The notes below the pieces were generated by a model. The model saw only the letters and a list, made by a program, of their open reading frames with translations. It did not search any database and was not told where the DNA came from. A DNA stretch of 59,542 bases from a virus, in the IMG/VR virus record IMGVR_UViG_3300008120_005569, positions 1 to 59,542 of that record; one strand, written 5' to 3'. This document shows, piece by piece, positions 1 to 59,542 of the stretch. The number at the start of each line of letters is the position of its first letter. Positions within the stretch are counted from its first letter, which is position 1. A program made the translations under genes and the position numbers.

Positions 1-188
1 CATTGATAGTAATTGGTGATGGAAGTGCTAGGGCAGCCGCTTGGGATTCAAAAATTTATTGGCCAGGTGGGGCACCTGCTCTTCCTTCTACACTTGGAAA
101 TGCTAGTGTGTTTGTCTTCACTACATTCGATCAAGGTGGTGCATATTTAGGATTGGTAGTGGCAGATGATGTTGCGGGTGGTTTATGA
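1..188 (+). CDS. C-terminal end of a tail-fibre-like structural protein (5' truncated)
   Basis: The reading frame is open from the window edge to a TGA at 186-188, leaving about 61 visible residues, so the gene begins outside the window. The tail end carries a WPGG-x-P-x-L stretch, then VFVFTTFDQGG and YLGLVVADD. This resembles the short beta-rich C-terminus often found on phage tail fibre or appendage proteins (W-x-GG...P...V-x-x-F-x-x-x-DGG-x-x-x-x-G-x-V). Placement directly before another appendage-type gene (the RCC1 protein) agrees with a tail-fibre role. This is inferred from a short motif; no enzymatic residue is visible. Confidence 0.5.
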   Translation, partial: LIVIGDGSARAAAWDSKIYWPGGAPALPSTLGNASVFVFTTFDQGGAYLGLVVADDVAGGL

Positions 189-209
189 TAAATTATAGAG
201 GTTTACGGT

Positions 210-1376
210 ATGATAAGTAATAATTTAATATTTGCAGCCGCTTTACAATCGGGCTATGGTGGATATGAACCACCCCCACCACCACCTGGATATAATCTTT
301 TTTCATGGGGGAGAAATGATACGGGTGCATTAGGTCTGTCAGACACATCGTATAGATCCAGTCCAGTTCAAGTTGGATCAACAGCAATTTGGACTGAAAT
401 TACATCGGGAGATATTCATAGTTTGGGTATTAGAAATGATGGAACATTATGGTCTTGGGGTGATAATTCATATGGTGAGTTAGGGTTAGGTGATGGTTCA
501 GTAAGATATTCCCCGACTCAAGTTGGTACATTAACTAATTGGAGTAAAGTATCAACGGGAAATAATCACACATTAGCAATAAAAACTGATGGCACATTAT
601 GGTCTTGGGGATATAACGGAAATGGTGAATTAGGCATAGGTAATACATCGACTACATTATCTCCAGTTCAAGTTGGATCACACACAAATTGGGCAAAAAT
701 TTCTGCTGGTGCAAACCACTCTCTTGCAATAAAAACAGATGGAACACTTTGGGCATGGGGCGCAAATACCGCTGGTGAAACTGGACATGGAATATCATCT
801 GGAACTGGTGGTAGTGGTGTTCTATCACCAAGACAAGTTGGATTATTAACTGATTGGGCTGAAATAGCGGGTGGTAATTATTTTACACTCGCAGTAAAAA
901 CAAATGGGACTCTTTGGACATGGGGCGATAATCCAAATGGTAATTTAGGTAGTGGCAACACCACAGATAGATCCAGTCCAGTTCAAGTAGGATCATTAAC
1001 TAATTGGAAATATGTTGCAGCTTCACAGGGTCAAACAAATTTTTGTCATTCTCTTTCCGTAAAAACCGATGGAACACTTTGGTCGTGGGGATATAATAAT
1101 GGTGCTCTTGGTGATGGTACGTCTACACAAAGAACTTCTCCTGTTCAAGTTGGTGGACCATTTGGAGCTACCAATTGGGCAAATGTAGACGCCGGAAGTG
1201 GATGCTCAATCGCAATAAAGACGGATGGAACGATTTGGACATGGGGAGCAAACTTTAACGGAGAATTGGGTTTAGGCAACACAACAACTAGATCTAGTCC
1301 TGTGCAGGTTGGTAGTTCAACATCGTGGCTTAAAATAATGGCAGGCAGAAATCATATGCACGCTATACGTTCTTAA
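210..1376 (+). CDS. RCC1-repeat beta-propeller protein, probable tail appendage
   Basis: A 388-residue protein. After a short N-terminal segment with a run of six prolines (residues 22-27) it consists of seven RCC1-type repeats, each showing the L/I-W-x-WG-x-N...G-x-LG core (for example LWSWGDNSYGELGLGD) about every 50 residues. Seven repeats are what one closed RCC1 propeller needs. RCC1 propellers bind proteins or surfaces; in a phage, next to a tail-fibre end and a tail-assembly chaperone, the likely role is a virion-displayed adhesin or receptor-binding appendage. The start is the ATG at 210, preceded by GAGGT at about 199. The poly-proline linker suggests the propeller is tethered to another virion part. 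The function as adhesin is inferred. Confidence 0.7.
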   Translation: MISNNLIFAAALQSGYGGYEPPPPPPGYNLFSWGRNDTGALGLSDTSYRSSPVQVGSTAIWTEITSGDIHSLGIRNDGTLWSWGDNSYGELGLGDGSVRYSPTQVGTLTNWSKVSTGNNHTLAIKTDGTLWSWGYNGNGELGIGNTSTTLSPVQVGSHTNWAKISAGANHSLAIKTDGTLWAWGANTAGETGHGISSGTGGSGVLSPRQVGLLTDWAEIAGGNYFTLAVKTNGTLWTWGDNPNGNLGSGNTTDRSSPVQVGSLTNWKYVAASQGQTNFCHSLSVKTDGTLWSWGYNNGALGDGTSTQRTSPVQVGGPFGATNWANVDAGSGCSIAIKTDGTIWTWGANFNGELGLGNTTTRSSPVQVGSSTSWLKIMAGRNHMHAIRS

Positions 1377-1397
1377 TAATAACATAAAGGTTTTGGT

Positions 1398-2393
1398 ATG
1401 AATGATAAAGAAATACACCCACTTGATGTTGCATTGAATGCGGCTATATGTGGTAATTTAGATGAAAGTGAAAAAATACTTCGCAATCAACCTCAAAATG
1501 ATTACCGTGTTCTATTTAATTTAGGGTGGCATGAAATGAGACGTGGTAATCTTAAAAAGGGATTTGAACATTTAAATTATGGCAGATTTATAGGTGTATT
1601 TGGATCACCCGCTATACCTGGAAAAATTTGGAAAGATGAATCACTTGAAAACAAAACACTACTGTTCAGATGTGAGGGTGGTTATGGGGATCAAATAATA
1701 AATTTTCGTTTTGCTAAACAGTTTGAAAAATTGGGTGCAAGGGTTTTAATATCATGTTCACCGGAATTGAAATCATTATTTTCCGATCATGGGTTTATCT
1801 GTGTAGATAATTCTGCTATTTCAAGTATTCATTATGATTATTGGATTCCTGCAATGTCAGCTGCTTATATTTTGGGGTTAGAGTATGAAGATTTAAATGG
1901 ATTACCTTATTTATTTTCAAAAAATAGAAAAAAATTATTTTCAAATCCTGAAAATATTAAAGTTGGTATTCGATGGAGCGGATCTTCAGAATTTGAACAT
2001 GAACAATATCGAAGATTTACACCAGAGTTTATGACCAATTTACATAACGTACCCAATACCACATTTTATTCACTTCAAAGAGATGAGAATACAATAGATG
2101 GTCTTCCATTTGCAGATATGCGTGACCAAATGACAACATGGATTGATACTATGAATATAATAGCAGATTTAGATTTAGTAATAACATCATGTACTTCTAT
2201 TGCTCATTTATCCGCAGCTATGGGAAAACCAACATGGATAGTTATACCAGTTTTACCATACTATATTTGGTCCTTTCCTGATAAAAAAAGTAAATGGTAC
2301 GATTCAGTCACACTATTTAGACAAAAAAAATTCGGTGAATGGCAAGATGTTTTTGAAGATATTAGAAATGAATTGATAAAAATTTCTTCTTAA
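1398..2393 (+). CDS. GT9/heptosyltransferase-like glycosyltransferase with short TPR-like N-terminus
   Basis: A 331-residue protein. Residues 1-60 look like one or two TPR helices (FNLGWHEMRRGNLKKGFEHL). A Rossmann-type segment follows with CEGGYGDQI near residue 92, the glycine-rich entry of GT-B family 9 enzymes. The C-terminal half has VGIRWSGS and then SCTSIAHLSAAMGKPTWIVIP, the nucleotide-sugar binding signature of heptosyltransferase-like and TPR-glycosyltransferase proteins. The product should transfer a sugar from an activated donor. Sandwiched between a tail appendage gene and a tail chaperone, it may glycosylate a virion or host surface component; donor and acceptor cannot be read. 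The start at 1398 has AAAGG upstream. It could work with the dTDP-sugar dehydratase at 25683, but that is inference. Confidence 0.7.
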   Translation: MNDKEIHPLDVALNAAICGNLDESEKILRNQPQNDYRVLFNLGWHEMRRGNLKKGFEHLNYGRFIGVFGSPAIPGKIWKDESLENKTLLFRCEGGYGDQIINFRFAKQFEKLGARVLISCSPELKSLFSDHGFICVDNSAISSIHYDYWIPAMSAAYILGLEYEDLNGLPYLFSKNRKKLFSNPENIKVGIRWSGSSEFEHEQYRRFTPEFMTNLHNVPNTTFYSLQRDENTIDGLPFADMRDQMTTWIDTMNIIADLDLVITSCTSIAHLSAAMGKPTWIVIPVLPYYIWSFPDKKSKWYDSVTLFRQKKFGEWQDVFEDIRNELIKISS

Positions 2394-2417
2394 AAATAAT
2401 CTTTGAAAAATACATAC

Positions 2418-2425
2418 ATATTTAT
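2418..2425 (+). promoter_or_regulatory. ATATTTAT late-promoter-like element
   Basis: ATATTTAT ends 32 nt before the ATG at 2458 in a 64-nt gap. It sits in an imperfect palindrome (ACATA-TTTA-TATGT). No -35 element is visible. One of at least sixteen intergenic copies. Confidence 0.55.
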
Positions 2426-2457
2426 ATGTAATAATGTTCCTATTATTGAGGTGATGT

Positions 2458-2910
2458 ATGAAATACATTTTAGTAAAAAATGGTGAAATAGCTGGAAATC
2501 CAACTGATTTACCAAAAAGTTGGGATAACATTTCAAATTTTTATGTTCTTGATGATGTAACTCTAAAAAGTTATGGTTGGTATCCATTTAGATTTGTTGA
2601 AGCACAAAAAAATGAAAATCAATATTATGATGGTAGTGATTTTGTAATAGAAGAAAATGAAGTGGTTGAATATCAAAAAGTTCGTAATAAAACTCAACAA
2701 GAAATTTCACAAGAAATTGAATCAGAATGGCGTGCAGTTAGATATAGAAGAAATGAATTATTAAATGAATGTGATTGGACACAATTACCAGATTCTCCAT
2801 TGACAAATCAAAAACAAACAGAATGGCAGATATATCGTCAATCATTAAGAGATATAACATCACAACCAAGTCCATTTAGTATAGTTTGGCCAATATCACC
2901 AGAGGCGTAA
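2458..2910 (+). CDS. Tail fibre / tail assembly chaperone (Phage_tail_APC type)
   Basis: A 150-residue protein. The C-terminal third reads RRNELLNECDWTQLPDSPL, then a Trp-x-x-Tyr-Arg-x-x-Leu-Arg-Asp-Ile segment and a terminal IVWP. This is the classic Phage_tail_APC (tail assembly chaperone) pattern found at the end of many phage tail-fibre operons. Such proteins help fold or attach tail fibres and are usually not in the virion. The N-terminal part (KYILVKNGEIAGNPTDLP) is the variable region. A clear ribosome site (GAGGTGATG) precedes the ATG at 2458. It closes the fibre / RCC1 / glycosyltransferase cluster, which supports the tail-fibre assignment of that cluster. Confidence 0.75.
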   Translation: MKYILVKNGEIAGNPTDLPKSWDNISNFYVLDDVTLKSYGWYPFRFVEAQKNENQYYDGSDFVIEENEVVEYQKVRNKTQQEISQEIESEWRAVRYRRNELLNECDWTQLPDSPLTNQKQTEWQIYRQSLRDITSQPSPFSIVWPISPEA

Positions 2911-2912
2911 AT

Positions 2913-4679
2913 ATGAACAGTCCTATTCAAAAACTCATTAAAGAATTAAATATATCAATCTTTAATGAAAATGAATTGGTTGATAAAGATGTTATTGTAT
3001 TTTTTCCAGGTCAATTCCAACCTATGGGACAACACCAACGTGAGGAATATTTACGCTTAAGTAGAAAATTTGGAAAAGATAATGTACACGTAATTACAGA
3101 TGACAAAATAAATCCTCAAAAAACTCCCCTTAGTTTTGAAGAGAAATCCTCGATAATAAGAAGACATGGTATAAAAAATATACAAAAGGTTTTGAATCCA
3201 TATATGCCAACCGAACTAATAAACAAATTAGATCCAAATAATACAATTCTTATTTTTGCGGTTAGCTCAAAAAATGTATCCAAATTAAAAAATTTTAAGA
3301 AGATAACAAAATATAATGGCTCATCTAAACTACCAATCAAAGATGCACAAAATCCATACGTTTATTATATCCTAACCAATGAAGTTAAGTATGATTTACC
3401 AAGTTTTGGTAGATTAAATTCAACTAATATATTTAGGGCTTTAAGTGACCGTGAGGCAAAATTGTCAGAATTAAAGAGTAGATTCATTTCAATATTTGGT
3501 TGGTTTGATGCAAATTTATTTAATATGATTATAAAAAAATTCAACACAACTCGTGGTGAACTAAAAGATGGTAAGGAAGAATTAAAACCCTTACAAATGG
3601 TTACAAGAACATTTTGGAATAAAGTGTATGAAAGTATTGTTGGCGATAAAAATATAAACGAGGTTGCCACGTTACCACAGACTATGTTAGATGAAATAGA
3701 AAAAATTGCAAAACAATTCTTTCATAAAATAGAATCTGAGGTAAAAAACGATATTGATGCTGATAATTTCGACAGTAAAATAAGATTCAACATATTAGAC
3801 GATATGACTGAATTATCTACGGAATCAACTAAGATAATAAATGATATTATTAAATCAGAACCTTATGTTCAAGAATTGGAAAAAACAAACCCAAATGCTT
3901 TTAATAACATAAAATTACATACATTTACTGTGGTTGTAAGGCCTAAACGATTTGTAATAGATCAAACATATGATAAATTTGGTAAACTAATAGATTTGGC
4001 ATTAGACGATGAAATGCCCGGGACTTTTACAGAAAAGTTAAATAGTTTTAAGAAAACGGAGATTTGGAAAGATTATGAGTTAGAGCTAAAGAAATTAAAG
4101 AACCATAATGATTTTTCAGTTGGAAGTAGAGCCAAGTTTAATTCAACAGGTTCTATTTACAAAAAAGATTTTAAAGCAACTCTGATAGTAAATTTTGATT
4201 GGTTTTTAATGTATCTAAAGTTGTTATTAGTAAAAAATGGATTTATACAAATATCATTAAATAAAGTTGTTGACGATTACGTGAAAGGTGTCTATATTGG
4301 TTTAGTTTCACATGAACTTATACATTTTGTTCAAACTATAAAACAACAAATACAAACAGGAGAACGTCAGGCATCAAAGTATGAATTTAGCAGCCCTGAC
4401 AAGTTAGGATATGAAAAATTTAATAAGATGTATTTATCCGATAAAGCTGAAATTGGTGCTCATGCACAACAGTTTGTTACTGATTTAAAAAAGGCTTATC
4501 CGAGTAAATCAGCAGATGATTTATTAAAAATGTTTCAATCGGGTAAATTACCAAAGAAGAAATTCTCACCAATGTATAATTATATTGGTTACTATATGAA
4601 ACTATTAAATAAAGGAAAACAGGACGATACTGTTAAACGGTTTATAAAAACCGTATTTTTGATATTAAAAAAAGACTAA
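2913..4679 (+). CDS. Nucleotidyltransferase-like domain fused to a putative HExxH metalloprotease-like domain
   Basis: A 588-residue protein. I chose ATG 2913 (AGAGGCG upstream) over the longer frame from 2886, which overlaps the preceding gene. Residues 26-100 resemble the cytidylyltransferase/NMN-adenylyltransferase fold: VIVFFPGQFQPMGQHQ corresponds to the GRFQPxHxGH loop, but the expected first histidine is replaced, so catalysis is uncertain. Residues 460-480 contain SHELIHFVQ, an HExxH zinc-protease motif with His467, Glu468 and His471; a third ligand may lie in the downstream EIGAHAQQF region. The middle (about 230-450) is helical and unassigned. Virion or head-assembly proteins with cytidylyltransferase-like domains are known in T4-like phages. 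The combination with a protease-like motif is unusual; both activities are inferred from motifs only. Confidence 0.55.
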   Translation: MNSPIQKLIKELNISIFNENELVDKDVIVFFPGQFQPMGQHQREEYLRLSRKFGKDNVHVITDDKINPQKTPLSFEEKSSIIRRHGIKNIQKVLNPYMPTELINKLDPNNTILIFAVSSKNVSKLKNFKKITKYNGSSKLPIKDAQNPYVYYILTNEVKYDLPSFGRLNSTNIFRALSDREAKLSELKSRFISIFGWFDANLFNMIIKKFNTTRGELKDGKEELKPLQMVTRTFWNKVYESIVGDKNINEVATLPQTMLDEIEKIAKQFFHKIESEVKNDIDADNFDSKIRFNILDDMTELSTESTKIINDIIKSEPYVQELEKTNPNAFNNIKLHTFTVVVRPKRFVIDQTYDKFGKLIDLALDDEMPGTFTEKLNSFKKTEIWKDYELELKKLKNHNDFSVGSRAKFNSTGSIYKKDFKATLIVNFDWFLMYLKLLLVKNGFIQISLNKVVDDYVKGVYIGLVSHELIHFVQTIKQQIQTGERQASKYEFSSPDKLGYEKFNKMYLSDKAEIGAHAQQFVTDLKKAYPSKSADDLLKMFQSGKLPKKKFSPMYNYIGYYMKLLNKGKQDDTVKRFIKTVFLILKKD

Positions 4680-4688
4680 AGGTGTGTT

Positions 4689-5393
4689 ATGGTTAAAATC
4701 GATGGTGTAGGTGATATTAAAAAACTTCTACACGGTGAACATGAAGCTCAACAAAAAGTTACTGTTGGGTATATCCCTGAAAGTGAAAAAGAAAAAGGAA
4801 GTAGACAAATTGGAGACCGTTGGTTTGATGAAGACGGCAACGAGTGGGAACAGAAAAAGGGTTATAAAGTAAAGTTAGGAAAAGTTTGGCAACAAGAATT
4901 ACATGGATATTTAAAATCGTTTCCTAATTGTAGAAAAGAAACTTGCACATGTAGTATGCCAAAAAGATTAGACGAAAAAATGCGCCGTATTCATGGTATG
5001 TGCTTTGACTGTGTAATTGACATGGAACATAAAATAAGATTAGAAGGCAAGTGGTCTGAATACGAAAGACAGAAGGTAAAAGAAAATGCTTTGGCTTGGT
5101 TAGGAGAAGCAGAACGTGACAAAAATTTAATCGCAGAAGAATTGTCAAAATTAGATTTTGCAAACGAATTTGGTGATTCTGAAAAATGGAGTGTTCCGTT
5201 TACAAAAGAAGAATTTTTGGAAAAAATAGAAAATGAATTCAAAGAGTTCAGAGAAAACTTTATAAAAAAATTGGAAGACGTTGATTTGACACAAGATGAT
5301 GTTGAAGCTATGTTTAATAAAAAACCAATCATTGATAATGAAAATGTTATAAAAATGACATTAATTGAGAAAGGTGATGAAAAAAAGACGTAA
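4689..5393 (+). CDS. Unknown protein with a candidate zinc-binding cysteine cluster
   Basis: A 234-residue protein I do not recognise by function. Cysteines at 81, 86, 88, 105 and 108 (CxxxxCxC, then HGMCFDC) form a plausible zinc ribbon; the second half is a charged, probably coiled-coil helix rich in Glu and Lys. The ATG at 4689 lies 9 nt after the preceding stop. The 3' end overlaps the start of the next gene by 17 nt in another frame, which indicates co-translation. It could be a small DNA- or protein-binding factor; nothing supports an enzyme. Confidence 0.6.
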   Translation: MVKIDGVGDIKKLLHGEHEAQQKVTVGYIPESEKEKGSRQIGDRWFDEDGNEWEQKKGYKVKLGKVWQQELHGYLKSFPNCRKETCTCSMPKRLDEKMRRIHGMCFDCVIDMEHKIRLEGKWSEYERQKVKENALAWLGEAERDKNLIAEELSKLDFANEFGDSEKWSVPFTKEEFLEKIENEFKEFRENFIKKLEDVDLTQDDVEAMFNKKPIIDNENVIKMTLIEKGDEKKT

Positions 5394-5670
5394 TATCGTA
5401 TCGGAAATATTTTCAGGAATAAGTGGTGGGATCTCATCAAAAAGAACAATCATGTTCCTATCATTTATGATGATGATTTTTATGGCGGTATTATCAACCT
5501 TTTACGGTAAAGATGTTAAAGAATTTATATTTGAAGGATTTTTATACATAGTTGTCGGTAGTCTCTTTTCAGTAGCATCAGAGCAGTTCAGTTCACGCTT
5601 TACTAAAGTAAATAAAGAAGATTATTATGAAAGTAATTTAGACGAAAAATCTAATGGAGAAAACAAATGA
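5377..5670 (+). CDS. Small two-helix membrane protein, holin-like
   Basis: A 97-residue protein. ATG 5377 is chosen over the upstream TTG at 5365 because it has GAAAGGTGA just before it. Residues 25-42 (TIMFLSFMMMIFMAVLST) and 52-68 (FEGFLYIVVGSLFSVAS) are hydrophobic helices joined by a short polar turn, with a basic N-terminus and a charged tail. This is the layout of a class II holin, a protein that permeabilises the inner membrane to time lysis. Spanin-like genes lie 2 kb downstream, which fits a dispersed lysis cassette. No endolysin is recognised nearby, so the holin call rests on topology alone; a generic phage membrane protein is the alternative. Confidence 0.4.
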   Translation: MKKRRNIVSEIFSGISGGISSKRTIMFLSFMMMIFMAVLSTFYGKDVKEFIFEGFLYIVVGSLFSVASEQFSSRFTKVNKEDYYESNLDEKSNGENK

Positions 5671-6242
5671 AAAGTGTAGTTGTTGAGAGGGCTGTTCCTT
5701 CAAACAAAGAACTTTATTCTAAAATAAAATCAAGAATAAAGAGTAAATATAAAGTTTGGCCAAGTGCATATGCATCCGCTGCTGTTGTTAAGGCATACAA
5801 AGCTGCGGGTGGTGGTTATAGAAATGTTAAAGAAACTATAAATAATCCTTCATATCAATTGGAAGGATATTCCACCAATGCTTGTGGTAAAATAACCGAA
5901 CTACACTTTGTGTTAGGTGAGTCTGAAAAACACAATATAACTGAGGCAGAATATCGTGGTAGAAAGGTATCATTGGGAAAACCATTTAGAACACCAAGTG
6001 GACCTAAGAAATTTTCAGTTTATGTTAAAAAACCAAATGGCAATGTGGTTAAAGTTAATTTTGGTCATAAAGGTGAAGGTGGTCAAAAAACAATGAAAAT
6101 TAAAAAAAGTAACGCCGCCCGTAGACGTTCATTCAGAGCTCGTCACAGATGTGACTCTCCCGGGCCAAGGGATAAAGCTAGATATTGGAGCTGTAGATTC
6201 GGTTGGCCAAGTTCGGGTAAAGGTGCAATAGATAAAACTTAA
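5667..6242 (+). CDS. Conserved small phage protein with two basic modules, function unknown
   Basis: A 191-residue protein overlapping the previous stop by ATGA (5667-5670). The N-terminal module (residues 15-52) has the pattern KI-x-x-x-x-KSKYKVWPSAYASAAVVKAY followed by AGGGY. This short YPSAYA-type domain of unknown function recurs in phages and large DNA viruses. The C-terminal module has GKPFRTPSGPKKFSVYVK, then RRSFRARHRCDSPGPRDKAR and YWSC. That Arg/Cys-rich signature is common at the end of T4-like phage head or structural proteins. A virion-associated or DNA-binding role is plausible given the strong positive charge; I have no direct evidence for either. Confidence 0.6.
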   Translation: MKSVVVERAVPSNKELYSKIKSRIKSKYKVWPSAYASAAVVKAYKAAGGGYRNVKETINNPSYQLEGYSTNACGKITELHFVLGESEKHNITEAEYRGRKVSLGKPFRTPSGPKKFSVYVKKPNGNVVKVNFGHKGEGGQKTMKIKKSNAARRRSFRARHRCDSPGPRDKARYWSCRFGWPSSGKGAIDKT

Positions 6243-6244
6243 TT

Positions 6245-7216
6245 ATGGTTGCAAAAGTATTCAAATCAATTTTAAGGCCATTAATGGCACCTATCCCACC
6301 GACAGACTATGAAAAGGCTGCTGATGCGATTGCTACCGCGTATGATTTATCAAACGTTGGTATGAGTATGACCATATTTGGTTCTATATTAATGCAAGGT
6401 AATAAAGAAACCCTGAAGAGCTTTCTACTTCAGGGTTTAACTATGAATAGTGGTCTAACAAATTATCTACCCGTAGTTGAACCTGGATGGACGTTGATGG
6501 CAAACGGATTCTGTTTATATTGGGCAACTGCAACATTTACACCCCTACCACCTATGCCACCTACAATTTCGCCATTGACAGGAACACAAGTTTTATTTCC
6601 TGGAAGTCCTTCAATATTGGACATAGGACTCAAAGTTGCCTTTACGGCGGGATTTGGAAAACCCGAAGATGGTAAGCTTGGGGGGTTAGAGAGTGCTTTA
6701 GATATTCTGTCATTAGTTTTAATTGCACATCAATTAACAATAGCGGGAACATATAACGGATTAATACCAGCCGCACCGTCACCAATACCATTTCTTGCTC
6801 CTTGGGCAGCTATAATAGGTATACCCGATGCCGATATTAAAGATAGCGAAACGGCAACAAGTGGTACAAGTGGCACAAGTGGGACAACAGGAACGAGTGG
6901 AACAACAGGAACGAGTGGTACGAGTGGAACGTCTGCTATTGATAACAATGCACAAAAAATAAATGATATTCTTGCAAAGATAAACAACTTAAACAAATTA
7001 AACGATTCGGATTTACAAAATAGAGTCGGTGATTTAAATACAATATCATCGGATTTGGATAAATTATTATCCGATCCTAATATAATAAAATCAAAAGAAT
7101 ATCAAAGATTAGTAAGTGCTTTGAGCCAATTAGTAAATTTGAAAAATAGAATAAATAAAATTGTTAGTGTCAGTGAAGAACGATTCCCGTATAGCGGCGA
7201 TTGTTTGGATTGTTGA
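6245..7216 (+). CDS. Hydrophobic structural-type protein with GTSGTSG linker
   Basis: A 323-residue protein of unknown family. Residues 1-195 are rich in apolar residues and proline, with several hydrophobic stretches (for example ALDILSLVLIAHQL) but no clear signal peptide. Residues 202-231 are a low-complexity Gly-Thr-Ser linker. The rest is a coiled coil (INDILAKINNLNKLNDSDLQ). A flexible linker between a globular or membrane-interacting head and a coiled coil is typical of phage tail or appendage proteins, so I infer a virion role. Only 2 nt separate its ATG from the preceding stop. Confidence 0.5.
   Translation: MVAKVFKSILRPLMAPIPPTDYEKAADAIATAYDLSNVGMSMTIFGSILMQGNKETLKSFLLQGLTMNSGLTNYLPVVEPGWTLMANGFCLYWATATFTPLPPMPPTISPLTGTQVLFPGSPSILDIGLKVAFTAGFGKPEDGKLGGLESALDILSLVLIAHQLTIAGTYNGLIPAAPSPIPFLAPWAAIIGIPDADIKDSETATSGTSGTSGTTGTSGTTGTSGTSGTSAIDNNAQKINDILAKINNLNKLNDSDLQNRVGDLNTISSDLDKLLSDPNIIKSKEYQRLVSALSQLVNLKNRINKIVSVSEERFPYSGDCLDC
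6857..6930 (+). repeat. 9-bp-type tandem repeat encoding a Gly-Thr-Ser linker
   Basis: Tandem degenerate units of ACAAGTGGT / ACAACAGGA encode the (GTS/GTT)n linker of the surrounding gene. It is in frame throughout, so length changes by slippage would keep the reading frame. Confidence 0.8.
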
Positions 7217-7234
7217 TAATTATTTACATTTCAT

Positions 7235-7242
7235 ATATTTAT
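7235..7242 (+). promoter_or_regulatory. ATATTTAT late-promoter-like element next to a start codon
   Basis: ATATTTAT ends 4 nt before the ATG at 7247, in a 30-nt gap. If it is a -10 core, the transcript would begin at or just after the start codon (leaderless). Confidence 0.5.
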
Positions 7243-7246
7243 TTAC

Positions 7247-7591
7247 ATGGATAAAAATACAAAAAATACAGTAAGAGAAATAATACGTGAATATGTCATG
7301 TTATATGTCAAAGAAGGCAAGAAACCGTCTGGTGGCCTAACTAAGTGGTTTCGTGAAAAATGGGTGGATCTTTCTCGTAAGAAAAAAGATGGTGGACACC
7401 CACCATGTGGCGCTTCTGCTGGAAGTAAATCAAGAGACGGTGGTAAACGTGCATATCCAAAATGTGTTCCCGCTGCCAAAGCTTCATCTATGTCATCGAA
7501 ACAAAAGAAAAGTGCGGTAACAAGAAAAAGAAAGAAGGGTGCAACTGAACGTGGTACGGCAAAAATGGTTTCAACATATACAGAGCGTTAA
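7247..7591 (+). CDS. Small conserved basic protein with Cys/Lys-rich phage module, unknown function
   Basis: A 114-residue protein. Residues 30-100 follow the pattern GLTKWFREKWVDLSRKKK, then GGHPPCGASAG, YPKCVPAAKA and QKKSAVTRKRKKG. This is a recurring domain of unknown function seen in many phages and giant viruses. It is very basic, with two conserved cysteines. No Shine-Dalgarno sequence is visible before ATG 7247, and the late-promoter-like octamer lies only 4 nt upstream. A later in-frame ATG near residue 17 would leave the domain intact and is the alternative start. Confidence 0.6.
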   Translation: MDKNTKNTVREIIREYVMLYVKEGKKPSGGLTKWFREKWVDLSRKKKDGGHPPCGASAGSKSRDGGKRAYPKCVPAAKASSMSSKQKKSAVTRKRKKGATERGTAKMVSTYTER

Positions 7592-7592
7592 A

Positions 7593-7940
7593 ATGGAAGA
7601 TTTTAAAACCAAACTCAATGAAATTTTTACAGTATTAATAAAAGTATTTGCAACCTTCGGTGGTATAATGCTTGTATTTTTTATGTTTAAAGACACACCA
7701 AAACAATCCGATGATATTAGACAATATAATAAAACAAAGGATAGTTTAGAAGGGATTATACAGAAATACAAAGAAGACTATAAATTATTGGAAAAAAGAG
7801 CTAATCATTTGGATTCGATAATAAAAGTTAAAGCCAATAACGTTAAAATAGTAAAAGAACGTTTTTATATCTACCGAGATAGAGAAATAAAAAACCCAAC
7901 CGAAGCAACTCGTTATATTCAAAAATTTATACAGGAGTAA
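7593..7940 (+). CDS. Membrane-anchored coiled-coil protein, i-spanin (Rz)-like
   Basis: A 115-residue protein from ATG 7593, 1 nt after the preceding stop. Residues 9-30 (IFTVLIKVFATFGGIMLVFFMF) are one N-terminal transmembrane helix. The remainder is a continuous charged coiled coil (residues 45-95, DSLEGIIQKYKEDYKLLEKR). This is the topology of an inner-membrane spanin subunit, which fuses the inner and outer membranes at the end of lysis. The next gene is a lipobox-bearing partner candidate, so the pair looks like a two-gene Rz/Rz1 set placed in tandem. The call rests on topology and neighbourhood, not on sequence similarity. Confidence 0.4.
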   Translation: MEDFKTKLNEIFTVLIKVFATFGGIMLVFFMFKDTPKQSDDIRQYNKTKDSLEGIIQKYKEDYKLLEKRANHLDSIIKVKANNVKIVKERFYIYRDREIKNPTEATRYIQKFIQE

Positions 7941-7943
7941 GTA

Positions 7944-8315
7944 ATGAAATACATAGTTCTATTAATTTTAACTTCTTGTATAGCTTTCTCAAAAGAAAAA
8001 GATTCGGTAGTATGTTTTCCAAAAAATGATGTTGTAAAGTTAGCAAATAAAATACAGTTACTAAGAGATTCCGTTGAATATTTAAGAGCGGTTGTAGCTG
8101 CACAAGATACACTAATAGATGTTAGTAAATTAAGAATGGACATATACAACCAACAATTGGAAAACACAATAGAAGTTATTGGATATTGTGAGAAACAGAA
8201 CAAGGAATTGGAAAAGATTGTACAAGAATTACAACCACGTTGGTACGATAATAAAATGCTTTGGTTTTTAAGTGGGGTTGGTACTGTGGTTGCGGTGGTT
8301 TTAGCTATACAATAA
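7944..8315 (+). CDS. Lipoprotein with C-terminal transmembrane helix, u-spanin-like
   Basis: A 123-residue protein with a strong ribosome site (AGGAG at 7933). The N-terminus MKYIVLLILTSC ends in a lipobox (L-T-S-C, Cys12), predicting cleavage and lipid attachment. Residues 35-95 are a coiled coil. The C-terminus (about 103-122, MLWFLSGVGTVVAVVLAIQ) is a transmembrane helix. A lipid anchor at one end and an inner-membrane helix at the other is the architecture of unimolecular spanins such as phage T1 gp11, which links the outer to the inner membrane. Combined with the preceding single-helix protein it may instead be an o-spanin with an extra helix. The signal sequence is short, so localisation is inferred. 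Confidence 0.45.
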   Translation: MKYIVLLILTSCIAFSKEKDSVVCFPKNDVVKLANKIQLLRDSVEYLRAVVAAQDTLIDVSKLRMDIYNQQLENTIEVIGYCEKQNKELEKIVQELQPRWYDNKMLWFLSGVGTVVAVVLAIQ

Positions 8316-8323
8316 GGTTTTTT

Positions 8324-9910
8324 ATGAGTAATCAAGCCAAATCGTTAAAGGATATAATAAAAGAAGAATATGCTAAGTGTGCGGCTAATCCCGTATATTT
8401 TATGAAGCGTTATTCTAAAATCCAACACCCAACTCGTGGTAAAATACTTTTTGAATTATATCCATTCCAAGAAGACGTTTTACATCAATTCAATTCAAAT
8501 AGATGGAATATTGTATTAAAATCAAGACAGATGGGAATTTCTACATTAATAGCGGGATATTCCTTGTGGTTGATGTTATTCAATCAAGACAAAAATATCT
8601 TGGTGATTGCTACAAAACAAGAGACTGCAAAAAATCTTGTTACCAAAGTTCGAGTTATGTATGATAATCTTCCAAGTTGGTTAAAGACGGGTGTTCAAGA
8701 AGACAATAAACTATCACTACGTTTCAAAAATGGATCGCAAATAAAAGCGGTATCAGCTGCTGCTGACTCAGCACGTTCAGAAGCTCTCTCACTTCTTATT
8801 ATAGATGAGGCAGCCTTTATTGATGACATAGACGGTATATGGGCATCTGCACAACAGACACTTGCAACGGGTGGTACTGCTATCATAAATTCCACACCAA
8901 ACGGTATTGGTAATTTTTACCACAAACAGTGGGTGAAGGCTAAACTCGGAGAGAGTTCATTCAATCCCGTAGAACTCTTATGGCAGTTACATCCTGACAG
9001 AGACCAAAAGTGGAGGGATGAACAGGACATATTGTTGGGACCAGACATGGCAAAACAAGAGTGTGATGGTAACTTCCTATCATCAGGTCGTTCTGTTATA
9101 GAAGGTGAGTTGGTAAAATGGTATGAAGACACATATATTTGTGAACCAAAAGAAAGACGTGGTGTAGAAGATGCTTATTGGATATGGGATTATCCTGATT
9201 CAAGTAAATCATATATGGTCGTTGCAGACGTTGCTCGTGGTGATGGAAATGACTACTCGGCTTTTCATGTTCTTGATGTTGATAATTTAGAACAGGTGGC
9301 TGAATATAAAGGAAAATTGGATACCAAAAGTTATGGCAATATGTTAGTCTCGGTTGCAACTGAATATAACGATGCACTTCTTGTTGTAGAAAATGCTAAC
9401 ATAGGATGGGCAGTAATTCAACAAATCATTGATAGAGGTTATCCAAATCTTTATTACACATACAAAGAAGATGGTTATATCGATCCATCGATTCATATAC
9501 CAAAGGGATATGACATAAAAGACAAATCTCAAATGGTTCCTGGATTCACAACGAGTTCAAAAACAAGACCATTAATTATTTCAAAATTGGAAACATATTT
9601 CCGTGAAAGAGCACCAATTATAAAATCATCGCGATTAGTAGAGGAATTATATGTCTTTGTTTGGAATGGTTCGAGGGCTGAGGCTCAAACAGGATATAAT
9701 GACGATTTAACCATATCATTCGGAATAGGACTTTGGGTTAGAGACATGGCGCTTAAATTACGTCAAGAGGGTATGATGAAAACAAGACTTAGCTTGGACT
9801 ATATGAATAAATCATCTACTATACATAAAACAAATACATTTGTTCAAAATGATGGTTGGTCTATGAAAGTTAATGGTTCACAAGAAGATTTAACTTGGTT
9901 GATAAAGTAA
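8324..9910 (+). CDS. 17: Terminase large subunit (gp17-like)
   Basis: A 528-residue packaging motor. ATG 8324 (MSNQAKSL) is used rather than the overlapping upstream frame. ATPase domain: Walker A SRQMGIST at 67-74, Walker B LLIIDEAAF at 158-165, coupling motif NSTPNG at 189-194. Nuclease domain (RNase H fold): ADVARGDGNDYSAFHVLD with Asp302, VVEN near 354-357, and a final NDDLTISF acidic site in the C-terminal part. It cuts concatemeric DNA and pumps it through the portal encoded next. No gp16-like small subunit was recognised; it may be one of the small unknown genes upstream or lie elsewhere. Confidence 0.95.
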   Translation: MSNQAKSLKDIIKEEYAKCAANPVYFMKRYSKIQHPTRGKILFELYPFQEDVLHQFNSNRWNIVLKSRQMGISTLIAGYSLWLMLFNQDKNILVIATKQETAKNLVTKVRVMYDNLPSWLKTGVQEDNKLSLRFKNGSQIKAVSAAADSARSEALSLLIIDEAAFIDDIDGIWASAQQTLATGGTAIINSTPNGIGNFYHKQWVKAKLGESSFNPVELLWQLHPDRDQKWRDEQDILLGPDMAKQECDGNFLSSGRSVIEGELVKWYEDTYICEPKERRGVEDAYWIWDYPDSSKSYMVVADVARGDGNDYSAFHVLDVDNLEQVAEYKGKLDTKSYGNMLVSVATEYNDALLVVENANIGWAVIQQIIDRGYPNLYYTYKEDGYIDPSIHIPKGYDIKDKSQMVPGFTTSSKTRPLIISKLETYFRERAPIIKSSRLVEELYVFVWNGSRAEAQTGYNDDLTISFGIGLWVRDMALKLRQEGMMKTRLSLDYMNKSSTIHKTNTFVQNDGWSMKVNGSQEDLTWLIK

Positions 9911-9928
9911 TTTTCAAAATTTTCAAAC

Positions 9929-9936
9929 ATATTTAT
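9929..9936 (+). promoter_or_regulatory. ATATTTAT late-promoter-like element
   Basis: ATATTTAT lies in the 58-nt gap after terminase, 32 nt before the portal ATG. The flanks ACAT...ATGT are weakly palindromic. No -35 element. Confidence 0.55.
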
Positions 9937-9968
9937 ATTCATGTAAAAGTTAAAATAACAGGTGTTAA

Positions 9969-11843
9969 ATGAGTGAGAAAAGATCATTTTTTGATAGACT
10001 AAAAACATTATTCTCTACAAACGTTGTTGTTAGAAATGTTGGCGGTAAACGATTGAAAGTAGTAGATACTGCTCGATACCAAGCAGACGGGAATCCACAT
10101 ACTTCAAAAGTAATAGACCGATACGGTAGATTACATGGTACAAGAGGAACCCCAATATCAGTCTACAACCAATACAACTCATTTTCAGCCACTAAAATAG
10201 ATTTGTACACAGACTATGAGGCAATGGATACCGATCCAATTGTTGCGTCTGCATTGGATATTTATTCTGATGAGAGTACACTTAAAAACGATCAAGGTGA
10301 TGTACTAACCATAAAAACAGACAACGATAATATACGTAAAATTTTACGTAATCTCTTTTATGATGTATTAAATATAGAATACAATTTATGGCCTTGGACT
10401 CGTAACCTATGTAAATACGGTGATTTTTATTTATACCTTGACGTTAAAGAAGGGTTGGGCGTGACAAACGGTGTACCCTTTTCACCATATGAAATGCAAA
10501 GAGAAGAAGGAACAGATCCTGAACACGTTTATATGACTAAGTTCATTTATGAAGGTCCACTCGGTAAGGGTGAATTTCAAAATTATGAAATAGCACACTT
10601 TAGACTTATCGGTGATACAAACTTTTTGCCGTATGGTAAGTCAATGTTAGAGGGTGGTAGAAAATTATTTAAGCAACTTCTTCTTATGGAAGATGCTATG
10701 CTTATCCATCGTATTATGAGAGCTCCCGAAAAACGTGTATTCAAAGTAGATATAGGAAATATACCACCAGGTGAAGTAGACCAATATATTTCTCAAATGA
10801 TGAACAAGATGAAAAAAGTACCATTCGTTGATGAACGAACAGGACAATATAATTTGCGTTTCAACATGCAAAACCTTTTGGAAGATTTTTATTTGCCTGT
10901 ACGTGGTGCTCAATCAGCAACAACAATAGAAACACTTCCGGGATTACAATATCAAGCAATTGAGGATGTTCAATACCTACAAAGTAAACTGTTTGCAGCT
11001 TTGAAGATACCAAAGGCATTCATGGGATATGATGAAACAACTGAAGGTAAGGCAACGTTAGCTGCATTAGACATTAGATTTGCAAGAACAATTGAACGAG
11101 TTCAGAGAATAGTAATATCCGAATTGACAAAGATTGCTATTGTCCATCTTTATGCTCAAGGATATGAAAATGCTGATTTGGTTAACTTTGAATTGGCATT
11201 AACAGGTCCATCGATTGTTTACGAACAAGAAAAGATAGCTCTTATGAAAGAGAAGGTTGATTTGGCTGGACAGTTAATGGAAAGAAAGTTGTTATCTATG
11301 AAATATATCTATGGTAATATTTTCAATTTAACAGATGATGAGGCTGAATTTGAACGTAATGAAATAATAGAAGATATTAAGCAAATATTCAGACAAAATC
11401 AGATAGAAAACGAAGGTAATGATCCTGTATTAACTAAGGAATCTTTCGGTACACCACATGATATTGCTTCATTGCATACAAAAGGTGGTGCAAAAACGTC
11501 ACAAATAAATGATAATGAAATGCCCGAAGGAGGATGGCCTGGTTCAGGAAGACCAGCTAAAAATCTAAAATATGGAACAGATGACCATGTTTTTGGTAGA
11601 GATCCTATAGGTAAAAAGGATGTTGAAAACACATTAAAAATAAATCGTTCAATGAAATCCAATAATAAGAATACTAATGCATTATCAACTGAAGCAAAAA
11701 GAATGGAAAGTGTTATTAGTAGTATGAGTAATTTCAAGGTAAAGACTAAGGAAATCATCTCTGAAAGTCTTAGACCAGCCTCTAAAAAGGAAGAAATTGA
11801 ACCAAATTTGTTGAATGAGAACAATTTATTGGATGAATTGTAA
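9969..11843 (+). CDS. 20: Portal protein (gp20-like)
   Basis: A 624-residue protein with the T4-type portal pattern: TKIDLYTDYEAMDTDPIVAS followed by ALDIYSDEST (residues about 75-105), ALDIRFARTIERVQRIVISE in the stem region, and the ETLPGL...YLQSKLFAALKIPKAFMGY segment around 315-355. Twelve copies form the ring through which terminase loads DNA and to which the neck attaches. It directly follows terminase. The Ser/Asn/Lys-rich last 120 residues are probably disordered. Start ATG 9969 is preceded by ACAGGTG. Confidence 0.95.
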   Translation: MSEKRSFFDRLKTLFSTNVVVRNVGGKRLKVVDTARYQADGNPHTSKVIDRYGRLHGTRGTPISVYNQYNSFSATKIDLYTDYEAMDTDPIVASALDIYSDESTLKNDQGDVLTIKTDNDNIRKILRNLFYDVLNIEYNLWPWTRNLCKYGDFYLYLDVKEGLGVTNGVPFSPYEMQREEGTDPEHVYMTKFIYEGPLGKGEFQNYEIAHFRLIGDTNFLPYGKSMLEGGRKLFKQLLLMEDAMLIHRIMRAPEKRVFKVDIGNIPPGEVDQYISQMMNKMKKVPFVDERTGQYNLRFNMQNLLEDFYLPVRGAQSATTIETLPGLQYQAIEDVQYLQSKLFAALKIPKAFMGYDETTEGKATLAALDIRFARTIERVQRIVISELTKIAIVHLYAQGYENADLVNFELALTGPSIVYEQEKIALMKEKVDLAGQLMERKLLSMKYIYGNIFNLTDDEAEFERNEIIEDIKQIFRQNQIENEGNDPVLTKESFGTPHDIASLHTKGGAKTSQINDNEMPEGGWPGSGRPAKNLKYGTDDHVFGRDPIGKKDVENTLKINRSMKSNNKNTNALSTEAKRMESVISSMSNFKVKTKEIISESLRPASKKEEIEPNLLNENNLLDEL

Positions 11844-11861
11844 ATAAATAATTTTTTTTCT

Positions 11862-11869
11862 ATATTTAT
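11862..11869 (+). promoter_or_regulatory. ATATTTAT late-promoter-like element
   Basis: ATATTTAT lies 34 nt upstream of the ATG at 11904. AATAAATA at 11843 is complementary to TATTTATT at 11863, so the site is in the 3' arm of an AT-only palindrome. Confidence 0.5.
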
Positions 11870-11903
11870 TCTATGAAAGTGTACACAATTGGTATTAAAC
11901 AAT

Positions 11904-12746
11904 ATGAAGAAAATAAAACATTCAAAGTTTAAAAATACTGGAATGTTATTTGAGCTTTTAACCCGCCAAATAACATCGGATATTATTTCATCAAAGGAGT
12001 CTGTAGCAATTCAACTATTGCGAAAGCACTTTGGTAAAAATACCGAATTGATAAAAGAGTATAAACTTTATAAGACTCTATCGGATGAAAAGTTAAAATC
12101 CGATAATAAAGCATGTATGCTTATCGAAGCTGCTATAAAAACACGTAAAGGATTGGACAGACAAAAGTTGAGCCAAGAAAAATACGAGTTGATAAAGGCA
12201 ATCAAAGAAAATTTTGATATTAATTCCTTCTTCCAAACAAAAGTACAAAATTATAAACTTTTGGCCTCAATATACAAAATATTTGAGTACAAAGAAATGG
12301 ATAATCCAATGGAATTGACAAAATCAAGGATTACCATATTAGAGAATATAACATCAAAGACACCAACCACTGTGATAAATGAAACAGTAGATTTATCAAC
12401 CCAACCAAAAGACCTAAGACTTCTATCGCAAAAACTTTTAGTAGAAAAATTCAACAAAAAATATAGCGATTTAAATGACTCACAAAAGGTAATTTTACGT
12501 GAATACATAAGTAATGTAAGTAATACCAACAATTTTAAGTCTATGGTGCAAGCTGAAGCGGTTGCTTTGAGAGAAATCTTCACAAAGAACATCCACAGGG
12601 TACAAGACAAATCATTAAAAATAAAATTAGCAGAAATAGTAAACCTATTGGATGAATATGAAAACATTAAAAAGGTTGAAGAAAATCATGTATCTGCTAT
12701 ATTAAGATATTACAGTTTAATAGAAGATTTATCGTGGAGTAAATAA
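11904..12746 (+). CDS. Conserved head-region protein, unknown function
   Basis: A 280-residue, largely helical, Lys/Glu-rich protein starting MKKIKHSKFKNTGMLFELLTRQ. ATG 11904 is preferred to the TTG at 11889. Position between portal and prohead protease is where T4 encodes the prohead-core proteins gp67 and gp68, so a scaffold or core role is possible. I recognise the N-terminal pattern (KHSK-x-KNTG-x-LFELL-x-RQ) only as a conserved phage hypothetical. Its stop overlaps the next ATG (TAATG). Confidence 0.55.
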   Translation: MKKIKHSKFKNTGMLFELLTRQITSDIISSKESVAIQLLRKHFGKNTELIKEYKLYKTLSDEKLKSDNKACMLIEAAIKTRKGLDRQKLSQEKYELIKAIKENFDINSFFQTKVQNYKLLASIYKIFEYKEMDNPMELTKSRITILENITSKTPTTVINETVDLSTQPKDLRLLSQKLLVEKFNKKYSDLNDSQKVILREYISNVSNTNNFKSMVQAEAVALREIFTKNIHRVQDKSLKIKLAEIVNLLDEYENIKKVEENHVSAILRYYSLIEDLSWSK

Positions 12747-13057
12747 TGTCAACACCAAATGAAATACATCCGTATAGTTATCCAACATCATCTGCAACTG
12801 ATTTTAAGAGATTAGGACACCCTGGTAAATGGAAAAAATCTATGTCAGTTTCTGGAACAACATGGTTTACGGGATCTAACTACGGTGTTGGTGCTCTCAT
12901 GCCTATAGGAACCGCGGCTGGAACAGCACATTTAAGCGATGGTGGTACTATAAACTTAGCTCATTTAAAAGATGGACAAGTCTATGAGTTATCAGTTTCC
13001 CACATTGAAGGCGGATCGAATGTATATGCCTTATTTAGAAACCAAGTTATTAGGTAA
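12746..13057 (+). CDS. Small structural-type protein, unknown
   Basis: A 103-residue protein overlapping the previous stop by one base. The composition is rich in Gly, Ser, Thr and aromatic residues (GTTWFTGSNYGVGALMPIG, then LSDGGTINLAHLKDGQVYEL), suggesting a compact beta-fold. A capsid decoration or head-tail connector role is possible from its place in the head operon; nothing more can be said. Confidence 0.55.
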   Translation: MSTPNEIHPYSYPTSSATDFKRLGHPGKWKKSMSVSGTTWFTGSNYGVGALMPIGTAAGTAHLSDGGTINLAHLKDGQVYELSVSHIEGGSNVYALFRNQVIR

Positions 13058-13061
13058 TTGT

Positions 13062-13583
13062 ATGAAGACGGAACAATTCATAAAAAAAATATTGGAATCA
13101 GAAGACTTCAGAATATTTGAAGATGAAGGTGGAGCGGGTAATGTCACTGCAAACGTTGACGGTTATCAAACCCCCAAAGCTTTTGCTAAAGATGAAGACG
13201 ATTTTGAAAAGCACGTAAAAGATAGGGCAGAAATGTTTGGATATAAAACTGTTGGTAAAAGTAAACACAAACATTTTAAGCCCGTATATGCAACTGAATC
13301 AAAATCCGATTATAAAAAAATGATGGACATTCTACAAGAAGCTACTTATAAAGATTATAAGAATGATGATACAAGAAGTACGAATAGAAAAATAAATGAT
13401 TCCATACAGAGTATAAATAAAAGTATGTATGAAGTTGAACGTGCAGTAGAACATGCACTTAAATTAAAAACAGAAATGAGTGTTGACCAAAGAACATTGT
13501 GGGGCTCTTCAATATCAAGAATGAGAAAAATATCAGAAAGAGTGAACAGGATAACTAAAAAAATAAATGAATTGGGTGCTTAA
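13062..13583 (+). CDS. Prohead-core-type small protein, unknown function
   Basis: A 173-residue protein from ATG 13062, 4 nt after the previous stop. The N-terminal part contains AGNVTANVDGYQTPKAFAK, resembling the (G-N-x-x-GYxTPxAF) segment found in several T4-like phage head-assembly proteins. The C-terminal half is a charged helical region (MSVDQRTLWGSSISRMRKIS). Position directly before the prohead protease supports a core or scaffold function, by inference. Confidence 0.5.
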   Translation: MKTEQFIKKILESEDFRIFEDEGGAGNVTANVDGYQTPKAFAKDEDDFEKHVKDRAEMFGYKTVGKSKHKHFKPVYATESKSDYKKMMDILQEATYKDYKNDDTRSTNRKINDSIQSINKSMYEVERAVEHALKLKTEMSVDQRTLWGSSISRMRKISERVNRITKKINELGA

Positions 13584-13584
13584 C

Positions 13585-14247
13585 ATGAAACAATTACTCA
13601 TAGACACTATGCTATTTCAAGTGAGTCCATCGCAGATAAACGAATCAACGTCAAAAAATGGTCGTGTTATCGTAGAAGGAGTCTTACAGAGAGCGGAAGC
13701 AAAGAATCAAAATGGTAGAATATATCCTAAAAAGATTCTAATGCGAGAAGTTAAGAAATATGCCGAGACTAACATAAAAGAAAATAGAGCTTTAGGTGAG
13801 TTAGATCATCCCGATTCATCGGTAATAAACCTTAAAAATGTTTGTCACAACGTTTTGGGTGTAAAGTGGGTTGGTGATGATGTAGTTGGTCGTGTTGAAA
13901 TCCTACCAACACCATCGGGAAATATACTAAAAAATCTATTGATGGCTGGCATTCGTTTAGGTATTTCATCGAGAGGATTGGGTTCAGTGAGAGAAATAAA
14001 CGAAAGTACAGTTGAAGTACAAGACGATTTTGAATTGATTGGATGGGATTTCGTATCAAACCCATCAACACATGGTGCCTTTATGTTCCCCGTTAAAGGT
14101 GGTGTAAACGAGAATATAATAACTGAATCGGTTGGTCATAATAAAAAATATATTGTAGACCAAAAATTAAATCGTATTCATAATAATATAACAAACATTA
14201 TTTGTGAAATAGGAAATGTTTGTGAATGTATAATTGGAGATAGATGA
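13585..14247 (+). CDS. 21: Prohead core protease (gp21-like)
   Basis: A 220-residue serine protease of the herpesvirus/T4 prohead type. ATG 13585 is favoured, giving MKQLLIDT; an in-frame ATG at 13567 would add six residues and overlap the previous gene. Visible motifs: GVLQRAEAKNQNGRIYPKKI, the catalytic histidine in ALGELDHPDSS, and the catalytic serine in LGISSRGLGS, followed by ELIGWDFVSNPS. It should cleave the scaffold and the capsid N-terminus after Glu in (L/I)xE sites. It overlaps the next gene by ATGATG. Confidence 0.92.
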   Translation: MKQLLIDTMLFQVSPSQINESTSKNGRVIVEGVLQRAEAKNQNGRIYPKKILMREVKKYAETNIKENRALGELDHPDSSVINLKNVCHNVLGVKWVGDDVVGRVEILPTPSGNILKNLLMAGIRLGISSRGLGSVREINESTVEVQDDFELIGWDFVSNPSTHGAFMFPVKGGVNENIITESVGHNKKYIVDQKLNRIHNNITNIICEIGNVCECIIGDR

Positions 14248-14852
14248 TGCCGGCATTTTCTCAACAGCAGCAAAAATTGATGGGATTGGCACTTGCCTAT
14301 AAAAGAGGTGATGTTCCTGATTCAAAAGTAAGTCCAAAAATTAAAAAATTGGCAGATGCTATGTCTGAAAAGGAATTGGAGAAATATGCGAGTACCAAAC
14401 ATAAAGGGCTTCCAACAAAAGTTAGTGAAACCGATAAATCGAAAAAAATATCAAGGGAAGAACTAAATCAATTAGTTTCCGATGCGGTTGAAGAAGTTAT
14501 GAAAGAACGTTTTAGTGTTAAAAAATTAACCCCTGAACAAAAAAAACAATACATAGAAGCAATATCAAACTATAAAAATTATGAAAATTTGATTTATAGA
14601 TCCAATCAATTGCCACAGGCGGTTGCGGAAATAAAAAGTATGGTTGAATTTGCAAGTAAAAATATGATTGAAGAATCTGGTGATTGGTTTGATGGTATAT
14701 CAACATCAAGAAACTCAAAACAATTAAAAGAATCCTTCAAAGAATTTGAAAAGTTAAGTGAAAAAATAACAAAATTACAAAGAAACTTAGAATCTATCTA
14801 CGAAAATATAGGAAGACACTTCAGTAGATTCTACGAAATAAAAAACAAATAA
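14247..14852 (+). CDS. DUF3008-like N-terminus with helical extension
   Basis: A 201-residue protein. ATG 14247 (MPAFSQQQQKLMGLA) matches the way this family starts and has GGAG at 14236-14239 with 7-nt spacing; the adjacent ATG 14244 is less well spaced. Residues 1-60 follow the DUF3008 pattern: MPA-x-S-x-x-QQ...A...G, then MSEKELEKYASTKHKGLP. The remaining 140 residues are coiled coil (LSEKITKLQRNLESIYENIG). DUF3008 proteins are small, of unknown function, and frequent in phages. The long extension and head-operon location suggest a core or assembly role. Confidence 0.6.
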   Translation: MPAFSQQQQKLMGLALAYKRGDVPDSKVSPKIKKLADAMSEKELEKYASTKHKGLPTKVSETDKSKKISREELNQLVSDAVEEVMKERFSVKKLTPEQKKQYIEAISNYKNYENLIYRSNQLPQAVAEIKSMVEFASKNMIEESGDWFDGISTSRNSKQLKESFKEFEKLSEKITKLQRNLESIYENIGRHFSRFYEIKNK

Positions 14853-14863
14853 AAGGATATGTT

Positions 14864-15094
14864 ATGAGTGACAGAGTTTATAGTACAACACCAAAACCAG
14901 CCCATGTAAAAGTAAAGGCAAATGGAATGGATATTGACATAATGATAAAGATTTTTAAGAGAAAGGTAAAAGAGGCCGGAATCTTAGAAGAATATAAAGA
15001 AAGAATGGAATATGTAAAACCTTCAAAACGCCGTGTAGAAAGAAAAAATGCGGCTGTTAGAAGACAAAAAAAATTAGACATGGAAAATTTTTGA
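14864..15094 (+). CDS. rpsU: Phage-encoded ribosomal protein bS21 homologue
   Basis: A 76-residue basic protein. From residue 14 it aligns with bacterial bS21: VKVKANGMDIDIMIKIFKRK corresponds to the IKVREN...D.ALRRFKR segment, VKEAGILEEYKERMEYVKPS to the EKAGVLAEVRRREFYEKP segment, and RRVERKNAAVRRQKK to the basic tail. bS21 sits on the 30S platform beside the anti-Shine-Dalgarno end of 16S rRNA and aids initiation. A phage copy could replace host bS21 and bias translation toward phage mRNAs. Strong AAAGGA ribosome site. It is the last gene before the leader of the scaffold gene. Phage bS21 genes are known from some marine and large phages. Confidence 0.85.
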   Translation: MSDRVYSTTPKPAHVKVKANGMDIDIMIKIFKRKVKEAGILEEYKERMEYVKPSKRRVERKNAAVRRQKKLDMENF

Positions 15095-15123
15095 TTTTTT
15101 TTCATGTTTTTAAAAAATAGCTG

Positions 15124-15131
15124 ATATTTAT
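15124..15131 (+). promoter_or_regulatory. ATATTTAT late-promoter-like element upstream of the scaffold/capsid operon
   Basis: ATATTTAT followed by AATAATAATA, 110 nt before the gp22 ATG: an unusually long leader that contains a hairpin. No -35 element. Confidence 0.5.
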
Positions 15132-15140
15132 AATAATAAT

Positions 15141-15197
15141 ACCCTATTCAATTAAGAAATTATAATATCTTAATATATGGGGTCTATACTTTTTTTT
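15141..15197 (+). terminator. Terminator- or attenuator-like hairpin in the gp22 leader
   Basis: ATTAAGA (15151-15157) pairs with TCTTAAT (15168-15174), and ACCCTAT (15141-15147) pairs with ATGGGGT (15077-type arm at 15077+100, i.e. 15177-15183) with one G-T pair. Eight T residues follow at about 15190. It lies between the promoter-like octamer and the gp22 start, so it could end the upstream transcript or act as an attenuator. Confidence 0.5.
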
Positions 15198-15241
15198 ATT
15201 GATTGGCGTTGATAATAACACCAAATAGTTGGAGATTTCAA

Positions 15242-16381
15242 ATGAATGACTTACTTAAAGAAGCGATAGCAGATGCTAAAGCAGTTCGTGAAGTTGCTCT
15301 TGCAAACGCGAAACTTGCTTTAGAAGAAGCTTTCACACCACGTCTCCAATCCATGCTTTCACAAAAGCTTTCCGAAGAGGCCGAAATGGATGATGAAGAA
15401 TCCAAAGAGGTTGAAGAAGAAGGTTTCTTTAATGAATTTGCTATGGGTGAGGGAGAAGACGAAACAGAAGGTGACGAGGGCGGACACGATGATGAAGCTC
15501 ACGGTGAGAAAAAAGAAGAAGGTGCTAACTACGATGAAGTAGATGAGTACTTTGCAGAGATGGAAAATCCAGAGGATGAGACTAAAGAAGAAGGCCGATA
15601 TGAGGCTGAACATTCTGATGAAGAACCTATGGGTGAAGCTGAAAACGAAGATGAAGAAGAAATTGATGAAGACTTGATGGAGATTATCCGTCAGTTAGAA
15701 GAAGATTTAGGCTCTTCAGAAATCGGTAAAGGCGATAACAAAAAACCATCTGCAAAAGCTTCTGATGATTCTACACAAGATCCTGCTGGAAGTCAAAAAG
15801 TGGTACAGCTTGTTGAGGAAGAAGAAGAAAAAGTTGACGAAGCTAAAGAAGAAGATGAAGACGTTAACGAAATTCTTCGTGCAATACGTGAAGAAGATGA
15901 TAAAGAAGAAAAAGTTGATGAAGCAAGTGAATTGGACATTAACGAAATTCTTCGTGCTCTTCGTGAAGAAGAAGATGAAGAAGAAAAAGTTGATGAAGCT
16001 AAGAGCGATGAGGAATTAGAAGAAGCAAATGCTAAACTACGTGAAGCATATGCGGTAATCACATTCTTGCGTTCAAAAATCAATGAAGTTAATCTCTTGA
16101 ATTCAAAACTTTTGTTCTCTAACAAAATTTTCAAGAAGCATTCCTTGACTGAGAATCAAAAACTCACGGTTATTGAAAACTTTGATCGTGCTTCTAGCTT
16201 GCGAGAAGTTAAATTGGTGTTTGCAACCCTTTCTGAGGCATTAAAGTCAGCTAAGACTAACGTTAAACCTTTGAAAGAATCGTTTGCAAGTAAACCAATT
16301 GCAAGCACTCGTCCAAAAACAATCATCAATGAAGGTGATGACATGGCGAGCCGTTTACGTAAATTAGCTGGTTTAAAATAA
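15242..16381 (+). CDS. 22: Prohead core scaffold protein (gp22-like)
   Basis: A 379-residue, extremely acidic protein from ATG 15242 (GGAG at 15231). The N-terminal helix (LLKEAIADAKAVREVALANA) is followed by a roughly 200-residue Glu/Asp-rich region with tandem VDEA...NEILRA(I/L)REE modules. The C-terminal part, INEVNLLNSKLLFSNKIFKK and VIENFDRASSLREVKLVFAT, is the conserved signature of T4-like scaffold proteins. It forms the core around which gp23 assembles and is digested by gp21; many (L/I)xE sites are present. It is followed 17 nt later by gp23 in the standard T4 order 21-22-23. Confidence 0.92.
   Translation: MNDLLKEAIADAKAVREVALANAKLALEEAFTPRLQSMLSQKLSEEAEMDDEESKEVEEEGFFNEFAMGEGEDETEGDEGGHDDEAHGEKKEEGANYDEVDEYFAEMENPEDETKEEGRYEAEHSDEEPMGEAENEDEEEIDEDLMEIIRQLEEDLGSSEIGKGDNKKPSAKASDDSTQDPAGSQKVVQLVEEEEEKVDEAKEEDEDVNEILRAIREEDDKEEKVDEASELDINEILRALREEEDEEEKVDEAKSDEELEEANAKLREAYAVITFLRSKINEVNLLNSKLLFSNKIFKKHSLTENQKLTVIENFDRASSLREVKLVFATLSEALKSAKTNVKPLKESFASKPIASTRPKTIINEGDDMASRLRKLAGLK
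15821..16010 (+). repeat. Acidic tandem repeats within gp22
   Basis: Three copies of the AAAGTTGA(C/T)GAAGC block start at about 15831, 15912 and 15987 (spacings 81 and 75 bp). Two intervening units encode NEILRA(I/L)REE. The units stay in frame and differ at third positions, indicating an old in-frame duplication. Confidence 0.75.
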
Positions 16382-16398
16382 TAATTTAGGATAAAACA

Positions 16399-18048
16399 AT
16401 GAGTATACAATCACTTTTAGGCTCTACGACTAATGCTCATAGACGCCTACTTGAAGAAAACAAAGGCATTGTTAAGAAGTGGGAGAAATCTGGCCTTCTT
16501 GACAACATTTCAGCAGAGTATGAAAAGAACGGTATTGCTGTTCTTCTCGAAAATCAGGCAAAACAACTTATCGATGAATCAAATCGTACAGGTACACAAG
16601 GTGGTTCCGAAGAATGGGCTGGCGTAGCTCTTCCTTTGGTTCGCCGTATTTTCTCAGAAATCGCTGCTAAAGATTTCGTTTCCGTGCAACCAATGAGTTT
16701 GCCATCAGGTCTCGTATTCTTCCTCGATTTCAAATATGGAACAGCACAACCTGGATTTGCAACAGGTGCTGGTAAAGATTCACAAGCAGATTCAGTATTT
16801 GGTGTAACAGGTAAAGAAGCTAAAAATGCTGATCCTACAGGTGGTCTTTATGGTGCAGGCAGATTTGGTTATTCAATCAATGAAGCAACAACTTCTCTCC
16901 TCACCGCAACACCATCAACAGTTAATGCTGGTAACTGTGCATATGGTTCAGTATCAACATCAACACCTTCAATCTATCAATTCGATTCAGAATTTGAAGA
17001 TGCTTTTGCAGCTGATTTAGCCGCGGGTGATATTGAAACAGTTACAGTATCCGCTTTGTCAATGGATAACCATGATAAAGAAGCGATTCGTGCTTTCAAA
17101 ATTAGTGGTTCAGGTATTCTCGAATACTATCCACAGTACACAACATCCAATACAGCAGATTCTCAAGTAACATTCGTTGTTCGTAAGACTGGTACAATTG
17201 GTGATGCTATGGTATGGTATGAAAAGCAACCAACTGCAACAAGCCGTGGTGACTTTGAAGAAGGTGCAACACAAACAGGTGCAACACTTGACATTCCTGA
17301 ATTGAACTTAGAACTTCGTTCTGAGCCAATTGTAGCGAAAACACGTAAGTTGAAGGCAGTTTGGACACCTGAATTTGCACAAGACTTGAATGCTTATCAC
17401 TCAATCGATGCTGAAGCAGAATTAACATCAATGTTGTCCGAGTACATTTCTCAAGAAATTGACCTTGAAATTCTCGATATGCTTATCAAGAATGCTCAAA
17501 CAACAGAAAGATGGTCTGCACGTGTTGGTCGTACATACGATGCTGCTACAGGTCTCTTTGCAGATTATTCAGCTGCTCAGGCACAGGCATCTGCTTTCAA
17601 TCAACAAACTTGGTTCCAAACACTTGGCACTAAGATTCAAAAAGTATCTAACATTATTCATCAGAAGACACTTCGTGGTGGTGCAAACTTCTTGGTTTGT
17701 TCCCCTCAAGTTGCTACACTTCTTGAATCAATGCCTGGATATGCAGTTGATGGTGAAGGTATGAAGTTTGCAATGGGTGTACAAAAAGTTGGTCAACTTA
17801 ATGGTAGAATTACTGTTTATAAGAACCCATACATGCTTGAAAATCAAGTATTGGTTGGTTTCCGTGGAACACAATTCCTCGAAACAGGTGCGGTATATGC
17901 TCCATATATCCCACTCGTAATGACACCATTGGTATACGATCCAACAAACTTTACACCACGTAAAGGCGTAATGACACGTTATGCTAAGAAGATTGTTCGT
18001 CCCGAATTCTATGGTTTGATCCAAATCGAATCATTGGGTGACATCTAA
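16399..18048 (+). CDS. 23: Major capsid protein (gp23-like)
   Basis: A 549-residue HK97-fold capsid protein. The N-terminus has the prohead targeting region (LLEENKGIVKKWEKSGLLDN) and a likely gp21 cleavage site after LIDE (Glu60), leaving SNRTGTQGG at the mature N-terminus; the exact site is inferred from the (L/I)xE rule. WAGVALPLVRRIFSEIAAKD and the VQPMSLPSGLVFFLDFKYGT motif are diagnostic of T4-type capsids, and the C-terminal MTRYAKKIVRPEFYGLIQIE agrees. Followed by a very strong terminator, as expected for the most heavily made protein. Confidence 0.95.
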   Translation: MSIQSLLGSTTNAHRRLLEENKGIVKKWEKSGLLDNISAEYEKNGIAVLLENQAKQLIDESNRTGTQGGSEEWAGVALPLVRRIFSEIAAKDFVSVQPMSLPSGLVFFLDFKYGTAQPGFATGAGKDSQADSVFGVTGKEAKNADPTGGLYGAGRFGYSINEATTSLLTATPSTVNAGNCAYGSVSTSTPSIYQFDSEFEDAFAADLAAGDIETVTVSALSMDNHDKEAIRAFKISGSGILEYYPQYTTSNTADSQVTFVVRKTGTIGDAMVWYEKQPTATSRGDFEEGATQTGATLDIPELNLELRSEPIVAKTRKLKAVWTPEFAQDLNAYHSIDAEAELTSMLSEYISQEIDLEILDMLIKNAQTTERWSARVGRTYDAATGLFADYSAAQAQASAFNQQTWFQTLGTKIQKVSNIIHQKTLRGGANFLVCSPQVATLLESMPGYAVDGEGMKFAMGVQKVGQLNGRITVYKNPYMLENQVLVGFRGTQFLETGAVYAPYIPLVMTPLVYDPTNFTPRKGVMTRYAKKIVRPEFYGLIQIESLGDI

Positions 18049-18073
18049 TAGTTTAATTTGTTGGTATAGAATG

Positions 18074-18110
18074 TGGTTGTTCGGTAATCCCGAACAACCA
18101 TTTTTTTTTT
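18074..18110 (+). terminator. Strong rho-independent terminator after gp23
   Basis: TGGTTGTTCGG (18074-18084) pairs perfectly with CCGAACAACCA (18090-18100): 11 bp stem, 5-nt loop, then ten T. Confidence 0.95.
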
Positions 18111-18141
18111 ATGTACACCACGATTTTTTTATTAAAAAAAA

Positions 18142-18149
18142 CTATTTAT
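18142..18149 (+). promoter_or_regulatory. CTATTTAT variant of the late-promoter-like element
   Basis: CTATTTAT follows the gp23 terminator and ends 5 nt before ATG 18155; it differs from the consensus in the first base. If active, transcripts would be leaderless or use the next ATG at 18176. Confidence 0.4.
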
Positions 18150-18154
18150 TACTA

Positions 18155-18754
18155 ATGATAGACAGTATTGATTATATGGACCTTATAAAATTGGGTGTGT
18201 CAAGCTTGGCAACACTCTTTGGTGTATTTTTATCATGGTATCTAAAATATAGATACGGGGAATACAAACAAAAGAAGTTGGACAGAGAAATTTCACATTC
18301 AAAACTAATACAAACTATATTAGATCAATTGTTAGAAGAATATGGTTGTCAACGTGCTTTCATTTTACAAAGGCATAATGGTGGCAAGTATAAGACAGGA
18401 AAATCAATGTCTAAACTATCAACATCATTTGAGTCTCTTGAAGATGGGGTTAGTTCAGAATTTAGAGCTTCACAAAACTTACCAATGACATTATATTCAA
18501 ATTTTGTCGATGATGTTTCAAAGTTGAAAGCAATATACGAATCAGTAGAACATATTGACGATTTAATAACAAAAGCTTTTTTTTCACAACGAGGAACCAA
18601 GTCCGCTGCGGTATATCCAATCAAAAAAGGATCGGAGTTGATAGCGTTAATAGGTTTTGAATGGACACATACTTCGGATGATTTTGCAAATATTCTTGGA
18701 AAAATGCAAGATGATGTAAAAACTATGGGCGAAACCCTTTCTAAATTATTATAG
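18155..18754 (+). CDS. Membrane-anchored GAF-like sensor-type protein
   Basis: A 199-residue protein from ATG 18155 (alternative ATG 18176; neither has a Shine-Dalgarno sequence). Residues 12-31 (KLGVSSLATLFGVFLSWYLK) form one transmembrane helix, with a basic stretch after it that predicts a cytoplasmic C-terminus. Residues 45-195 look like a GAF-type alpha/beta fold: LLEEYGCQRAFILQRHNGGK, SEFRASQNLPMTLY, FFSQRGTKSAAVYPI and ELIALIGFEWTHTSDDF. GAF folds bind small ligands or serve as regulatory platforms. No ligand or output domain can be read. It sits alone behind its own promoter-like site and 8 nt ahead of phoH, so both are probably co-transcribed. Confidence 0.5.
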   Translation: MIDSIDYMDLIKLGVSSLATLFGVFLSWYLKYRYGEYKQKKLDREISHSKLIQTILDQLLEEYGCQRAFILQRHNGGKYKTGKSMSKLSTSFESLEDGVSSEFRASQNLPMTLYSNFVDDVSKLKAIYESVEHIDDLITKAFFSQRGTKSAAVYPIKKGSELIALIGFEWTHTSDDFANILGKMQDDVKTMGETLSKLL

Positions 18755-18762
18755 GAGTAATT

Positions 18763-19512
18763 ATGGATTTTAACCATAACGAAAATGAGGACTCAGGAAT
18801 AATGAGTTCTGGTCATGAAGAAATCGGTGGAATTAATAATACAGGAATAAAAAAAGGAAGAAAAACCATAAAGAATAAAATTCAGTTTCAATTAACATTA
18901 AATGAAGAACAGAAGTTAATAAAATCAAAAGCTTTGTTGGATACAATATCTGTTTTTTTGGGAAAGGCTGGTTCAGGAAAAACATTGTTAGCAACTCAAA
19001 TAGCATTAGAATATCTTTTTTATAGAGAGGTGGATAGAATAATAATAACAAGACCAACGGTATCGAATGAAGATTTAGGATTCTTGCCAGGAAATATAAA
19101 AGAAAAAATGGATCCTTGGTTAGCACCAATTCATGCAAACATGTTTATGTTATCTAATAAAGAAAAAATTGAAAAATTAATTGCTGAAGATAAAATAGAA
19201 ATAGCACCCATTAGTTTCTTACGTGGTCGAACATTCGTAAATGCTTGTGTGATAGTGGATGAATCACAAAACGTGACTAAATCACAAATGGAAATGATAC
19301 TATCTCGTTTGGGAATAAACTCCAAAATGATGTTAACAGGTGATATATCACAAATAGATTTGAAAAATAAAAAGGATTCTGGTCTGCCACATCTTTATGA
19401 TATGCGTGATAAGATAAACGGTTTAGGCATATATGAATTAAAAACAAATCACCGTCATCCAATAGTTGATGATATATTAGAATATTTTGAAGAAAATAGA
19501 ACGGAGAAGTAA
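18763..19512 (+). CDS. phoH: PhoH-like ATPase
   Basis: A 249-residue protein. Walker A GKAGSGKT at 67-74; TRPTVSNEDLGFLPGNIKEK is the PhoH signature; Walker B VIVDESQN at about 163-170; then MMLTGDISQIDL and an arginine-finger-like NHRHP near the C-terminus. PhoH proteins are cytoplasmic P-loop ATPases or putative RNA helicases, very common in marine phages and often linked to phosphate stress, though their role in infection is unsettled. AGGAG precedes ATG 18763. The N-terminal 40 residues are polar and family-variable. Confidence 0.92.
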   Translation: MDFNHNENEDSGIMSSGHEEIGGINNTGIKKGRKTIKNKIQFQLTLNEEQKLIKSKALLDTISVFLGKAGSGKTLLATQIALEYLFYREVDRIIITRPTVSNEDLGFLPGNIKEKMDPWLAPIHANMFMLSNKEKIEKLIAEDKIEIAPISFLRGRTFVNACVIVDESQNVTKSQMEMILSRLGINSKMMLTGDISQIDLKNKKDSGLPHLYDMRDKINGLGIYELKTNHRHPIVDDILEYFEENRTEK

Positions 19513-20640
19513 ATGGTAGATATACCAGTATGGCCAGGAAGTTCATCATTTAGTCCGGGAAGAACACCCTTTGGATTTTTTGATTTAGATCCTCAATTCC
19601 AAATAGATTCTGATAATGTAGCTGATTGGTGTGCTAAACGATTGGGTTATCCTTTGGTTGATATAGAACTACAAGCTGAAAACTTCTATGCTTGTTTTGA
19701 AGAAGCTACAGCTGAGTACTCAAACCAAGTCAATCAGTATAATATCCAACAGAATTTATTGAGCTTGATTGGAACACCAACCTCTAATAATTTAACACAC
19801 AGAGTTGTCTCTCCAACATTACAGCCAATGATTGATATAGCAATGGAATATGGGGTGGATTCATTTGTAAACGCAAATGTACCTTACTACACGGCTTCCA
19901 TTGATATTAGACCGGGACAACAAGTCTACAGCCTAAATAATCTAATCAGAGATGTTTTAGTACCTACGGGTTCAATAGAAATAAAAAGAGTACATCATTA
20001 CTCTCCACCGGCTGCTATGCGATTTTACGATCCATATTTGGGTAATCAAGCTATGTTGGACACATTCGGATTCGGTGCGTATTCCACGGGTGTCTCATTT
20101 ATGCTTATGCCAATGTATGCGGACTTACTAAGAGTACAGGCTATAGAATTTAATGATATGATGCGTAAATCAACTTTTTCATTTGAAATATTTAATAATG
20201 ATTTGCGTATATTCCCAAATCCAACGAGGGAGTTCAAGGTTTGGATTGATTATGTGGTTAAAGAAGAACGTAGTAATCCACTGAAAACACCCGGTACTGG
20301 CTCAGTATCCGATATGTCAAATGCACCATATCAATTAATGCCATATCGTGGCATAAATTCAGTAGGTAAACAATGGATATACAAATATGCACTTGCATTG
20401 GCAAAACAATCATTGGGGTATGTGAGAAATAAATACACAAGTATACCAATACCGAATGGTGAAACAACATTGGGTGATTTATTAGCGGGGGCTGCTGAAG
20501 ATAAAGCAGCACTTTTAGAAGAATTACGTGGTATGTTGGATTCAATGACTCGTACTAAACTTTTGGAAGCAAAAGCTTTGGAGGCGGAAAATTTGGAAAA
20601 AACGTTAAGCACTGTTCCGGCATTTATTTATATTGGATAA
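19513..20640 (+). CDS. 13: Neck protein gp13-like (head completion)
   Basis: A 375-residue protein starting immediately after the phoH stop. The conserved segment IELQAENFYACFEEATAEYS with SNQVNQYNIQQN (residues 55-80) and the later IYKYALALAKQSLGYVRNKY correspond to T4 gp13-type neck proteins, with an extra central domain (about 100-220) making it longer than T4's 309 residues. gp13 joins the portal to the tail after DNA packaging. Followed 13 nt later by gp14. Confidence 0.8.
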   Translation: MVDIPVWPGSSSFSPGRTPFGFFDLDPQFQIDSDNVADWCAKRLGYPLVDIELQAENFYACFEEATAEYSNQVNQYNIQQNLLSLIGTPTSNNLTHRVVSPTLQPMIDIAMEYGVDSFVNANVPYYTASIDIRPGQQVYSLNNLIRDVLVPTGSIEIKRVHHYSPPAAMRFYDPYLGNQAMLDTFGFGAYSTGVSFMLMPMYADLLRVQAIEFNDMMRKSTFSFEIFNNDLRIFPNPTREFKVWIDYVVKEERSNPLKTPGTGSVSDMSNAPYQLMPYRGINSVGKQWIYKYALALAKQSLGYVRNKYTSIPIPNGETTLGDLLAGAAEDKAALLEELRGMLDSMTRTKLLEAKALEAENLEKTLSTVPAFIYIG

Positions 20641-20653
20641 TTGAGGAATACTA

Positions 20654-21178
20654 ATGCCATTATTTCATGGACAAAGAGATGCTAATTTAGTTAATAAATT
20701 AAATTTGGAATTGGTTGTTGATATAATAGATACTGAAGTTGCGTTGTACAAACTTTCTTTGATAGATACAAAGACTAATATGTACAATGAATCGGATAAA
20801 AAGATATACCATAGTCCTATAAAGATAGCAGCTTTAATAGATAGACAAGTACAGACTTATGAAGGTACTGAGTTTGGCCAAGACTACACACAACAATGTA
20901 GTTTTGGATTTGTTCGTGAATATCTTAAAGGGTTTGATGTTTACGTTGAAGTTGGTGATGTAATAGAATTTAATGGTGAATGGTGGGAGATAGATGCGAT
21001 AGAGGAGACTCAATATTTTGGTGGTAAGAATCCAGACTATGCTTTCTCAGGTGATAGATGGGGTTTGAATGTTTCTATAATAGCTAATTCACACTTGACA
21101 AGACGTTCAAGAATTAATATTGAAGAATTCAGACCAGCAATAATAAATGATCACAATGATATACCGAGCAACATATAA
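20654..21178 (+). CDS. 14: Neck protein gp14-like
   Basis: A 174-residue protein. The segments YHSPIKIAALIDRQVQTYEG, GQDYTQQCSFGFVREYLKG and YVEVGDVIEFNGEWWEIDAI match the T4 gp14-type head-to-tail connector pattern; it is shorter than T4's 256 residues. Position directly after gp13 supports the call. ATG 20654 has TTGAGGA upstream. The stop overlaps the next ATG by one base (TAATG), implying translational coupling. Confidence 0.75.
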   Translation: MPLFHGQRDANLVNKLNLELVVDIIDTEVALYKLSLIDTKTNMYNESDKKIYHSPIKIAALIDRQVQTYEGTEFGQDYTQQCSFGFVREYLKGFDVYVEVGDVIEFNGEWWEIDAIEETQYFGGKNPDYAFSGDRWGLNVSIIANSHLTRRSRINIEEFRPAIINDHNDIPSNI

Positions 21179-22113
21179 TGAAAAATTCATCCAAATATAG
21201 ATTACCTCCAATAAAACGTACTCGTGACAGCTTTATAGATGATTTCAATTCACAACAAAATCCAAGAATTGATTTAGGTAAAGCAAGACACACCCAAACA
21301 CGCCGTGATAAAGACAAGGTACGTAGTTTAGGTATAACACTATATGATATTGATTTTGCTGTAAAGTCTTTTGTAGATCAACGCATGCAATTGCGTATAG
21401 AAGATAACGGCGAAATAATATCAGTTCCAATCATATATGCAAATTCCGAAAAATGGGCTTCCATACAAAAAGATGGTTTCCTAAAAGACAAGAAAGGTAA
21501 AACGATAGTGCCATTAATAACATTCAGAAAAGCGAGTGTTGTTATGGTGGATGAGATGCGTAGAAACAAAGTTGCAACGGTTGATCAAATACACTATGTA
21601 ATGAAACAAGCTTATAGTAAAAATTATAAGTATGATAAATTTAGTGTTTTGAATGAACCGAGACAAAAACCATATGAATATTACTTAACACCAGCACCAG
21701 ATTATGTTGATGTTACGTATGAGTTTATTTTATGGTGCGAATACCAAATGCAATTGAACTACATAATAGAACAATTTATCTACTATACAGGACAATCATT
21801 TGGTGATAGGAATTTCTTTAAGTTCCCAACACACTTGGAAAACATATCAGTTGAGGACAGTAACACTTCAGGACAAGACCGTTTAGTTAGGGCTTCATTT
21901 CAAATGAAGGTTCATGGGTATCTATTACCCAAAGATATTGGGGGAATGACAACAACTAAACGAGTTGTTACGCCAAATAAGCTTCAATTTGTTTCCGAAA
22001 CATTCACAGACATCAATACAATACTATTCCGTGAGAATCAAAACGATGGATTTAGGTCTTTAAATACTCCACTGGATAACGATTTAAGAGATTATGAGAC
22101 GAGATTAGACTAA
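21178..22113 (+). CDS. Probable tail completion / sheath terminator protein (gp15-like)
   Basis: A 311-residue protein. A basic, disordered N-terminus is followed by a fold with VPIIYANSEKWASIQKDG, TIVPLITFRKASVVMV and VDVTYEFILWCEYQMQLNYI followed by IEQFIYY. These parallel the VP-x-x-Y-x-x-x-x-K, LP-x-x-x-F-x-I and QIVEQI segments of T4 gp15-type proteins, which cap the tail tube and sheath. The order gp13-gp14-this gene-sheath is the T4 order. Similarity is weak by eye, so the call leans on synteny. Confidence 0.5.
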   Translation: MKNSSKYRLPPIKRTRDSFIDDFNSQQNPRIDLGKARHTQTRRDKDKVRSLGITLYDIDFAVKSFVDQRMQLRIEDNGEIISVPIIYANSEKWASIQKDGFLKDKKGKTIVPLITFRKASVVMVDEMRRNKVATVDQIHYVMKQAYSKNYKYDKFSVLNEPRQKPYEYYLTPAPDYVDVTYEFILWCEYQMQLNYIIEQFIYYTGQSFGDRNFFKFPTHLENISVEDSNTSGQDRLVRASFQMKVHGYLLPKDIGGMTTTKRVVTPNKLQFVSETFTDINTILFRENQNDGFRSLNTPLDNDLRDYETRLD

Positions 22114-22162
22114 TTTTTTTTGAATAAATATTAAAAATATCATATTCTACGAAAAATAGTTT

Positions 22163-22170
22163 ATATTTAT
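22163..22170 (+). promoter_or_regulatory. ATATTTAT late-promoter-like element
   Basis: ATATTTAT followed by ATGTG in a 94-nt gap, 37 nt before ATG 22208. It probably drives the sheath operon. Confidence 0.55.
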
Positions 22171-22207
22171 ATGTGTATTTATTTACTTATATTTAATGAG
22201 GTTTTCT

Positions 22208-22492
22208 ATGGCTGAGAATTTAGAGAAAGAAGTTTCACAAGAAGATATTGATAAAGTGAAACAGTTGCGTTCAAAGTATGCTCAAACAACTGCACAAATT
22301 GGTCAAGTTGAAATAGAGTTACATGTTATGAAGCGTCAAATTGAAGAATTGACACAAATCCGTGAGCAGTTATTTACTAACTACTCCACTTTACAAAATG
22401 AAGAACAAGATTTGGTTAAAAGTCTTAATGAAACATACGGTGACGGTGTATTAGATTTGGAAGCTAATAAATTCGTTGCATCGCAATCTTAA
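22208..22492 (+). CDS. Small coiled-coil protein, unknown
   Basis: A 94-residue protein. ATG 22208 is chosen because GAGGT (22198-22202) is correctly spaced; an upstream ATG at 22196 overlaps that site. The sequence is almost entirely one coiled coil (residues 10-75: QTTAQIGQVEIELHVMKRQI, then EELTQIREQLFTNY), ending in YGDGVLDLEANKFV. It resembles small conserved phage proteins placed before sheath genes; its function is unknown, and a tail assembly factor is possible. Confidence 0.6.
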   Translation: MAENLEKEVSQEDIDKVKQLRSKYAQTTAQIGQVEIELHVMKRQIEELTQIREQLFTNYSTLQNEEQDLVKSLNETYGDGVLDLEANKFVASQS

Positions 22493-22541
22493 TGTGTTGC
22501 TGATAAATCTGACTTAATTACATAATTTTCTGGAGAAAATA

Positions 22542-24998
22542 GTGGCTACTGAAAGAATAGTAAGTCCTGGAGTGTTCACCAATGAACGAGATTTGTCCTT
22601 TTTACCGCAAGGTATTGGGGCTATTGGTGCAGCTCTTGTAGGACCAACTTTGTTGGGACCGGCATTTGTCCCAACATTGGTTAATGGATATGCCGAATTT
22701 GAAAAGATGTTTGGTGGAACATATGAGCAATCATATCTGCCTTACACTGCTAAGAGCTATTTAACAAATGCTGGTTCAGCAACTGTAGTTAGAGTTCTTG
22801 GATCTGGTGGGTATTCTTTGAAACACCCAATTGCTATTGTTGCAAAATATGCAGATCCTGAAACAGAAGCTACAAGTTCACGTTTGGTATCATTCCTTCA
22901 CCCAACATTTGTTGTAACTAGCAATGATGATGTTTCTTTATTTAATAAAACAGTATTGGTTAAAAACACAGACAGTTTTGTTTTAACTCTGTCTGGATCC
23001 TTTACAACAGATACATCTACATTTACAAATGCTCAGAATGAAAACGGTGTAGCTGTAAGTGCTTCTATCGATCCAGATAGCGATTCATTCATAGGTGATA
23101 TTTACGGATATAACCCGTATGGAACACGTGCTGTTTACAACTATGCTTGCTTTACCAATGATTTAAGAGCGTTGATCGATTCATTAGGTTATGTTCCAGA
23201 AATTGAAATACAAAGTGGAACATCAGCATCAGAATGGGATTTCACAAATGATTATTCTGAAGCTTCAACCCCTTGGATAACATCACAAAAATTAGGTGGT
23301 TCAGCAAATGACCTATTCAGATTCCACACATTGTCTCACGGTGTACATAGTAACTATCAAATTAAAGTTGGTATTGCTAATATACGTGCAGCGGGAACAA
23401 TTGCTGGTACAGAATACGGTGAATTCGATGTGATAATACGATATGTTGATCAGTCTAAATTACCACAAACACCGTTTACCTATCAGGATGAAGATATTCG
23501 TCCAAACATAGTAGAACAGTTTAGATGTAATTTGGATCCAAATTCTCCAAGATTCATTTCAAGAGTAATTGGTGACAGATTCGTTACAATCACAGGCGAA
23601 GGTAAAGTTGTTGTAAACGGTGATTATTCAAATAAATCAAGCTATGTTAGAGTTGAAGTAAGTGAAGCTGTTGCTAATGCAGCTGTACCTACATCATATA
23701 TTCCGTTTGGATTCCGTGCATTGATGTCACCGATACCTGAAGGATTTGCTCAACCAGCAGCTTCTACATATGTAACTCAACAAAGAATAAACAACATCTA
23801 TAATAGACGAGTTTATTTTGGATTTGACTATGATTTTGGTGAATCCGATAACTTCAACTATTTGCGTCCTTTGCCAGTTGCATCACGTCAAGTTGTTGCT
23901 AATAATGTAGATTTTTATTTGGGTGATCATAATCAAGATGCTGGTGCTAATTTCCCAACATCTGCAAACCCATATACAGGCAAAATTGATTTAACATCAA
24001 ATACATCACCCGATACACGTAAGTTTATGGTGCCTTTCCAAGGTGGATTCGATGGTCACAAACCGAATTTGCAAAAGAAAGTTGGAACTAATATAACAGC
24101 GGGTAACACACAAGGATTTGATATTTCATCAACAAGTGCTGATGGATATATTTCTTACAAGAAGGCATTGGATACTATTTCAAATGCTGACGAGTTTGAT
24201 ATTAATATGATGGTAACGCCAGGTGTTCTACATTCTTTACATTCTCCAATTACAAACTATGCTAAGGAAATATGCGAAGAACGTGGTGACGCTTTCTATG
24301 TAATGGATTCTGTTGCTATTGATGACAACATCGCTACAGCAGTTTCAGTAGTTGAACCATTAGACACAAATTATGCAGCTACATACTACCCTTGGGTTAA
24401 GATATTAGATGTTGATAGAAATAAACCTGTATGGGTTCCACCTTCAGTGGTTCTCCCTGGTGTTATTGCTTTCAATGATAGAGTTGCAGCTGAATGGTTT
24501 GCTCCTGCTGGTTTAAATAGAGGCGGTTTAACTGAGGTTATCGAAGTTAAATCACGTTTGACACAAGGTGAGCGTGACGTACTATATGAAGGTAGAATTA
24601 ATCCAATCGCAACATTCCCAGCAACGGGTGTTTGTGTTTGGGGACAAAAAACACTTCAAGGTCGTCCTTCTGCTCTTGACCGCATCAATGTTCGTAGACT
24701 CTTGATAGCCGCTAAGAAGTTTATTGCATCTTCTACAAGATACCTTGTATTTGAACAAAATACTTCTCAAACCCGTGCAAGATTCTTGAATATTGTAAAT
24801 CCATATCTCGAATCAATTCAACAACGTCAAGGTTTATTCTCATTCCGTGTTATCATGGATGAAAGTAATAACACACCTGACATAATTGACCGTAACATTC
24901 TTTATGGACAATTGTTCTTACAACCAACACGAACTGCTGAATTCATTATATTGGACTTTAATATTCAATCAACAGGTGCTGCTTTCCCAGGAGCTTAA
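22542..24998 (+). CDS. 18: Contractile tail sheath protein (gp18-like)
   Basis: An 818-residue sheath protein starting with GTG at 22542 (GGAGA at 22532). The N-terminus RIVSPGVFTNERDLSFLPQG followed by GIGAIGAALVGPTLLGP, and the C-terminal QKTLQGRPSALDRINVRRLL then AAKKFIASSTRYLVFEQNT, are diagnostic of phage sheath proteins. An inserted variable domain (about residues 115-450) is expected to project outward. Sheath contraction drives the tube through the envelope. Followed by a strong terminator. Confidence 0.95.
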   Translation: MATERIVSPGVFTNERDLSFLPQGIGAIGAALVGPTLLGPAFVPTLVNGYAEFEKMFGGTYEQSYLPYTAKSYLTNAGSATVVRVLGSGGYSLKHPIAIVAKYADPETEATSSRLVSFLHPTFVVTSNDDVSLFNKTVLVKNTDSFVLTLSGSFTTDTSTFTNAQNENGVAVSASIDPDSDSFIGDIYGYNPYGTRAVYNYACFTNDLRALIDSLGYVPEIEIQSGTSASEWDFTNDYSEASTPWITSQKLGGSANDLFRFHTLSHGVHSNYQIKVGIANIRAAGTIAGTEYGEFDVIIRYVDQSKLPQTPFTYQDEDIRPNIVEQFRCNLDPNSPRFISRVIGDRFVTITGEGKVVVNGDYSNKSSYVRVEVSEAVANAAVPTSYIPFGFRALMSPIPEGFAQPAASTYVTQQRINNIYNRRVYFGFDYDFGESDNFNYLRPLPVASRQVVANNVDFYLGDHNQDAGANFPTSANPYTGKIDLTSNTSPDTRKFMVPFQGGFDGHKPNLQKKVGTNITAGNTQGFDISSTSADGYISYKKALDTISNADEFDINMMVTPGVLHSLHSPITNYAKEICEERGDAFYVMDSVAIDDNIATAVSVVEPLDTNYAATYYPWVKILDVDRNKPVWVPPSVVLPGVIAFNDRVAAEWFAPAGLNRGGLTEVIEVKSRLTQGERDVLYEGRINPIATFPATGVCVWGQKTLQGRPSALDRINVRRLLIAAKKFIASSTRYLVFEQNTSQTRARFLNIVNPYLESIQQRQGLFSFRVIMDESNNTPDIIDRNILYGQLFLQPTRTAEFIILDFNIQSTGAAFPGA

Positions 24999-25008
24999 TA
25001 CAAATAAC

Positions 25009-25040
25009 GGGGTGAGTTAATTCTCACCCCAATATTTTTA
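25009..25040 (+). terminator. Rho-independent terminator after the sheath gene
   Basis: GGGGTGAG (25009-25016) pairs with CTCACCCC (25023-25030), 6-nt loop, followed by AATATTTTTA. Confidence 0.85.
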
Positions 25041-25049
25041 ACATTTACT

Positions 25050-25057
25050 ATATTTAT
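25050..25057 (+). promoter_or_regulatory. ATATTTAT late-promoter-like element for the tube gene
   Basis: ATATTTAT lies 10 nt after the sheath terminator's tail and 31 nt before ATG 25089. The terminator-promoter tandem isolates the tube gene as its own transcript. Confidence 0.6.
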
Positions 25058-25088
25058 GCTAAAGCATATTTTAATTTCGGAGACATAA

Positions 25089-25577
25089 ATGGCTGAATTA
25101 CTTAATTCTAATGAGATATTTTTTACCCCATTTGAGCCAAAACTCCAAAACCGATTTATTATGTACATTGAGGGCGTTCCTTCTTGGTTAGTTAAGGGTG
25201 CGGGAAGACCAAACATTAACTTTAATCCAATCAAGTTAGATCACATCAACGTATATCGTAAAGTTAAAGGTAAAGGGGAATGGCAGGATCTAACCATTAA
25301 ACTATACGATCCTGTAGTGCCTTCGGGTGCTCAAGCGGTAATGGAATGGGTACGTCTTTCACACGAATCTGTGACGGGACGTGATGGTTATTCCGATTTC
25401 TACAAAAAGGATATTACATTCTTTACACTTGGTCCTGTAGGTGATAAAGTTGAAGAATGGACATTGAAGGGTGCATTTATTATTGCAACCACTTTTGGTG
25501 AAATGGATTGGGCAAATGATGCTTTCGTTGAGATTTCTCTCACATTAGCATACGATTATGCGATACTCCAATACTAA
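25089..25577 (+). CDS. 19: Tail tube protein (gp19-like)
   Basis: A 162-residue protein of the usual tube size. PFEPKLQNRFIMYIEGVPSW, the central WQDLTIKLYDPVVPSGAQAV segment and the C-terminal DDAFVEISLTLAYDYAI-type ending (here NDAFVEISLTLAYDYAILQY) match T4-type tube proteins. Hexamers stack inside the sheath to form the DNA channel. GGAGA precedes ATG 25089. It is bracketed by terminators, consistent with high-level independent expression. Confidence 0.95.
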   Translation: MAELLNSNEIFFTPFEPKLQNRFIMYIEGVPSWLVKGAGRPNINFNPIKLDHINVYRKVKGKGEWQDLTIKLYDPVVPSGAQAVMEWVRLSHESVTGRDGYSDFYKKDITFFTLGPVGDKVEEWTLKGAFIIATTFGEMDWANDAFVEISLTLAYDYAILQY

Positions 25578-25630
25578 TTCTACAATTTATTTGTAAATTT
25601 TTATTGAAAAAAACTATTTTCGAGAAATTA

Positions 25631-25679
25631 CCCTATATTTATACATGAAAGTGTTTATGAATATAGGGTTTTTTATTTT
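25631..25679 (+). terminator. Terminator hairpin that contains a late-promoter-like octamer
   Basis: CCCTATATT (25631-25639) pairs with AATATAGGG (25660-25668), extendable by four more pairs. Then T6 and ATTTTG. The octamer ATATTTAT (25635-25642) is inside the 5' arm. Confidence 0.8.
25635..25642 (+). promoter_or_regulatory. ATATTTAT late-promoter-like element inside a terminator
   Basis: The octamer lies in the 5' arm of the gp19 terminator, 40 nt before ATG 25683. A transcript starting there would keep only the 3' arm and escape termination. Confidence 0.5.
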
Positions 25680-25682
25680 GTT

Positions 25683-26654
25683 ATGGAATCTACAATAAGA
25701 ACAATACTCGTTACCGGGGGTTGTGGTTTTATAGGAAGTAATTTTATACATAAATTGCTTAAAAGAGAAAACAACAATATCCAAATAATCAATTTAGACG
25801 CATTAACATACGCTGCAAAAGAAGAAAATCTACAAGAATTTATTGGTGATAAATTTTATAAATTTTATCACGGTAGAATTGAGGATGAAGAATTTGTGGA
25901 AAAGATATGTAAAGCACATGATGTCGAAGGAATAATCAACTTTGCAGCCGAATCACATGTAGACCGATCAATAGAAGATTTTAAACCGTTCTTGATAACA
26001 AACGTTACAGGAACACTATCCTTACTGAATGTTGCTAAAAAACTTAAACTAAAAAAGTTTGTTCAGGTGTCTACCGATGAAGTATATGGTTCATTAGAAC
26101 TAAACTCAAACGATAAGTTTACAGAAAATTCACAAATCTTACCAAATTCACCATACTCAGCTGCAAAGGCAGCTGCCGATGGGTTTGTTAGGTCTTTTTA
26201 TCACACATACGGTGTACCAACAGTTATTACACGTTGTTCAAACAACTACGGTCCACGTCAATTTCCAGAGAAATTAATACCACTTATGATATTAAATGCA
26301 CTTGACGATGCAAAATTGCCAGTATATGGTGATGGTTTGAATGTTAGGGATTGGATTCATGTTGACGATCACTGTCATGCTGTTTGGTTAGCATACGAGC
26401 GTGGTGTAAATGGTGAAGTTTATAATATTGGATCAAATAATGAGATTGATAATATAACAATAGTTAAAAAATTACTAATGATATTGGACAAATCCGATAA
26501 CTTAATAGAATATGTCGATGATAGATTAGGGCATGACCGAAGATATGCGATAGATTCAAGTAAAGCTGAGAGTGAATTGGGTTGGAGACCGAAAATATCC
26601 TTTGAAAACGGTCTTAGATCAACAGTTGAATGGTATTTAGCGAACAAAAATTAG
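25683..26654 (+). CDS. rfbB: dTDP-glucose 4,6-dehydratase
   Basis: A 323-residue short-chain dehydrogenase. NAD-binding TGGCGFIGSN at 11-20; NFAAESHVDRSI at about 86-97; catalytic Thr-Asp-Glu in STDEVYGSL (131-133) and YSAAK at 158-162; then RCSNNYGPRQFPEKLIPLMI and the C-terminal RRYAIDSSKAESELGWRP. All residues of the dTDP-D-glucose to dTDP-4-keto-6-deoxyglucose reaction are present, so it is probably active. It stands alone inside the tail module, behind its own terminator/promoter element. Use of the product for virion or host-surface glycans is inferred; no RfbA, C or D partner is seen here. Confidence 0.92.
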   Translation: MESTIRTILVTGGCGFIGSNFIHKLLKRENNNIQIINLDALTYAAKEENLQEFIGDKFYKFYHGRIEDEEFVEKICKAHDVEGIINFAAESHVDRSIEDFKPFLITNVTGTLSLLNVAKKLKLKKFVQVSTDEVYGSLELNSNDKFTENSQILPNSPYSAAKAAADGFVRSFYHTYGVPTVITRCSNNYGPRQFPEKLIPLMILNALDDAKLPVYGDGLNVRDWIHVDDHCHAVWLAYERGVNGEVYNIGSNNEIDNITIVKKLLMILDKSDNLIEYVDDRLGHDRRYAIDSSKAESELGWRPKISFENGLRSTVEWYLANKN

Positions 26655-26721
26655 TAATTTTTTGCAAAATACATAATTATATTAGATAAATGTTTTAATT
26701 TTAACCCATAGGAATTAAGTT

Positions 26722-27594
26722 ATGTCAAAAGTACCAAATGCTTACAACATTCCCGAAACTTTGAATGCCGAAATGAGTGATGCCGAAATAAAAGAGCGAT
26801 TACTGTCGGAATTTAAACAAACGGAAGTAAAAAAGAGTAATTTCCCAACAGAAGTTGTGCCACTACCATCACGTGGACTATTATACCCCGAAGGACATCC
26901 TTTAGCAGATGGTTTCATTGAAATGAAATACATGACTGCTAAAGAAGAAGATATTTTAACATCCCAAAATCTAATCAAGCAGGGTGTTGTGTTAGATAAA
27001 TTGTTTGAGTCTTTGATTGTTACACCCGTTAATTACAATGATATTTATAGCGGTGATAAGAACGCTATAATGGTTGCAGCTCGTCTATTAGGATATGGTA
27101 ATGACTATACCGTTGAATTGGAAGATCCATTTTCTCCAGGAACTAAACAAAAAGTAACAATAGATTTATCTCAAATCGAGCACAAGGAGGTCGATTACAG
27201 CTTATTTGAGAACAGAAAGAACGAATTTGACTTTGAACTTCCAAATTCAAAACGAGTAGTAACATTTAGACTTATGACTCATGCTTTAGAAAAACAAATA
27301 GAAACTGAAATTAAAGCGAGTAATAAGACTATAATAAAAACAGGTATTGATAGGGAATTAACAACAAGACTCAAACATATTATTATTGGCATTGATGGTG
27401 AAACAGGTCGTGCTGTTGTAAATAATTTCGTTGATAATGAATTATTTGCTGTAGATTCAAGAGCACTCCGCACATACATCAAAACAATATCTCCAGACTT
27501 AGATATGACATTCACATTCATATCAGAAGCCACTGGTGACGTAAAGGAGTTGGACATCCCGATGGATGTCTCCTTTTTTTGGCCTAACTCCTGA
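26722..27594 (+). CDS. 26: gp26-like baseplate / tail assembly chaperone (T4_baseplate family)
   Basis: A 290-residue protein. VVPLPSRGLLYPEGHPLADG, MKYMTAKEEDILTSQNLIKQ and DKNAIMVAARLLGYGNDY are the hallmarks of the T4 gp26 family (T4 baseplate protein domain). It precedes the tape measure gene, and its end overlaps a second frame at a T7 run, as in the G/GT tail chaperone arrangement of many phages. The last four residues (WPNS) are read only without frameshift. Start ATG 26722, AGGAAT upstream. Confidence 0.85.
   Translation: MSKVPNAYNIPETLNAEMSDAEIKERLLSEFKQTEVKKSNFPTEVVPLPSRGLLYPEGHPLADGFIEMKYMTAKEEDILTSQNLIKQGVVLDKLFESLIVTPVNYNDIYSGDKNAIMVAARLLGYGNDYTVELEDPFSPGTKQKVTIDLSQIEHKEVDYSLFENRKNEFDFELPNSKRVVTFRLMTHALEKQIETEIKASNKTIIKTGIDRELTTRLKHIIIGIDGETGRAVVNNFVDNELFAVDSRALRTYIKTISPDLDMTFTFISEATGDVKELDIPMDVSFFWPNS
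27552..27580 (+). other. Candidate frameshift / transcript-slippage site (hairpin plus T7)
   Basis: GGACATCC (27552-27559) pairs with GGATGTCT (27564-27571) around a 4-nt loop, followed by CC and seven T (27574-27580). A +1 ribosomal shift on TTT-TTT-T, or loss of one U during transcription, joins the gp26 frame to the next frame after Phe286. Confidence 0.55.
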
Positions 27595-27829
27595 GTATAA
27601 ATTAGGTCTTCATAGAGAATTATTCTCACTGTGTTATTATTCTGAAGGTGCTTTTACTTGGAGTGAAACATATTCAATGCCAATTCATCTACGTAGATTC
27701 TACATAAAAGAAACGAGTGAGGCAATTGAAAGACAGAATAAACAGTATGAAGACGCATCGAAAGGTAATTCATCATCAGCTGTACATCAACCAAATGTGC
27801 AAAATGTTGGATCATTATACTCAAAATAA
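27566..27829 (+). CDS. gp51-like second tail chaperone frame, probably made as a frameshift extension
   Basis: An 87-codon frame in the +1 frame relative to gp26, overlapping it by 29 nt. The coding content GLTPEYKLGLHRELFSLCYY, then FTWSETYSMPIHLRRFYIKE, resembles the short helical frame after gp26-type genes in other T4-like phages (MPI-x-x-RR-x-Y). An independent start at ATG 27566 has only a distant AAAGGAG (16 nt away). A shift at the T7 run would give a gp26-extension fusion of about 368 residues. In lambda-type systems such a GT fusion recruits tail tube subunits onto the tape measure. Confidence 0.6.
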   Translation: MSPFFGLTPEYKLGLHRELFSLCYYSEGAFTWSETYSMPIHLRRFYIKETSEAIERQNKQYEDASKGNSSSAVHQPNVQNVGSLYSK

Positions 27830-27844
27830 AGCGATAAATTTCAT

Positions 27845-27875
27845 GTCCACATATTTATTATATGTGGACTTTTTT
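27845..27875 (+). terminator. Perfect terminator hairpin with late-promoter-like octamer in stem and loop
   Basis: GTCCACATAT (27845-27854) pairs perfectly with ATATGTGGAC (27860-27869), 5-nt loop, six T. ATATTTAT (27851-27858) spans stem and loop. Confidence 0.9.
27851..27858 (+). promoter_or_regulatory. ATATTTAT late-promoter-like element inside a terminator
   Basis: The octamer is 47 nt upstream of the tape-measure ATG 27906. It overlaps the terminator's 5' arm and loop. Confidence 0.5.
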
Positions 27876-27905
27876 ATTCTATTCTAACTTTTCGGTGTAA
27901 TTTTA

Positions 27906-30900
27906 ATGGCAAAAAAGAAAAATACAGGTAGACCAGCCCCAAAACCCACCCAACAAAAACAAAGTGGTTCTAATGAAAATGCTGAAAACGGTGACAGACA
28001 AAGTAAATTGTTAGACCTATTAAAACGCAGAAAAGAATTAGAAACTGAAATACTTGCATTAAAAAAACAGATATTTACTGAAGATAAAAATGATGCTGAA
28101 CAGATTGATAAGATTAATCGGTTTGAGGGAAAACGCGTTAAACTTACTAAAGAATATTTTGATTTATTAGAGAAGATAGCAAAGATACGAAAAGATGAAC
28201 GTGAAGAACTTGTTAAGATAGAAAAATTAGAGATAGATAAACAAAAACGTCAAAAGGAAGAAGAAAAAAGAATAAAAAGTATTCAAGAACACCATGAAGA
28301 AATCGGAGACTTACAAGAAAGGGCTCAAGTATTAATGCGTTCATTGAGTGAAGAAGCTCAAAAACAGGCAACGAGTTTAGGATTGACTGCTTCAAATGCA
28401 AAAACATTAGCGGAAGAAATAAAAGATGCAAACATACAAATAACAGATTCAGCTCAAATAAATAAATCATTTGAAAAATCAATGACATCTGTTATGAACA
28501 TCGCAAAAGAGATGGATGCTTTGGAAGGACGTATCGCTGAAAACATGCAAAATTCTGTTGATGGTCAATCTAAATCGTTAGACTTGTATGAAACAGAAAG
28601 AAATCTTAAAATGGCAATGGCTCAATTAGATTTGAATGCTAATAAATTGGGCGTTGAACGCTACATGGCATTAAAGAAAACAACTGATTCATTTGAAGGA
28701 CAGTTTAAACGAATAACAAAAGTTAATAATGCATTAAAAGATCAATCAAAAATTGTTGCTAAAAATAAAAAAGATACTGCTTCTGCCTCAAGTCCATCGG
28801 ATGTTAAATCTATGGAAAGTAATGCTGATAAAATGGGCACATCAATGGGTGATAGATTCAATAGGGCAATGGAACGAGGTGCGAGTAAAGTTGGTGGTTG
28901 GGTAGATACCATTGCAAATAAAATACGTGGTGCAATGGAGTGGGCGGTTGATAAAATAAAGAACGGAATAAAAACAGTATTCTCAGCGGTATGGGATTTT
29001 GTCAGTAAAATATTTTCTATTTTTTACGATTCTGTTATGGATTTGGATAAAAGGGCAGCTGAAACAAGTAGGATTTTTGGTGTTAATAGAAAAATGGCAT
29101 TTGATATGGAAAAGTCATTTGCAAAAATGGCATTATCAGCAAACATCATAGGACAAAATTCAGAACAATATAGGGAAACAACTTCATTTTTAGCAGATAC
29201 ATATGGACTTGGTGTTGAGACACTAATGGGTGGTGATGCACAAATTGGTATAATAAAAAATATGACAACCTTACGGGAACAGTTTCAATTAACAAATGAC
29301 GAAGCTAAAAACTTATTTGAGTTTAGTGTGTTAACCGGGACAAGTATGGACAAGTTAGCACAGGTTACTGACAAGATGAGTGGTGGTATAATGCAAACTC
29401 AACAGGCATTAAAAGCCATGGCAAATGTTCCCAAGATAATGCAATTAAATATAAAGACCGGTTTAGCGGGATTAGCTGCCTTTGCAGCTAAAGCAAAATT
29501 AATGGGGGTTGATTTTGGTAAGATACAACAAATGCAAGATTCTATGTTGGATATTGAATCTTCATTGGGAAAACAATTTGAATCCACCGCGATAACGGGC
29601 ATTCATATAGGTGACATGGACAAAATAAGAGCGGCTGCTCTTTATGGTGAAACCGATAAGATGTTTGATCTTATTATGAAAAATATTGGAACGGTAGATC
29701 AATTTAAGGGTCTTCGTGGTGGTGTTATCGGTCAAAAGGCATTTGCTGGACAGTTTGAAATGTCACGGGAAGAAATGATTGAAATGTTAACACGTGGTGA
29801 AATGCTTAAAAAATTAGGATTGTCCTTTGAAAAGGCTGCAAGACTCCAAGCTAAAAATGAAAAAGAACTACGTGCTATAGCTGAACAAGAAAGGAAAGCT
29901 GGTAATATTAACCGTGCAAACTTCATAGACAATATTGCAAATGAAAAAAAACACGCTGAGATTATGACGAAAATAAATGATAAAATAGAAAAAATGAAAA
30001 TGCAGTTTGCACCAGCGGCTAGTAGAATATTGGATCTTATACATAAGATATTGGATAGATTATTGAATAGCCCAATATTCGATAAAATAATGCAGTTTAT
30101 GAATAATGCTGTTGAGAAATTCGTAAAGAATTTAGATGATTTTCTATCTGGTAAAATATCGTTTAAGGATCTATTTTCAGGGGTAGATTTCGGTTTGGGT
30201 GCGTTATTTAAAGAAATATTCAATGATCCTGCAATAAAAGAGTTTGCAAATTCTTTAGGTTTGGATAAAATAAATATATCGTTAAAAGGATTAAAAGAGA
30301 CATTAGCTGGAATAGAAGAAAAGTTAGGAGTAGTAACTTGGCTATTTGATAATTGGGGAAAAGTTTTGGGCGTAGTTTCTGCCTTGATACTAACCAAATT
30401 TATAGGTATGGGTGGATTATTTAAAATGGCAGTCGGTGCTGGTGTTTTAGCTGGTGCAATGTATTTTCTAACTGATTCTTTTGAAAGATTAGCAAAAGTA
30501 AATGCTGACAATCTTAAAAATGTGGGAATAATAATGGGTGTTATGCTAGGTGGGTTAGTAGGATTAGGTGCGTTAACAGGTCAATTCCCACAAATTATTC
30601 TTGGCATAGTCATTATAGTAGCTTCGTTTAGACTATTGGTTGGTGCTATGCTTGCATTGGCAGAAGTTGCTGATAAATTAAAACCTGTATTTGACTTCTT
30701 ATTAGAACTTGGTAAACTTATATTACAACATTTTAAACAGATGCAAGATTTAGTATACAATTTAGTTAAACTACTTGCAGACTTTCTAATAGAAGCCGTA
30801 AAACAAGTTGGTATTTTAGTAGTAAACGTTTTAACTGCTATCGGTGACAATATGGTAAAAATAATAAGCAAAATACAACAAGCAGCTGAAACATTAATAC

Positions 30901-31796
30901 CAATATTCAGAGATGCTATTGTAGCTCTATTAAATTCGGTTGGGCAAGCTTTCAAAGTTGTTTTTGATTCCATATTTGGTGGTATAACTGCTGTAATAGA
31001 AAAGGCTTTAACAAAAGTAAATGAAGTTATTTATGTAATAAAAGATTCAATAGTAGCTGTAATAGAGTCCGTAAAGTCTGCTATAGACACATTAGCGGGT
31101 GCATTTATTCGTGTGTTGGATAAAGTAATAGAGTTAGTAAAATCAAATCCAGGTAATATAGTAAAGATTGCAGAGGCAATGGCGAGTATAGCTTGGAGTT
31201 TAGGAAAAATGTCATCGGGTATCTTCGGCAGTTCAGGTTCTAAGTTTGCTGAGTTTATGGAAATAGTGCATGTTGCAGACCCAGGAAGAATACAAGCGGT
31301 TGCAAATAGTATAAGAATGTTGACACAAGCTATTCGTGAGTTGAATGGTGCAATGGGTAACTTCAATACTAATAAATTAAACATGGTTGTTAGTAAAACA
31401 CAAAACACAACACCAATACGACCGGGTGGAACAAGTATATGGGGTGATTTTAAGTCAGGAATATCGAATCTTTGGAACAGTGCAACATCATTTTTATCAG
31501 GTGGTTCACAACAGAAGTCTACAAAAATGACATCACCACAAAGAAGTTTTTCTGTTGCTTCAAGTCCTGGACAAGCACAACAGCAACAATATACGCAGAC
31601 GCAAACCACAAACCCATCAACAAAAGAGATGGAAAAGAAGTTGGATACTATAATAAAAATATTGTCAAGTCAATCAACACAAACCGCTCAAATTAGATTC
31701 GGTGAAAAGTTTGTGGAAGAAGTTAAAGTACAATTGGGTAGAATTAGTGATGTTGATGGTAATATTGACTCTGCACGTGGTAGATTCATAAAATAA
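27906..31796 (+). CDS. 29: Tail tape measure protein
   Basis: A 1296-residue protein. Residues 1-300 are strongly charged coiled coil (KELETEILALKKQIFTEDKN). A central section holds amphipathic helices (AMEWAVDKIKNGIKTVFSAV). Hydrophobic membrane-like segments lie around 810-920 (WGKVLGVVSALILTKFIGMG, FPQIILGIVIIVASF). The Gln/Ser/Thr-rich C-terminal region is followed by a short helix (KKLDTIIKILSS). This coiled-coil plus hydrophobic layout, its size, and its position after the tail chaperones identify the tape measure, which sets tail length and may insert in the host membrane during ejection. gp29 equivalence is by role, not by sequence. Confidence 0.85.
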   Translation: MAKKKNTGRPAPKPTQQKQSGSNENAENGDRQSKLLDLLKRRKELETEILALKKQIFTEDKNDAEQIDKINRFEGKRVKLTKEYFDLLEKIAKIRKDEREELVKIEKLEIDKQKRQKEEEKRIKSIQEHHEEIGDLQERAQVLMRSLSEEAQKQATSLGLTASNAKTLAEEIKDANIQITDSAQINKSFEKSMTSVMNIAKEMDALEGRIAENMQNSVDGQSKSLDLYETERNLKMAMAQLDLNANKLGVERYMALKKTTDSFEGQFKRITKVNNALKDQSKIVAKNKKDTASASSPSDVKSMESNADKMGTSMGDRFNRAMERGASKVGGWVDTIANKIRGAMEWAVDKIKNGIKTVFSAVWDFVSKIFSIFYDSVMDLDKRAAETSRIFGVNRKMAFDMEKSFAKMALSANIIGQNSEQYRETTSFLADTYGLGVETLMGGDAQIGIIKNMTTLREQFQLTNDEAKNLFEFSVLTGTSMDKLAQVTDKMSGGIMQTQQALKAMANVPKIMQLNIKTGLAGLAAFAAKAKLMGVDFGKIQQMQDSMLDIESSLGKQFESTAITGIHIGDMDKIRAAALYGETDKMFDLIMKNIGTVDQFKGLRGGVIGQKAFAGQFEMSREEMIEMLTRGEMLKKLGLSFEKAARLQAKNEKELRAIAEQERKAGNINRANFIDNIANEKKHAEIMTKINDKIEKMKMQFAPAASRILDLIHKILDRLLNSPIFDKIMQFMNNAVEKFVKNLDDFLSGKISFKDLFSGVDFGLGALFKEIFNDPAIKEFANSLGLDKINISLKGLKETLAGIEEKLGVVTWLFDNWGKVLGVVSALILTKFIGMGGLFKMAVGAGVLAGAMYFLTDSFERLAKVNADNLKNVGIIMGVMLGGLVGLGALTGQFPQIILGIVIIVASFRLLVGAMLALAEVADKLKPVFDFLLELGKLILQHFKQMQDLVYNLVKLLADFLIEAVKQVGILVVNVLTAIGDNMVKIISKIQQAAETLIPIFRDAIVALLNSVGQAFKVVFDSIFGGITAVIEKALTKVNEVIYVIKDSIVAVIESVKSAIDTLAGAFIRVLDKVIELVKSNPGNIVKIAEAMASIAWSLGKMSSGIFGSSGSKFAEFMEIVHVADPGRIQAVANSIRMLTQAIRELNGAMGNFNTNKLNMVVSKTQNTTPIRPGGTSIWGDFKSGISNLWNSATSFLSGGSQQKSTKMTSPQRSFSVASSPGQAQQQQYTQTQTTNPSTKEMEKKLDTIIKILSSQSTQTAQIRFGEKFVEEVKVQLGRISDVDGNIDSARGRFIK

Positions 31797-31807
31797 TAAA
31801 CACACAC

Positions 31808-31815
31808 ATATTTAT
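31808..31815 (+). promoter_or_regulatory. ATATTTAT late-promoter-like element
   Basis: ATATTTAT within the palindrome CATAT-TT-ATATG in the 39-nt gap before ATG 31836, with TAGGAAAG as ribosome site. Confidence 0.55.
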
Positions 31816-31835
31816 ATGAAATAATAGGAAAGTGT

Positions 31836-34800
31836 ATGTCATTGTTAGACTTAAAATCAGATTTATCAAAATACCGTTGGAAAGGTCCAGGTGCCCCCGT
31901 AGATCCAAGCTCGAAAACACCTAGGGCAACGAGTTATGGCGATAACTTTGGTTCGTTTCAACCAATATCCAATACGTTTATAAAATCGGGTAATTTACCA
32001 AAAGTCGTTCAACCAAAGGAAGTTGATTTGATTGGGAAGTTAGATGACACCCGTTTGGATAATATAGTTACTGATATGCGTGAATCACAATTGGTTCAAC
32101 GTTTAGAAAATACAAGATTGGATGATATACAAAAACCACAAAATAGAAATATTCTTATTAATGCTGTTTCATCATTATCACCACAGGCAAAAGACGATGT
32201 TACAAACCAATTCAATAGAATAACAACGGAAGATGTTACATCCGAATTAGCAAAAATAAATCAAGATATATCTCAGACAAACATAACAAAATCAGATGTT
32301 GTGGTTTTGAAATCAACAACCGCTGGTGAAAACAACACAAGGTCTAATGTTGATATAATAAAGAGTGACAATCAACGTGGTAATGTACGTGATCCAAACG
32401 TTGTAATAAATAGGACACCATTATTCATAAATAGAGAAGCACAGTCTGCTGTAATAATAAAAGATTTAAGAACAACAACAGACAATATAACAGATCCTGG
32501 AACACCTGTAAACAAAGTTGTTCAAACGGTAGATAGACAAAATCAATCGCCATCAATAAACACCTACAATGATTTAAATGGTTCTATTGTTAATTTAGAG
32601 ACAAATAATTTAGTAGATGATACACAATTTGATATTGTTGGTACACCATCAAGATACAACACAGATTCCAAATTAGTATTGAAACAACGTGCAACTATTG
32701 ACACAACACGATACGATCAGGTATCCGATATATTGGGTGCGCCAAGTAATCTAAACTTGGATGACGTTAGCGAAACAAACCCAAGTGGAAGACATAACAC
32801 AGATAGAAACACGGAACTGTCAAATAAAAATGGCCAAGAAATAGACTTCTTTCCCAACACAAATGCAGAAGGGTTCACTAACAAAGTCCAATCGGGTGTA
32901 ACCGAATACGATTTGGATTCTTCGGTTTTAGGATTTGACGGTGTAACTGAAGCAAATTACTTTGATATAACAAATAGATTTACAACTGAAGGATTCCACG
33001 CATTTGCACAGACACGTGAAGACACGAAATTTAAAGATGGTGCTTCTGAGTTTGATTGGGATAAAAATGTACCACTATCGGATTACTTTGATACAAATAG
33101 AACCTATACAAGAAGTGGATTTCATTCGTTTGCACAAACAGGTGAGGCCACCAAGTATAAAGTAGAGTCGAGTATTTTCGATTGGGATGGTGTTAGAACA
33201 CAGTCACCATCGGTAAATTATTTTGACCTAACCAATAGATATACAACAGATGGATTTCACAACTTTGCAGTAGAGTATGATACAAAATACATAGTTGGTT
33301 CTTCTAGATTTGATTGGGACGGTTTACGTGGTAGTGCTCCATCTACAAATTATTTCGATGTTGCTAACATAAGTACATTTAGAGGATTTCACAATTTTGC
33401 AATAACTAAAGAACCAACATCATATCAAACAAGACTGTTAGGAAGTTCTTTAGTATTAACAGACAACGCTTCTTTATTGGATTGGGATGGATTAACAGTT
33501 CCAACCGTTAACTTTTTTGATTTAACAAATAGAAGCACATTTCGTGGATTTCATGCTTTTGCAACAACAAGAGAAGCTACTTCGTATCAAACATCACTGA
33601 TTGGTAGTTCTTTAGTTCTCACCAATAACGCCTCATTCTTGGATTGGGATGGGACTGTGAATAATGTACCCACTGTTAATTTCTTTGACCAAAATAATCT
33701 TAGAACATTTCGTGGTTTCCATTCATTTGCAACAACATTAGAACCAACTTCATATCAAAATGTTAGAGTTGGAACCGCGTTTACACTTAGAACAAATGCT
33801 ACGGTATTTGATTGGAATGGTGTACGTGTAAATGCTCCTGCTGTAAACTTCTTTGATCAAAATAATATTAGAACATTTAGAGGTTTTCATACCTTTGCAC
33901 AAACTCTTGAACCAACTTCATATCAAACAAATGCAATTGGAACTACATTAGCATTAAGACCAAACGCAACTGTATTTGATTGGAACGGTATACGTGTAAA
34001 TGCTCCTGCTGTAAATTTCTTTGATTTAACAAATCTACATACATTTAGAGGATTCCATACTTTCTCAACAACATTGGAACCAACTTCGTATATTCAGGGT
34101 GCATCATTTTTAGATTGGGATGGTCTAAGAGCCGCAGCTCCTGCCGTTGATTTCTTTCCATCTTATGCTGTTCCACGTGGATTCCACACATTTGCAAGAG
34201 AATATGATACGTCATATAGAAATATACAATTGGGTTTAACATCTGTATTAGATCCATTTGCTTCGTTTTTAGATTGGGATAGTCCGTTTTTAATAAATAC
34301 ACCACAACAACCAGGTGCTCCTGCTGTTAACTTCTTTGATTTAACTAATAGAAGTACAACTCGTGGTTTTCATCTATTTGCACAAACAGGTGAACCAACG
34401 TCATATAGAATACAAAGATTGGGACAAGGTGGATTTGGTTTAGATCCAAATGCTTCATTTTTAGATTGGACTGGTGGTAGACAAAACGCACCAACTGTAA
34501 ATTATTTTGCTAATTGGCCTGCTGGACCAACAACGAGAGGGTTCCATGCTTTTGCTCAGCAAGCTGAACCTACATCTTTTGCAACTGTTCAATCGGGAAA
34601 TGTAATAGCACTGAGAGCAAATACATCAAGATTTGATTGGAACGGTTCAAGTACATTTGCTCCAGCCGTTGATTTCTTTCCATCGTATGCTGTTCCACGT
34701 GGATTCCATACCTTTGCAAGAACATTTGACACATCGTATAGAACTACACAAGTTGGACTGACATCAGTATTAGATCCATTTGCTTCAGCATTTGATTGGG

Positions 34801-37800
34801 ATAGCCCATTCTTAGTAAATACAGCACAACAACCAGGTGCTCCTGCGGTTAACTTCTTTGATTTAGCAAACAGAAGTACAACTCGTGGATTCCATACATT
34901 TTCGCAAACAGGTGAACCAACATCATACCAAACAAGAAGATTGCAGGGTGGTGGATTTGGATTGACAGATAATGCTTCTTTCTTGGATTGGAATGGTGGA
35001 AGACAGAACGCTCCAACCGTTAACTTCTTCGATCCAAATAATATAAACACATTAGCGGGATTCCATTCGTTTGCAACAACACGTCAAAATACACGGTATA
35101 ATACTGGAACAATAGGTAACAACCTCTTAGCACCAGGTGCAACTACATTTGATTGGAACGGTTTGCGTAATAATGCTCCTGCTGTTAATTTCTTTGATTT
35201 AAACAATGTAAGCACCACACGTGGATTCCACACATTTGCTGACTTGAGTGGTGGAACAACCGCTTATAGATTGGCAGTAGGATTTAATCCAGTTTTGGGT
35301 GGTTCTGTAAACTTTTTAGCACCAGGTGCTACTAATTTTGATTGGGACGGTTTAGATCCATATTCAATTAGAACAACTAATTTCTTTGGATTCACAAACA
35401 CAACAAGATTTGGATTCATGGTGAACATGTCTCAATTCGATGGAACAGCCTATCCAATAATAAATCCAAGATTTAATGCTAATATACTTCGTATTCAAGG
35501 TGTAGGACAACGAGCTCAAAGATTTGGTTTGACAACATTTAGACAATTATTACAACCACTTCAAACAAGTAACTTAGAACAATTTGCACCCGCTACATTT
35601 GGTGGAAAAACTATATCCGGATTTAGGTCAACATTAGACATCCAAACACCGGCGGTAATACTACAAAAATTTAACTTGAATGTAGCAACTAATCGTGTTA
35701 GAATAAACCCAACTGCTCCTGGATTTACAAAGAGATATACTTCAGGTGGGGGTGTTGATATAAGACCATCAACCGTTGACGGAACAATTGAAAGTTGGGC
35801 TAATAGTAACTCATTACCACTACAAGTACCGTTTTCTGGAAATCAGTCAGATACATTAATAGAAAGACTACAAAAGAAATATAGATTAAGAGATGAGGCA
35901 TATAATACCGATATATTTGGATTAAGACAACCATTTGTAGATGATTCATTACATGGACCTGAATCGGTTTCTATGTTCCCGTTTGATGATGGTTTGGTTC
36001 GTGGTGGTATAGTAAACAACACAATAAGTGCTTTATTAGATTCAGTACGAATCGGTAAGTTTCTATTGTCGGGTAGAGGTATACTTTTCAACATAAAACA
36101 ATCAGGCCTTCAGGCTATGAATCCTAATGTTGATAAACCAACTGCTAATAATCCAATTGATAGTTTTTTAAATCTACCAAGCATAATATCAACGAAGGCA
36201 CCAAGTCAATTTTACAATCCACTTTCAATACCTAGAAATGTTTTAGAAGTCGGTCCTTTGGGTAATAGATACGCTCGTCATGGTATAATGATGGATGGTG
36301 TGTTCGGTAGATATGAACGTGTTGCTATAGACAGAGCTTTGAATTCAGATAAGTACAGTTACTTTGATGAATTTTCAGATTCAGCTGATAATAACTATAA
36401 TAGATTAATTGGTTTGGTTAAAGAGTTATTGCCAAATTCATACGATCCAATAAGACAGAACACATTACCAAAACAAAATACTCAGTTAGAAATAAATAGA
36501 ATATCATCGTCACACGGTGGGCCTGGATCTTTATTAGGATTTTTTGGTACAACAATTAATAGAGCAACTCATCCATTTAAGATTGTAAATTCAACCAATT
36601 ATATTCCAGAGCAAGTAAATGTAACTTTAGGATTAGACCGCGAAGTATTTTTCTCAGCGAGATATGACAGTGGAAACCGTCAGACTGATACATATTCTGA
36701 AATGTTATTACGTCAAATTGAAAAATATGACGGTGATATGCATGGTTTAATTTTAGATGCAGCTATGCTTTCTATAACACAAGTAGCTCCATCACCACGG
36801 AATGCAAGCACCACAGCCGATAGTCAACTCTATACACCATCATTTTCTGACAGTAGAAAAAATAAAATAAATTCTGCGGATTCAAAAATACAGTTAATAA
36901 CAAGACAACGTATTGGTGCATCTAAAGTTTTTGATTTTAAAAAACCAACTACAACGGAGAGATTTAAAGCTATAAACGGTGGTTACATACCATACCGAGA
37001 TAAAAATGAAAGTATATTTGACGAAATATTCTTTGTAGGGTCCAAAAATAAAAAAACATATTACGATAGACTATTCGGTGAAACAGATGGTGAATCAACA
37101 AAATACGGAAATGCGTATGGTGTTATGTTAGGTTCAACCGTTGGGATTGTATCATCAGGACTGCTGCCAAAATTTGTAGATGGAAGACAGATAATAGACA
37201 AAACAGAATTTAAAGTACCATTAAACAAATACGATAAACGTAGAATCGAAGAATTAGATGTCTTTGGTTTTAAACAAATACCAATAAAGGAAAGAGGACG
37301 CCGTGTTATAAGTGAGAACATAACACCAAGAAAAGATTTGTTGGAGTTAGCTTCTGAAACCTTTTTCACCTCAAATTTAATAAGAAGTGATGTAAATTTA
37401 ATATCAAGATTCTCATATGGCGATTATTTGTTGGGTAGATTGCCTGACGGAGAAACTCAACAAGTTGTACTAAACCCACAGGATCAAAATGAATTTTCTT
37501 TAGGTATATTAGGTTCATTAACGTTGAATCAAAAATTAGAGGGTATACATAGAAAATTTGAAGGTGATGTTGTAATAGAAGCTGAATACAATAAGATACC
37601 TATAAACGATAAAACAAAAACTCTTATTGAAAAATTAAAACCCTTTGAATTTATACCTCCAACAGTTAACAGTAGATATAAAGCTGTAACAAGTGAAAAT
37701 GCTTACCGAGAAGGTGAAAATCTTTATAGTGAGATGTATTTTGGAAGTGCAAAATCAAAATACGATGTATTGGTTGGTAAAACAGTAGACAAACTAAGTT

Positions 37801-40514
37801 ATGGTGCAAAATTAAAAGACGATTGGGCTACTAAAAATTCAAGAGTATATGGGTTAGTGTTAGCAGCTGCTACTTTAAATTTAAGAAAAACAGCGTCTTC
37901 ACCAAGAAATGCGTCTACAATAATAGTTGGTGGTCCAACTTGGGATTCTTATGTAAATGGTAATTTCGATGGGACAGCTGCAAATGAAGCATATCCACTC
38001 AGTGAAGTAGCAATTAACAGTGAAACTGTACAAACACTAAAAGCATTAAAAACATTTGATTTTAAATACCCAAATCCATATGAAAGGTTCAGTGCTTTAA
38101 GTGCTTTGGGTGAAAATTTTAGAGAGGGTAACAGATCTTTATCAAATGGACCTGATATTGATGAATCTGCTAAAAATGTAAATCCATTATTAAAGTACAA
38201 AACAACACGATATAGTCAATTAGGTGAGACACGGAGTTCAAATGCTTGGTGGAGTGCTTCTCAACCAACTGACTTTAGAGATAAGATAATAGATGGTACT
38301 GAGTATTTTTCAACCGATCCAAGAGTTGTAAATTATAAAAAATATGGAGTGGAATTAAGAGGCGATGGTACTGGATTCGGTGACCCAGGTCTTCCTGGAT
38401 ATAGAAAGAATTTACCGTACATTAGCAATATACATTATACTTCGGGTCTTTCACGTGCAGCTGCGGACTCATTTGCGAGTGGCAGTAAACAAAATAATCA
38501 GCCTGCTAATAGAAAATATGGTGCATATCCAAATACTAAACCCGAAATACTTAAACGAGAACAGGCTGAAAGAGAGAATGGTAATCCAACAGCAACTTTC
38601 TTCAGAGGCGATAGAATAAACATAATAGATTGGAAGCGGTCTGAACAGAATATAAATGTTAATAATGTTTACGAAAAAACTTCACCGTATGGAAATCAAA
38701 TGTTAGGTTCACAAGACCTAATACAGTTTTACTTCTCAGGTGTAGATTTGATTGCTTCTGAAAATAAGCCAACTGAAGCTATAGTATTTCGTGCTTACAT
38801 CGATACTATTTTGGATAACCACAAACCAACGTGGACTCCAATTAAATATATTGGTAGAGCCGATCCTGTTTATTCTTATGACAGTTACGAAAGAGAAATA
38901 TCATTTGGATTCACAGTACATACAGGAACTCGTGACGAATTAAAAGCAACATGGCGTAAATTAAACATGCTTGCTTCATGGACTACACCTGACTATGTAG
39001 ATCCAGGATTTATGAAGGCACCTATATGTAGATTAAACATCGGTAATCTTTATCGTAAATTCCCAGGATTTATAAGTTCACTGACGTATACTTTTGATAA
39101 TACAATGACTACGTGGGAAACTGCAAAATTAGCTGAAGATTTAAATATATCAGATCGTAATATAGGACCATTATCAAAACCAGGTGCTTTGGAATTGCCA
39201 AAAACTATTTTAGTTCAATGCACATTTGTGACATTTAACATATACAGACCACAGTGGGATTGTGTGTTCTATTCATTATTCGATGATACAACGGGTGGAA
39301 CATCCGTTGAAACAGGTTTGGTTCCAAGGAGTGATGACCGTGTTAATTACTTCAGAACACATGATGATTTACCAGTTACACATCCTATGAACGCTTTATT
39401 GTGTGCGGTAATACCACCGCCACCACCTCCACCAGTTCCTAAAAAGAGAACAATAACAGCAGGTGGACCTGGAGGCGAAGCAACAACACCACCACCAACA
39501 ACACCGCCACCAACAACGCCACCACCTACAACCGCTCCTCCTAATTTGCCGGAGAAGATTTGTATTTGCAAAATAGATTTTTGCTTTGATGAGGACCGTG
39601 AAATAACTCCCGAATCAAGACGAGCAGTAATTCAAGTTGCAAATTGGTTAAATGAATGTCCGAATATACGTGTCAATGTAAAGGCGTATTGTTCAAGAGA
39701 GGCTGATAACTTTGCTTATAATAAATTGTTATCTATGGCAAGAGCTGTAACGGTATGTAATTTGCTTATAGAAGAATGTGGAATAGCTTCTAATAGATTG
39801 GTTCCCGTTGGTATGGGATTTGGTGATTACAAAGAGGCATACAAACCAGAATCTAAAAATAGATGGGCAAAACAACAGAATAGACGAGTTATATTTGAGA
39901 TAATAGAAGGAGCTGATTCTTGTAACTATAAACCAAGTTTTGACTGTAACCCAGAACTACCCGAATGCGATAAGTCAGAATACTGTTACAGAAAAGATGG
40001 TACTAAGTTTTGGAGAGTTGGTCCACATTACTTCACAGGTAATAGATTTATAGAGGAGGGTGGAAAGAGTGTCGGTGAAACATACACAGGATGGCCAAAG
40101 AGCACTGGCCCAATACGTCCTCCAGGATTAAGTATCGGGGCGTTCAACTCCAAAACTAAATTAGAATTACCGTTTGCAGCCGATTTAACAAAGAGACTTG
40201 CTTGGCATAAATCATATAGAATACAAAATCCAGACGAGACTCAAGGCGTTGCTCAACAAACATATAACGTTTGGTTCGATCCATTATTAGATGCTAAACA
40301 GCATTTTCAATTGGAAGGTACTTCTGAAAAACCTGTGATAACAATTTCGGGTGGTGATACACCAATAGATATTTGGCGTCGTAGATATAATAGAGATACC
40401 AACATAAAGAATACAAAAGGAAAACAAACACACGTCAACACTGGATTTTCGGGTAAAAAGAAAGGTGAAGATGGATTGGATAATGTGACATACATAATAA
40501 ATCCAAATAAGTAA
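31836..40514 (+). CDS. Giant baseplate/tail protein: GFHxFA repeats, gp48/54-like domain, OmpA-like domain
   Basis: A 2892-residue protein. Residues 1-345 are Asn/Thr/Asp-rich. About 350-1190 hold fifteen copies of a (V/D)-x-F-FD...T-x-RGFHxFA...EPTSY module. About 1640-2050 hold a second duplicated module with SPRNAST. About 2280-2490 resemble T4-type gp48/gp54 baseplate-tube junction proteins (FRAYIDTILDNHKPTWTPIK, YIGRADPVYSYDSYEREISF, FRxGTRDELK-type TGTRDELKATWRKLNMLASW). After a proline/threonine linker, residues about 2573-2700 form an OmpA-like domain (ICKIDFCFDEDREITPESRR, VKAYCSREADNFAYNKLLSM, RLVPVGMGFGD, QQNRRVIFEI). It probably spans the baseplate and contacts peptidoglycan on attachment. 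Such a fusion is unusual; the role is inferred. Confidence 0.75.
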   Translation: MSLLDLKSDLSKYRWKGPGAPVDPSSKTPRATSYGDNFGSFQPISNTFIKSGNLPKVVQPKEVDLIGKLDDTRLDNIVTDMRESQLVQRLENTRLDDIQKPQNRNILINAVSSLSPQAKDDVTNQFNRITTEDVTSELAKINQDISQTNITKSDVVVLKSTTAGENNTRSNVDIIKSDNQRGNVRDPNVVINRTPLFINREAQSAVIIKDLRTTTDNITDPGTPVNKVVQTVDRQNQSPSINTYNDLNGSIVNLETNNLVDDTQFDIVGTPSRYNTDSKLVLKQRATIDTTRYDQVSDILGAPSNLNLDDVSETNPSGRHNTDRNTELSNKNGQEIDFFPNTNAEGFTNKVQSGVTEYDLDSSVLGFDGVTEANYFDITNRFTTEGFHAFAQTREDTKFKDGASEFDWDKNVPLSDYFDTNRTYTRSGFHSFAQTGEATKYKVESSIFDWDGVRTQSPSVNYFDLTNRYTTDGFHNFAVEYDTKYIVGSSRFDWDGLRGSAPSTNYFDVANISTFRGFHNFAITKEPTSYQTRLLGSSLVLTDNASLLDWDGLTVPTVNFFDLTNRSTFRGFHAFATTREATSYQTSLIGSSLVLTNNASFLDWDGTVNNVPTVNFFDQNNLRTFRGFHSFATTLEPTSYQNVRVGTAFTLRTNATVFDWNGVRVNAPAVNFFDQNNIRTFRGFHTFAQTLEPTSYQTNAIGTTLALRPNATVFDWNGIRVNAPAVNFFDLTNLHTFRGFHTFSTTLEPTSYIQGASFLDWDGLRAAAPAVDFFPSYAVPRGFHTFAREYDTSYRNIQLGLTSVLDPFASFLDWDSPFLINTPQQPGAPAVNFFDLTNRSTTRGFHLFAQTGEPTSYRIQRLGQGGFGLDPNASFLDWTGGRQNAPTVNYFANWPAGPTTRGFHAFAQQAEPTSFATVQSGNVIALRANTSRFDWNGSSTFAPAVDFFPSYAVPRGFHTFARTFDTSYRTTQVGLTSVLDPFASAFDWDSPFLVNTAQQPGAPAVNFFDLANRSTTRGFHTFSQTGEPTSYQTRRLQGGGFGLTDNASFLDWNGGRQNAPTVNFFDPNNINTLAGFHSFATTRQNTRYNTGTIGNNLLAPGATTFDWNGLRNNAPAVNFFDLNNVSTTRGFHTFADLSGGTTAYRLAVGFNPVLGGSVNFLAPGATNFDWDGLDPYSIRTTNFFGFTNTTRFGFMVNMSQFDGTAYPIINPRFNANILRIQGVGQRAQRFGLTTFRQLLQPLQTSNLEQFAPATFGGKTISGFRSTLDIQTPAVILQKFNLNVATNRVRINPTAPGFTKRYTSGGGVDIRPSTVDGTIESWANSNSLPLQVPFSGNQSDTLIERLQKKYRLRDEAYNTDIFGLRQPFVDDSLHGPESVSMFPFDDGLVRGGIVNNTISALLDSVRIGKFLLSGRGILFNIKQSGLQAMNPNVDKPTANNPIDSFLNLPSIISTKAPSQFYNPLSIPRNVLEVGPLGNRYARHGIMMDGVFGRYERVAIDRALNSDKYSYFDEFSDSADNNYNRLIGLVKELLPNSYDPIRQNTLPKQNTQLEINRISSSHGGPGSLLGFFGTTINRATHPFKIVNSTNYIPEQVNVTLGLDREVFFSARYDSGNRQTDTYSEMLLRQIEKYDGDMHGLILDAAMLSITQVAPSPRNASTTADSQLYTPSFSDSRKNKINSADSKIQLITRQRIGASKVFDFKKPTTTERFKAINGGYIPYRDKNESIFDEIFFVGSKNKKTYYDRLFGETDGESTKYGNAYGVMLGSTVGIVSSGLLPKFVDGRQIIDKTEFKVPLNKYDKRRIEELDVFGFKQIPIKERGRRVISENITPRKDLLELASETFFTSNLIRSDVNLISRFSYGDYLLGRLPDGETQQVVLNPQDQNEFSLGILGSLTLNQKLEGIHRKFEGDVVIEAEYNKIPINDKTKTLIEKLKPFEFIPPTVNSRYKAVTSENAYREGENLYSEMYFGSAKSKYDVLVGKTVDKLSYGAKLKDDWATKNSRVYGLVLAAATLNLRKTASSPRNASTIIVGGPTWDSYVNGNFDGTAANEAYPLSEVAINSETVQTLKALKTFDFKYPNPYERFSALSALGENFREGNRSLSNGPDIDESAKNVNPLLKYKTTRYSQLGETRSSNAWWSASQPTDFRDKIIDGTEYFSTDPRVVNYKKYGVELRGDGTGFGDPGLPGYRKNLPYISNIHYTSGLSRAAADSFASGSKQNNQPANRKYGAYPNTKPEILKREQAERENGNPTATFFRGDRINIIDWKRSEQNINVNNVYEKTSPYGNQMLGSQDLIQFYFSGVDLIASENKPTEAIVFRAYIDTILDNHKPTWTPIKYIGRADPVYSYDSYEREISFGFTVHTGTRDELKATWRKLNMLASWTTPDYVDPGFMKAPICRLNIGNLYRKFPGFISSLTYTFDNTMTTWETAKLAEDLNISDRNIGPLSKPGALELPKTILVQCTFVTFNIYRPQWDCVFYSLFDDTTGGTSVETGLVPRSDDRVNYFRTHDDLPVTHPMNALLCAVIPPPPPPPVPKKRTITAGGPGGEATTPPPTTPPPTTPPPTTAPPNLPEKICICKIDFCFDEDREITPESRRAVIQVANWLNECPNIRVNVKAYCSREADNFAYNKLLSMARAVTVCNLLIEECGIASNRLVPVGMGFGDYKEAYKPESKNRWAKQQNRRVIFEIIEGADSCNYKPSFDCNPELPECDKSEYCYRKDGTKFWRVGPHYFTGNRFIEEGGKSVGETYTGWPKSTGPIRPPGLSIGAFNSKTKLELPFAADLTKRLAWHKSYRIQNPDETQGVAQQTYNVWFDPLLDAKQHFQLEGTSEKPVITISGGDTPIDIWRRRYNRDTNIKNTKGKQTHVNTGFSGKKKGEDGLDNVTYIINPNK
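32880..35420 (+). repeat. Fifteen-copy GFHxFA protein repeat with internal block duplication
   Basis: Fifteen GFH(A/S/N/T/L)F(A/S) modules of about 45-70 residues, with degenerate flanking copies. The two-module block starting VPRGFHTFAR...TSVLDPFAS and ending GGFGL...RQNAPTVN occurs twice (about 34150-34520 and 34670-35030), showing a recent segmental duplication. Confidence 0.9.
39410..39545 (+). repeat. Proline/threonine linker repeats before the OmpA-like domain
   Basis: A run of six prolines (PPPPPP), then repeated PPPTT units encoded by ACCACCACCAACAAC-type 15-bp repeats. It is a rigid tether between the baseplate domain and the peptidoglycan-binding domain. Confidence 0.85.
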
Positions 40515-40537
40515 TATTTTAATTATAGGTGATATTT

Positions 40538-40870
40538 ATGGTAAAGAGATACCAAGATTCAAGATTATTGGAAAATATAAAGAAAATCGATTCACAGGGA
40601 AAAGAATACCACGTGAGACGTTTATCAACAATAATGTATCCCGAATTTCTAACTGATAATGATACTCAAATAATATCACAAGATGGTGATAGATTAGATC
40701 TTTTAGCAAAGGAATTTTACGGAGACGAAACTCTTTGGTATGTTATTGCAAGAGCAAATAATTTAGGAAAAGGCAGTATGTATGTTCCACCTGGCGAAAT
40801 AATACGAATACCATATGAAGACGCTATGGGTATTTCAGAAATAATGACGGAGTTCAATAGGAGTAGATAA
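40538..40870 (+). CDS. 53: LysM-like baseplate wedge protein (gp53-like)
   Basis: A 110-residue protein. ATG 40538 has AGGTGA (40527-40532) at proper spacing; the GTG at 40529 is not used. The C-terminal half, ISQDGDRLDLLAKEFYGDET, LWYVIARANNLG and MYVPPGEIIRIPYED, is a LysM-like fold as in T4 gp53 and other short baseplate proteins (x-x-GDRLDLLA-x-x-x-YG-x-x-x-LW-x-I-x-x-x-N). The preceding YPEFLTDNDTQII corresponds to the gp53 lead-in. In T4, gp53 cross-links baseplate wedges; the location between two giant baseplate proteins fits. Confidence 0.7.
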   Translation: MVKRYQDSRLLENIKKIDSQGKEYHVRRLSTIMYPEFLTDNDTQIISQDGDRLDLLAKEFYGDETLWYVIARANNLGKGSMYVPPGEIIRIPYEDAMGISEIMTEFNRSR

Positions 40871-40872
40871 GT

Positions 40873-43800
40873 ATGCCATACTATGAATCACCCGTAAATC
40901 GTTACATAAATCCGTTTTATTTAGAAGTATTTCCCGATATTAGAGTAGAAATGGAAAGTAGGGCTGGTGCCTACGCTTCAGAGGTACGCAGTACCAACAC
41001 CAAAAGCATATCATGGCCTTATCAAAAGATGCCTTGGGCACACATAACTGCCTATTATTGGGAAAACAAACAAAGAAAGGAATTTAAAATTGGTTTTGAA
41101 GAAGATAAAATAGGCAATTTAAATTCAAATGAACGTGGTAAATTATCTTTGTATGGGGAACAACGTAATCAACCAAAATATCCATTAGTGACTGGAATAG
41201 ATATTTCAAATCAAGGTTTACGTGGATCTTTGCTAAAGGGTAAATTCTCATTTGTATTTTTTCCCGAATTAACTTTGACGGGATTCGAGTTAGAAACCAT
41301 GCAACGAATATTGTTTACTCCTGGAAATGAAGTGCAAATAGCATTTGGTTGGAGTGAATATGCGGAAATTCCCGAAGTCAATAGTTTAGAATTTAAGGGC
41401 ATAATTTATGGATTTAATTGGTCATTCAATACCAACCTATCAATTTCAGCTGAAGTAGATATTGTTTCAGTAACCACTATTGCATTGGGGTTATCAGGTG
41501 ATCAGACAGTAGTTGAAACCGATCAAACTGATATTGTTAAATTAAATGATCCATTTTCAACGGAAATAAAAGGATTGAATCTAATATCTGTTATAGATAA
41601 AGACTTATCAATACAAACACAAACTCTAAAACAGGGTGAAATATCATATTATCCACTTGATAAAACACCATCAAAGTTGATGGATTACTTTGCTATATGT
41701 TTGCCATCGAGTGAAGTTGAAGAATTAGAACAGATAGTTATTAACATAACAGGTTCCGATGGTGGTGGTGGAACAGAAACAACGCCTACAGATGATGGTG
41801 TGATTGAAGGCGCTCCAACTGAAGGTGGTATAGTTGACGCTATTAAAAACGCATTCGGGTTTGGTGAGGGTGAAGAAAAGAAAAAGGGAAATGGTTATGA
41901 TTTAACAAAAGTAGATCCATTGGATTATGTGAATCAACACTTTTTTGTTCAAAATTCTAAGGAAGTTAACGAAGGAAAATTCACATATCATGTTACAAGT
42001 AGATATGGTCATTTTGCTAAACAGCATTTAAAAGATGATGATCCAAATAAAAAAGACGGAAATTATCCGGGTAAAAGTAATGATAATCAAACCTTTTCGA
42101 TACCAGAAACAGACATCGGCAAATCGAGTATAATAATATTAAAAGTAAAACCAAATTTCAAAGATACAGTTAAAGCTGTGTTAAAAGAAATAGCTATATC
42201 AAACCCAACCGTTGGTCCAGGTGGTAGTGATGATTATGGAAATTGGTCTTACGATAACTCAGGAACATTTAGAGTTTTAGATGTACAAAGAAATATTGCA
42301 GACTTTAAAGATAGTAATTATACAACTGGTGATGTACTGTACAAGGCTGGGTTTCAACCACGTTTAAGGACGGCTGGTGCAGTGTCTACACTTGGGTTAA
42401 GTGCATTTGTTAAAAGACTTAGTGACTATCAAGAAGATGGTGAACAGGAATATTACATAAAAATAGCTTATATGCCAAAACGCTATACCAAAAGCGAAAA
42501 GGCAAGAATAGCATTTTATTTTGAATTTTATAATCAATCTAACAACTTATTTCAAGGTGAATGGGTAACTATCCATTTAGAAGGGAAAACGAAGTCAATA
42601 GAAAGGTCTGATACGGTTGATTTTGGTAAACAAAAAATAAAAACAAATAGCAACCCAAGACCAATACAAATAAAAGTTGGCAAAGATAATGATAAACTTT
42701 TTTCAAGAATAGCACCTAAAGATGGATATTATATCGATGGTAAAAATGCTTCTGCTTTTAGTATTGTAAAATTTGAAAACAATACTATATCTAAAAATAA
42801 AGAAACGGAAGATACATTTTTTATACAGTTTTCTCCAAAAACTGAGGGGGATAAAGAAGCTGTTTTACGTATAAGAGTTGAAAATTTTAACACCAAAGGT
42901 CAATTTCAAACAACAACTTTCATGGAAAAGCGATTAGTTGGTAGAGCGGTTAAAACGGATGCTGAAGTGGATTCATTTGAAGGTGGTATAAAAAAAGAAA
43001 CAGATGCAACAGTTGATCCAAATGCAACAAATAATACACCGATAGAAACAGCAACACCTGATGGAACAACGCCTGATGGAACAACACCAGATGGGACAGC
43101 ACCTAATGGGGCAACACCCGATGGAACAACCGAACCAATTGTTGTTCGTGATAAGATTTTTTGGTATGTTAGATTGGGTTCATTAGTAAACTTTGCAAAT
43201 ATATTAGTATCAAGGTTTGAAGAAGACAATGTGGATAAAGATCTATTTTATAGTCTATTTACAATGCAGGCTTTCAATAATGAAACACAATACAACCCAT
43301 TAGTTAAATCTGCAAATCCTATAGATGTATTTTTCCCAGATAAAAATATGGGTGCATACGGCAGTATAGTACCATTCAATTCAGAAGGAACAAACCTTGT
43401 CGGTGAAAATCAAGATAATAACCAATTTTTACGTCATTTCGGTAGATGGAATTCCGAAAAGAACATTAGAGAAACAAGAGTGGAATCCGATGTTATTAAC
43501 CTTGGAAACATTTTAATCGGTGTTGATGTTATAAAAAGAATATACGGTACTTTTATTGATGATGGTGGAAAAAATATATCATTCAAAAACATAACAAAAT
43601 TTTTCGATGAAATATTAGGTTTGGTGAGTGCTGCTACAGGTGACATATATGAATTGACAGCTATACTTTTTGACGAACCCGAATCACTTGTAAAATCAAA
43701 ATTTGGTTACGGCTTTTCAGAAAAAAGACAAAGGGCTATATTATCAATAGAAGATACCAATTTGGCAAAAAAGGTAACACAATTAAACGGAGTTGATACT

Positions 43801-44415
43801 GTAGAACCGTTTTGGTTTGACGCAACCGTTATACGCCCGTTATTACGTAATGTGACTGTTGTTTCAAGACCATCAAAAGAGATGGCATCCGCTGCTTACA
43901 TAGCAGCAAGAGGTGGTACTGCGTTAATAAGTGGTCAAGGTGACGGTGCTGGAATCGTTAACTTGGACAACCAACTTAATTTGGGTGGGTATACTAACAT
44001 AAAAGAATATAGAGACGAATATAAAAAGACATTAGAAGAAATGCAGACTGCTGAAAGGACATTAGCAAGTTCAGGATGGAACTCAGCGTGGTCAGAAACA
44101 TATAGGGGATCACTCATAAAATACAAAAGATTGGCTTCAGGACTTCCACCCGATGAAGTTACCGATGCACATTGGTTGAATAAAGCTATCTACCCTATAG
44201 AATTTAGTGCAACAATAGATGGTATAAATGGTTTTAAATTCGGTGATGTTCTCAAAACATCACTTATACCCAAACACTACAATGAAGCATGGGATATAAC
44301 GTTTACAGTAACTAAAATAACACATAAAGTAACTCCTAGCACTTGGGAAACAACATTACAAACAGCTGCTAGATTAAGTCAATATGCACCTGGTTATGGA
44401 GATGAATCAAAATGA
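40873..44415 (+). CDS. Baseplate hub-like protein with an inserted ASH/HYDIN-like domain
   Basis: An 1180-residue protein. The N-terminal region (residues 100-215) has hub-like beta strands (VTGIDISNQGLRGSLLKGKF, NEVQIAFGWSEYAEIP, FNWSFNTNLSISAEVDIVSV). Residues about 575-690 form an ASPM/SPD-2/Hydin-like immunoglobulin domain (DTVDFGKQKIKTNSNPRPIQ, AFSIVKF, FFIQFSPKTEGDKEAVLRIR). A (TPDGT)n linker lies at about 727-752. The C-terminus (FSATIDGINGFKFGDVLKTS then LIPKHYNEAWDITFTVTKIT) is the FTIDGI-x-G-x-x-x-GD ending common to phage baseplate hubs. gp27-type hub function is inferred. It overlaps the next gene by ATGA. Confidence 0.65.
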   Translation: MPYYESPVNRYINPFYLEVFPDIRVEMESRAGAYASEVRSTNTKSISWPYQKMPWAHITAYYWENKQRKEFKIGFEEDKIGNLNSNERGKLSLYGEQRNQPKYPLVTGIDISNQGLRGSLLKGKFSFVFFPELTLTGFELETMQRILFTPGNEVQIAFGWSEYAEIPEVNSLEFKGIIYGFNWSFNTNLSISAEVDIVSVTTIALGLSGDQTVVETDQTDIVKLNDPFSTEIKGLNLISVIDKDLSIQTQTLKQGEISYYPLDKTPSKLMDYFAICLPSSEVEELEQIVINITGSDGGGGTETTPTDDGVIEGAPTEGGIVDAIKNAFGFGEGEEKKKGNGYDLTKVDPLDYVNQHFFVQNSKEVNEGKFTYHVTSRYGHFAKQHLKDDDPNKKDGNYPGKSNDNQTFSIPETDIGKSSIIILKVKPNFKDTVKAVLKEIAISNPTVGPGGSDDYGNWSYDNSGTFRVLDVQRNIADFKDSNYTTGDVLYKAGFQPRLRTAGAVSTLGLSAFVKRLSDYQEDGEQEYYIKIAYMPKRYTKSEKARIAFYFEFYNQSNNLFQGEWVTIHLEGKTKSIERSDTVDFGKQKIKTNSNPRPIQIKVGKDNDKLFSRIAPKDGYYIDGKNASAFSIVKFENNTISKNKETEDTFFIQFSPKTEGDKEAVLRIRVENFNTKGQFQTTTFMEKRLVGRAVKTDAEVDSFEGGIKKETDATVDPNATNNTPIETATPDGTTPDGTTPDGTAPNGATPDGTTEPIVVRDKIFWYVRLGSLVNFANILVSRFEEDNVDKDLFYSLFTMQAFNNETQYNPLVKSANPIDVFFPDKNMGAYGSIVPFNSEGTNLVGENQDNNQFLRHFGRWNSEKNIRETRVESDVINLGNILIGVDVIKRIYGTFIDDGGKNISFKNITKFFDEILGLVSAATGDIYELTAILFDEPESLVKSKFGYGFSEKRQRAILSIEDTNLAKKVTQLNGVDTVEPFWFDATVIRPLLRNVTVVSRPSKEMASAAYIAARGGTALISGQGDGAGIVNLDNQLNLGGYTNIKEYRDEYKKTLEEMQTAERTLASSGWNSAWSETYRGSLIKYKRLASGLPPDEVTDAHWLNKAIYPIEFSATIDGINGFKFGDVLKTSLIPKHYNEAWDITFTVTKITHKVTPSTWETTLQTAARLSQYAPGYGDESK
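43051..43130 (+). repeat. 15-bp tandem repeats encoding TPDGT linker
   Basis: ACACCTGATGGAACA-type units are repeated five times in frame with small changes (APNGA in one unit), forming a flexible linker. Confidence 0.85.
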
Positions 44416-45077
44416 CAGGTAGAAAACGAACATATTATAGTCAAGAACAAATACAAAAGAATCTTTTTACAAAGGGTAAGCAATGGATGACGCTTGATGA
44501 TTGGAAAGAATACGTTGGGTTTTATCACAAATATTCTACTGGAGAAGTATTTACTGAAAGAGATTGGATTCCTAATGTATCTATGAAATTGGTGCCTTAT
44601 AGAGACCGTTCTGAAAGTTATTTCAAATATGCTGACTTGAAGGAATACAAAAATATAAGTGGCAACAAAATGAAAATAATAGGCAATTCTATTACAGAAA
44701 TGGGAAATTTTAGAACACCCGTCCCTAGTAAAAAGCCACCAACTCGTGATGATTTTGCAAGAGGAAAAATGCAAAGATATTTTATCTATAAAAGAAATGA
44801 AATAAATAGAGTGTTTTTTGAAATTGACTCAACACAAGCTTCCAATTATGAATCAAAAAGATACGGTATAAATCAAACACTTTATGGGTTTGAAACTATA
44901 ACTTGGAAATTGACCGGTCCTGAGTTCGATGAATATTATAAAGGTATATTATACACACCGGGTGTGGTTGATACCAATTCTAGAATTATCTTGAAAATGT
45001 CAAATAAATTTCCTATATTTGAAAGGATTCTAACCGATCCAAAAGAGTACACGGTATATGATGAAAATTACCAATAA
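44412..45077 (+). CDS. Baseplate-region protein, unknown
   Basis: A 221-residue protein coupled to the hub gene by an ATGA overlap. The N-terminus YYSQEQIQKNLFTKGKQWMT, then YVGFYHKYSTGEVFTERDWI, is a pattern I have seen in structural proteins of related marine phages but cannot name. Aromatic-rich, with no enzymatic motif, no signal and no coiled coil. Translational coupling to the hub suggests that it assembles with it. Confidence 0.55.
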   Translation: MTGRKRTYYSQEQIQKNLFTKGKQWMTLDDWKEYVGFYHKYSTGEVFTERDWIPNVSMKLVPYRDRSESYFKYADLKEYKNISGNKMKIIGNSITEMGNFRTPVPSKKPPTRDDFARGKMQRYFIYKRNEINRVFFEIDSTQASNYESKRYGINQTLYGFETITWKLTGPEFDEYYKGILYTPGVVDTNSRIILKMSNKFPIFERILTDPKEYTVYDENYQ

Positions 45078-45092
45078 ATCAAAAGTATCTAT

Positions 45093-46313
45093 ATGTTTCA
45101 AGAAAAACCATGTGTATGTGTTCCTCTAATATCAAATCCGAATAAACATCCATCCGAAAGTAGTATAATAGGATTGTATGTTGCATTTTCAGACGGAACA
45201 GATGAATACGTAAACCTGACACATCCCGATGAATTGGATTCCAATGTTAATTTTATTGAAATACAATTCCACCCAAAGTCATTAGTTTTCAATAAAAAGG
45301 CAATGCTTTATAATGGTCATGGGGGTGGGATTGATTTAAACTCATATTTACATTATTACACGGGTGATAATATAAACTCAAAAGAGTTTTACCCGAAAGG
45401 TATGGAAATTCTATGTAATAAGTTTTTCAGAATACAAGAATTGGGTCATATAATACCACTTGCTATTCAATTAGAATGGGCAAAAAAGATTGCAGAATAC
45501 GTTTTGAGATTGAAACCATTTGACGATGGATATGTGATAACTAAAGATTGTATTGATTATTGTAATGACTTCACTAATGTATTTTATGAGATAGAGAAAA
45601 ATGAAATTATTGTCGGTGATGAAACTAAGAAACAAAATTATATGTGGTATACTGCAACAAGTAGACCCAGTAACTCTTGGGATGGTTTCAATTTCTCTGC
45701 TATGAATAAAAAAGATGGTACACGGAATAAAATACGTTCAAGGTTTAGTGGTGGTAAGATAGTTCAATTTGATTATGATGCCTTTCATATTAAATTGTTG
45801 GCAAAGATATTAGAATATAAATTTGAAAGACATCCGTATGAACAAATACGTGAAGAATTAAATATAAACATGGATTACGATGAGTTCAAATCCAAAATAT
45901 TTCAAAATATTTACGGTAATATAACATACGAATTTATGAATCATCCATTTTTTCAGTCAATACAAGCAGTAATTGATGACTTATGGTATCAATATGAATC
46001 CAATAGTAAGGTAGAATCACATTTTTATGGCAAACTATTCCGAGATATTAAGGATGAAACACCTAATAAAATTTTCAATTATGTGCTTCAATCGTTGGAA
46101 ACGGAGTATAATGTTAAAAAAATAAAGGCTATCCTATCATTATTGAAAGGCAAACGGTCTGTTTTTATGTTATATCTATACGATGCTTTTGTTTTCGATA
46201 TACACCCCGATGAAATGGGTTTAATAGACGATTTAACAAGTGCCTTACAAACAGATAATATGTCAATAAAAATTTACATTGGAGACACTTTTGGGGATAT
46301 TAAACAAATTTAA
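45093..46313 (+). CDS. Family A DNA polymerase, polymerase domain (compact)
   Basis: A 406-residue protein. TATSRPSNSWDGFNFSAMNK is the T-x-RPS-N-x-x-x-x-NF lead-in of family A polymerases. Motif A is VQFDYDAFHIKLLA with Asp227 and Asp229; the O-helix analogue is FKSKIFQNIYGNI; motif C is LYLYDAFVFDIHPDE with Asp364, reading YDA where Pol I has HDE. The first about 100 residues may be a degenerate 3'-5' exonuclease remnant; no exonuclease acidic triad is evident, so proofreading is absent or in another gene. It should copy phage DNA with the helicase and SSB encoded downstream. Placement behind baseplate genes is odd. It is much shorter than bacterial Pol I. Confidence 0.7.
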   Translation: MFQEKPCVCVPLISNPNKHPSESSIIGLYVAFSDGTDEYVNLTHPDELDSNVNFIEIQFHPKSLVFNKKAMLYNGHGGGIDLNSYLHYYTGDNINSKEFYPKGMEILCNKFFRIQELGHIIPLAIQLEWAKKIAEYVLRLKPFDDGYVITKDCIDYCNDFTNVFYEIEKNEIIVGDETKKQNYMWYTATSRPSNSWDGFNFSAMNKKDGTRNKIRSRFSGGKIVQFDYDAFHIKLLAKILEYKFERHPYEQIREELNINMDYDEFKSKIFQNIYGNITYEFMNHPFFQSIQAVIDDLWYQYESNSKVESHFYGKLFRDIKDETPNKIFNYVLQSLETEYNVKKIKAILSLLKGKRSVFMLYLYDAFVFDIHPDEMGLIDDLTSALQTDNMSIKIYIGDTFGDIKQI

Positions 46314-46317
46314 TTTT

Positions 46318-46325
46318 ATATTTAT
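46318..46325 (+). promoter_or_regulatory. ATATTTAT late-promoter-like element
   Basis: ATATTTAT starts 5 nt after the polymerase stop, followed by ATGTA; 37 nt before the next start. Confidence 0.5.
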
Positions 46326-46362
46326 ATGTAAGTAGATATTTTGAAGATTAGAGAGAAAGGTA

Positions 46363-46752
46363 TTGAAGACACAATTGGTATGCACCTTTACAAAAAAATA
46401 CCAAACGGAAGATACGGTAAATGAAATAAAAAACAATTTTTCGTTATTTAATAACAAAATTTTTATGTTCAAGCCGTTGGAGGTAAAAGAAGATTTTATG
46501 CTGTCCTATAATGTTATTATGGACTCATATAAGAAGTTTTTACCAAATTCCATTATGGTTCATCAAAAACGAGAAACCAATACAATATACACCATAAATG
46601 CTTTAAACGAATTGATAATGAATCTTAACAATGGAATATTGGATAAGACTTATAAAATTGAATGGGAGCGTTATAAAAACTGTGCTTTATTGAAAAATAA
46701 GGATGGGTTTAGAGTAGTTAAAATTATTTTAGTTAAGGTATATTCTTTTTAA
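46363..46752 (+). CDS. Conserved small phage protein, unknown function
   Basis: A 129-residue protein. The frame has a stop at 46342, so the start must lie after it; TTG 46363, preceded by GAGAGAAAGG, is the only good candidate, although the spacing is short. The centre SYNVIMDSYKKFLPNSIMVH then TNTIYTINALNELIMNLNNG is a conserved hypothetical phage pattern. An N-terminal beta-strand (TQLVCTFTKKY) and a helix suggest an alpha/beta fold. It lies between the polymerase and two small unknowns, possibly a replication accessory. Confidence 0.55.
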   Translation: MKTQLVCTFTKKYQTEDTVNEIKNNFSLFNNKIFMFKPLEVKEDFMLSYNVIMDSYKKFLPNSIMVHQKRETNTIYTINALNELIMNLNNGILDKTYKIEWERYKNCALLKNKDGFRVVKIILVKVYSF

Positions 46753-46757
46753 TGTAC

Positions 46758-46765
46758 ATATTTAT
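46758..46765 (+). promoter_or_regulatory. ATATTTAT late-promoter-like element
   Basis: ATATTTAT in the 36-nt gap before ATG 46789, ending 23 nt upstream of the start. Confidence 0.5.
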
Positions 46766-46788
46766 AGCGTATAATATTTGGTGTTATT

Positions 46789-47115
46789 ATGAAAAAAAAT
46801 GATTATGAAATCTTGGTAGAAAGAATAACAGACCGTGTTATGAATAGATTGATGGAGTTGGTAAGTGTTAAAGAAGGAACGGGGTTTGATACTATATTCG
46901 ATGAACTTAAATCTGAAATGGAAAACATTTCAATTCTACCCGATAACAAAATAGATGCAAGTAAATACGAAGAAAAGGCTGTAATGGATTTTCTCAAGAA
47001 ATTAGGTTACGAATATAAAAAGGCCTTTGGAAATAAACTACACTTCTTCAATAAAGAAACAAGTGTTAGTCTTTATATGTTGCAAGGAAAAAATGTTATT
47101 TCGTTAGTCCCATAG
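46789..47115 (+). CDS. Small protein, unknown
   Basis: A 108-residue protein. Helical N-terminus (ILVERITDRVMNRLMELVSV) and a compact C-terminal domain (AVMDFLKKLGYEYKKAFGNK then LHFFNKETSVSLYM). No recognised family. It is followed by the next gene after 8 nt, so they are probably co-translated. Confidence 0.5.
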   Translation: MKKNDYEILVERITDRVMNRLMELVSVKEGTGFDTIFDELKSEMENISILPDNKIDASKYEEKAVMDFLKKLGYEYKKAFGNKLHFFNKETSVSLYMLQGKNVISLVP

Positions 47116-47123
47116 GAAATACA

Positions 47124-47804
47124 ATGGAAACTGAAAAAAATAAATCTATAAAAGAAGAATTAGACGTAACCACTTTAAGCCTATTCAAGTATATGGCGGT
47201 TATTGATATGATGGAAGTATTGAAAAATAATCGCAGTATGATGAATTATGTATTCACGGAAAAGAAACCCGAAGAAATACGAGCGTGGTTTAGATACTTA
47301 TATGATTCAAAGGCATACAATGACGGTGACTTGAAGAAAAAATTAATGTCTTTGAGTTCAAGAATGTATGGTGATGAAAAAATAAAAACACTGTATAAAG
47401 TGCTGAACAAGATATTAACATCCCCATTCTCAGAAGACGGTAGGGATGAAAGGGAAGCTGACATTAAACGTCTTATGCGAAAAATTTCAATTTATGTAAA
47501 GAATAAATTAACAGATGATGATAAAGAGTCGGTTGATCGAGCATTTGCATACTTGGACGTTGTTTCAAGAACAATAAAAGATAACATGATGCAACTATTA
47601 GATAGACACATGGAAGTTGATAAGTCAGAACCAAAAGATGAAGATCCTGATGCCGAAGAAAAACCAAAAATAAAGGATGTTGAGTCCGATGAAAAACCTA
47701 AAAAAGAATCGTTATATGATAATTTTTATAAAAGAAAACTGAAAAAGAAGATACGTGAAATGATAAGAACAGCTATCATATCAAAAAAATTTACATCTAA
47801 ATAA
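47124..47804 (+). CDS. Helical protein with acidic linker and basic tail, unknown
   Basis: A 226-residue protein. Residues 15-160 are helical (FKYMAVIDMMEVLKNNRSMM; MSLSSRMYGDEKIKTLYKVL). Residues 165-195 form an acidic, Lys/Asp/Glu/Pro-rich linker. The end is a basic helix (FYKRKLKKKIREMIRTAI). The basic helix could bind nucleic acid. No known family; its position just before the SSB operon suggests a replication-linked or regulatory role, by inference only. Confidence 0.5.
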   Translation: METEKNKSIKEELDVTTLSLFKYMAVIDMMEVLKNNRSMMNYVFTEKKPEEIRAWFRYLYDSKAYNDGDLKKKLMSLSSRMYGDEKIKTLYKVLNKILTSPFSEDGRDEREADIKRLMRKISIYVKNKLTDDDKESVDRAFAYLDVVSRTIKDNMMQLLDRHMEVDKSEPKDEDPDAEEKPKIKDVESDEKPKKESLYDNFYKRKLKKKIREMIRTAIISKKFTSK

Positions 47805-47812
47805 AATAAAAT

Positions 47813-47841
47813 TTGCATATTAAGTATTAATTTCGTATATT
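47813..47841 (+). promoter_or_regulatory. Sigma70-like promoter for the SSB/UvsX operon
   Basis: TTGCAT (47813-47818), 17-nt spacer, TATATT (47836-47841), 72 nt before ATG 47914. This is unlike the ATATTTAT elements and fits host-polymerase (early or middle) transcription. The leader contains a small TGAAC/GTTCA hairpin at 47863-47879. Confidence 0.55.
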
Positions 47842-47913
47842 GAATAAATGAAAATTGTGCATTGAACAATATTAGTTCAGCATTATCTATTAATTATTAT
47901 AAGGAGCCATATT

Positions 47914-48687
47914 ATGGGCATCAATTTGGACGCGATTAAAAATCGCTTGAATTCTCTCAAAAATACCAACAACAGAACATCGCATATTTGGAGACCTGAA
48001 CCAGGTGAACACCAAATTCGTATTGTTCCCTATCTACACAAGGCAGAAAATGCCCCTTTTATTGAGTTATACTTTCATTACAAACTTAGTAAAAGATCTA
48101 TTCTCTCACCAATTTCATTCGGTAGACCTGATCCAATTGTAAACTTCGCTGAAAAAATGAAGCAGACAGGGGATAAAAACGATTGGGTTATGGGAAGAAA
48201 ATTGGAACCAAAAATGAGAACATACGTTCCCGTAATTGTTCGTGGTTCCGAAGGCGAGGGTGTTAAGTTTTGGGGATTTGGAAAACAACTCTATGAAGAA
48301 TTGTTGGGATATTTCGCAGACGATGATTACGGTGATTTATCCGATGTGCAAACAGGACGTGACATTGTAGTAACCGTTAAGTCTCCCGAAGAAACAGGTC
48401 GTGATTATGCAGAAACTACTATCCGTATTAAACCAAATCCGTCTCCCGTTTCTTCTAATCCTGAAATTGTTGAAAAAATCAAACAACACCCAAACATTAC
48501 CGAATTATACCCTGAACCATCTTATGATGAATTGAAGACATATCTTCAAACATACTTAGGTCAATCCGATGACACAGAAGATCTAAATTACACAAGTAAA
48601 AAAGAACAAACTAAATCCGAGGAAAGCAAGCCTGCACCGCCTACATCAAGTGACGATGTTGGTGTTACATTTGACGATCTTTTTTAA
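47914..48687 (+). CDS. 32: Single-stranded DNA-binding protein (gp32-like)
   Basis: A 257-residue protein. The N-terminal basic region (AIKNRLNSLKNTNNRTSHIW) is followed by an OB-type core with WRPEPGEHQIRIVPY and GVKFWGFGKQLYEELLGYF; the C-terminus ends in an acidic, Phe-tipped tail (DDVGVTFDDLF) used to recruit replication partners. The zinc-binding cysteines of T4 gp32 are not visible. It coats ssDNA during replication and recombination. AAGGAG precedes ATG 47914, and it is followed at once by uvsX. Confidence 0.88.
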   Translation: MGINLDAIKNRLNSLKNTNNRTSHIWRPEPGEHQIRIVPYLHKAENAPFIELYFHYKLSKRSILSPISFGRPDPIVNFAEKMKQTGDKNDWVMGRKLEPKMRTYVPVIVRGSEGEGVKFWGFGKQLYEELLGYFADDDYGDLSDVQTGRDIVVTVKSPEETGRDYAETTIRIKPNPSPVSSNPEIVEKIKQHPNITELYPEPSYDELKTYLQTYLGQSDDTEDLNYTSKKEQTKSEESKPAPPTSSDDVGVTFDDLF

Positions 48688-48700
48688 TTAGAGGTAAGTT

Positions 48701-49846
48701 ATGGCAAAAACAAAGAATGAACTGTCCGATGAATTGGGTGGTCTCATTGCCGAAACTATTAATAAACAATTCAAAGCTCAACACCTAAAGACTGCTTATT
48801 TTCTTGAAGGTGATACCGATGCTCCAACAATTGTTAAAGAATGGGTTGGTACTGGGTCAACTATTTTGGACTTGGCAATATCAAATAGAAAAAACGGTGG
48901 ATTCCCTGTCGGTAGAGTATCTGAAATAACAGGTCTTGAACAATCAGGTAAATCCTTATTAGCATCACACGCACTACTAAACACACAGAAAAAAGATGGT
49001 TTGGCGGTATACATAGATACTGAAAATGCTATATCTAAAGAGTATTTGGAAGCAATTGGTTTGGACCTTAAACAGATGTTGTATATTCCATTGGAAACAG
49101 TGGAAGATATTTTTGAAACAATTGATGTAATCATTGACAAAGTAAGGTCTTCAGATAAAGATAGATTGGTTACTATTGTGGTTGATTCTATAGCAGGTGC
49201 TTCAACTAAAACAGAAATGTCCGCTGATTTCGATAAGGATGGATATGCTACTGCTAAGGCACTTATCATTTCAAAGGCAATGAGAAAGATAACGAATCTT
49301 ATTGGTAGAGAACGTATCTGTCTAATCATAACAAACCAACTACGTCAGAAATTAAATGCTCCGGCATTCTCAGATCCATGGACTACTCCGGGTGGAAAGG
49401 GAATACCATTCCATGCTTCGGTTAGATTAAGACTGTCTTCTATCGGTGCTATAAAGACAAAAGTAGATGGGCATGATCAGATTGTTGGTTCACGTGTAAA
49501 GGCTAAATTGGTTAAAAACCGAGTCGGTCCTCCACTACGTGAATGTGAATATGAGGTTTATTTTGATTCGGGAATAGACGATTTCAGCAGTTGGTTAACA
49601 ACTATGAAGGATTACGGCTTAGTTAATCAGGCAGGAGCTTGGTACTCTTGGACTGATAAGGATAGTGGTGAGGTTATAAAATTTCAATCAAAAGAATTTG
49701 TTGAAAAGATTATAAATATTCCTAAATATAAAGAAACTATTTATGACGAAATTGCTGATAAAGTTATTATGAAATATCAGCAGTTAGATTCACCAAGAAT
49801 AGATGATGTAGTTCTTTCCGATGAAATTCCATTTGATGAAGTATGA
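48701..49846 (+). CDS. uvsX: UvsX/RecA-like recombinase
   Basis: A 381-residue protein. Walker A GLEQSGKS at 78-85, Walker B LVTIVVDSIAG near 160, the L2-type region TNQLRQKLNAPAFSDPWTTP then GGKGIPFHASVRLRL, and a C-terminal domain with WYSWTDKDSGEVIKFQSK. It forms ATP-dependent filaments on ssDNA for strand exchange. The Walker A is closer to bacterial RecA (GPESSGKT) than to T4 UvsX. ATGA overlap with the next gene. Confidence 0.93.
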   Translation: MAKTKNELSDELGGLIAETINKQFKAQHLKTAYFLEGDTDAPTIVKEWVGTGSTILDLAISNRKNGGFPVGRVSEITGLEQSGKSLLASHALLNTQKKDGLAVYIDTENAISKEYLEAIGLDLKQMLYIPLETVEDIFETIDVIIDKVRSSDKDRLVTIVVDSIAGASTKTEMSADFDKDGYATAKALIISKAMRKITNLIGRERICLIITNQLRQKLNAPAFSDPWTTPGGKGIPFHASVRLRLSSIGAIKTKVDGHDQIVGSRVKAKLVKNRVGPPLRECEYEVYFDSGIDDFSSWLTTMKDYGLVNQAGAWYSWTDKDSGEVIKFQSKEFVEKIINIPKYKETIYDEIADKVIMKYQQLDSPRIDDVVLSDEIPFDEV

Positions 49847-50889
49847 ACAAAAAATATGCAAACATATTAAACGAAATTGAGTTTGAAAGAGAAACCCAAA
49901 GTTCACTAACCCGTGATGATAAGGTTTTGATTGTTGATGGTATGAATCTGTTTATAAGAACATTTTCAGCCATACCTACTTTGAACGAAGAAGGTAAACA
50001 CGTTGGCGGGTTATCTGGATTTTTACTATCATTAGCTTCAACTATCCGTATGGTTAACCCCACACGGGTAGTTGTTGTTTTTGACGGTAAGGGTGGTTCA
50101 TACAGAAGAAAACAAGTCTATTCAAACTATAAAGAAAAACGTGCAATAACAACTCGATTGAATAGAATTGTTGGTTTTGAAGACATACAAGACGAGCAAG
50201 CCTCAATAAAATATCAACTGTATCGTGTATACAATTATCTACAGAATTTACCAATAACAACAATATCAATAGACCAAATAGAGGCTGATGACGTTATAGC
50301 TTATTTGGCATCATACTTTAAAAAGAAAGTTGTTATATTATCAAACGATAGGGATTTTTTACAATTGGTTTCAGATAGAGTTAGTGTATATTTACCAACA
50401 AAAAAACAAATGTATACACCCGATATTTTGTTGGAGGAGACTGGAATTTGGTGTGAGAATTTTATATTATACAAATCATTATTAGGTGATAAAAGTGATA
50501 ATATAAAAGGTATGAGTGGTATAGGTAAAAAAACAATTGAAAAAAATTTTCCGATGCTATCCGAAAAAAGAAAAATTGATTTGGAAATGTTCTTAGAATT
50601 TTGTAAATTATACGATGGAAAAGTTAAATCACTAAACAACTTAAAAGATAATTTGAAATCATTCGAGACAAATTATCAGATAATGCAATTACATGATGTT
50701 GATATATCACAATCACACAAATCAAATATAAGAAATTTAGTTGATGGTGATGTTGATGGTATACGATTGGTTGAATTAAGTAAGTTATACATTCAAGATA
50801 AATTACATTCTGTTATTCCAAATTGGGATAGTTGGGTAAAAAAGAATTTCAATTCATTAAATGAGCTTAGGAATAAACATGCAAGATAG
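49843..50889 (+). CDS. 5'-3' exonuclease / RNase H-like (FEN family)
   Basis: A 348-residue protein overlapping uvsX by ATGA. Metal-binding motifs of the PIN/FEN nuclease fold: VLIVDGMNLFIRTF (Asp32), VVVVFDGKGGSYRRKQVYSN, QIEADDVIAYL, VVILSNDRDFLQL, then the helix-hairpin-helix SLLGDKSDNIKGMSGIGKKT. It should remove RNA primers and flaps from lagging-strand fragments, like T4 RNase H or the Pol I N-terminal domain. Because the family A polymerase at 45093 lacks a 5' nuclease domain, this gene probably supplies that activity. Confidence 0.9.
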   Translation: MNKKYANILNEIEFERETQSSLTRDDKVLIVDGMNLFIRTFSAIPTLNEEGKHVGGLSGFLLSLASTIRMVNPTRVVVVFDGKGGSYRRKQVYSNYKEKRAITTRLNRIVGFEDIQDEQASIKYQLYRVYNYLQNLPITTISIDQIEADDVIAYLASYFKKKVVILSNDRDFLQLVSDRVSVYLPTKKQMYTPDILLEETGIWCENFILYKSLLGDKSDNIKGMSGIGKKTIEKNFPMLSEKRKIDLEMFLEFCKLYDGKVKSLNNLKDNLKSFETNYQIMQLHDVDISQSHKSNIRNLVDGDVDGIRLVELSKLYIQDKLHSVIPNWDSWVKKNFNSLNELRNKHAR

Positions 50890-52267
50890 TTTGGCGGATT
50901 ATGGTCATTCATTTCAAACAAAAGTAATATCAATACTATTATCCGATAAAGCATTTCTACAACAAGTTTCAGATATAATCGAACCGTATTATTTTGAATC
51001 ACAAGCCAATAGTTGGTTAGTAGAAAAAGTATTGTCATACCATAACATATACAGAAACACACCAACATCAGAAGTATTAAAATCCGAAGTTCTGTCAATA
51101 GAAGATTCAGCACTTAAAACATCCGTTGTTAAAACAATTAAAGATATAAAGTCATTTAAAGAATCAACAGACTTTGAATATATCAAGAGTGTTGTTCTTC
51201 AGTTCTGTAAAAATCAAAAGATGAAAGGTGCTATACTCGATTCAGTGGATTTGCTGAAGTCCGGAAACTTTGATTTGATTAAGAAGAAGATAGATACTGC
51301 TATGAAAGCCGGTGCTGATAAAGATATTGGTCACGAATATAAGGTGGATATTTCTGCACGGTATGAAGAAGGTTCACGTGATTGTGTTTCTACTGGTTGG
51401 AATGTTATAGATGACGTTATGAACGGTGGTCTTGCTGGTGGTGAATTGGGAATTGTAGTTGCTCCTGCTGGTATAGGTAAGAGTTGGGCATTGGTAAGTA
51501 TAGCTGCAAATGCTGTAAAGGCGGGTAAAACAGTAATCTATTATACATTAGAATTAAATCAATTTTATGTTGCACGTAGATTTGATGCGTTCTATACTAA
51601 GATACCATTTCAAGACTTAAACCAAGAACATGCTCAAGAAAAAATTAGAGAGAATATTGACACTTTGAAAGGTGAATTGATTTTAAGATACTATCCAACT
51701 AAAACTGCAAGTGTAATAACATTAAGTTCACATATAGAAAAATGTATTAGTCAAAATAAAAAACCAGATTTAATTGTAGTTGATTACGCTGATTTGATAA
51801 AACCATCAAAGGCGGGTGATAAGAGATTGGAATTGAATGACATATACGAAGATTTGCGTGGTCTTGCTGGAACTTACAACATTCCTATATGGAGTGCTTC
51901 CCAAGCGAATAGGTCATCGTTAGAAGATGATATTATTGAAGGTGGAAAAGTGTCCGAGTCATATAATAAACTAATGATTGCAGATTTCGTAGTGTCTTTA
52001 TCAAGAAAGGTAAATGATAAAATAGGTGGTACTGGTAGATTCCACACTATTAAAAACCGTTTCGGACCTGACGGAATGACTTTCCCAAGTAAAATAAATA
52101 CTATGAACGGTAATATAGAAATATATGAACCCAATTCTGATATGGGTAAGAGTATAAGTTCTTCTATGAATGGCGAACCACTTGCTAAGAAACTAATGAG
52201 TACGCGTTTGAAAGAGTTAGGTGGGATAGAAAGTTTAGAAAATTCCAATAAATTTGAAGCGTTTTGA
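50879..52267 (+). CDS. 41: Replicative DNA helicase (gp41/DnaB-like)
   Basis: A 462-residue protein. ATG 50879 is preferred because AGGA (50869-50872) is 6 nt upstream; ATG 50861 would overlap more. Residues 1-130 form the N-terminal collar domain (FLQQVSDIIEPYYFESQANS). The RecA-like motor has Walker A APAGIGKS at 195-202, YYTLELNQFYVARRFDAF, Walker B LIVVDYADLIKP, and WSASQANRSSLEDDIIEGGK. It is a ring helicase that unwinds DNA 5'-3' at the fork. No gp61-type primase is found in this window. It overlaps the exonuclease end by 11 nt. Confidence 0.93.
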   Translation: MQDSLADYGHSFQTKVISILLSDKAFLQQVSDIIEPYYFESQANSWLVEKVLSYHNIYRNTPTSEVLKSEVLSIEDSALKTSVVKTIKDIKSFKESTDFEYIKSVVLQFCKNQKMKGAILDSVDLLKSGNFDLIKKKIDTAMKAGADKDIGHEYKVDISARYEEGSRDCVSTGWNVIDDVMNGGLAGGELGIVVAPAGIGKSWALVSIAANAVKAGKTVIYYTLELNQFYVARRFDAFYTKIPFQDLNQEHAQEKIRENIDTLKGELILRYYPTKTASVITLSSHIEKCISQNKKPDLIVVDYADLIKPSKAGDKRLELNDIYEDLRGLAGTYNIPIWSASQANRSSLEDDIIEGGKVSESYNKLMIADFVVSLSRKVNDKIGGTGRFHTIKNRFGPDGMTFPSKINTMNGNIEIYEPNSDMGKSISSSMNGEPLAKKLMSTRLKELGGIESLENSNKFEAF

Positions 52268-52274
52268 TATTTAT
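52267..52274 (+). promoter_or_regulatory. ATATTTAT late-promoter-like element
   Basis: ATATTTAT overlaps the last base of the helicase stop codon and ends 13 nt before ATG 52288. The short distance and the overlap with coding sequence make it a weaker candidate. Confidence 0.4.
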
Positions 52275-52287
52275 TTAACGGATATGT

Positions 52288-53013
52288 ATGGCATATTTAA
52301 ATTCACCAATACCTGTAATAGATTGTTTTGTACGTGGTAACTTTTTAAGAGACCAAAAAGACCACTTTGATAAAAAATTTCCTTGTTTTATAATTGGAAT
52401 ATCGTCTATACCTGGTAAAACACCATTGTTTCACTTTGTTATGGAAGATGGCGGTGTGTGGTGGAGAATGCCTATACATGCCTTTTGTTGGAAAGAAGAT
52501 GCTGAGCAACAGGAATTGGATGAATTGGTATTGTGGGATTCTTTCTCATACCACGTATCAGTCACACAATTTCCGTATTTTAAAGATAAGGCTGTTAAAT
52601 TTATATCAAGGCGTAGGAATGAGTATAGAGGAAGATACTTATTCACAATAGATTGGGCTGCAAGTACTGATTCAGGGGACACGGATTATCTATTCTCAGA
52701 ATATCCGTCACAACATAAATGCGGCCACGTGATAATGATGGACAACGGCAATTTTGCGATACAACCTAATAATCGTTTTAGGCTTCATGATCCAGCGTTC
52801 ACTACAAAGGAGGAACTTGTTATCGAAAGAATGTATAACAATACTCTGTGGACTGCTGAACGGAATCACCGATGGGTTACACCCGATACAGATAATATGA
52901 ATTACGATCATACTGATTTGGATGCTGGTGAATCTAATTTAGAAAGATCTAAATACTATAACGAGAGGTTAAATGAAAATACGAGTCAGTCATGTAAACG
53001 GAAAATACGATGA
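52288..53013 (+). CDS. Conserved phage protein, unknown function
   Basis: A 241-residue protein. Highly patterned core: IPVIDCFVRGNFLRDQKDHF, FVMEDGGVWWRMPIHAFCW, LWDSFSYHVSVTQFPYF, YLFTIDWAAS, and HKCGHVIMMDNGNFAIQPNN followed by RF-x-x-HDP. This type is widespread in T4-like marine phages as a conserved hypothetical. Rich in aromatics and conserved His/Cys, so an enzyme or metal site is possible, but none can be assigned. Its end overlaps the next gene by 41 nt. Confidence 0.6.
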   Translation: MAYLNSPIPVIDCFVRGNFLRDQKDHFDKKFPCFIIGISSIPGKTPLFHFVMEDGGVWWRMPIHAFCWKEDAEQQELDELVLWDSFSYHVSVTQFPYFKDKAVKFISRRRNEYRGRYLFTIDWAASTDSGDTDYLFSEYPSQHKCGHVIMMDNGNFAIQPNNRFRLHDPAFTTKEELVIERMYNNTLWTAERNHRWVTPDTDNMNYDHTDLDAGESNLERSKYYNERLNENTSQSCKRKIR

Positions 53014-53554
53014 TGAACAAGGCACCGATCTATGTGAACTGTTTTGTATACCTGAAGGTGAGACCAGTACTTACCTTTTTGAAAATGGATGGTTGCCAAC
53101 ATCTAATAACGAATGGTATCAATCAAGATCTTCAAGATTAAAGATTGGTCAATTAACATCAAGAAGAAAATATCAACTGAGAAAAATGTCCGTTAATACA
53201 AATGGAGATTACAGAAAGATATTTGAATCGTCTAAGTTTCTATACAACCAAAGTATAGAAGAATTTTTGGATACTGTTTTGTCTTTTAAACATGAAATAT
53301 ATTATTTTGATAATAGTGTGTTTGGTGTTTTAAATTGGTTTGATGAAATACCTTATTTTTCATTCGTGGTTGGTGGTAAAAACGGTAAAGGTGGTATAAT
53401 ACCAATGACCTGTTATTACTTCTTAAACAAATTAAAAGACCACACATACCCCTATCTATACATAGGAGAGTGGTATGAAGATTTTTATTATAAATCAAGT
53501 TATCCCAATTTTGAATGGTGGGATGGTGAAAAATGGTTAGATAATATAATATAA
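52973..53554 (+). CDS. ATE/Bpt-like aminoacyl-tRNA-protein transferase homologue
   Basis: A 193-residue protein with GAGAGG ahead of ATG 52973. It parallels bacterial Bpt/ATE arginyl/leucyl-tRNA-protein transferases: YLFENGWLPTSNNEWYQSR matches the YExLMxxGFRRSGxxxYxP segment, LTSRRKYQLRKM matches LSRSQKRLLSK, GGIIPMTCYYFLNKLKDHTY matches the helix before the active strand, and PYLYIGEWYEDFYYKSSYPN with a terminal W-x-x-x-x-WL matches YLYLGYxIxxxxxMxYKxxF. The Cys-rich N-terminal motif of true ATE enzymes is missing, and the protein is shorter. The fold should be a double-GNAT acyltransferase; the substrate is unknown. Such enzymes tag N-termini for ClpS/ClpAP degradation, so a role in redirecting host proteolysis is possible (inference). 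Confidence 0.5.
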   Translation: MKIRVSHVNGKYDDEQGTDLCELFCIPEGETSTYLFENGWLPTSNNEWYQSRSSRLKIGQLTSRRKYQLRKMSVNTNGDYRKIFESSKFLYNQSIEEFLDTVLSFKHEIYYFDNSVFGVLNWFDEIPYFSFVVGGKNGKGGIIPMTCYYFLNKLKDHTYPYLYIGEWYEDFYYKSSYPNFEWWDGEKWLDNII

Positions 53555-53587
53555 AAAAATTATCAAAAAATCCAATTTTTTTTATCG

Positions 53588-53622
53588 AAACGGTATAGTT
53601 ATTACTATATCGTTTTGTTTTT
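53588..53622 (+). terminator. Rho-independent terminator before the ribonucleotide reductase gene
   Basis: AAACGGTATAGT (53588-53599) pairs with ACTATATCGTTT (53604-53615) with one G-T pair, 4-nt loop, then TTTTGTTTTT. Confidence 0.85.
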
Positions 53623-53667
53623 AATACTAAAAATCAAGTTTTTAACAATAAATAAATGGAGAGCTAA

Positions 53668-55521
53668 ATGGATATTAGCAATAGGATTCTTTCTGAAATA
53701 ACAGTTCATATGAAATATGCTCGATTTGTTCCCGAAAAGAATAGACGAGAGACTTGGGATGAATTGGTAACAAGAAATAAAGAAATGCATCAAAGAAAAT
53801 ACCCACAATTAACCGATGAAATAGAAAGGGTTTATAAGTTGGTGTATGATAAAAAAGTTTTACCATCAATGCGTTCTTTACAATTTGGTGGAAAGCCTAT
53901 TGAAATATCCCCAAATAGAGTCTATAATTGTGCTTATATGCCAATAGATGATTGGCGTGCATTTGGTGAAGTGATGTTTCTCCTATTAGGTGGTACAGGA
54001 GTAGGGTACTCAGTACAAACACACCACGTTGAAAAATTACCACCAATCCATAGACCTAAATCAAAAGAGAGAAGATTCCTTATTAGTGATTCTATTGAGG
54101 GTTGGGCAGATGCAATAAAAGCCCTTATGAAATCATACTTCACAGGTGGTTCATCTATGAGATTCGATTATTCAGACATCCGTCACAAAGGAGCAAGACT
54201 AATTACAAGTGGTGGAAAGGCACCTGGACCAGAACCACTTCGTATTTGTATAGAAAAAATTAGAGCAATGCTTGACCTAAAAACTGATGGTGAACAACTC
54301 AAACCTATTGAAGTTCACGATATTGTATGTCATATTGCAGATGCCGTTCTTGCTGGAGGAATACGCCGTGCAGCTTTAATATCACTATTCTCAGCTGACG
54401 ATGATGATATGATTTCTTGTAAGTTTGGTAATTGGTGGGAACTAAATCCACAGAGAGGCCGTGCTAATAACTCCGCTGTTCTGCTACGTAGTAAAGTGTC
54501 AGAAGAATTTTTTAAATCACTTTGGAAAAAGATAGAGTTGTCAAACGCGGGTGAACCAGGTATTTATCTTTCAAATGATAAAGATTGGGGAACCAATCCT
54601 TGCTGTGAAATCGCGTTACGTCCATTCCAATTCTGTAACTTATGTGAAGTAAACGTGTCTGATGTAGAATCACAAGAAGACTTGGAAGAACGTGTTAAGG
54701 CTGCAACCTTCATCGGAACTATGCAAGCTGGATATACGGATTTCCATTATCTACGTCCTATTTGGCAAAGAACAACTGAAAAGGACGCTTTACTTGGTGT
54801 TGGTATGACTGGAATAGGATCGGGTAAAGTACAAAAATTAGACTTGAAAGCAGCTGCAAAAGCATCGAGAGAAGAAAATGAAAGGGTTGCTTCAATAATT
54901 GGTATAAATAAATCTGCGAGAACAACAACAATTAAACCAGCAGGAACATCATCATTGACATTGGGTTGTTCATCTGGCATTCATGCTTGGCATAATGATT
55001 ATTATTTACGCCGTGTTCGTGTTGGTAAGAATGAGGCAATTTACACATACTTAAAAATAAATCACCCCGAATTAGTTGAAGATGAATATTTCCGTCCACA
55101 CGATACAGCTGTCATTGGGGTTCCACAGAAAGCACCTGAAGGTTCAATTCTTCGTAGTGAGAGTCCATTGCAATTGTTAGAGAGAGTAAAGTGGTTCAAT
55201 CAAAATTGGATTAAACCCGGACATAGAACAGGTATGAACACTCACAACATATCCGCAACAGTTTCTATACGTGAACACGAATGGGATGCTGTTGGAAATT
55301 GGATGTGGGAAAATAAAGAACACTTCAATGGTCTTTCAGTACTGCCATACGATGGTGGAACTTATATTCAGGCACCATTTGAAGATATTGATGAAGAAAA
55401 ATTCAACAAGTTGATTGAAACTCTACAGGATGTTGATTTGAGTGGTGTTATCGAAATGGAAGACAATACCGATTTGACAGGTGAACTTGCGTGTGCGGGT
55501 GGTGCTTGTGAGATAAAATAA
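53668..55521 (+). CDS. nrdJ: Class II (B12-dependent) ribonucleotide reductase
   Basis: A 617-residue monomer-type reductase similar to Lactobacillus RTPR (739 residues) but shorter. Visible: MRSLQFGG near 72-79; active-site Cys88 in YNCAYMP; GGTGVGYSVQTHHVEKLP; ADAVLAGGIRRAALISLF; the thiyl-radical loop NPCCEIAL (Cys312, Glu314) followed by CNLCEVN; TIKPAGTSSLTLGCSSGIHA; and a C-terminal redox pair CAGGAC (Cys609, Cys614). It makes dNTPs from NTPs using adenosylcobalamin and needs no oxygen and no NrdB-type subunit. It therefore depends on cobalamin in the host. GGAGAG precedes ATG 53668; it stands alone between terminators. Confidence 0.93.
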   Translation: MDISNRILSEITVHMKYARFVPEKNRRETWDELVTRNKEMHQRKYPQLTDEIERVYKLVYDKKVLPSMRSLQFGGKPIEISPNRVYNCAYMPIDDWRAFGEVMFLLLGGTGVGYSVQTHHVEKLPPIHRPKSKERRFLISDSIEGWADAIKALMKSYFTGGSSMRFDYSDIRHKGARLITSGGKAPGPEPLRICIEKIRAMLDLKTDGEQLKPIEVHDIVCHIADAVLAGGIRRAALISLFSADDDDMISCKFGNWWELNPQRGRANNSAVLLRSKVSEEFFKSLWKKIELSNAGEPGIYLSNDKDWGTNPCCEIALRPFQFCNLCEVNVSDVESQEDLEERVKAATFIGTMQAGYTDFHYLRPIWQRTTEKDALLGVGMTGIGSGKVQKLDLKAAAKASREENERVASIIGINKSARTTTIKPAGTSSLTLGCSSGIHAWHNDYYLRRVRVGKNEAIYTYLKINHPELVEDEYFRPHDTAVIGVPQKAPEGSILRSESPLQLLERVKWFNQNWIKPGHRTGMNTHNISATVSIREHEWDAVGNWMWENKEHFNGLSVLPYDGGTYIQAPFEDIDEEKFNKLIETLQDVDLSGVIEMEDNTDLTGELACAGGACEIK

Positions 55522-55530
55522 AAATAATAG

Positions 55531-55538
55531 ATATTTAT
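55531..55538 (+). promoter_or_regulatory. ATATTTAT late-promoter-like element
   Basis: ATATTTAT lies 9 nt after the nrdJ stop and 54 nt before ATG 55593. Confidence 0.55.
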
Positions 55539-55592
55539 TAACAATAGTCGATAGAACTATAACAGTTATTTTTTATATTTAGGAGACTTGTT

Positions 55593-55769
55593 ATGACTAA
55601 ACAAGAAATCTTTGAGCAAATGTCAAAATTGTATAGTGAATTTGAAGCTGCTCATAATTCAACAAAGAAAAAAGATGCAGCTGTTGCTCGTAAAGCTGCT
55701 GGTGAAATTAAGAAATTGGTTACACCCTACAACAAAGCATCTGTTGCCGAAGCAAAGGCATCCAAATAA
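55593..55769 (+). CDS. Histone H1/Hc1-like small basic protein
   Basis: A 58-residue protein, too short for common ORF cutoffs but well supported: AGGAGA ribosome site at 55581, own promoter-like element, own terminator directly after the stop. The sequence (MTKQEIFEQMSKLYSEFEAA, then KKKDAAVARKAAGEIKKLVT) follows the small Hc1-type pattern of Bacteroidota and chlamydial histone-like proteins (NKAAG-x-R-x-RKA-x-x-EL-x-KL-x-K-x-x-R-K-x-S-V). It could bind and compact DNA. Strong isolated expression signals suggest an abundant product. The family call is from a short motif; a generic helical protein is the alternative. Confidence 0.6.
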   Translation: MTKQEIFEQMSKLYSEFEAAHNSTKKKDAAVARKAAGEIKKLVTPYNKASVAEAKASK

Positions 55770-55772
55770 TTT

Positions 55773-55799
55773 AAAGGGGTGGATTTCCACCCCTTTTTT
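55773..55799 (+). terminator. Strong rho-independent terminator
   Basis: AAAGGGGTGG (55773-55782) pairs perfectly with CCACCCCTTT (55787-55796), 4-nt loop, T6 tail. Confidence 0.95.
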
Positions 55800-55808
55800 A
55801 TTTAATTC

Positions 55809-55816
55809 ATATTTAT
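55809..55816 (+). promoter_or_regulatory. ATATTTAT late-promoter-like element next to a start codon
   Basis: The octamer ends 4 nt before ATG 55821, the same spacing as at 7235-7247; it predicts a leaderless transcript. Confidence 0.5.
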
Positions 55817-55820
55817 TATT

Positions 55821-56261
55821 ATGATAAAATTATTAGACATATTAACTGAAGCCTCGAAAAGAAAGAGAGAGCGGTGGAAACCTGTTAAAGGCTACGAAGA
55901 TTCTTATGAAATTTCTTCAACGGGTAAGTTAAAACGTTTAGCGGGAAAATCACCGTTCAAACGTTCAGGATATGATGACACAACCATAAGTCACGAAGAA
56001 ATAATACTTAAACCAAGAAAAACTAAAAAGGGTTATTTGGAATGTGAACTTATAAAATATAATAATGGTAAACGAGTTGTAGAAAAATTCTATCTACATA
56101 GATTGGTTGCACAATCGTTTTTACCGCCACCCGAAAAAGGAAAGGATCAAATAAACCATAAGAACGGAATACCAACTGATAATAACTATGCTAATTTAGA
56201 ATGGGTTGATAATGACGAAAATCAACAACATGCTAAAGATAAAAGAAATGGTGATGAATAA
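55821..56261 (+). CDS. HNH homing endonuclease with NUMOD4-like domain
   Basis: A 146-residue protein. WKPVKGYEDSYEISSTGKLK (residues 19-38) is the NUMOD4 DNA-binding motif. FYLHRLVAQSFLPPPEKGKD then INHKNGIPTDNNYANLEWV is the HNH nuclease core (His93, His113 and Asn pairs). Free-standing phage HNH genes of this kind cut cognate loci and spread by repair. It is inserted between a terminator and small genes, so it interrupts nothing. There is no Shine-Dalgarno sequence; the promoter-like octamer is 4 nt upstream of the ATG. Confidence 0.88.
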   Translation: MIKLLDILTEASKRKRERWKPVKGYEDSYEISSTGKLKRLAGKSPFKRSGYDDTTISHEEIILKPRKTKKGYLECELIKYNNGKRVVEKFYLHRLVAQSFLPPPEKGKDQINHKNGIPTDNNYANLEWVDNDENQQHAKDKRNGDE

Positions 56262-56302
56262 AGGGTTTGTTTAACAATAAGGTAATTTTATGGGATGGCG
56301 TC

Positions 56303-56509
56303 ATGTCAGAAAAAAAATCAAGAAAATACAAAGATGTTCTAGCAAAAACGTGCTTAATTTTAGGGACGTTCTTCAATCCGCTTGGATTCGATGCGGCTTT
56401 TGCTTTTGTGACAAAACTCACAGGAAGTTACATCGTCACAGATCTTATATTTTATGGTGTTGCGCTATTATTTTTTGGACTTTATTTTTTATTATCTCGT
56501 AGGAGTTAG
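56303..56509 (+). CDS. Small membrane protein, two helices
   Basis: A 68-residue protein from ATG 56303 (a TTG at 56267 would extend it by 12 residues). TCLILGTFFNPLGFDAAFAF (about 16-35) and TDLIFYGVALLFFGLYFLLS (about 46-65) are hydrophobic helices, with a basic N-terminus and C-terminus. It belongs to a recognisable type of small T4-like phage membrane proteins with an LGT-x-FNP-x-GFDA segment, function unknown. It could be a second holin-like or superinfection factor; no evidence separates these. Confidence 0.55.
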   Translation: MSEKKSRKYKDVLAKTCLILGTFFNPLGFDAAFAFVTKLTGSYIVTDLIFYGVALLFFGLYFLLSRRS

Positions 56510-56511
56510 TC

Positions 56512-56895
56512 GTGAATATATCATCAAGAACAAAATTAATGAAAGATGCTGAGCATCTTTTGACTGTTATACGTGAAGAAACAGAAGGTGTTGAGCCTAA
56601 AGTAGAGAAGGCTGCGAAAAAAATCAAAGATATAATGGTAGAAAAGAACGATAGAATCGCTGCTTTAATGGAAATTGCTAAATTGGTTGATGAAAAACAT
56701 TATACCGATATATTAAAAGCTGTTCAAGATATTCATAGTGTTTATGAAAAGGCAGAAAAAAAGGATCAACCTGTTTCTGTTGACAATCACTTTTTGGATA
56801 AATATACAGAATCAATTGAAGCTGCATTAATGGTTTGTTGCATGAATAAATTAAACAACAAAGAGTGTTCTCTGTTAAAAAGTTCAATCAGTTAA
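56512..56895 (+). CDS. Small helical protein, unknown
   Basis: A 127-residue protein starting with GTG at 56512; AGGAG (56501-56505) is well placed. The N-terminal helix (TKLMKDAEHLLTVIREETEG), central coiled coil (KILKAV-type repeats, here YTDILKAVQDIHSVYEKAEK) and a short C-terminal helix with two adjacent cysteines (MVCCMNKL) are visible. No known family. It begins 2 nt after the preceding stop, implying co-expression with the membrane protein. Confidence 0.5.
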   Translation: MNISSRTKLMKDAEHLLTVIREETEGVEPKVEKAAKKIKDIMVEKNDRIAALMEIAKLVDEKHYTDILKAVQDIHSVYEKAEKKDQPVSVDNHFLDKYTESIEAALMVCCMNKLNNKECSLLKSSIS

Positions 56896-56906
56896 TAGTA
56901 TAAAAA

Positions 56907-59542
56907 ATGCGTTCTACTTATGGAAATAAATTAGGCGGTGTGCCTAGATCAAACATTCAAGTTCCACCCGATGAAATTAGATACAGTCCAATTTTAAAGG
57001 CCGATGGAACGCGTGATAAGTTATTGGATTGGCAGTTATACTTCAAAAAAGAAGAAGACGGTGGTATATTACCTGAATATAAAACAGATCCGATTAGAGC
57101 TGATGAATTGGGTACAAATGAAATAAGTGAAGGTGGTGAGTTTGATTTCGGTAATATATTATATGCCTTTAGGGACATACGTTTAGTTCCATATTATGAT
57201 GAATTAAATAATAGAGTTACCACACAAATTGGTGGGGATACTATACCAGGAAAATGGGATTTAGTTGCTGACCTATACCTTTATTTAAAAAGAGACACTG
57301 TTATTCAGTCAAGAGGTTCTGAGGTAATAACTGAACACTTTTCTGGTATAGTACAATCCGATATTTTACTTTCATCGGGTCAATTGGAATACTCGTTAAA
57401 ACCATGTGATAATGGAAGAAATTATGTGGATTGGTATTATAAGTTTGATGTTGATGAAATAGAATCACTTTCAAATGTTGATTTAAAACAATTATCAAAA
57501 AATACAAATAAATCCATTGAATTAAGAGACCGTATTTTACGAGAAGTCGTATTAAATGGCGCACCAACAAAGATAGTATCTTTAGCAAAACGTGGTACTG
57601 TTCCAAAAGGACAGGGTGTTTTGCCGTTGAGTGGTGAATACACATCGGGTCAAGAAGAAGAAATAACGTGGGACGGATTCACACCTGACGGCAATCAATT
57701 AAGATTCTTTCAACCATCAACACCACCACAACCAGCACTACAAACTCAAACTAAAAATTGGATAGAGGCATTAAAGCAATCTGTATTAAACGCAATAAGA
57801 AATGCTGGAATAGAAAAACACGATAGACCAATAACACAAAATATAGTTTGGCAAACTATATGGAAAGCTTGGTCTGGCGCTAAGTACGATGGTGTATCAA
57901 TAGACGTTACGGACCCAAGATTGGATGATGATTCAACACATTATGATGGTGCGTTGTTACCATTAGAAGCTGAAGGACATCCCATAAATTCAGAATTCGC
58001 GTCAAACTATTATTTACCAAGAAATGTAAAATGGCTCAGAGTAAGTAAAAAATTGTTAGATGGTGCTTATCCAAATATAGGCAGAGGTAAAACATTATGT
58101 GTTGATGTACTTCCATCCGATGATTGTACTAAAGTTCCATTTAAATTGGTTGATGCTAAACGTAGAATTGATTCTGAGAGTTATAAATTCATATCAAAGG
58201 ACACATCGAAATACCACCCAATACCAGGTCAGCCCTGTTATCAAGGATTGCCAGCAACATACGAGAGAACTGCGGTATATGAATATACATCAAGTAAGGA
58301 ATGCTTTGATGGTAAGGTGGATTCAAACGGTAACTTAACAGGTCAAAGAAAAACACTATACAGTTATAATACAAAAACAGAAATAGAAAATGTTGTTGAA
58401 TGGGAAAACATAATCCGCAATTCAATATCAGCAACTTGTGAGTGCTATGAACTGTCTGTACAGAATCCACCATGTATAGATCCAAATGATCCTGATGGTT
58501 GTAATATAATGTATACTGATACAATATACACAATATGTCCTGATGATGGTCCATATTATTATAATAGTAGGGAAATTCCTCCAAATGCGGTTCCAACACG
58601 GTTAGAAATACGATACATAAGTGATCATGAATGTCATAATAACACAAAGATAGCTACATATTATCCTATTAGAATGGATAAAGATGTTATAAATTCATAC
58701 AAAACCATATTCACAGACGGGGAATTTAATTTCCCAACAGAGAGTGAATCATATCCCCAAGTATTTGATAAACCTGTGTGTCTATTGAATACAAATCAGA
58801 ATGAAGCTTCTAAAAAATATCATACTGATGTTATAATTAAAAATGAATTAGATAAATCAATAGAGTTTTCTTTGACTTATGCTAATAAGAATGGATTGGG
58901 TTCTGAGAAGATAGGGGAACGTGATAGTGATGCTATATCAAAATTGATTTATACACAATATAAATCTATATTAACTGAAAATAATTCAAATGAAATTTCC
59001 TTTTATGAAGACGGTGTTAAAAAAAGTAATCCCGATGATTACTATGTAATAAATTTTAATAACGATTCCATGAAAGACAGGATAGACGTTGGTAATTTCC
59101 AATTAAGTCTTATGGAAATAGAAACTTCATCAAGTATAATTTCCTTAATAGACAATTCATTCGACTTGGTAAACAACATATACTATTCAGAATCACCATA
59201 TTTTTCATTTAGTTTAGTTAGTGGCAGTCTATTAGACGGTCCATATCAAACTAATTCATTAACAACATACGGTGAAATGTATCCAAATTTAGGAATAATA
59301 ATTTTGGATTCTGAAAAATTAAATAGTGAATTGAATTTTACAACAGTAACTTCTTCAAATGTTTTTGCAAATAATGAAATGAATTTATTTACATCAATAA
59401 GTGGTGCAATGAGTCTTGGACACCCAATGCAGATAAGGAGTTCTGAACAAAAAGTTTCTAACCACTACTTTATAAGAGTTCCCGTTAACGAAGCTAACTA
59501 TACAAACAATCCAACATATCACAATGCTAATGGTAAGATAAC
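56907..59542 (+). CDS. Large tail/baseplate structural protein (3' truncated by window end)
   Basis: The frame opens at ATG 56907, 11 nt after the preceding stop, and stays open for 878 codons to the window edge, so the gene is incomplete. The N-terminus MRSTYGNKLGGVPRSNIQVP and DWQLYFKKEEDGGILPEYKT begins a beta-rich structural protein with many Asp, Asn, Ser and Tyr residues, no signal and no catalytic motif. Near the visible end, SLGHPMQIRSSEQKVSNHYF and VPVNEANYTNNPTY resemble the SSE-x-K...-YFIRV-x-x-x-x-x-NYT-x-NPT segment seen in large phage baseplate or tail proteins. A baseplate wedge or tail-fibre network role is inferred. Confidence 0.6.
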   Translation, partial: MRSTYGNKLGGVPRSNIQVPPDEIRYSPILKADGTRDKLLDWQLYFKKEEDGGILPEYKTDPIRADELGTNEISEGGEFDFGNILYAFRDIRLVPYYDELNNRVTTQIGGDTIPGKWDLVADLYLYLKRDTVIQSRGSEVITEHFSGIVQSDILLSSGQLEYSLKPCDNGRNYVDWYYKFDVDEIESLSNVDLKQLSKNTNKSIELRDRILREVVLNGAPTKIVSLAKRGTVPKGQGVLPLSGEYTSGQEEEITWDGFTPDGNQLRFFQPSTPPQPALQTQTKNWIEALKQSVLNAIRNAGIEKHDRPITQNIVWQTIWKAWSGAKYDGVSIDVTDPRLDDDSTHYDGALLPLEAEGHPINSEFASNYYLPRNVKWLRVSKKLLDGAYPNIGRGKTLCVDVLPSDDCTKVPFKLVDAKRRIDSESYKFISKDTSKYHPIPGQPCYQGLPATYERTAVYEYTSSKECFDGKVDSNGNLTGQRKTLYSYNTKTEIENVVEWENIIRNSISATCECYELSVQNPPCIDPNDPDGCNIMYTDTIYTICPDDGPYYYNSREIPPNAVPTRLEIRYISDHECHNNTKIATYYPIRMDKDVINSYKTIFTDGEFNFPTESESYPQVFDKPVCLLNTNQNEASKKYHTDVIIKNELDKSIEFSLTYANKNGLGSEKIGERDSDAISKLIYTQYKSILTENNSNEISFYEDGVKKSNPDDYYVINFNNDSMKDRIDVGNFQLSLMEIETSSSIISLIDNSFDLVNNIYYSESPYFSFSLVSGSLLDGPYQTNSLTTYGEMYPNLGIIILDSEKLNSELNFTTVTSSNVFANNEMNLFTSISGAMSLGHPMQIRSSEQKVSNHYFIRVPVNEANYTNNPTYHNANGKI

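Follow-up and report, generated by a model that had tools for sequence, protein, structure and literature searches.

The window, a 59.5 kb virus record, carries a T4-like structural module with portal, major head, sheath, tail tube, gp26 and tape measure genes. The gp26 frame ends in TTT TTT (codons 285 and 286, at 27574 and 27577) followed by TGG CCT AAC TCC TGA, with the TGG of codon 287 at 27580, and a second open frame, closed by a stop codon at 27827-27829, overlaps this end (Table 1). A sequence-only reading of this DNA had described two frames meeting at seven T, a product of about 368 residues from a +1 shift after codon 286, a hairpin 2 nt before the T run and a position directly ahead of the tape measure gene. 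All of this was borne out: the overlap is read directly at 27574-27580, a +1 shift after codon 286 (reading U/GGC) would yield one protein of 368 aa, the hairpin at 27552-27571 stands exactly 2 nt from the T run, and the tape measure gene (phrog_5493) starts at 27906. The segment 27541-27600 folds with -18.1 kcal/mol (z -2.6).

Table 1. Features at and around the end of the gp26 frame, in window coordinates
Feature	Position	Strand	Remarks
gp26-like gene, probable short tail assembly chaperone (TAC-N)	26722..27594	+	290 aa, C-terminal end ...SFFWPNS*
Second open frame, predicted C-terminal domain of the long form (TAC-C)	27545..27829	+	+1 relative to gp26; domain sequence FGLTPEYK...
Shine-Dalgarno-like AAGGAG inside gp26	27544..27549	+	23 nt (aligned) before the first slippery codon; 3 nt with the hairpin looped out
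5' hairpin GGACATCC-CGAT-GGATGTCT	27552..27571	+	CC between hairpin and T run
Putative slippery codons UUU UUU (285, 286)	27574..27579	+	peptidyl-tRNA-Phe would re-pair perfectly one base forward at either
Zero-frame A-site codon UGG	27580..27582	+	predicted post-shift reading U/GGC; TGGCCT near-invariant
Zero-frame stop TGA ending the short form	27592..27594	+	15 nt, counted from the T of TGG through the last base of the stop
Tail length tape measure protein gene, presumed chaperone partner	27906..31796	+	phrog_5493, E 1e-12

Three neighbouring features were recorded. A nucleotide-sugar epimerase/dehydratase gene (phrog_540; PF16363) lies at 25683-26654, between tail tube (25089-25577) and gp26, and appears to have been inserted late into the tail module, since a gene of this kind occupies that place in only 21 of 331 loci that hold both tube and gp26. 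Past the second frame and ahead of the tape measure gene stands a strong terminator-like hairpin with a T6 run (27845-27876); Microcystis phage Mel-JY01 (locus L162) has a comparable hairpin and T run at this place, and the tape measure gene may form a transcription unit of its own. The tape measure gene is followed at 31836-40514 by a gene for a 2892-aa protein whose sole family match is local and weak (phrog_7897, residues 2543-2686).

Identity of the two halves

The gp26-like protein matches PF12322 T4_baseplate (E 1.6e-5, above the cut-off) and the baseplate hub family phrog_150 (E 4e-9). T4 gp26 and gp51 are paralogues that both match these two families, and their matches cover positions 14-235 and 13-280, respectively, of the 282 profile positions, so that gp51 corresponds to a gp26 domain with a C-terminal addition. 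The gp26/gp51 pair has been published as a tail assembly chaperone (Vladimirov, Gautam & Davidson 2022, Virology 566:9-15, as cited in PMC10885494 and PMC12846349).

When the fused +1 family was aligned by hhalign with the fused family of T4-like phages that have -1 sites, the two matched at 98.4% (E 5e-15) with register kept across FF/G and FF/R. The C-terminal domains alone matched in a profile-profile comparison at 96.7% (E 4e-10, score 51.7), and 100 column-shuffled controls for this match scored at most 15.6. A single-sequence scan did not reach phrog_634, and a search of the second-frame domain against a viral fold library gave no confident match, the best being uncharacterised (E 0.007). 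Structures of the gp26 and second-frame halves were predicted separately. The AlphaFold model of gp26 (pLDDT 84.5) found as its best PDB entry by VIA-align the HK97 tail assembly chaperone 2OB9, a weak match (Z 4.5, 85 residues; Foldseek E 0.88) covering gp26 residues 167-257. By profile comparison, the window's two halves are homologues, in register, of the T4-like gp26 and gp51 C-terminal domains, and the chaperone arrangement of the lambda G/GT kind suggested by the sequence-only reading is supported by this homology. That reading had missed the link to T4 gp26/gp51, as well as the Shine-Dalgarno (SD) element and the -1 sites of other T4-like phages.

Conservation of the junction and selection on its signals

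The motif T7GG by itself is unremarkable in this AT-rich window (2 observed, 3.4 expected), and a hairpin followed by T6 or longer occurs several times. Relatives were drawn from IMG/VR, as a first set of 160 loci and an enlarged set of 259 distinct sequences. The second frame lies at +1 in 160 of 160 loci of the first set and in 254 of the 259 sequences of the enlarged set, in whose search it was not detected in 4; locus L100 was scored inconsistently, as +1 in the first set and otherwise in the enlarged one. About 250 distinct relatives share one junction (TTTTTTTGGCCT or a variant of it), with the second frame beginning on the same codons. Before GGCCT, the enlarged set contains TTTTTTT (211), TTTCTTT (34), TTTCTAT (4), GCTTTTT (2) and TTCTTTT (1), and two relatives lack TGG, reading TTT CTT TAC and TTT CTA TTC once each. 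Because one pattern scan for relatives had presupposed the motif, the count was repeated on 110 loci found through gp26 alone; site variants there numbered 78, 27, 4 and 1, and the T7 run was absent in 32. In 243 of 245 relatives the zero-frame stop follows at one of two distances, 15 nt (121 relatives) or 21 nt (122 relatives).

The same junction is kept down to about 40% gp26 identity and also in distant phages at 24-27%, and conservation runs unbroken across FF/GL. Among isolated phages, the +1 layout is found in Mel-JY01 and RM378 (both T7GG), Flavobacterium phage immuto (TTTCTTTGG) and Streptococcus phage GXN1 (TTCTTTCGT), and LR756508 is likewise +1 with the site TTTCTATTC. A relatives search started from RM378 gp26 returned no match besides RM378 itself. 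It is the conservation of this junction among relatives, rather than T7GG itself, that exceeds chance. In Mel-JY01 and immuto, one gp26 place was detected per record and no second, so a long form in these phages would not come from a detectable second gene.

Selection was examined on 146 representatives sharing less than 85% identity. At the site, Phe is encoded by TTT 274 times and by TTC once, as compared to 1185 and 256 times in the rest of gp26 (p 7e-20). Folding of the 30 nt that precede the site is more stable than that of synonymously recoded versions (mean z -1.03, p 1e-15), and seven control stretches of gp26 gave z about 0. Base pairs change register between lineages, so the conserved item is a hairpin and not one particular helix. 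In the subset of relatives with TTTCTTT, hairpin selection is weaker but persistent (z -0.79, n=14, p 0.05). Complementarity to the 16S 3' end is greatest about 23 nt upstream of the first slippery codon, with z -17 against the synonymous-codon expectation, and lies below -6 kcal/mol in 73% of representatives. Measured against synonymous alternatives, the hairpin and the SD-like element are both selected beyond coding.

The raw aligned SD spacing is 26 or 23 nt in most relatives, hairpins are weaker in the group with 26-nt spacing, and many distant relatives have the SD with a weak hairpin. In the window, looping out the hairpin reduces the spacing from 23 to 3 nt; short effective spacing overall is slightly enriched (38% versus 29%, z 2.4). 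The hairpin as a universal requirement was rejected, many distant members having E near 0. A role of the hairpin or SD in loading ribosomes onto the second frame was likewise rejected, no start codon being present at suitable spacing.

Proposed frameshift and alternative readings

Taken together, gp26 and the second frame very probably encode a T4-like tail assembly chaperone (TAC-N/TAC-NC) made by +1 programmed ribosomal frameshifting, and ribosomes in a large group of uncultured T4-like phages almost certainly slip +1 at the gp26 end. That ribosomes shift, how often, and on exactly which codon, we infer from sequence conservation. Most ribosomes would end at the gp26 TGA and release the 290-aa short form (TAC-N), while a minority would slip one base forward on UUU UUU before UGG and produce the 368-aa long form (TAC-NC), which would gain a helical C-terminal domain from the second frame. 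By analogy with lambda G and GT, we infer that coating of the tape measure protein falls to the short form and that the extra domain of the long form recruits tail tube subunits.

The slipping tRNA would be tRNA-Phe (UUU to UUU or UUC) or, in some variants, tRNA-Leu (CUU to UUU, as in RF2), and a one-base-forward slip of these tRNAs is compatible with every site variant seen, the P-site codon being able to re-pair as UUU_U, UUU_C or CUU_U in each. In the window and its relatives, the second frame lies at +1, so that a -1 shift at a slippery heptamer would not lead into it. Several observations count against the +1 reading. The A-site codon is UGG, which is not obviously slow, and not a stop codon as in RF2; the SD lies 23-26 nt upstream and not 3 nt, unless the hairpin brings it close; and the T7 run with its hairpin in the window is also terminator-like.

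A possible extra step addresses the spacing: the hairpin may loop out, leaving the SD 3 nt from the slippery codon, a spacing known for +1 slips. A review gives SD spacings of 3 nt for +1 and 9-14 nt for -1 shifts (PMC5009743). The best SD spacing is 10-11 nt in six of seven T4-like phages with -1 sites (phiM12 scored 17) as compared to 23-26 nt plus hairpin in most +1 phages. We therefore entertain, tentatively and at less than even chances, a split SD stimulator in which an SD too distant at 23-26 nt would regain RF2-like spacing by hairpin loop-out, the direction of shifting having switched at a single homologous poly-U site when the SD changed its position. This idea is offered as a hypothesis, strongest in the window's own clade, because the enrichment of short spacing is slight and the relatives with 26-nt spacing have weaker hairpins.

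The sequence-only reading had left open a +1 shift or transcript slippage; the ribosomal shift is supported, and transcript slippage is not supported as a general cause, more than 40 of about 254 distinct relatives having the same +1 junction without T7. In transcript slippage, the polymerase would drop one U (or add two) within T7, aided by the hairpin, and the two frames would be fused in part of the mRNA. The T7 run does come right after a hairpin-prone stretch in the window and in 211 distinct relatives, and the site resembles an intrinsic terminator. However, this process needs a homopolymer, and a long one is not present at the junction in all members: the junction persists with TTTCTTT, TTTCTAT, GCTTTTT and TTCTTTT, and the isolated phages immuto (TTTCTTT) and GXN1 (TTCTTTC) have none. 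Hairpin selection continuing, if weakly, in the TTTCTTT relatives and an SD element that fits ribosomes rather than polymerase point the same way, and slippage by the polymerase is considered very unlikely.

A -2 slip by the ribosome is held to be just as improbable. It would lead to the same frame with one extra Phe at the junction, codon 286 would re-pair well on T7, and phage Mu uses such a slip (PMC5009743), but at TTT CTA TGG and GCT TTT TGG it would probably leave the tRNA mismatched, unlike a +1 slip.

Expression of the second frame as a separate gene, started independently or by coupling at the gp26 end and with no fusion, has slighter prospects still. The window does have an in-frame ATG at 27566 with the SD-like AAGGAG upstream, and the deposited annotations of Mel-JY01 and immuto call a separate small gene. 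Yet that ATG lies 16 nt from the SD and inside the hairpin, and 172 of 245 relatives lack an ATG. A conserved independent start, the outcome that the sequence-only reading had set against fusion, was not found in relatives: any ATG, GTG or TTG is missing in 95 of the 245, which argues against a separate gene, a start with an SD is missing in 212, and second-frame starts at SD-compatible spacing occur in only 14 of 103. The lack of any break in conservation at FF/GL, and the fusion of the same domain to a gp26 domain in T4 gp51, also speak against it. Least probable of all, and scarcely credible, is an intragenic terminator or a chance overlap lacking any recoding function, for although a terminator scan flags the site and T7GG is not rare in the window, the junction is retained at the low gp26 identities given above.

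With +1 frameshifting as the preferred reading, a whole T4-like clade common in IMG/VR appears to reach by a +1 shift the same two proteins for which -1 signals occur in sister lineages, at this very Phe-Phe position. The gene family would thus provide a natural series in which to study how the direction of ribosomal frameshifting is determined, the SD and hairpin being a signal open to testing. Annotation would be corrected as well, the small hypothetical gene after gp26 becoming half of a fused protein.

Comparison with known systems

A 2016 review describes wide conservation of the G/GT frameshift among long-tailed phages, 'except T4', and elsewhere among tailed viruses a +1 chaperone shift is known or likely, e.g., in the haloarchaeal myovirus HSTV-2 (PMC5009743). 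Two genes have since been given as the explanation of the T4 pair, and published T4-like chaperone genes have poly-T -1 signals or consist of a short gene plus a long one (Vladimirov 2022, as cited in PMC10885494 and PMC12846349). Our literature search, in which Vladimirov 2022 was represented by the papers citing it, yielded no description of a +1 site for this T4-like group, and the +1 version with its SD/hairpin signal in a T4-like chaperone looks new on the sequences compared here.

The window resembles T4-like gp26/gp51 in having a gp26 domain as the predicted short form and a gp26 domain plus C-terminal domain as the long form. T4 and Campylobacter phage CP220 each have two paralogous gp26-family genes (T4, locus L168, 5303-6729; CP220, loci L185 and L187), unlike the window with its predicted +1 shift; the two duplications may be independent, the branches of the gp26 tree being long here. 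P-SSM2, Syn9, HTVC008M, Cr30, phiM12, KVP40 and phiW-14 have one gp26 gene with the gp51 C-terminal domain in the -1 frame; T4-like phages of this kind (cyanophages, KVP40 and others) use U_UUU_UUC or U_UUU_UUU (U_UUU_UUY), in contrast to the +1 site of the window. The +1 phages group together in the gp26 tree with one -1 phage among them, the branches being long and the deep order unsafe. This phage, the 595 kb uncultured LR756511.1 (locus L167), ends gp26 in GGT TTT TTC, a classical -1 heptamer, and is a possible direction switch because it carries that heptamer although its gp26 groups among +1 phages.

Two further systems resemble the proposed signal. The +1 frameshift of RF2 shares the CUU_U or UUU_U slip site, the direction and an SD stimulator (PMC5009743); its A site holds a stop codon and its SD is 3 nt away, whereas the window's group has UGG and an SD at 23-26 nt, which falls to 3 nt only with the window's hairpin looped out. 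In T4 genes 25 and 38, a looped SD serves initiation, and the SD of gene 25 lies at the gene 26-25 junction (PMC3014915, citing Nivinskas 1999 and Malys & Nivinskas 2009). The split ribosome binding site there resembles the window in combining an SD and a hairpin at a junction, with the hairpin shortening the SD spacing; the T4 element starts gene 25 and that of the window has no start codon following it, the likeness drawn here being one of layout.

With phage lambda G/GT, the window shares the order of short chaperone, frameshifted long chaperone and tape measure gene, and in having the chaperone adjoin the tape measure gene it differs from T4, in which genes 26 and 29 lie apart. Lambda shifts by -1 (PMC5009743) and the window by a predicted +1, the likeness drawn here being one of gene order and logic.

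What the first reader, a model, noticed from the sequence alone, without database searches (positions are those of the whole stretch)
31836..40514. 2892-residue baseplate protein ending in an OmpA-like peptidoglycan-binding domain
One uninterrupted frame joins an N-terminal disordered region, fifteen GFHxFA repeats, a second repeat family, a gp48/gp54-like baseplate-tube junction domain (about 2280-2490), a Pro/Thr linker and an OmpA-C-like domain (about 2573-2700). In T4 the gp48/54 proteins are short and carry no such parts. The layout suggests a baseplate subunit that grips peptidoglycan when the tail contracts, or a length-setting scaffold around the hub.
Basis: partly seen in the sequence, partly recalled or inferred. 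Interest (0 to 1): 0.82.

Follow-up and report, generated by a model that had tools for sequence, protein, structure and literature searches.

The report
Giant repeat-armed phage tail-tube initiator
A phage known only from environmental sequence makes a 2,892-residue protein that probably starts its tail tube; it carries a long repeat arm at one end and, in its small clade only, a bacterial-type cell-wall-binding domain at the other, and the number of repeats tracks tail-ruler length across related phages.

Summary
31836-40514 is one open frame of 2,892 aa with exactly 15 GFHxF[A/S] repeats, a fold match at about 2290-2500 to contractile-tail tube initiators (Afp7/Pvc7 type; gp48 models in BFVD; not T4 gp48 by sequence), a Pro/Thr linker, and an OmpA domain (Pfam 2588-2674, E=1.1e-8). 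It lies directly after the tape measure and before a LysM/gp53-like gene. It belongs to a large unannotated family (at least 554 IMG/VR matches; 716-aa and 2,255-aa members in isolated phages). The core is constant; the N-terminal arm is nearly always tandem repeats whose sequence changes between subfamilies; the C-terminal slot is optional. OmpA was found in only six phages, which also carry a 460-555 aa insert in the next gene. Three of four diaminopimelate-contact residues are invariant, but the Asp is Ser or Asn, so peptidoglycan gripping is plausible, not shown. New: 44-aa repeat number covaries with tape-measure length (45 phages, rho 0.86; phylogenetic contrasts r=0.51, p=0.0003). One close pair contradicts a strict ruler. 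Best reading: a tube initiator with a repeat arm and an added wall-binding or structural module; a new variant of a known kind.

The parts
31836..40514 (+). 2892-aa tail tube initiator with repeat arm and OmpA domain
31836..32045 (+). conserved N-terminal motif (residues 1-70, MSLLDLKSDLSKYR...)
   Evidence: shared by nearly all giants and several mid-sized members
32826..35354 (+). array of 16 units (residues 331-1173), base unit about 44 aa, 15 with GFHxF[A/S]
   Evidence: AlphaFold2 pLDDT 32, no fold predicted
34102..34923 (+). two 300-nt blocks, 82% identical (34102-34401 and 34624-34923): segmental duplication inside the array
36042..36239 (+). conserved middle motif (residues 1403-1468, IGKFLLSGRGILFNIKQSGLQAMNPNVD...)
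   Evidence: also in LR756508
36693..38165 (+). second, degenerate repeat-like region (residues 1620-2110), as a whole only in the window and L002
38601..39431 (+). tube-initiator core domain (residues 2256-2532)
39432..39560 (+). Pro/Thr linker (residues 2533-2575)
39561..39905 (+). OmpA-like domain (residues 2576-2690; Pfam 2588-2674); Ser2620 in place of the DAP-contact Asp, with Asn2629, Leu2632, Arg2636
39906..40511 (+). Cys-bearing C-terminal region of unknown fold, seen only in OmpA-bearing relatives
27906..31796 (+). tape measure protein, 1296 aa
   Evidence: phrog_5493, E=9.9e-13
40529..40870 (+). LysM/gp53-like small baseplate protein, 113 aa
   Evidence: phrog_7145 baseplate wedge, E=7.6e-11; Phage_tail_X below cut-off
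40873..44415 (+). hub-position protein, 1180 aa, with an insert at residues 287-745 (41731-43107); inserts of this size at this place were seen in OmpA-bearing phages
   Evidence: no useful family match
22542..24998 (+). tail sheath
   Evidence: phrog_23, E=1.3e-72
25089..25577 (+). tail tube
   Evidence: phrog_4542, E=5.9e-25
26722..27594 (+). T4 baseplate protein (PF12322) homologue

Best explanation
The gene encodes the tail tube initiator of a myovirus: the ring at the centre of the baseplate on which tube polymerisation starts and where the tape measure ends, working like T4 gp48/gp54, Mu gp43 or Afp7/Pvc7. Shown: position in the tail gene cluster, fold of the core, family-wide conservation, OmpA homology. 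Inferred: it forms six copies; its N-terminal repeat arm is an extended chain that associates with a tail part whose size follows tail length (tube, sheath or tape measure); and in this clade the C-terminus carries, on a flexible Pro/Thr tether, an OmpA domain that moves with the tube tip and binds the peptide stems of peptidoglycan during penetration, bracing the needle. The OmpA step and the arm's role are the least certain.
For: Tail-module order sheath, tube, PF12322-type protein, tape measure, this gene, LysM/gp53-like gene, hub-position gene is shared with Mel-JY01 and, in its core, with immuto and LR756508; T4 has gp48-gp54 directly after its tape measure gp29. The top Foldseek hits of the AlphaFold2 core (confident stretches about 85-92 pLDDT) are contractile-tail baseplate chains: PVC, AFP, Anabaena, Streptomyces and Algoriphagus CIS, A-1(L) 'baseplate-initiators', phiCD508, R2 pyocin, E=3.5e-5 to 1e-3, probability 1.00; BFVD hits include 'Contractile injection system tube protein N-terminal domain' and 'Baseplate tail-tube protein gp48'. 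At least 554 IMG/VR relatives. OmpA Pfam E=1.1e-8, 3.1e-13 in L002; N, L and R of the DAP site invariant in all six OmpA copies (site defined in PMC8253398). Repeat number against tape-measure length: rho 0.86, contrasts r=0.51, p=0.0003, sign-flip p=0.003.
Against: Foldseek TM-scores are modest (up to 0.49 on the target for CIS initiators) and no sequence-level link to T4 gp48 was found. The DAP-contact Asp is Ser or Asn in all six copies. OmpA is absent from the other distinct members examined, so it is not part of the core job. No proteomics or structure of a virion of this family was found. The repeat array has no predicted fold.
Confidence: 0.6

Rival explanations
1. The OmpA domain is a structural module, as LysM is thought to be in Mu gp43: it packs against wedges or the enlarged hub-position protein and never binds peptidoglycan.
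For: LysM, a wall-binding fold, sits in the tube initiators of Mu, Milano, A-1(L) and R2 pyocin and is regarded in Mu as a structural component (PMC11915804). The DAP-contact Asp is lost in all six copies. OmpA presence coincides with a 460-555 aa insert in the next gene: 1180-1350 aa in 5 of 5 complete copies against 610-801 aa in the 51 others, as expected of partners.
Against: The N, L and R contacts are invariant across copies only 34-55% identical to the window's. FopA (6U83) also reads Ser near that site in the HMMER alignment and is assumed in PMC9342783 to reach peptidoglycan, though no binding assay was seen there. The coincidence with the insert may be one event in one clade.
Confidence: 0.35
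2. The repeat arm is a second length-linked element: a sleeve or binding strand running along the tube or tape measure, each repeat covering a fixed stretch, so repeat number must follow tail length.
For: Repeat count tracks tape-measure length with phylogenetic control on two different trees (r=0.51 on each) and survives dropping influential tips; the non-repeat length does not reach significance (r=0.25, p=0.09; r=0.27, p=0.07). Association is a little stronger with repeat number than with repeat-region length (r=0.51 against 0.40).
Against: L161 and L165 have tape measures 89% identical and of nearly equal length (1289, 1293) but 13 against 10 repeats. Tape-measure differences in the closest pairs are partly low-complexity linkers. 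16-20 repeats are too few for one per tube ring of a tail ruled by about 1300 residues (inference). In members without GFH repeats, whole-protein length does not visibly follow tape-measure length.
Confidence: 0.2
3. The repeat arm is a surface adhesin-like or whisker-like appendage whose repeats turn over by recombination.
For: Fast turnover: nearly identical units in L003, a 300-nt duplication in the window, unrelated repeats in other subfamilies; Peptidase_S74, a chaperone typical of fibres and spikes, occurs at the C-terminus of two relatives.
Against: Would not predict repeat number tracking tape-measure length; no adhesin family match.
Confidence: 0.25
4. The frame is an assembly artefact or a fusion of neighbouring genes.
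For: Very long, repetitive ORF.
Against: Homologous giants of 1.8-3.1 kaa in dozens of contigs and in isolated Mel-JY01; identical in a second contig.
Confidence: 0.01

Closest known systems
Contractile-tail tube initiators: Afp7/Pvc7, Mu gp43, R2 pyocin and A-1(L) initiators
   Same: Fold of the core, position next to the tape measure, a wall-binding-fold module (LysM) on the same or the adjacent protein
   Different: The matched PDB chains are about 130-450 aa; no repeat arm of this kind; LysM here is a separate 113-aa gene; OmpA is additional
T4 gp48/gp54 (with gp53)
   Same: Gene after the tape measure; BFVD models named gp48 or tail tube cap match the core
   Different: T4 gp48 is 364 aa, gp54 320 aa; no detectable sequence similarity of gp48 to the core profile
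Microcystis phage Mel-JY01 WWT39329.1 (2255 aa, hypothetical protein)
   Same: Same N-terminus, GFH repeats (22 units), middle and core; same gene order
   Different: No OmpA; the next gene is 671 aa, without the insert
Flavobacterium phage immuto gp236 (716 aa, hypothetical protein)
   Same: Same position and core domain
   Different: No GFH repeats, no OmpA
OmpA/Pal/MotB/TagL wall-anchoring domains
   Same: Pfam OmpA, N-L-R contact residues, NRR end motif in five of six; TagL anchors a contractile apparatus to the wall
   Different: Contact Asp replaced by Ser or Asn; sits on a phage tube initiator
OmpA proteins of Lak megaphages (PHROG 7897 match)
   Same: OmpA domain encoded by a phage
   Different: Fused to an NMT1-like substrate-binding domain near an ABC transporter gene; no sign of a tail protein

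Membership tests
Contractile-tail tube initiator | Tube-like beta fold of the core | tested here: met
   Foldseek E=3.5e-5 to PVC/AFP baseplate chains, probability 1.00; BFVD CIS tube N-terminal and gp48 models; TM-scores modest
Contractile-tail tube initiator | Gene beside the tape measure in the tail module | tested here: met
Contractile-tail tube initiator | LysM or BH1a-type companion | tested here: met
   113-aa LysM/gp53-like gene directly downstream
Contractile-tail tube initiator | Hexameric ring at the tube base of the virion | not testable with these tools
   no virion structure
T4 gp48 orthologue | Sequence homology to T4 gp48 | tested here: not met
   hhalign probability 0.2; gp54 was not compared
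OmpA-like domain | Pfam OmpA above its curated cut-off | tested here: met
   35.7 against 27.2 bits; also in L002, L003, L013, L017
OmpA-like domain | OmpA fold | not tested
   inferred from sequence match to solved OmpA domains; no model was made of this domain
OmpA-like domain | DAP-contact Asn, Leu, Arg | tested here: met
   invariant in six copies; site from PMC8253398
OmpA-like domain | DAP-contact Asp (a functional residue, not a condition of family membership: FopA-CTD 6U83 appears to have Ser there) | tested here: not met
   Ser in 5, Asn in 1
OmpA-like domain | Binds peptidoglycan | not testable with these tools
   needs a sacculus pull-down
Tape measure / ruler protein | Length sets tail length | tested here: inconclusive
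   Repeat number covaries with the tape measure, but L161/L165 contradict a strict rule
Tape measure / ruler protein | Long alpha-helical chain | tested here: inconclusive
   No long helix in the modelled array, but model confidence is only 32

The most novel reading that the evidence does not exclude
The repeat arm of a tube initiator is a second, tail-length-associated element in contractile phages: its repeat number co-evolves with the tape measure because the repeats line or clamp a length-dependent part of the tail, and one clade has coupled this to a peptidoglycan anchor.
Probability: 0.18. Interest if true: 0.85.

Novelty: new variant of a known kind. Interest (0 to 1): 0.6.

Why it matters
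Known tube initiators are small. Here is a large unannotated family in which one carries about 9-22 copies of a 44-residue unit whose number tracks the tape measure, which bears on how tail length is set or accompanied. The OmpA graft resembles in logic the TagL wall anchor of the T6SS, here carried by a phage particle, and makes wall-bracing by a contractile needle directly testable.

Tried and rejected
Sequence searches of the core against Pfam, PHROGs and PDB: nothing usable. HH comparison with T4 gp48: nothing. AlphaFold2 of the repeat array: pLDDT 32, so it was not searched by fold. Pattern scans of GTDB genomes with the OmpA and core profiles: no hits, so no host inferred. tblastn of the window OmpA domain in named phages: nothing; the L002 copy finds Lak megaphage NMT1-OmpA proteins, rejected as a different system. 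Tape-measure alignments of close pairs, to see whether indels come in fixed steps: they do not. Hub-position protein: no useful database match, so its role rests on position only. No paper on Mel-JY01 or on this protein family was found in the open library. Artefact or gene fusion: rejected because homologous giants are common.

Full report
Observation. The frame 31836-40514 is real and complete, 2892 aa, and occurs identically in a second contig. Exactly 15 GFHxF[A/S] motifs are present; an iterated profile finds 16 units at residues 331-1173. The second repeat family is only weakly supported, and its region is shared as a whole with L002 alone. The OmpA domain is above Pfam's cut-off, and a six-sequence profile matches solved OmpA domains down to E=2.7e-13.

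Neighbourhood. Upstream lie sheath, tube, an epimerase-like gene, a PF12322 baseplate homologue and the tape measure; downstream a 113-aa LysM/gp53-like gene and a hub-position protein. The tail-module order is shared with Microcystis phage Mel-JY01 (2255-aa counterpart, no OmpA) and, in its core, with Flavobacterium phage immuto (716 aa) and LR756508 (1579 aa). T4 places gp48-gp54 directly after its tape measure.

Core domain. Profile scans found at least 554 relatives in IMG/VR, a lower bound. Sequence libraries do not name the core and T4 gp48 does not align. The AlphaFold2 model of residues 2110-2545 (mean pLDDT 74, confident stretches about 85-92) has contractile-tail baseplate chains as its top matches and, in BFVD, CIS-tube and gp48 models among its hits. 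TM-scores are modest, so I claim the class (tube initiator), not orthology to T4 gp48.

Architecture across the family. In 70 distinct members the core is constant and complete proteins run from 639 to 3136 aa. Members with the GFH array have about 9-22 units. Of twelve members without it, eleven carry other N-terminal repeats well above shuffled controls, so a repeat arm is conserved in kind, not in sequence. The C-terminal slot holds OmpA in six phages, Peptidase_S74 in at least two, and otherwise short or low-complexity tails.

OmpA. TagL contacts DAP through Asp486, Asn494, Leu497 and Arg501 (PMC8253398). In all six phage copies Asn, Leu and Arg are invariant; the Asp is Ser in five and Asn in one. 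In the window these are Ser2620, Asn2629, Leu2632 and Arg2636, with one extra residue in the loop. FopA-CTD (6U83) also appears to have Ser at the aligned site and is assumed to meet peptidoglycan (PMC9342783). So the domain may bind the wall, but sequence does not prove it. Precedent for a structural role: the LysM of Mu gp43 (PMC11915804). OmpA-bearing phages also have a 460-555 aa insert in the next gene: 1180-1350 aa in 5 of 5 complete copies against 610-801 aa in 51 others. This may be one evolutionary event.

Repeat number and tape measure. In 45 distinct phages with both genes complete, repeat number follows tape-measure length (rho 0.86). On a tree of the core domain, independent contrasts give r=0.51, p=0.0003, sign-flip p=0.003; on a tape-measure tree r=0.51. 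Dropping any single tip leaves r at or above 0.46. The non-repeat part of the same protein gives r=0.25 (p=0.09) and 0.27 (p=0.07), weaker but not zero. Against a strict ruler: L161 and L165 differ by three repeats with nearly equal tape measures, close-pair indels are irregular, and members without GFH repeats show no such trend in whole-protein length. The correlation was found during the analysis, several measures were tried (repeat number, repeat length, non-repeat length, total length; repeat counting was refined once), and it deserves an independent sample.

Verdict. A tube initiator with a repeat arm and, in one clade, an OmpA module: a new variant of a known kind. The wall-gripping reading is plausible (about 0.5), the structural reading is its main rival, and the length-linked arm is the most novel reading not excluded.

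Noticed in passing
window 25683-26654: A nucleotide-sugar epimerase gene (phrog_540, E=4.4e-93) sits between the tail tube gene and the PF12322 baseplate gene; similarly placed ORFs of 321-323 aa with a similar start occur in L002 and L003 but not in Mel-JY01.
   Followed up: partly
window 41731-43107: 460-aa insert in the hub-position protein, with no BLAST relative of the insert as a whole among the loci held; other OmpA-bearing phages have 525-555 aa inserts at the same place.
   Followed up: partly
L056 and L060, C-terminal tails: These relatives end in a Peptidase_S74 (endosialidase chaperone) domain in the slot where the window has OmpA.
   Followed up: partly
window 34102-34401 and 34624-34923: 300-nt duplication at 82% identity inside the repeat array, a sign of repeat turnover.
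   Followed up: no
L230:10678-12267 (Lak-A1): Prevotella megaphage encodes an NMT1-like substrate-binding domain fused to OmpA, close to an ABC transporter ATPase gene.
   Followed up: partly
L014:1812-4936: The tape measure appears as two adjacent ORFs (657 and 382 aa), a split gene or a frameshift.
   Followed up: no
window 32013-32223 (residues 60-129 of the protein): Short KLxxTxLDDI-like motifs are repeated in the N-terminal region, and similar ones occur in relatives.
   Followed up: no

Follow-up and report, generated by a model that had tools for sequence, protein, structure and literature searches.

Repeat-unit number in a giant baseplate-region protein scales with tape measure protein length among related phages

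The window, by which we mean the whole stretch of DNA analyzed (59,542 nucleotides), is an IMG/VR-type virus record of 59.5 kb, possibly a fragment, with ends that are not classed as complete. The tape measure protein (TMP) gene is followed by the gene for a giant protein and then by a baseplate wedge gene, with the sheath and tube genes lying upstream. The presence of sheath, tube, TMP, and wedge genes around the array gene identifies the region as a contractile tail module. The features discussed here, all on the plus strand, are as follows.

22542 to 24998, +: tail sheath gene, context (PHROG 23, E 1e-72)
25089 to 25577, +: tail tube gene, context (PHROG 4542, E 6e-25)
27906 to 31796, +: TMP gene, 1,296 amino acids (PHROG 5493, E 1e-12)
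31836 to 40514, +: giant baseplate-region protein gene, 2,892 amino acids, start ATG (ORF list; full-length relatives have the same layout)
31836 to 31877, +: conserved N-terminal motif, here MSLLDLKSDLSKYR (alignment of 21 relatives)
31836 to 32825, +: N-terminal prefix of short repeats, residues 1 to 330 (HMM boundary; periodicity)
32826 to 35375, +: module array, residues 331 to 1180, 16 to 17 modules including degenerate ones at the start (HMM)
32991 to 35240, +: fifteen GFHxF[AS] motifs (regular expression)
34110 to 34631, +: three-module block, first copy, modules 9 to 11 (DNA repeat finding; module comparison)
34632 to 35147, +: three-module block, second copy, modules 12 to 14 (DNA repeat finding; module comparison)
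35376 to 35432, +: conserved array-end anchor, TNFFGFTNTTRFGFMVNMS (conserved in most relatives)
38601 to 39410, +: conserved core domain, FRGDRINIID... (alignment; searches without matches)
39597 to 39857, +: OmpA-like domain, residues 2588 to 2674 (PF00691, 35.7 bits against a cut-off of 27.2)
40529 to 40870, +: baseplate wedge gene, context (PHROG 7145, E 8e-11)

A nucleotide-sugar epimerase-like gene (25683 to 26654, +; PHROG 540, E 4e-93) lies between the tail tube gene and the TMP region. Elsewhere in the window, a 388-amino-acid ORF (210 to 1376, +) has repeats of about 50 residues (...AIKTDGTLWSWGDNxxGELGLGD...) that look RCC1-type by eye. Short simple repeats occur as GTSGTTGTSGT at 6856 to 6930 (+), within a 323-amino-acid ORF (6245 to 7216), and as TPDGT at 43052 to 43130 (+), in the downstream 1,180-amino-acid gene (40873 to 44415).

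The GFHxF[AS] motifs start at positions 32991 to 35223 and all 15 are in one frame of the giant ORF; fifteen [FL]DW[DNT] motifs, from 33051 to 35337, share that frame. Repeat finders also recovered the modules at the DNA level. The array described in the sequence-only reading therefore exists, but its start had been placed too late: a 44-state HMM has it begin with degenerate modules at residue 331 (about 32826), earlier than the fifteen-motif count implies. Aromatic residues, together with G, N, S, T, P, and D, are abundant in the array, which in the window passes directly into the array-end anchor. A second class of shorter repeats precedes it, for which the period measured over relatives is 34, or 2 × 17, amino acids; spacings of the P motif in prefix sequences are 15, 16, 18, and 34. 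The prefixes of the close relatives L016 and L015 have a third repeat type of about 20 amino acids (LxxTKLDDIkkF), with a two-copy difference between them; their TMPs are 54 amino acids apart, mostly through one 45-amino-acid indel.

Outside the repeats, the N-terminal motif has the form M(S/A)LxDLxSDLSK(F/Y)R in the relatives, and the core domain has a mean column identity of 59% over 21 of them. The OmpA-like domain, which scores above the Pfam gathering threshold, is the sole named domain in the protein. It is part of an extension beyond the core (39410 to 40514, +, in the window) that measures 300 to 445 amino acids in the window and in relatives L003 and L004; in the window and L003, it includes proline-rich linkers. 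The C-terminal extensions of other relatives are shorter and seemingly unrelated.

Within the array, a block of modules is duplicated. Positions 34102 to 34401 and 34624 to 34923 are 82% identical over 300 nucleotides at a spacing of 522 nucleotides. A duplication had been proposed before as a two-module block; modules 9, 10, and 11 pair with 12, 13, and 14, and the period is thus three modules (522 nucleotides). The first two pairs (9/12 and 10/13) share 77 to 80% amino acid identity with a dS of about 0.6, and the third (11/14) has diverged to 48%. The dS value indicates that the duplication is not recent, contrary to the recent copy-number change initially suggested. Indeed, no module-sized length difference was found in any near-identical contig pair compared; the array-end position was equal in every comparison of identical or nearly identical contigs, and a more distant pair (L015/L018) differed by one residue. 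Copy-number change is real over longer times, but among strains none is seen in this sample.

The repeat is real and, as was first proposed, belongs to no named family. Ten single modules gave no Pfam match at an E value of 0.1, and a profile of the array found no convincing match among PDB sequences, none being better than an E value of 0.05. Six-module queries matched many unrelated Pfam families, which look like weak scores summed across repeats. A profile of the core found no credible relative in Pfam, PHROGs, or the PDB. The giant protein did not match tape measure families; the upstream gene is the match to PHROG 5493.

Protein scans yielded 63 loci at first, and about 50 distinct loci had a complete chain and a complete TMP. 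A later search with TMP queries returned mostly already-known contigs and three new complete loci. The module count varies from 7 to 22 among the roughly 50 complete relatives. The unit is exactly 44 amino acids in most lineages; modules tolerate inserts of 10 to 28 amino acids, and longer modules of up to 72 occur in the window, L003, L004, and the L053-to-L067 group. The relatives share a layout of N-terminal motif, short-repeat prefix, array, array-end anchor (in most), and core. A true relative is encoded by Microcystis phage Mel-JY01 (WWT39329.1, annotated as a hypothetical protein), with about 20 modules, most of exactly 44 amino acids, and the same gene order as in the window. It differs in having modules without inserts and in lacking the long C-terminal extension, as it ends shortly past the core. 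Flavobacterium phage immuto gp235 (QQO92153.1) has a homologous core, its N-terminal motif is similar, and its gene directly follows the tape measure region, as here. However, gp235 has only 717 amino acids, and no GFHxFA modules were seen in its sequence. The literature searched yielded neither a paper on Mel-JY01 nor any description of a second tail protein matched in length.

The number of units, far more than the length of the chain, scales with TMP length after phylogenetic correction. For each complete locus, modules were counted with one 44-state HMM, and the prefix was taken as the residues before the first module. Over 48 loci, TMP length equals 576 + 19.7 × modules + 0.99 × prefix residues, with an R2 of 0.93. 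Replacing the module count with array residues gave an R2 of only 0.74, and adding array residues to the count model brought little gain (P = 0.09). Independent contrasts on a core-domain tree, which rest on a simple length-change model, gave 18.3 ± 1.3 TMP residues per module and 1.07 ± 0.09 per prefix residue (R2 of 0.85), a fit matched by 0 of 500 permutations. The slope per module was 18.4 (bootstrap, 14.9 to 21.3), and it stayed between 17.3 and 19.4 when branch lengths or the TMP start were changed, when only strict-44 lineages were kept, or when a TMP-domain tree was used. As controls, neither the rest of the giant protein (P = 0.65) nor the downstream gene (P = 0.25) was related to TMP length; sheath length was marginally so (P = 0.04), yet with a range of only about 10 amino acids.

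In leave-one-out testing, Q2 was 0.92 and the error 24 residues, compared with a standard deviation of 84. Definitions of the measures followed an initial look at the data, and the three loci added once the fit was made are a small test: for L219, L268, and L191, the predicted TMP lengths were 1,415, 1,271, and 1,496 and the actual lengths 1,418, 1,264, and 1,556, giving misses of 3, 7, and 60 amino acids. The window is the worst-fitting member, at +88 amino acids, with L003 of its clade at +41 and L004 at +23, and module counts are less certain in insert-rich lineages. The window's protein has an OmpA-like domain and inserts within its modules, and its array runs directly into the anchor.

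The two repeat types are interchangeable in this relation. One module is worth 16 to 17 prefix residues in the regressions (bootstrap, 13 to 20), such that a module of 44 to 72 amino acids brings the same TMP increment, about 18.5 amino acids, as 16 to 17 residues of prefix. This exchange rate, together with the independently measured prefix period of 2 × 17, indicates that a 17-amino-acid repeat and a 44-amino-acid module each count as one step. The trade can be seen in individual pairs. L051 has three more modules than L052 and 47 fewer prefix residues, and their TMPs are 89% identical with no internal indel; in L044/L048, two modules more are likewise traded for 31 prefix residues fewer, with the TMP changing by +5. 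The equal step value of two repeats so different in size is the observation most in need of explanation.

Several other candidate regularities were rejected. Counting the proline motif [ASND]P.[VITL] as a docking element failed (R2 of 0.08). An 18-residue period in the TMPs was set aside; lags of 7, 11, 14, and 18 were seen, but these are usual helix periods. A strong TMP lag of 56 was also set aside, as a few conserved residues, counted anew in each relative, may account for it.

The tape measure protein is generally credited with setting tail length. We infer that TMP length stands for tail length in these phages too, and that the chain would run along the tail, contact the TMP, and help to set or stabilize length. 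The two conserved ends and a unit number that follows the TMP suggest a chain spanning the tail axis, and the array is probably part of such an N-terminal chain, belonging to a baseplate-region protein and lying along the axis with the TMP. The conserved core, on the C-terminal side of the chain, would anchor at the baseplate, with the conserved motif at the N terminus. Between these ends, repeats of about 17 and about 44 amino acids (to 72 with inserts) would each make one step per 18 to 19 or so TMP residues, regardless of repeat length. The chain's likely job would be to coat or accompany the TMP, either while the tail grows or once it is complete, acting as a second ruler or a chaperone-like sleeve. 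A TMP partner counted in units is the best-supported reading, within which the ruler would be a more specific proposal.

Published dimensions bear on what the steps might dock to. Removal of 347 residues from the TP901-1 TMP shortened the tail from 118 to 65 nm (PMC5099701), which gives 1.53 Å per residue and a step here of about 28 Å. In T4, gp29 is 64.4 kDa and the tube has 138 gp19 copies, or 23 rings (PMC3004832); at 1.53 Å per residue (PMC5099701), one tube ring corresponds to about 25 to 27 TMP residues. The observed 18.5 or so TMP residues per step are too few for one repeat per ring. They are near the 18-residue repeats of TP901-1 and below the ring value, and TMP contact is therefore favored over docking on rings. 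This matters for the alternative of an axial chain positioned outside the lumen, either on the sheath or between it and the tube. Its repeats would dock along the rings, and it would scale with tail length as a strut or decoration rather than as a measuring device. Any axial element would scale with the TMP, so the co-scaling data are silent on the side of the tube, and inserts of 10 to 28 amino acids would fit more readily outside the tube, whose lumen is about 4 nm wide (PMC9022992). Nevertheless, one repeat per ring lies outside the bootstrap range of the slope, and we consider this arrangement unlikely.

Further removed is the idea, raised in the sequence-only reading, that the array is a baseplate or fiber element varying reach or binding the host surface. 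The gene does sit among baseplate genes, and the OmpA-like domain added in the window's clade could bind the cell wall. Module number instead tracks TMP length, and nothing points to a host-surface link; near-identical strains lack module-sized length differences, and the repeats fill residues 331 to 1180 behind another repeat type that trades off with them. We regard this role as very improbable, the least favored of those considered. Hardly more probable is a correlation without any physical link behind it, arising from common ancestry or from the way modules and prefix were counted. The relatives do share kinship and only about 50 are distinct, the measures were set after a first look, and the window is an outlier. 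Against this, the relation survives contrasts, permutation, other trees, and other branch lengths; the same-gene and next-gene controls, the leave-one-out test, and the three later-fetched loci also speak for a real relation, and the exchange rate between module and prefix agrees with an independent periodicity.

We know of no repeat chain in T4 gp48 or gp54. Those proteins form the baseplate-tube junction (PMC3004832), a comparable place between hub and tube and near the TMP; the core here differs in having no sequence match to solved structures or PHROGs, and PDB and PHROG profile searches with it did not reveal a gp48/gp54-type tube initiator. Repeats themselves are familiar from phage TMPs, with units of 11 or 18 residues (Belcaid 2011, PMC3271669; TP901-1, PMC5099701), including the 18-residue repeats of TP901-1 (PMC5099701) and a mixed 11-11-18 pattern (PMC3271669). 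There, repeat number relates to tail length; here it relates to TMP length, in steps of about 18.5 TMP residues, near 18. In contrast, the repeats described here belong to another protein, encoded next to an ordinary TMP gene; aromatic residues and G, N, S, T, P, and D abound in them, and each counts as one unit irrespective of length. Tail assembly chaperones, which coat the TMP in other phages, are proteins in their own right that tube subunits displace (PMC9022992), whereas here one very large chain is fused to a conserved core, and no sequence link to the chaperones was found. Chaperones of the gpG/gpGT type are small proteins encoded between the tube and TMP genes, with a frameshifted longer form; the protein here has 2,892 amino acids and is encoded after the TMP gene.

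Taking the unit-counted partner of the TMP as the preferred reading, we tentatively raise the possibility that these phages have a second molecular ruler in the form of a modular chain fused to a baseplate protein, with one repeat per 18 or so TMP residues whatever the repeat size, in which case both proteins would have to agree on tail length. The equation predicts that removing one module would leave the tail shorter, unassembled, or mismatched. The repeat count of a neighboring protein, in steps independent of the residues per repeat, offers a sequence-based handle on what accompanies the TMP.

Follow-up and report, generated by a model that had tools for sequence, protein, structure and literature searches.

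A phage gene family with apparent kinship to ATE/Bpt aminoacyl-tRNA transferases but without their cysteine cluster

Enzymes of the ATE/Bpt type transfer an amino acid from tRNA to the front end of a protein. A viral gene that resembles them raises the question of whether phages possess such an enzyme of their own, and what it would modify. The gene lies at 52973-53554 on the plus strand of the window, by which we mean the whole stretch of 59,542 nucleotides analysed, IMG/VR virus record IMGVR_UViG_3300008120_005569. This record encodes portal, major head, tail-sheath and terminase proteins, and its nearest annotated relative is Microcystis phage Mel-JY01 (capsid 69.9%, helicase 61.6%). The gene is an uninterrupted ATG-initiated ORF of 193 codons, giving a protein of 193 amino acids, and the opposite strand is crowded with stops. 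The motif AGAGG stands directly 5' of the ATG, and the first 41 nt overlap the end of an upstream partner gene of the phrog_3704 family (52288-53013, plus strand; PHROG match 4.9e-52). A DnaB-like helicase gene (50861-52267, plus strand) closes the module on the left together with the phrog_3704 gene, and a ribonucleotide reductase (RNR) gene (53668-55521, plus strand) on the right, so that the original prediction was correct in placing the gene beside replication genes. The segments which it had picked out as ATE/Bpt-like are likewise all found in the ORF, namely NGW (38-40), YQSRSSR (49-55), SRRKYQLRK (63-71), YLYIGEW (161-167), KSSYPNFEW (174-182) and KWL (187-189).

The gene is real and under purifying selection. 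Homologues in IMG/VR, together with dN/dS values of 0.09-0.22 in 11 of 12 pairs of ATE/Bpt-like genes (the remaining pair being saturated), put the ORF beyond chance. Close relatives in IMG/VR show 52-72% identity to the window protein and mostly occupy the same locus, and distant ones show 22-37%. An IMG/VR scan with a distant member as query gave 152 related stretches, of which 80 were kept, and the loci fetched for the family amount to 95 distinct genes. Relatives were seen solely among viral contigs from environmental DNA (IMG/VR). GenBank phages, searched by tblastn with four diverse members, yielded none; nor did plasmids, searched by tblastn with one member, or a homology scan of genome contigs, and a BFVD fold search with the window protein gave no match at E <= 0.001. 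By itself the window protein matches no Pfam or PHROG family; Pfam matches to SCNM1_acidic and DUF2510 were discarded as short and composition-driven. In three loci (L022-L024, near 4001-4072) the helicase-RNR junction keeps just the last ~22 codons of the ATE-like gene, and these scars indicate that the gene was lost there by deletion and is therefore an accessory one, dispensable in some settings.

To which family, then, does the protein belong? Profile and fold comparisons were made by hhalign, Foldseek and VIA-align, the hhalign references being 24 bacterial Bpt proteins, 47 Aat proteins and reversed Bpt as control. The family profile aligned with Bpt at E 8e-8 over 180 columns spanning both domains, and the distant members alone did so at 8e-10, with the reversed controls at 0.2-0.4 (0.4 for the family profile). 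The window clade alone reached the distant clade at 4.6e-22 and Bpt only at 5e-4 over the last 54 columns, so that the window protein is tied to Bpt chiefly by way of its relatives. Among the Pfam profiles, ATE_C (PF04377) is matched by 12 of 28 family members (best 5.8e-7) and not by the window protein alone; in whole-record searches of two overlapping sets, its cut-off was exceeded in 3 of 10 and 5 of 26 carrier records. ATE_N (PF04376) has no match at the ATE-like gene in 15 carrier records, and one sub-threshold match in record G007 falls away from that gene. Of the profile relations suggested for checking, that to ATE_C is seen in relatives, and those to ATE_N and to Aat (family profile E 0.3) were not found. 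Weak matches (E 3-9) to Citrobacter phages, at their dNMP kinase, were put down to chance. The sole strong Bpt matches among GenBank phages are the Acinetobacter phage MD-2021a contigs, and these were set aside after the one inspected proved to be host DNA: the contig L302 (CAKLQH020000030.1), filed as an Acinetobacter phage, carries its Bpt gene in an ftsK-trxB-aat-bpt-rimI stretch and is thus host chromosome.

The predicted fold leads to the same family. An AF2 model of the window protein (pLDDT 92.3, pTM 0.86) was built on the alignment that also served the hhalign route to Bpt, the two being different tests, and its best fold matches in the PDB are structures of ATE1 (8tzv, 8e3s, 7wfx), covering residues 1-193. 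Human ATE1 superposes with Z 11.7 and an rmsd of 4.3 over 189 residues, and the identity to ATE1 is 12-13%. Among the next matches are the tRNA-dependent transferases FemX, MprF/PGS and LFTR. The model has the two-part ATE architecture, with a small N-terminal beta domain followed by a GNAT core. The idea of an ATE/Bpt protein, in family as well as in fold, is accordingly borne out by the ATE_C matches, the hhalign alignment with Bpt and the ATE1 fold match; it survived scrutiny of the two outcomes that would contradict it, namely no GNAT/ATE relation and a different fold.

Since the GNAT core is common to many enzymes, an acyl-CoA-dependent acetyltransferase, or a DNA-modifying GNAT like Mom, might merely resemble ATE. 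Rac-type acetyltransferases and Mom are indeed encoded by some phages (PMC7824862), and GCN5-type chains appear at E ~0.25 in the PDB profile search. Yet the top match, ATE1, takes in the N-terminal domain, GNATs using CoA, like the other tRNA-dependent ones, mostly match the core only, and the Bpt profile match extends over both domains as well. The CoA pyrophosphate loop R/Q-x-x-G-x-G/A is absent from the window protein, whose aligned place reads KNGKGGIIPMT (SIG or SLG in distant members), and no Mom or acetyltransferase PHROG is matched. We regard this explanation as quite improbable.

Judged by sequence comparison, the window protein is homologous to ATE/Bpt, and it probably works like them. 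The likeness to Bpt (ATE_N + ATE_C) lies, besides the 180 homologous columns, in the same order of motifs and in five common residues: G39, R55, Y163, K174 and W188 are at least 90% conserved and identical in the phage family and Bpt, where they correspond to G48, R71, Y203, K217 and W231. Conserved columns of the two coincide above expectation (hypergeometric P 0.001, a rough value because the alignment itself rewards agreement). Codons 39-55 (GWLP..EWYQSRSSR; 53087-53137, plus strand) correspond, in the hhalign column map, to the ATE_N segment GFRRSG..YRP.C..C..C..R, from which they differ by deletion of the Cys segment. Codons 63-71 (53159-53185, plus strand), the segment SRRKYQLRK, form a basic helix (63-70 in the AF2 model) at the place of Bpt F.P.RSQRR. 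Codons 161-174 (YLYIGEWYEDFYYK; 53453-53494, plus strand), which hold Y163 and K174, align with Bpt YLGYWI....KM.YK, and codons 180-188 (FEWWDGEKW; 53510-53536, plus strand), ending in the counterpart of W231, are a nearly invariant signature of the family. The structure of ATE1 suggests possible roles for two of these elements. Helix alpha-f of ATE1 enters the acceptor-stem groove and bears a Lys/Arg patch (PMC10115844), and the basic helix 63-71 is suggested as its counterpart with a like role in acceptor-stem binding; in a HMMER alignment K174 falls roughly at K304 of scATE1, a residue of helix alpha-o (299-304), and this helix is close to the bound tRNA (PMC10115844).

In contrast to Bpt, the phage protein has 193 rather than ~240 residues, its ATE_N part is undetected and it lacks the C..CxxCxxC cluster. 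The loss of the cluster had been foreseen: the CxxCxxC segment is an 8-residue deletion in the phage family, the first Bpt Cys has no counterpart, and the remaining cysteines 21, 25 and 147 align with none of Bpt Cys 17/61/64/67. The motif LGYWI..KM.YK of Bpt is replaced by YIGEWY...YK, and the FEWWDG signature is phage-specific, the pattern FEWW-G--W being new and nearly invariant across the family. Eukaryotic ATE1, although it heads the PDB fold matches (residues 1-193, Z up to 11.7), differs in possessing the zinc-binding CxxC..CC and a large variable domain. Aat/LFTR shares the type, a GNAT-type tRNA-dependent N-terminal transferase, and a fold match of Z 8.2, but not a profile relation with the family; FemX, MprF/A-PGS and Sba18/Sbb17 match the GNAT core with Z 8.3-9.6, but mostly the core only and with no sequence relation in the PDB profile search. 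Because the Cys cluster and ATE_N fail, we do not claim canonical ATE/Bpt membership and file the family as a variant; we consider it fairly probable that it is a branch of the ATE/Bpt aminoacyl-tRNA transferases that is encoded by phages and does without the metal.

Several features speak against reading the protein as an ATE-like transferase, besides the absence of the Cys cluster, of an ATE_N signal and, in most carriers, of ClpS. Y206 of Bpt (in LGYW) is replaced by E, P, Q or S in the phage family, the SLG loop of Bpt is ITP-like in most of the window clade, and the window protein is slightly acidic overall (21 K+R, 26 D+E); the metal site, moreover, contributes to tRNA binding in ATE1 (PMC10115844). 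A catalytically dead homologue which acts by binding, for instance by sequestering aminoacyl-tRNA or blocking a host factor, would account for the missing metal site and Y206, and for the S-x-G loop that the window clade no longer has. It would leave the conservation of R55, Y163, K174 and W188 across members only ~25% identical without a reason, and as this conservation suggests a retained active site, we hold such a dead protein to be very improbable indeed. For an active ATE-like enzyme, the acceptor stem of a host aminoacyl-tRNA would be bound by the GNAT core together with the basic helix 63-71, and the amino acid would pass from the 3' end of the tRNA to an amine. During infection this acceptor would most likely be a protein N-terminus, of host or phage origin. 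That the family carries out such tRNA-dependent aminoacyl transfer is our prediction, made with somewhat better than even confidence.

The gene neighbourhoods bear on what the acceptor may be. Counted over the 95 distinct ATE-like genes, 25 lie directly 3' of a phrog_3704 gene, most between helicase and RNR as in the window and one of them at the very divergent locus L056; 10 follow the helicase by themselves and, on contigs long enough to show it, precede RNR; 42 have adjacent downstream, often overlapping, a gene for what we call the 'HE' protein; 14 adjoin a DUF6875-like gene, in many cases accompanied by amidinotransferase-like genes; and 4 are in other contexts, two at contig ends. The phrog_3704 gene is widespread without the ATE-like gene, and the helicase-RNR junction of Mel-JY01 has neither. 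Cyanophage and pelagiphage records label phrog_3704 as ferredoxin or PurM/phosphoribosylaminoimidazole synthetase, but Pfam supports neither label for the protein at 52288-53013 of the window, which is highly conserved and has an AF2 pLDDT of only 58.7. The 'HE' protein has the motif HE-x2-EKA...AH-x-IA (for example L083:4683-5138, L020:4674-5138 and L061:4659-5864); no Pfam match was found in the two scanned, and the C-terminal part of that of L061 matches phrog_36119. The DUF6875-like gene, with its PCPYA/PCPFA motif, is on the strand opposite the ATE-like gene (L055, L073, L080, L081, L288-L296, L300), and these loci often hold phrog_25854 proteins, amidinotransferase-like by eye. A dimethylarginine dimethylaminohydrolase-like gene (DDAH_eukar, 56 bits) was also observed at L083:1663-2451, ~1.5 kb upstream of the ATE-like gene.

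This variety of partners would suit an ATE-fold aminoacyl-tRNA-dependent ligase with a new acceptor, unrelated to N-degrons, in which the acceptor varies by lineage as the partner genes do, from phrog_3704 to the 'HE' protein to the DUF6875-like and amidinotransferase-like genes; it could be a small molecule or a nucleobase as well as a partner protein or the side chain of a Lys. The lost N-domain metal site and Y206 are in line with it, as are the absence of ClpS from most carriers and the presence of the tRNA-dependent small-molecule ligases Sba18/Sbb17 among the fold matches. Nevertheless, the model retains the ATE N-terminal domain, phrog_3704 widely occurs without the ATE-like gene, and the partners are putative substrates at most; we think a new acceptor unlikely, if less so than an acyl-CoA enzyme.

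For the protein N-terminus as acceptor, the consequence would depend on ClpS. Where it is available, encoded by the host or, in two relatives, by the phage, the product would be an N-degron leading to selective degradation. Of 62 records that carry the ATE-like gene, two have ClpS above the cut-off (78 and 84 bits), the ClpS/ClpX carrier loci being L304 (3120-4376 and 6932-7231) and L303 (7117-7440); Hsp20-like genes are near ClpS in both, and ClpX is near in one. The co-occurrence is suggestive but weak, because there are just two cases and they have surrounding genes in common. No ClpS was found in window-clade carriers within the 62 records, so these phages would need the ClpS of the host. 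ClpS is also rare in GenBank phages, where single-query tblastn found it in just 15 of 50,697 records; this number includes two Acinetobacter MD-2021a contigs, which belong to the set carrying host DNA. As a control genome, Synechococcus elongatus has ClpS and no match to ATE_C; if the host of the window phage were cyanobacterial, which Mel-JY01 merely hints at, the phage could supply the missing step. An N-degron as the outcome of the predicted transfer is thus plausible only, at a little short of even. Still more tentatively, a metal-free aminoacyl-tRNA transferase may serve many uncultured phages to mark a target that differs by lineage, be it a host protein, a partner protein or a small molecule. 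Some would pair it with a ClpS and ClpX of their own, and so run an N-degron system or another kind of tRNA-dependent modification.

The literature searched holds no report of a phage ATE/arginyltransferase or of protein tagging from aminoacyl-tRNA by phages, though prior mention in Iyer et al. 2009, on acetyltransferase-like amidoligases, is possible. The nearest published phage parallels are phage ClpS and the predicted R2K ATP-grasp ligases (PMC7824862). The ClpS adaptors of PA5oct-type jumbo phages (PMC7824862) are similar in being phage-borne parts of the N-degron route, with ClpS present in two carriers here, but differ in that GenBank phages, ClpS-bearing ones included, have no tblastn match to the ATE-like family. 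Such a family could let phages directly set protein half-lives during infection, and it would show whether the ATE fold works without the metal site, which in ATE1 is debated between zinc and Fe-S (PMC10115844). Its role is amenable to experiment, given the small size of the protein and the deletions that occur naturally in close relatives.

Two further features were observed in the window, a NUMOD4/HNH homing-type endonuclease at 55821-56261, 3' of the RNR gene, and a 2892-aa ORF at 31836-40514, downstream of the tail-sheath gene.
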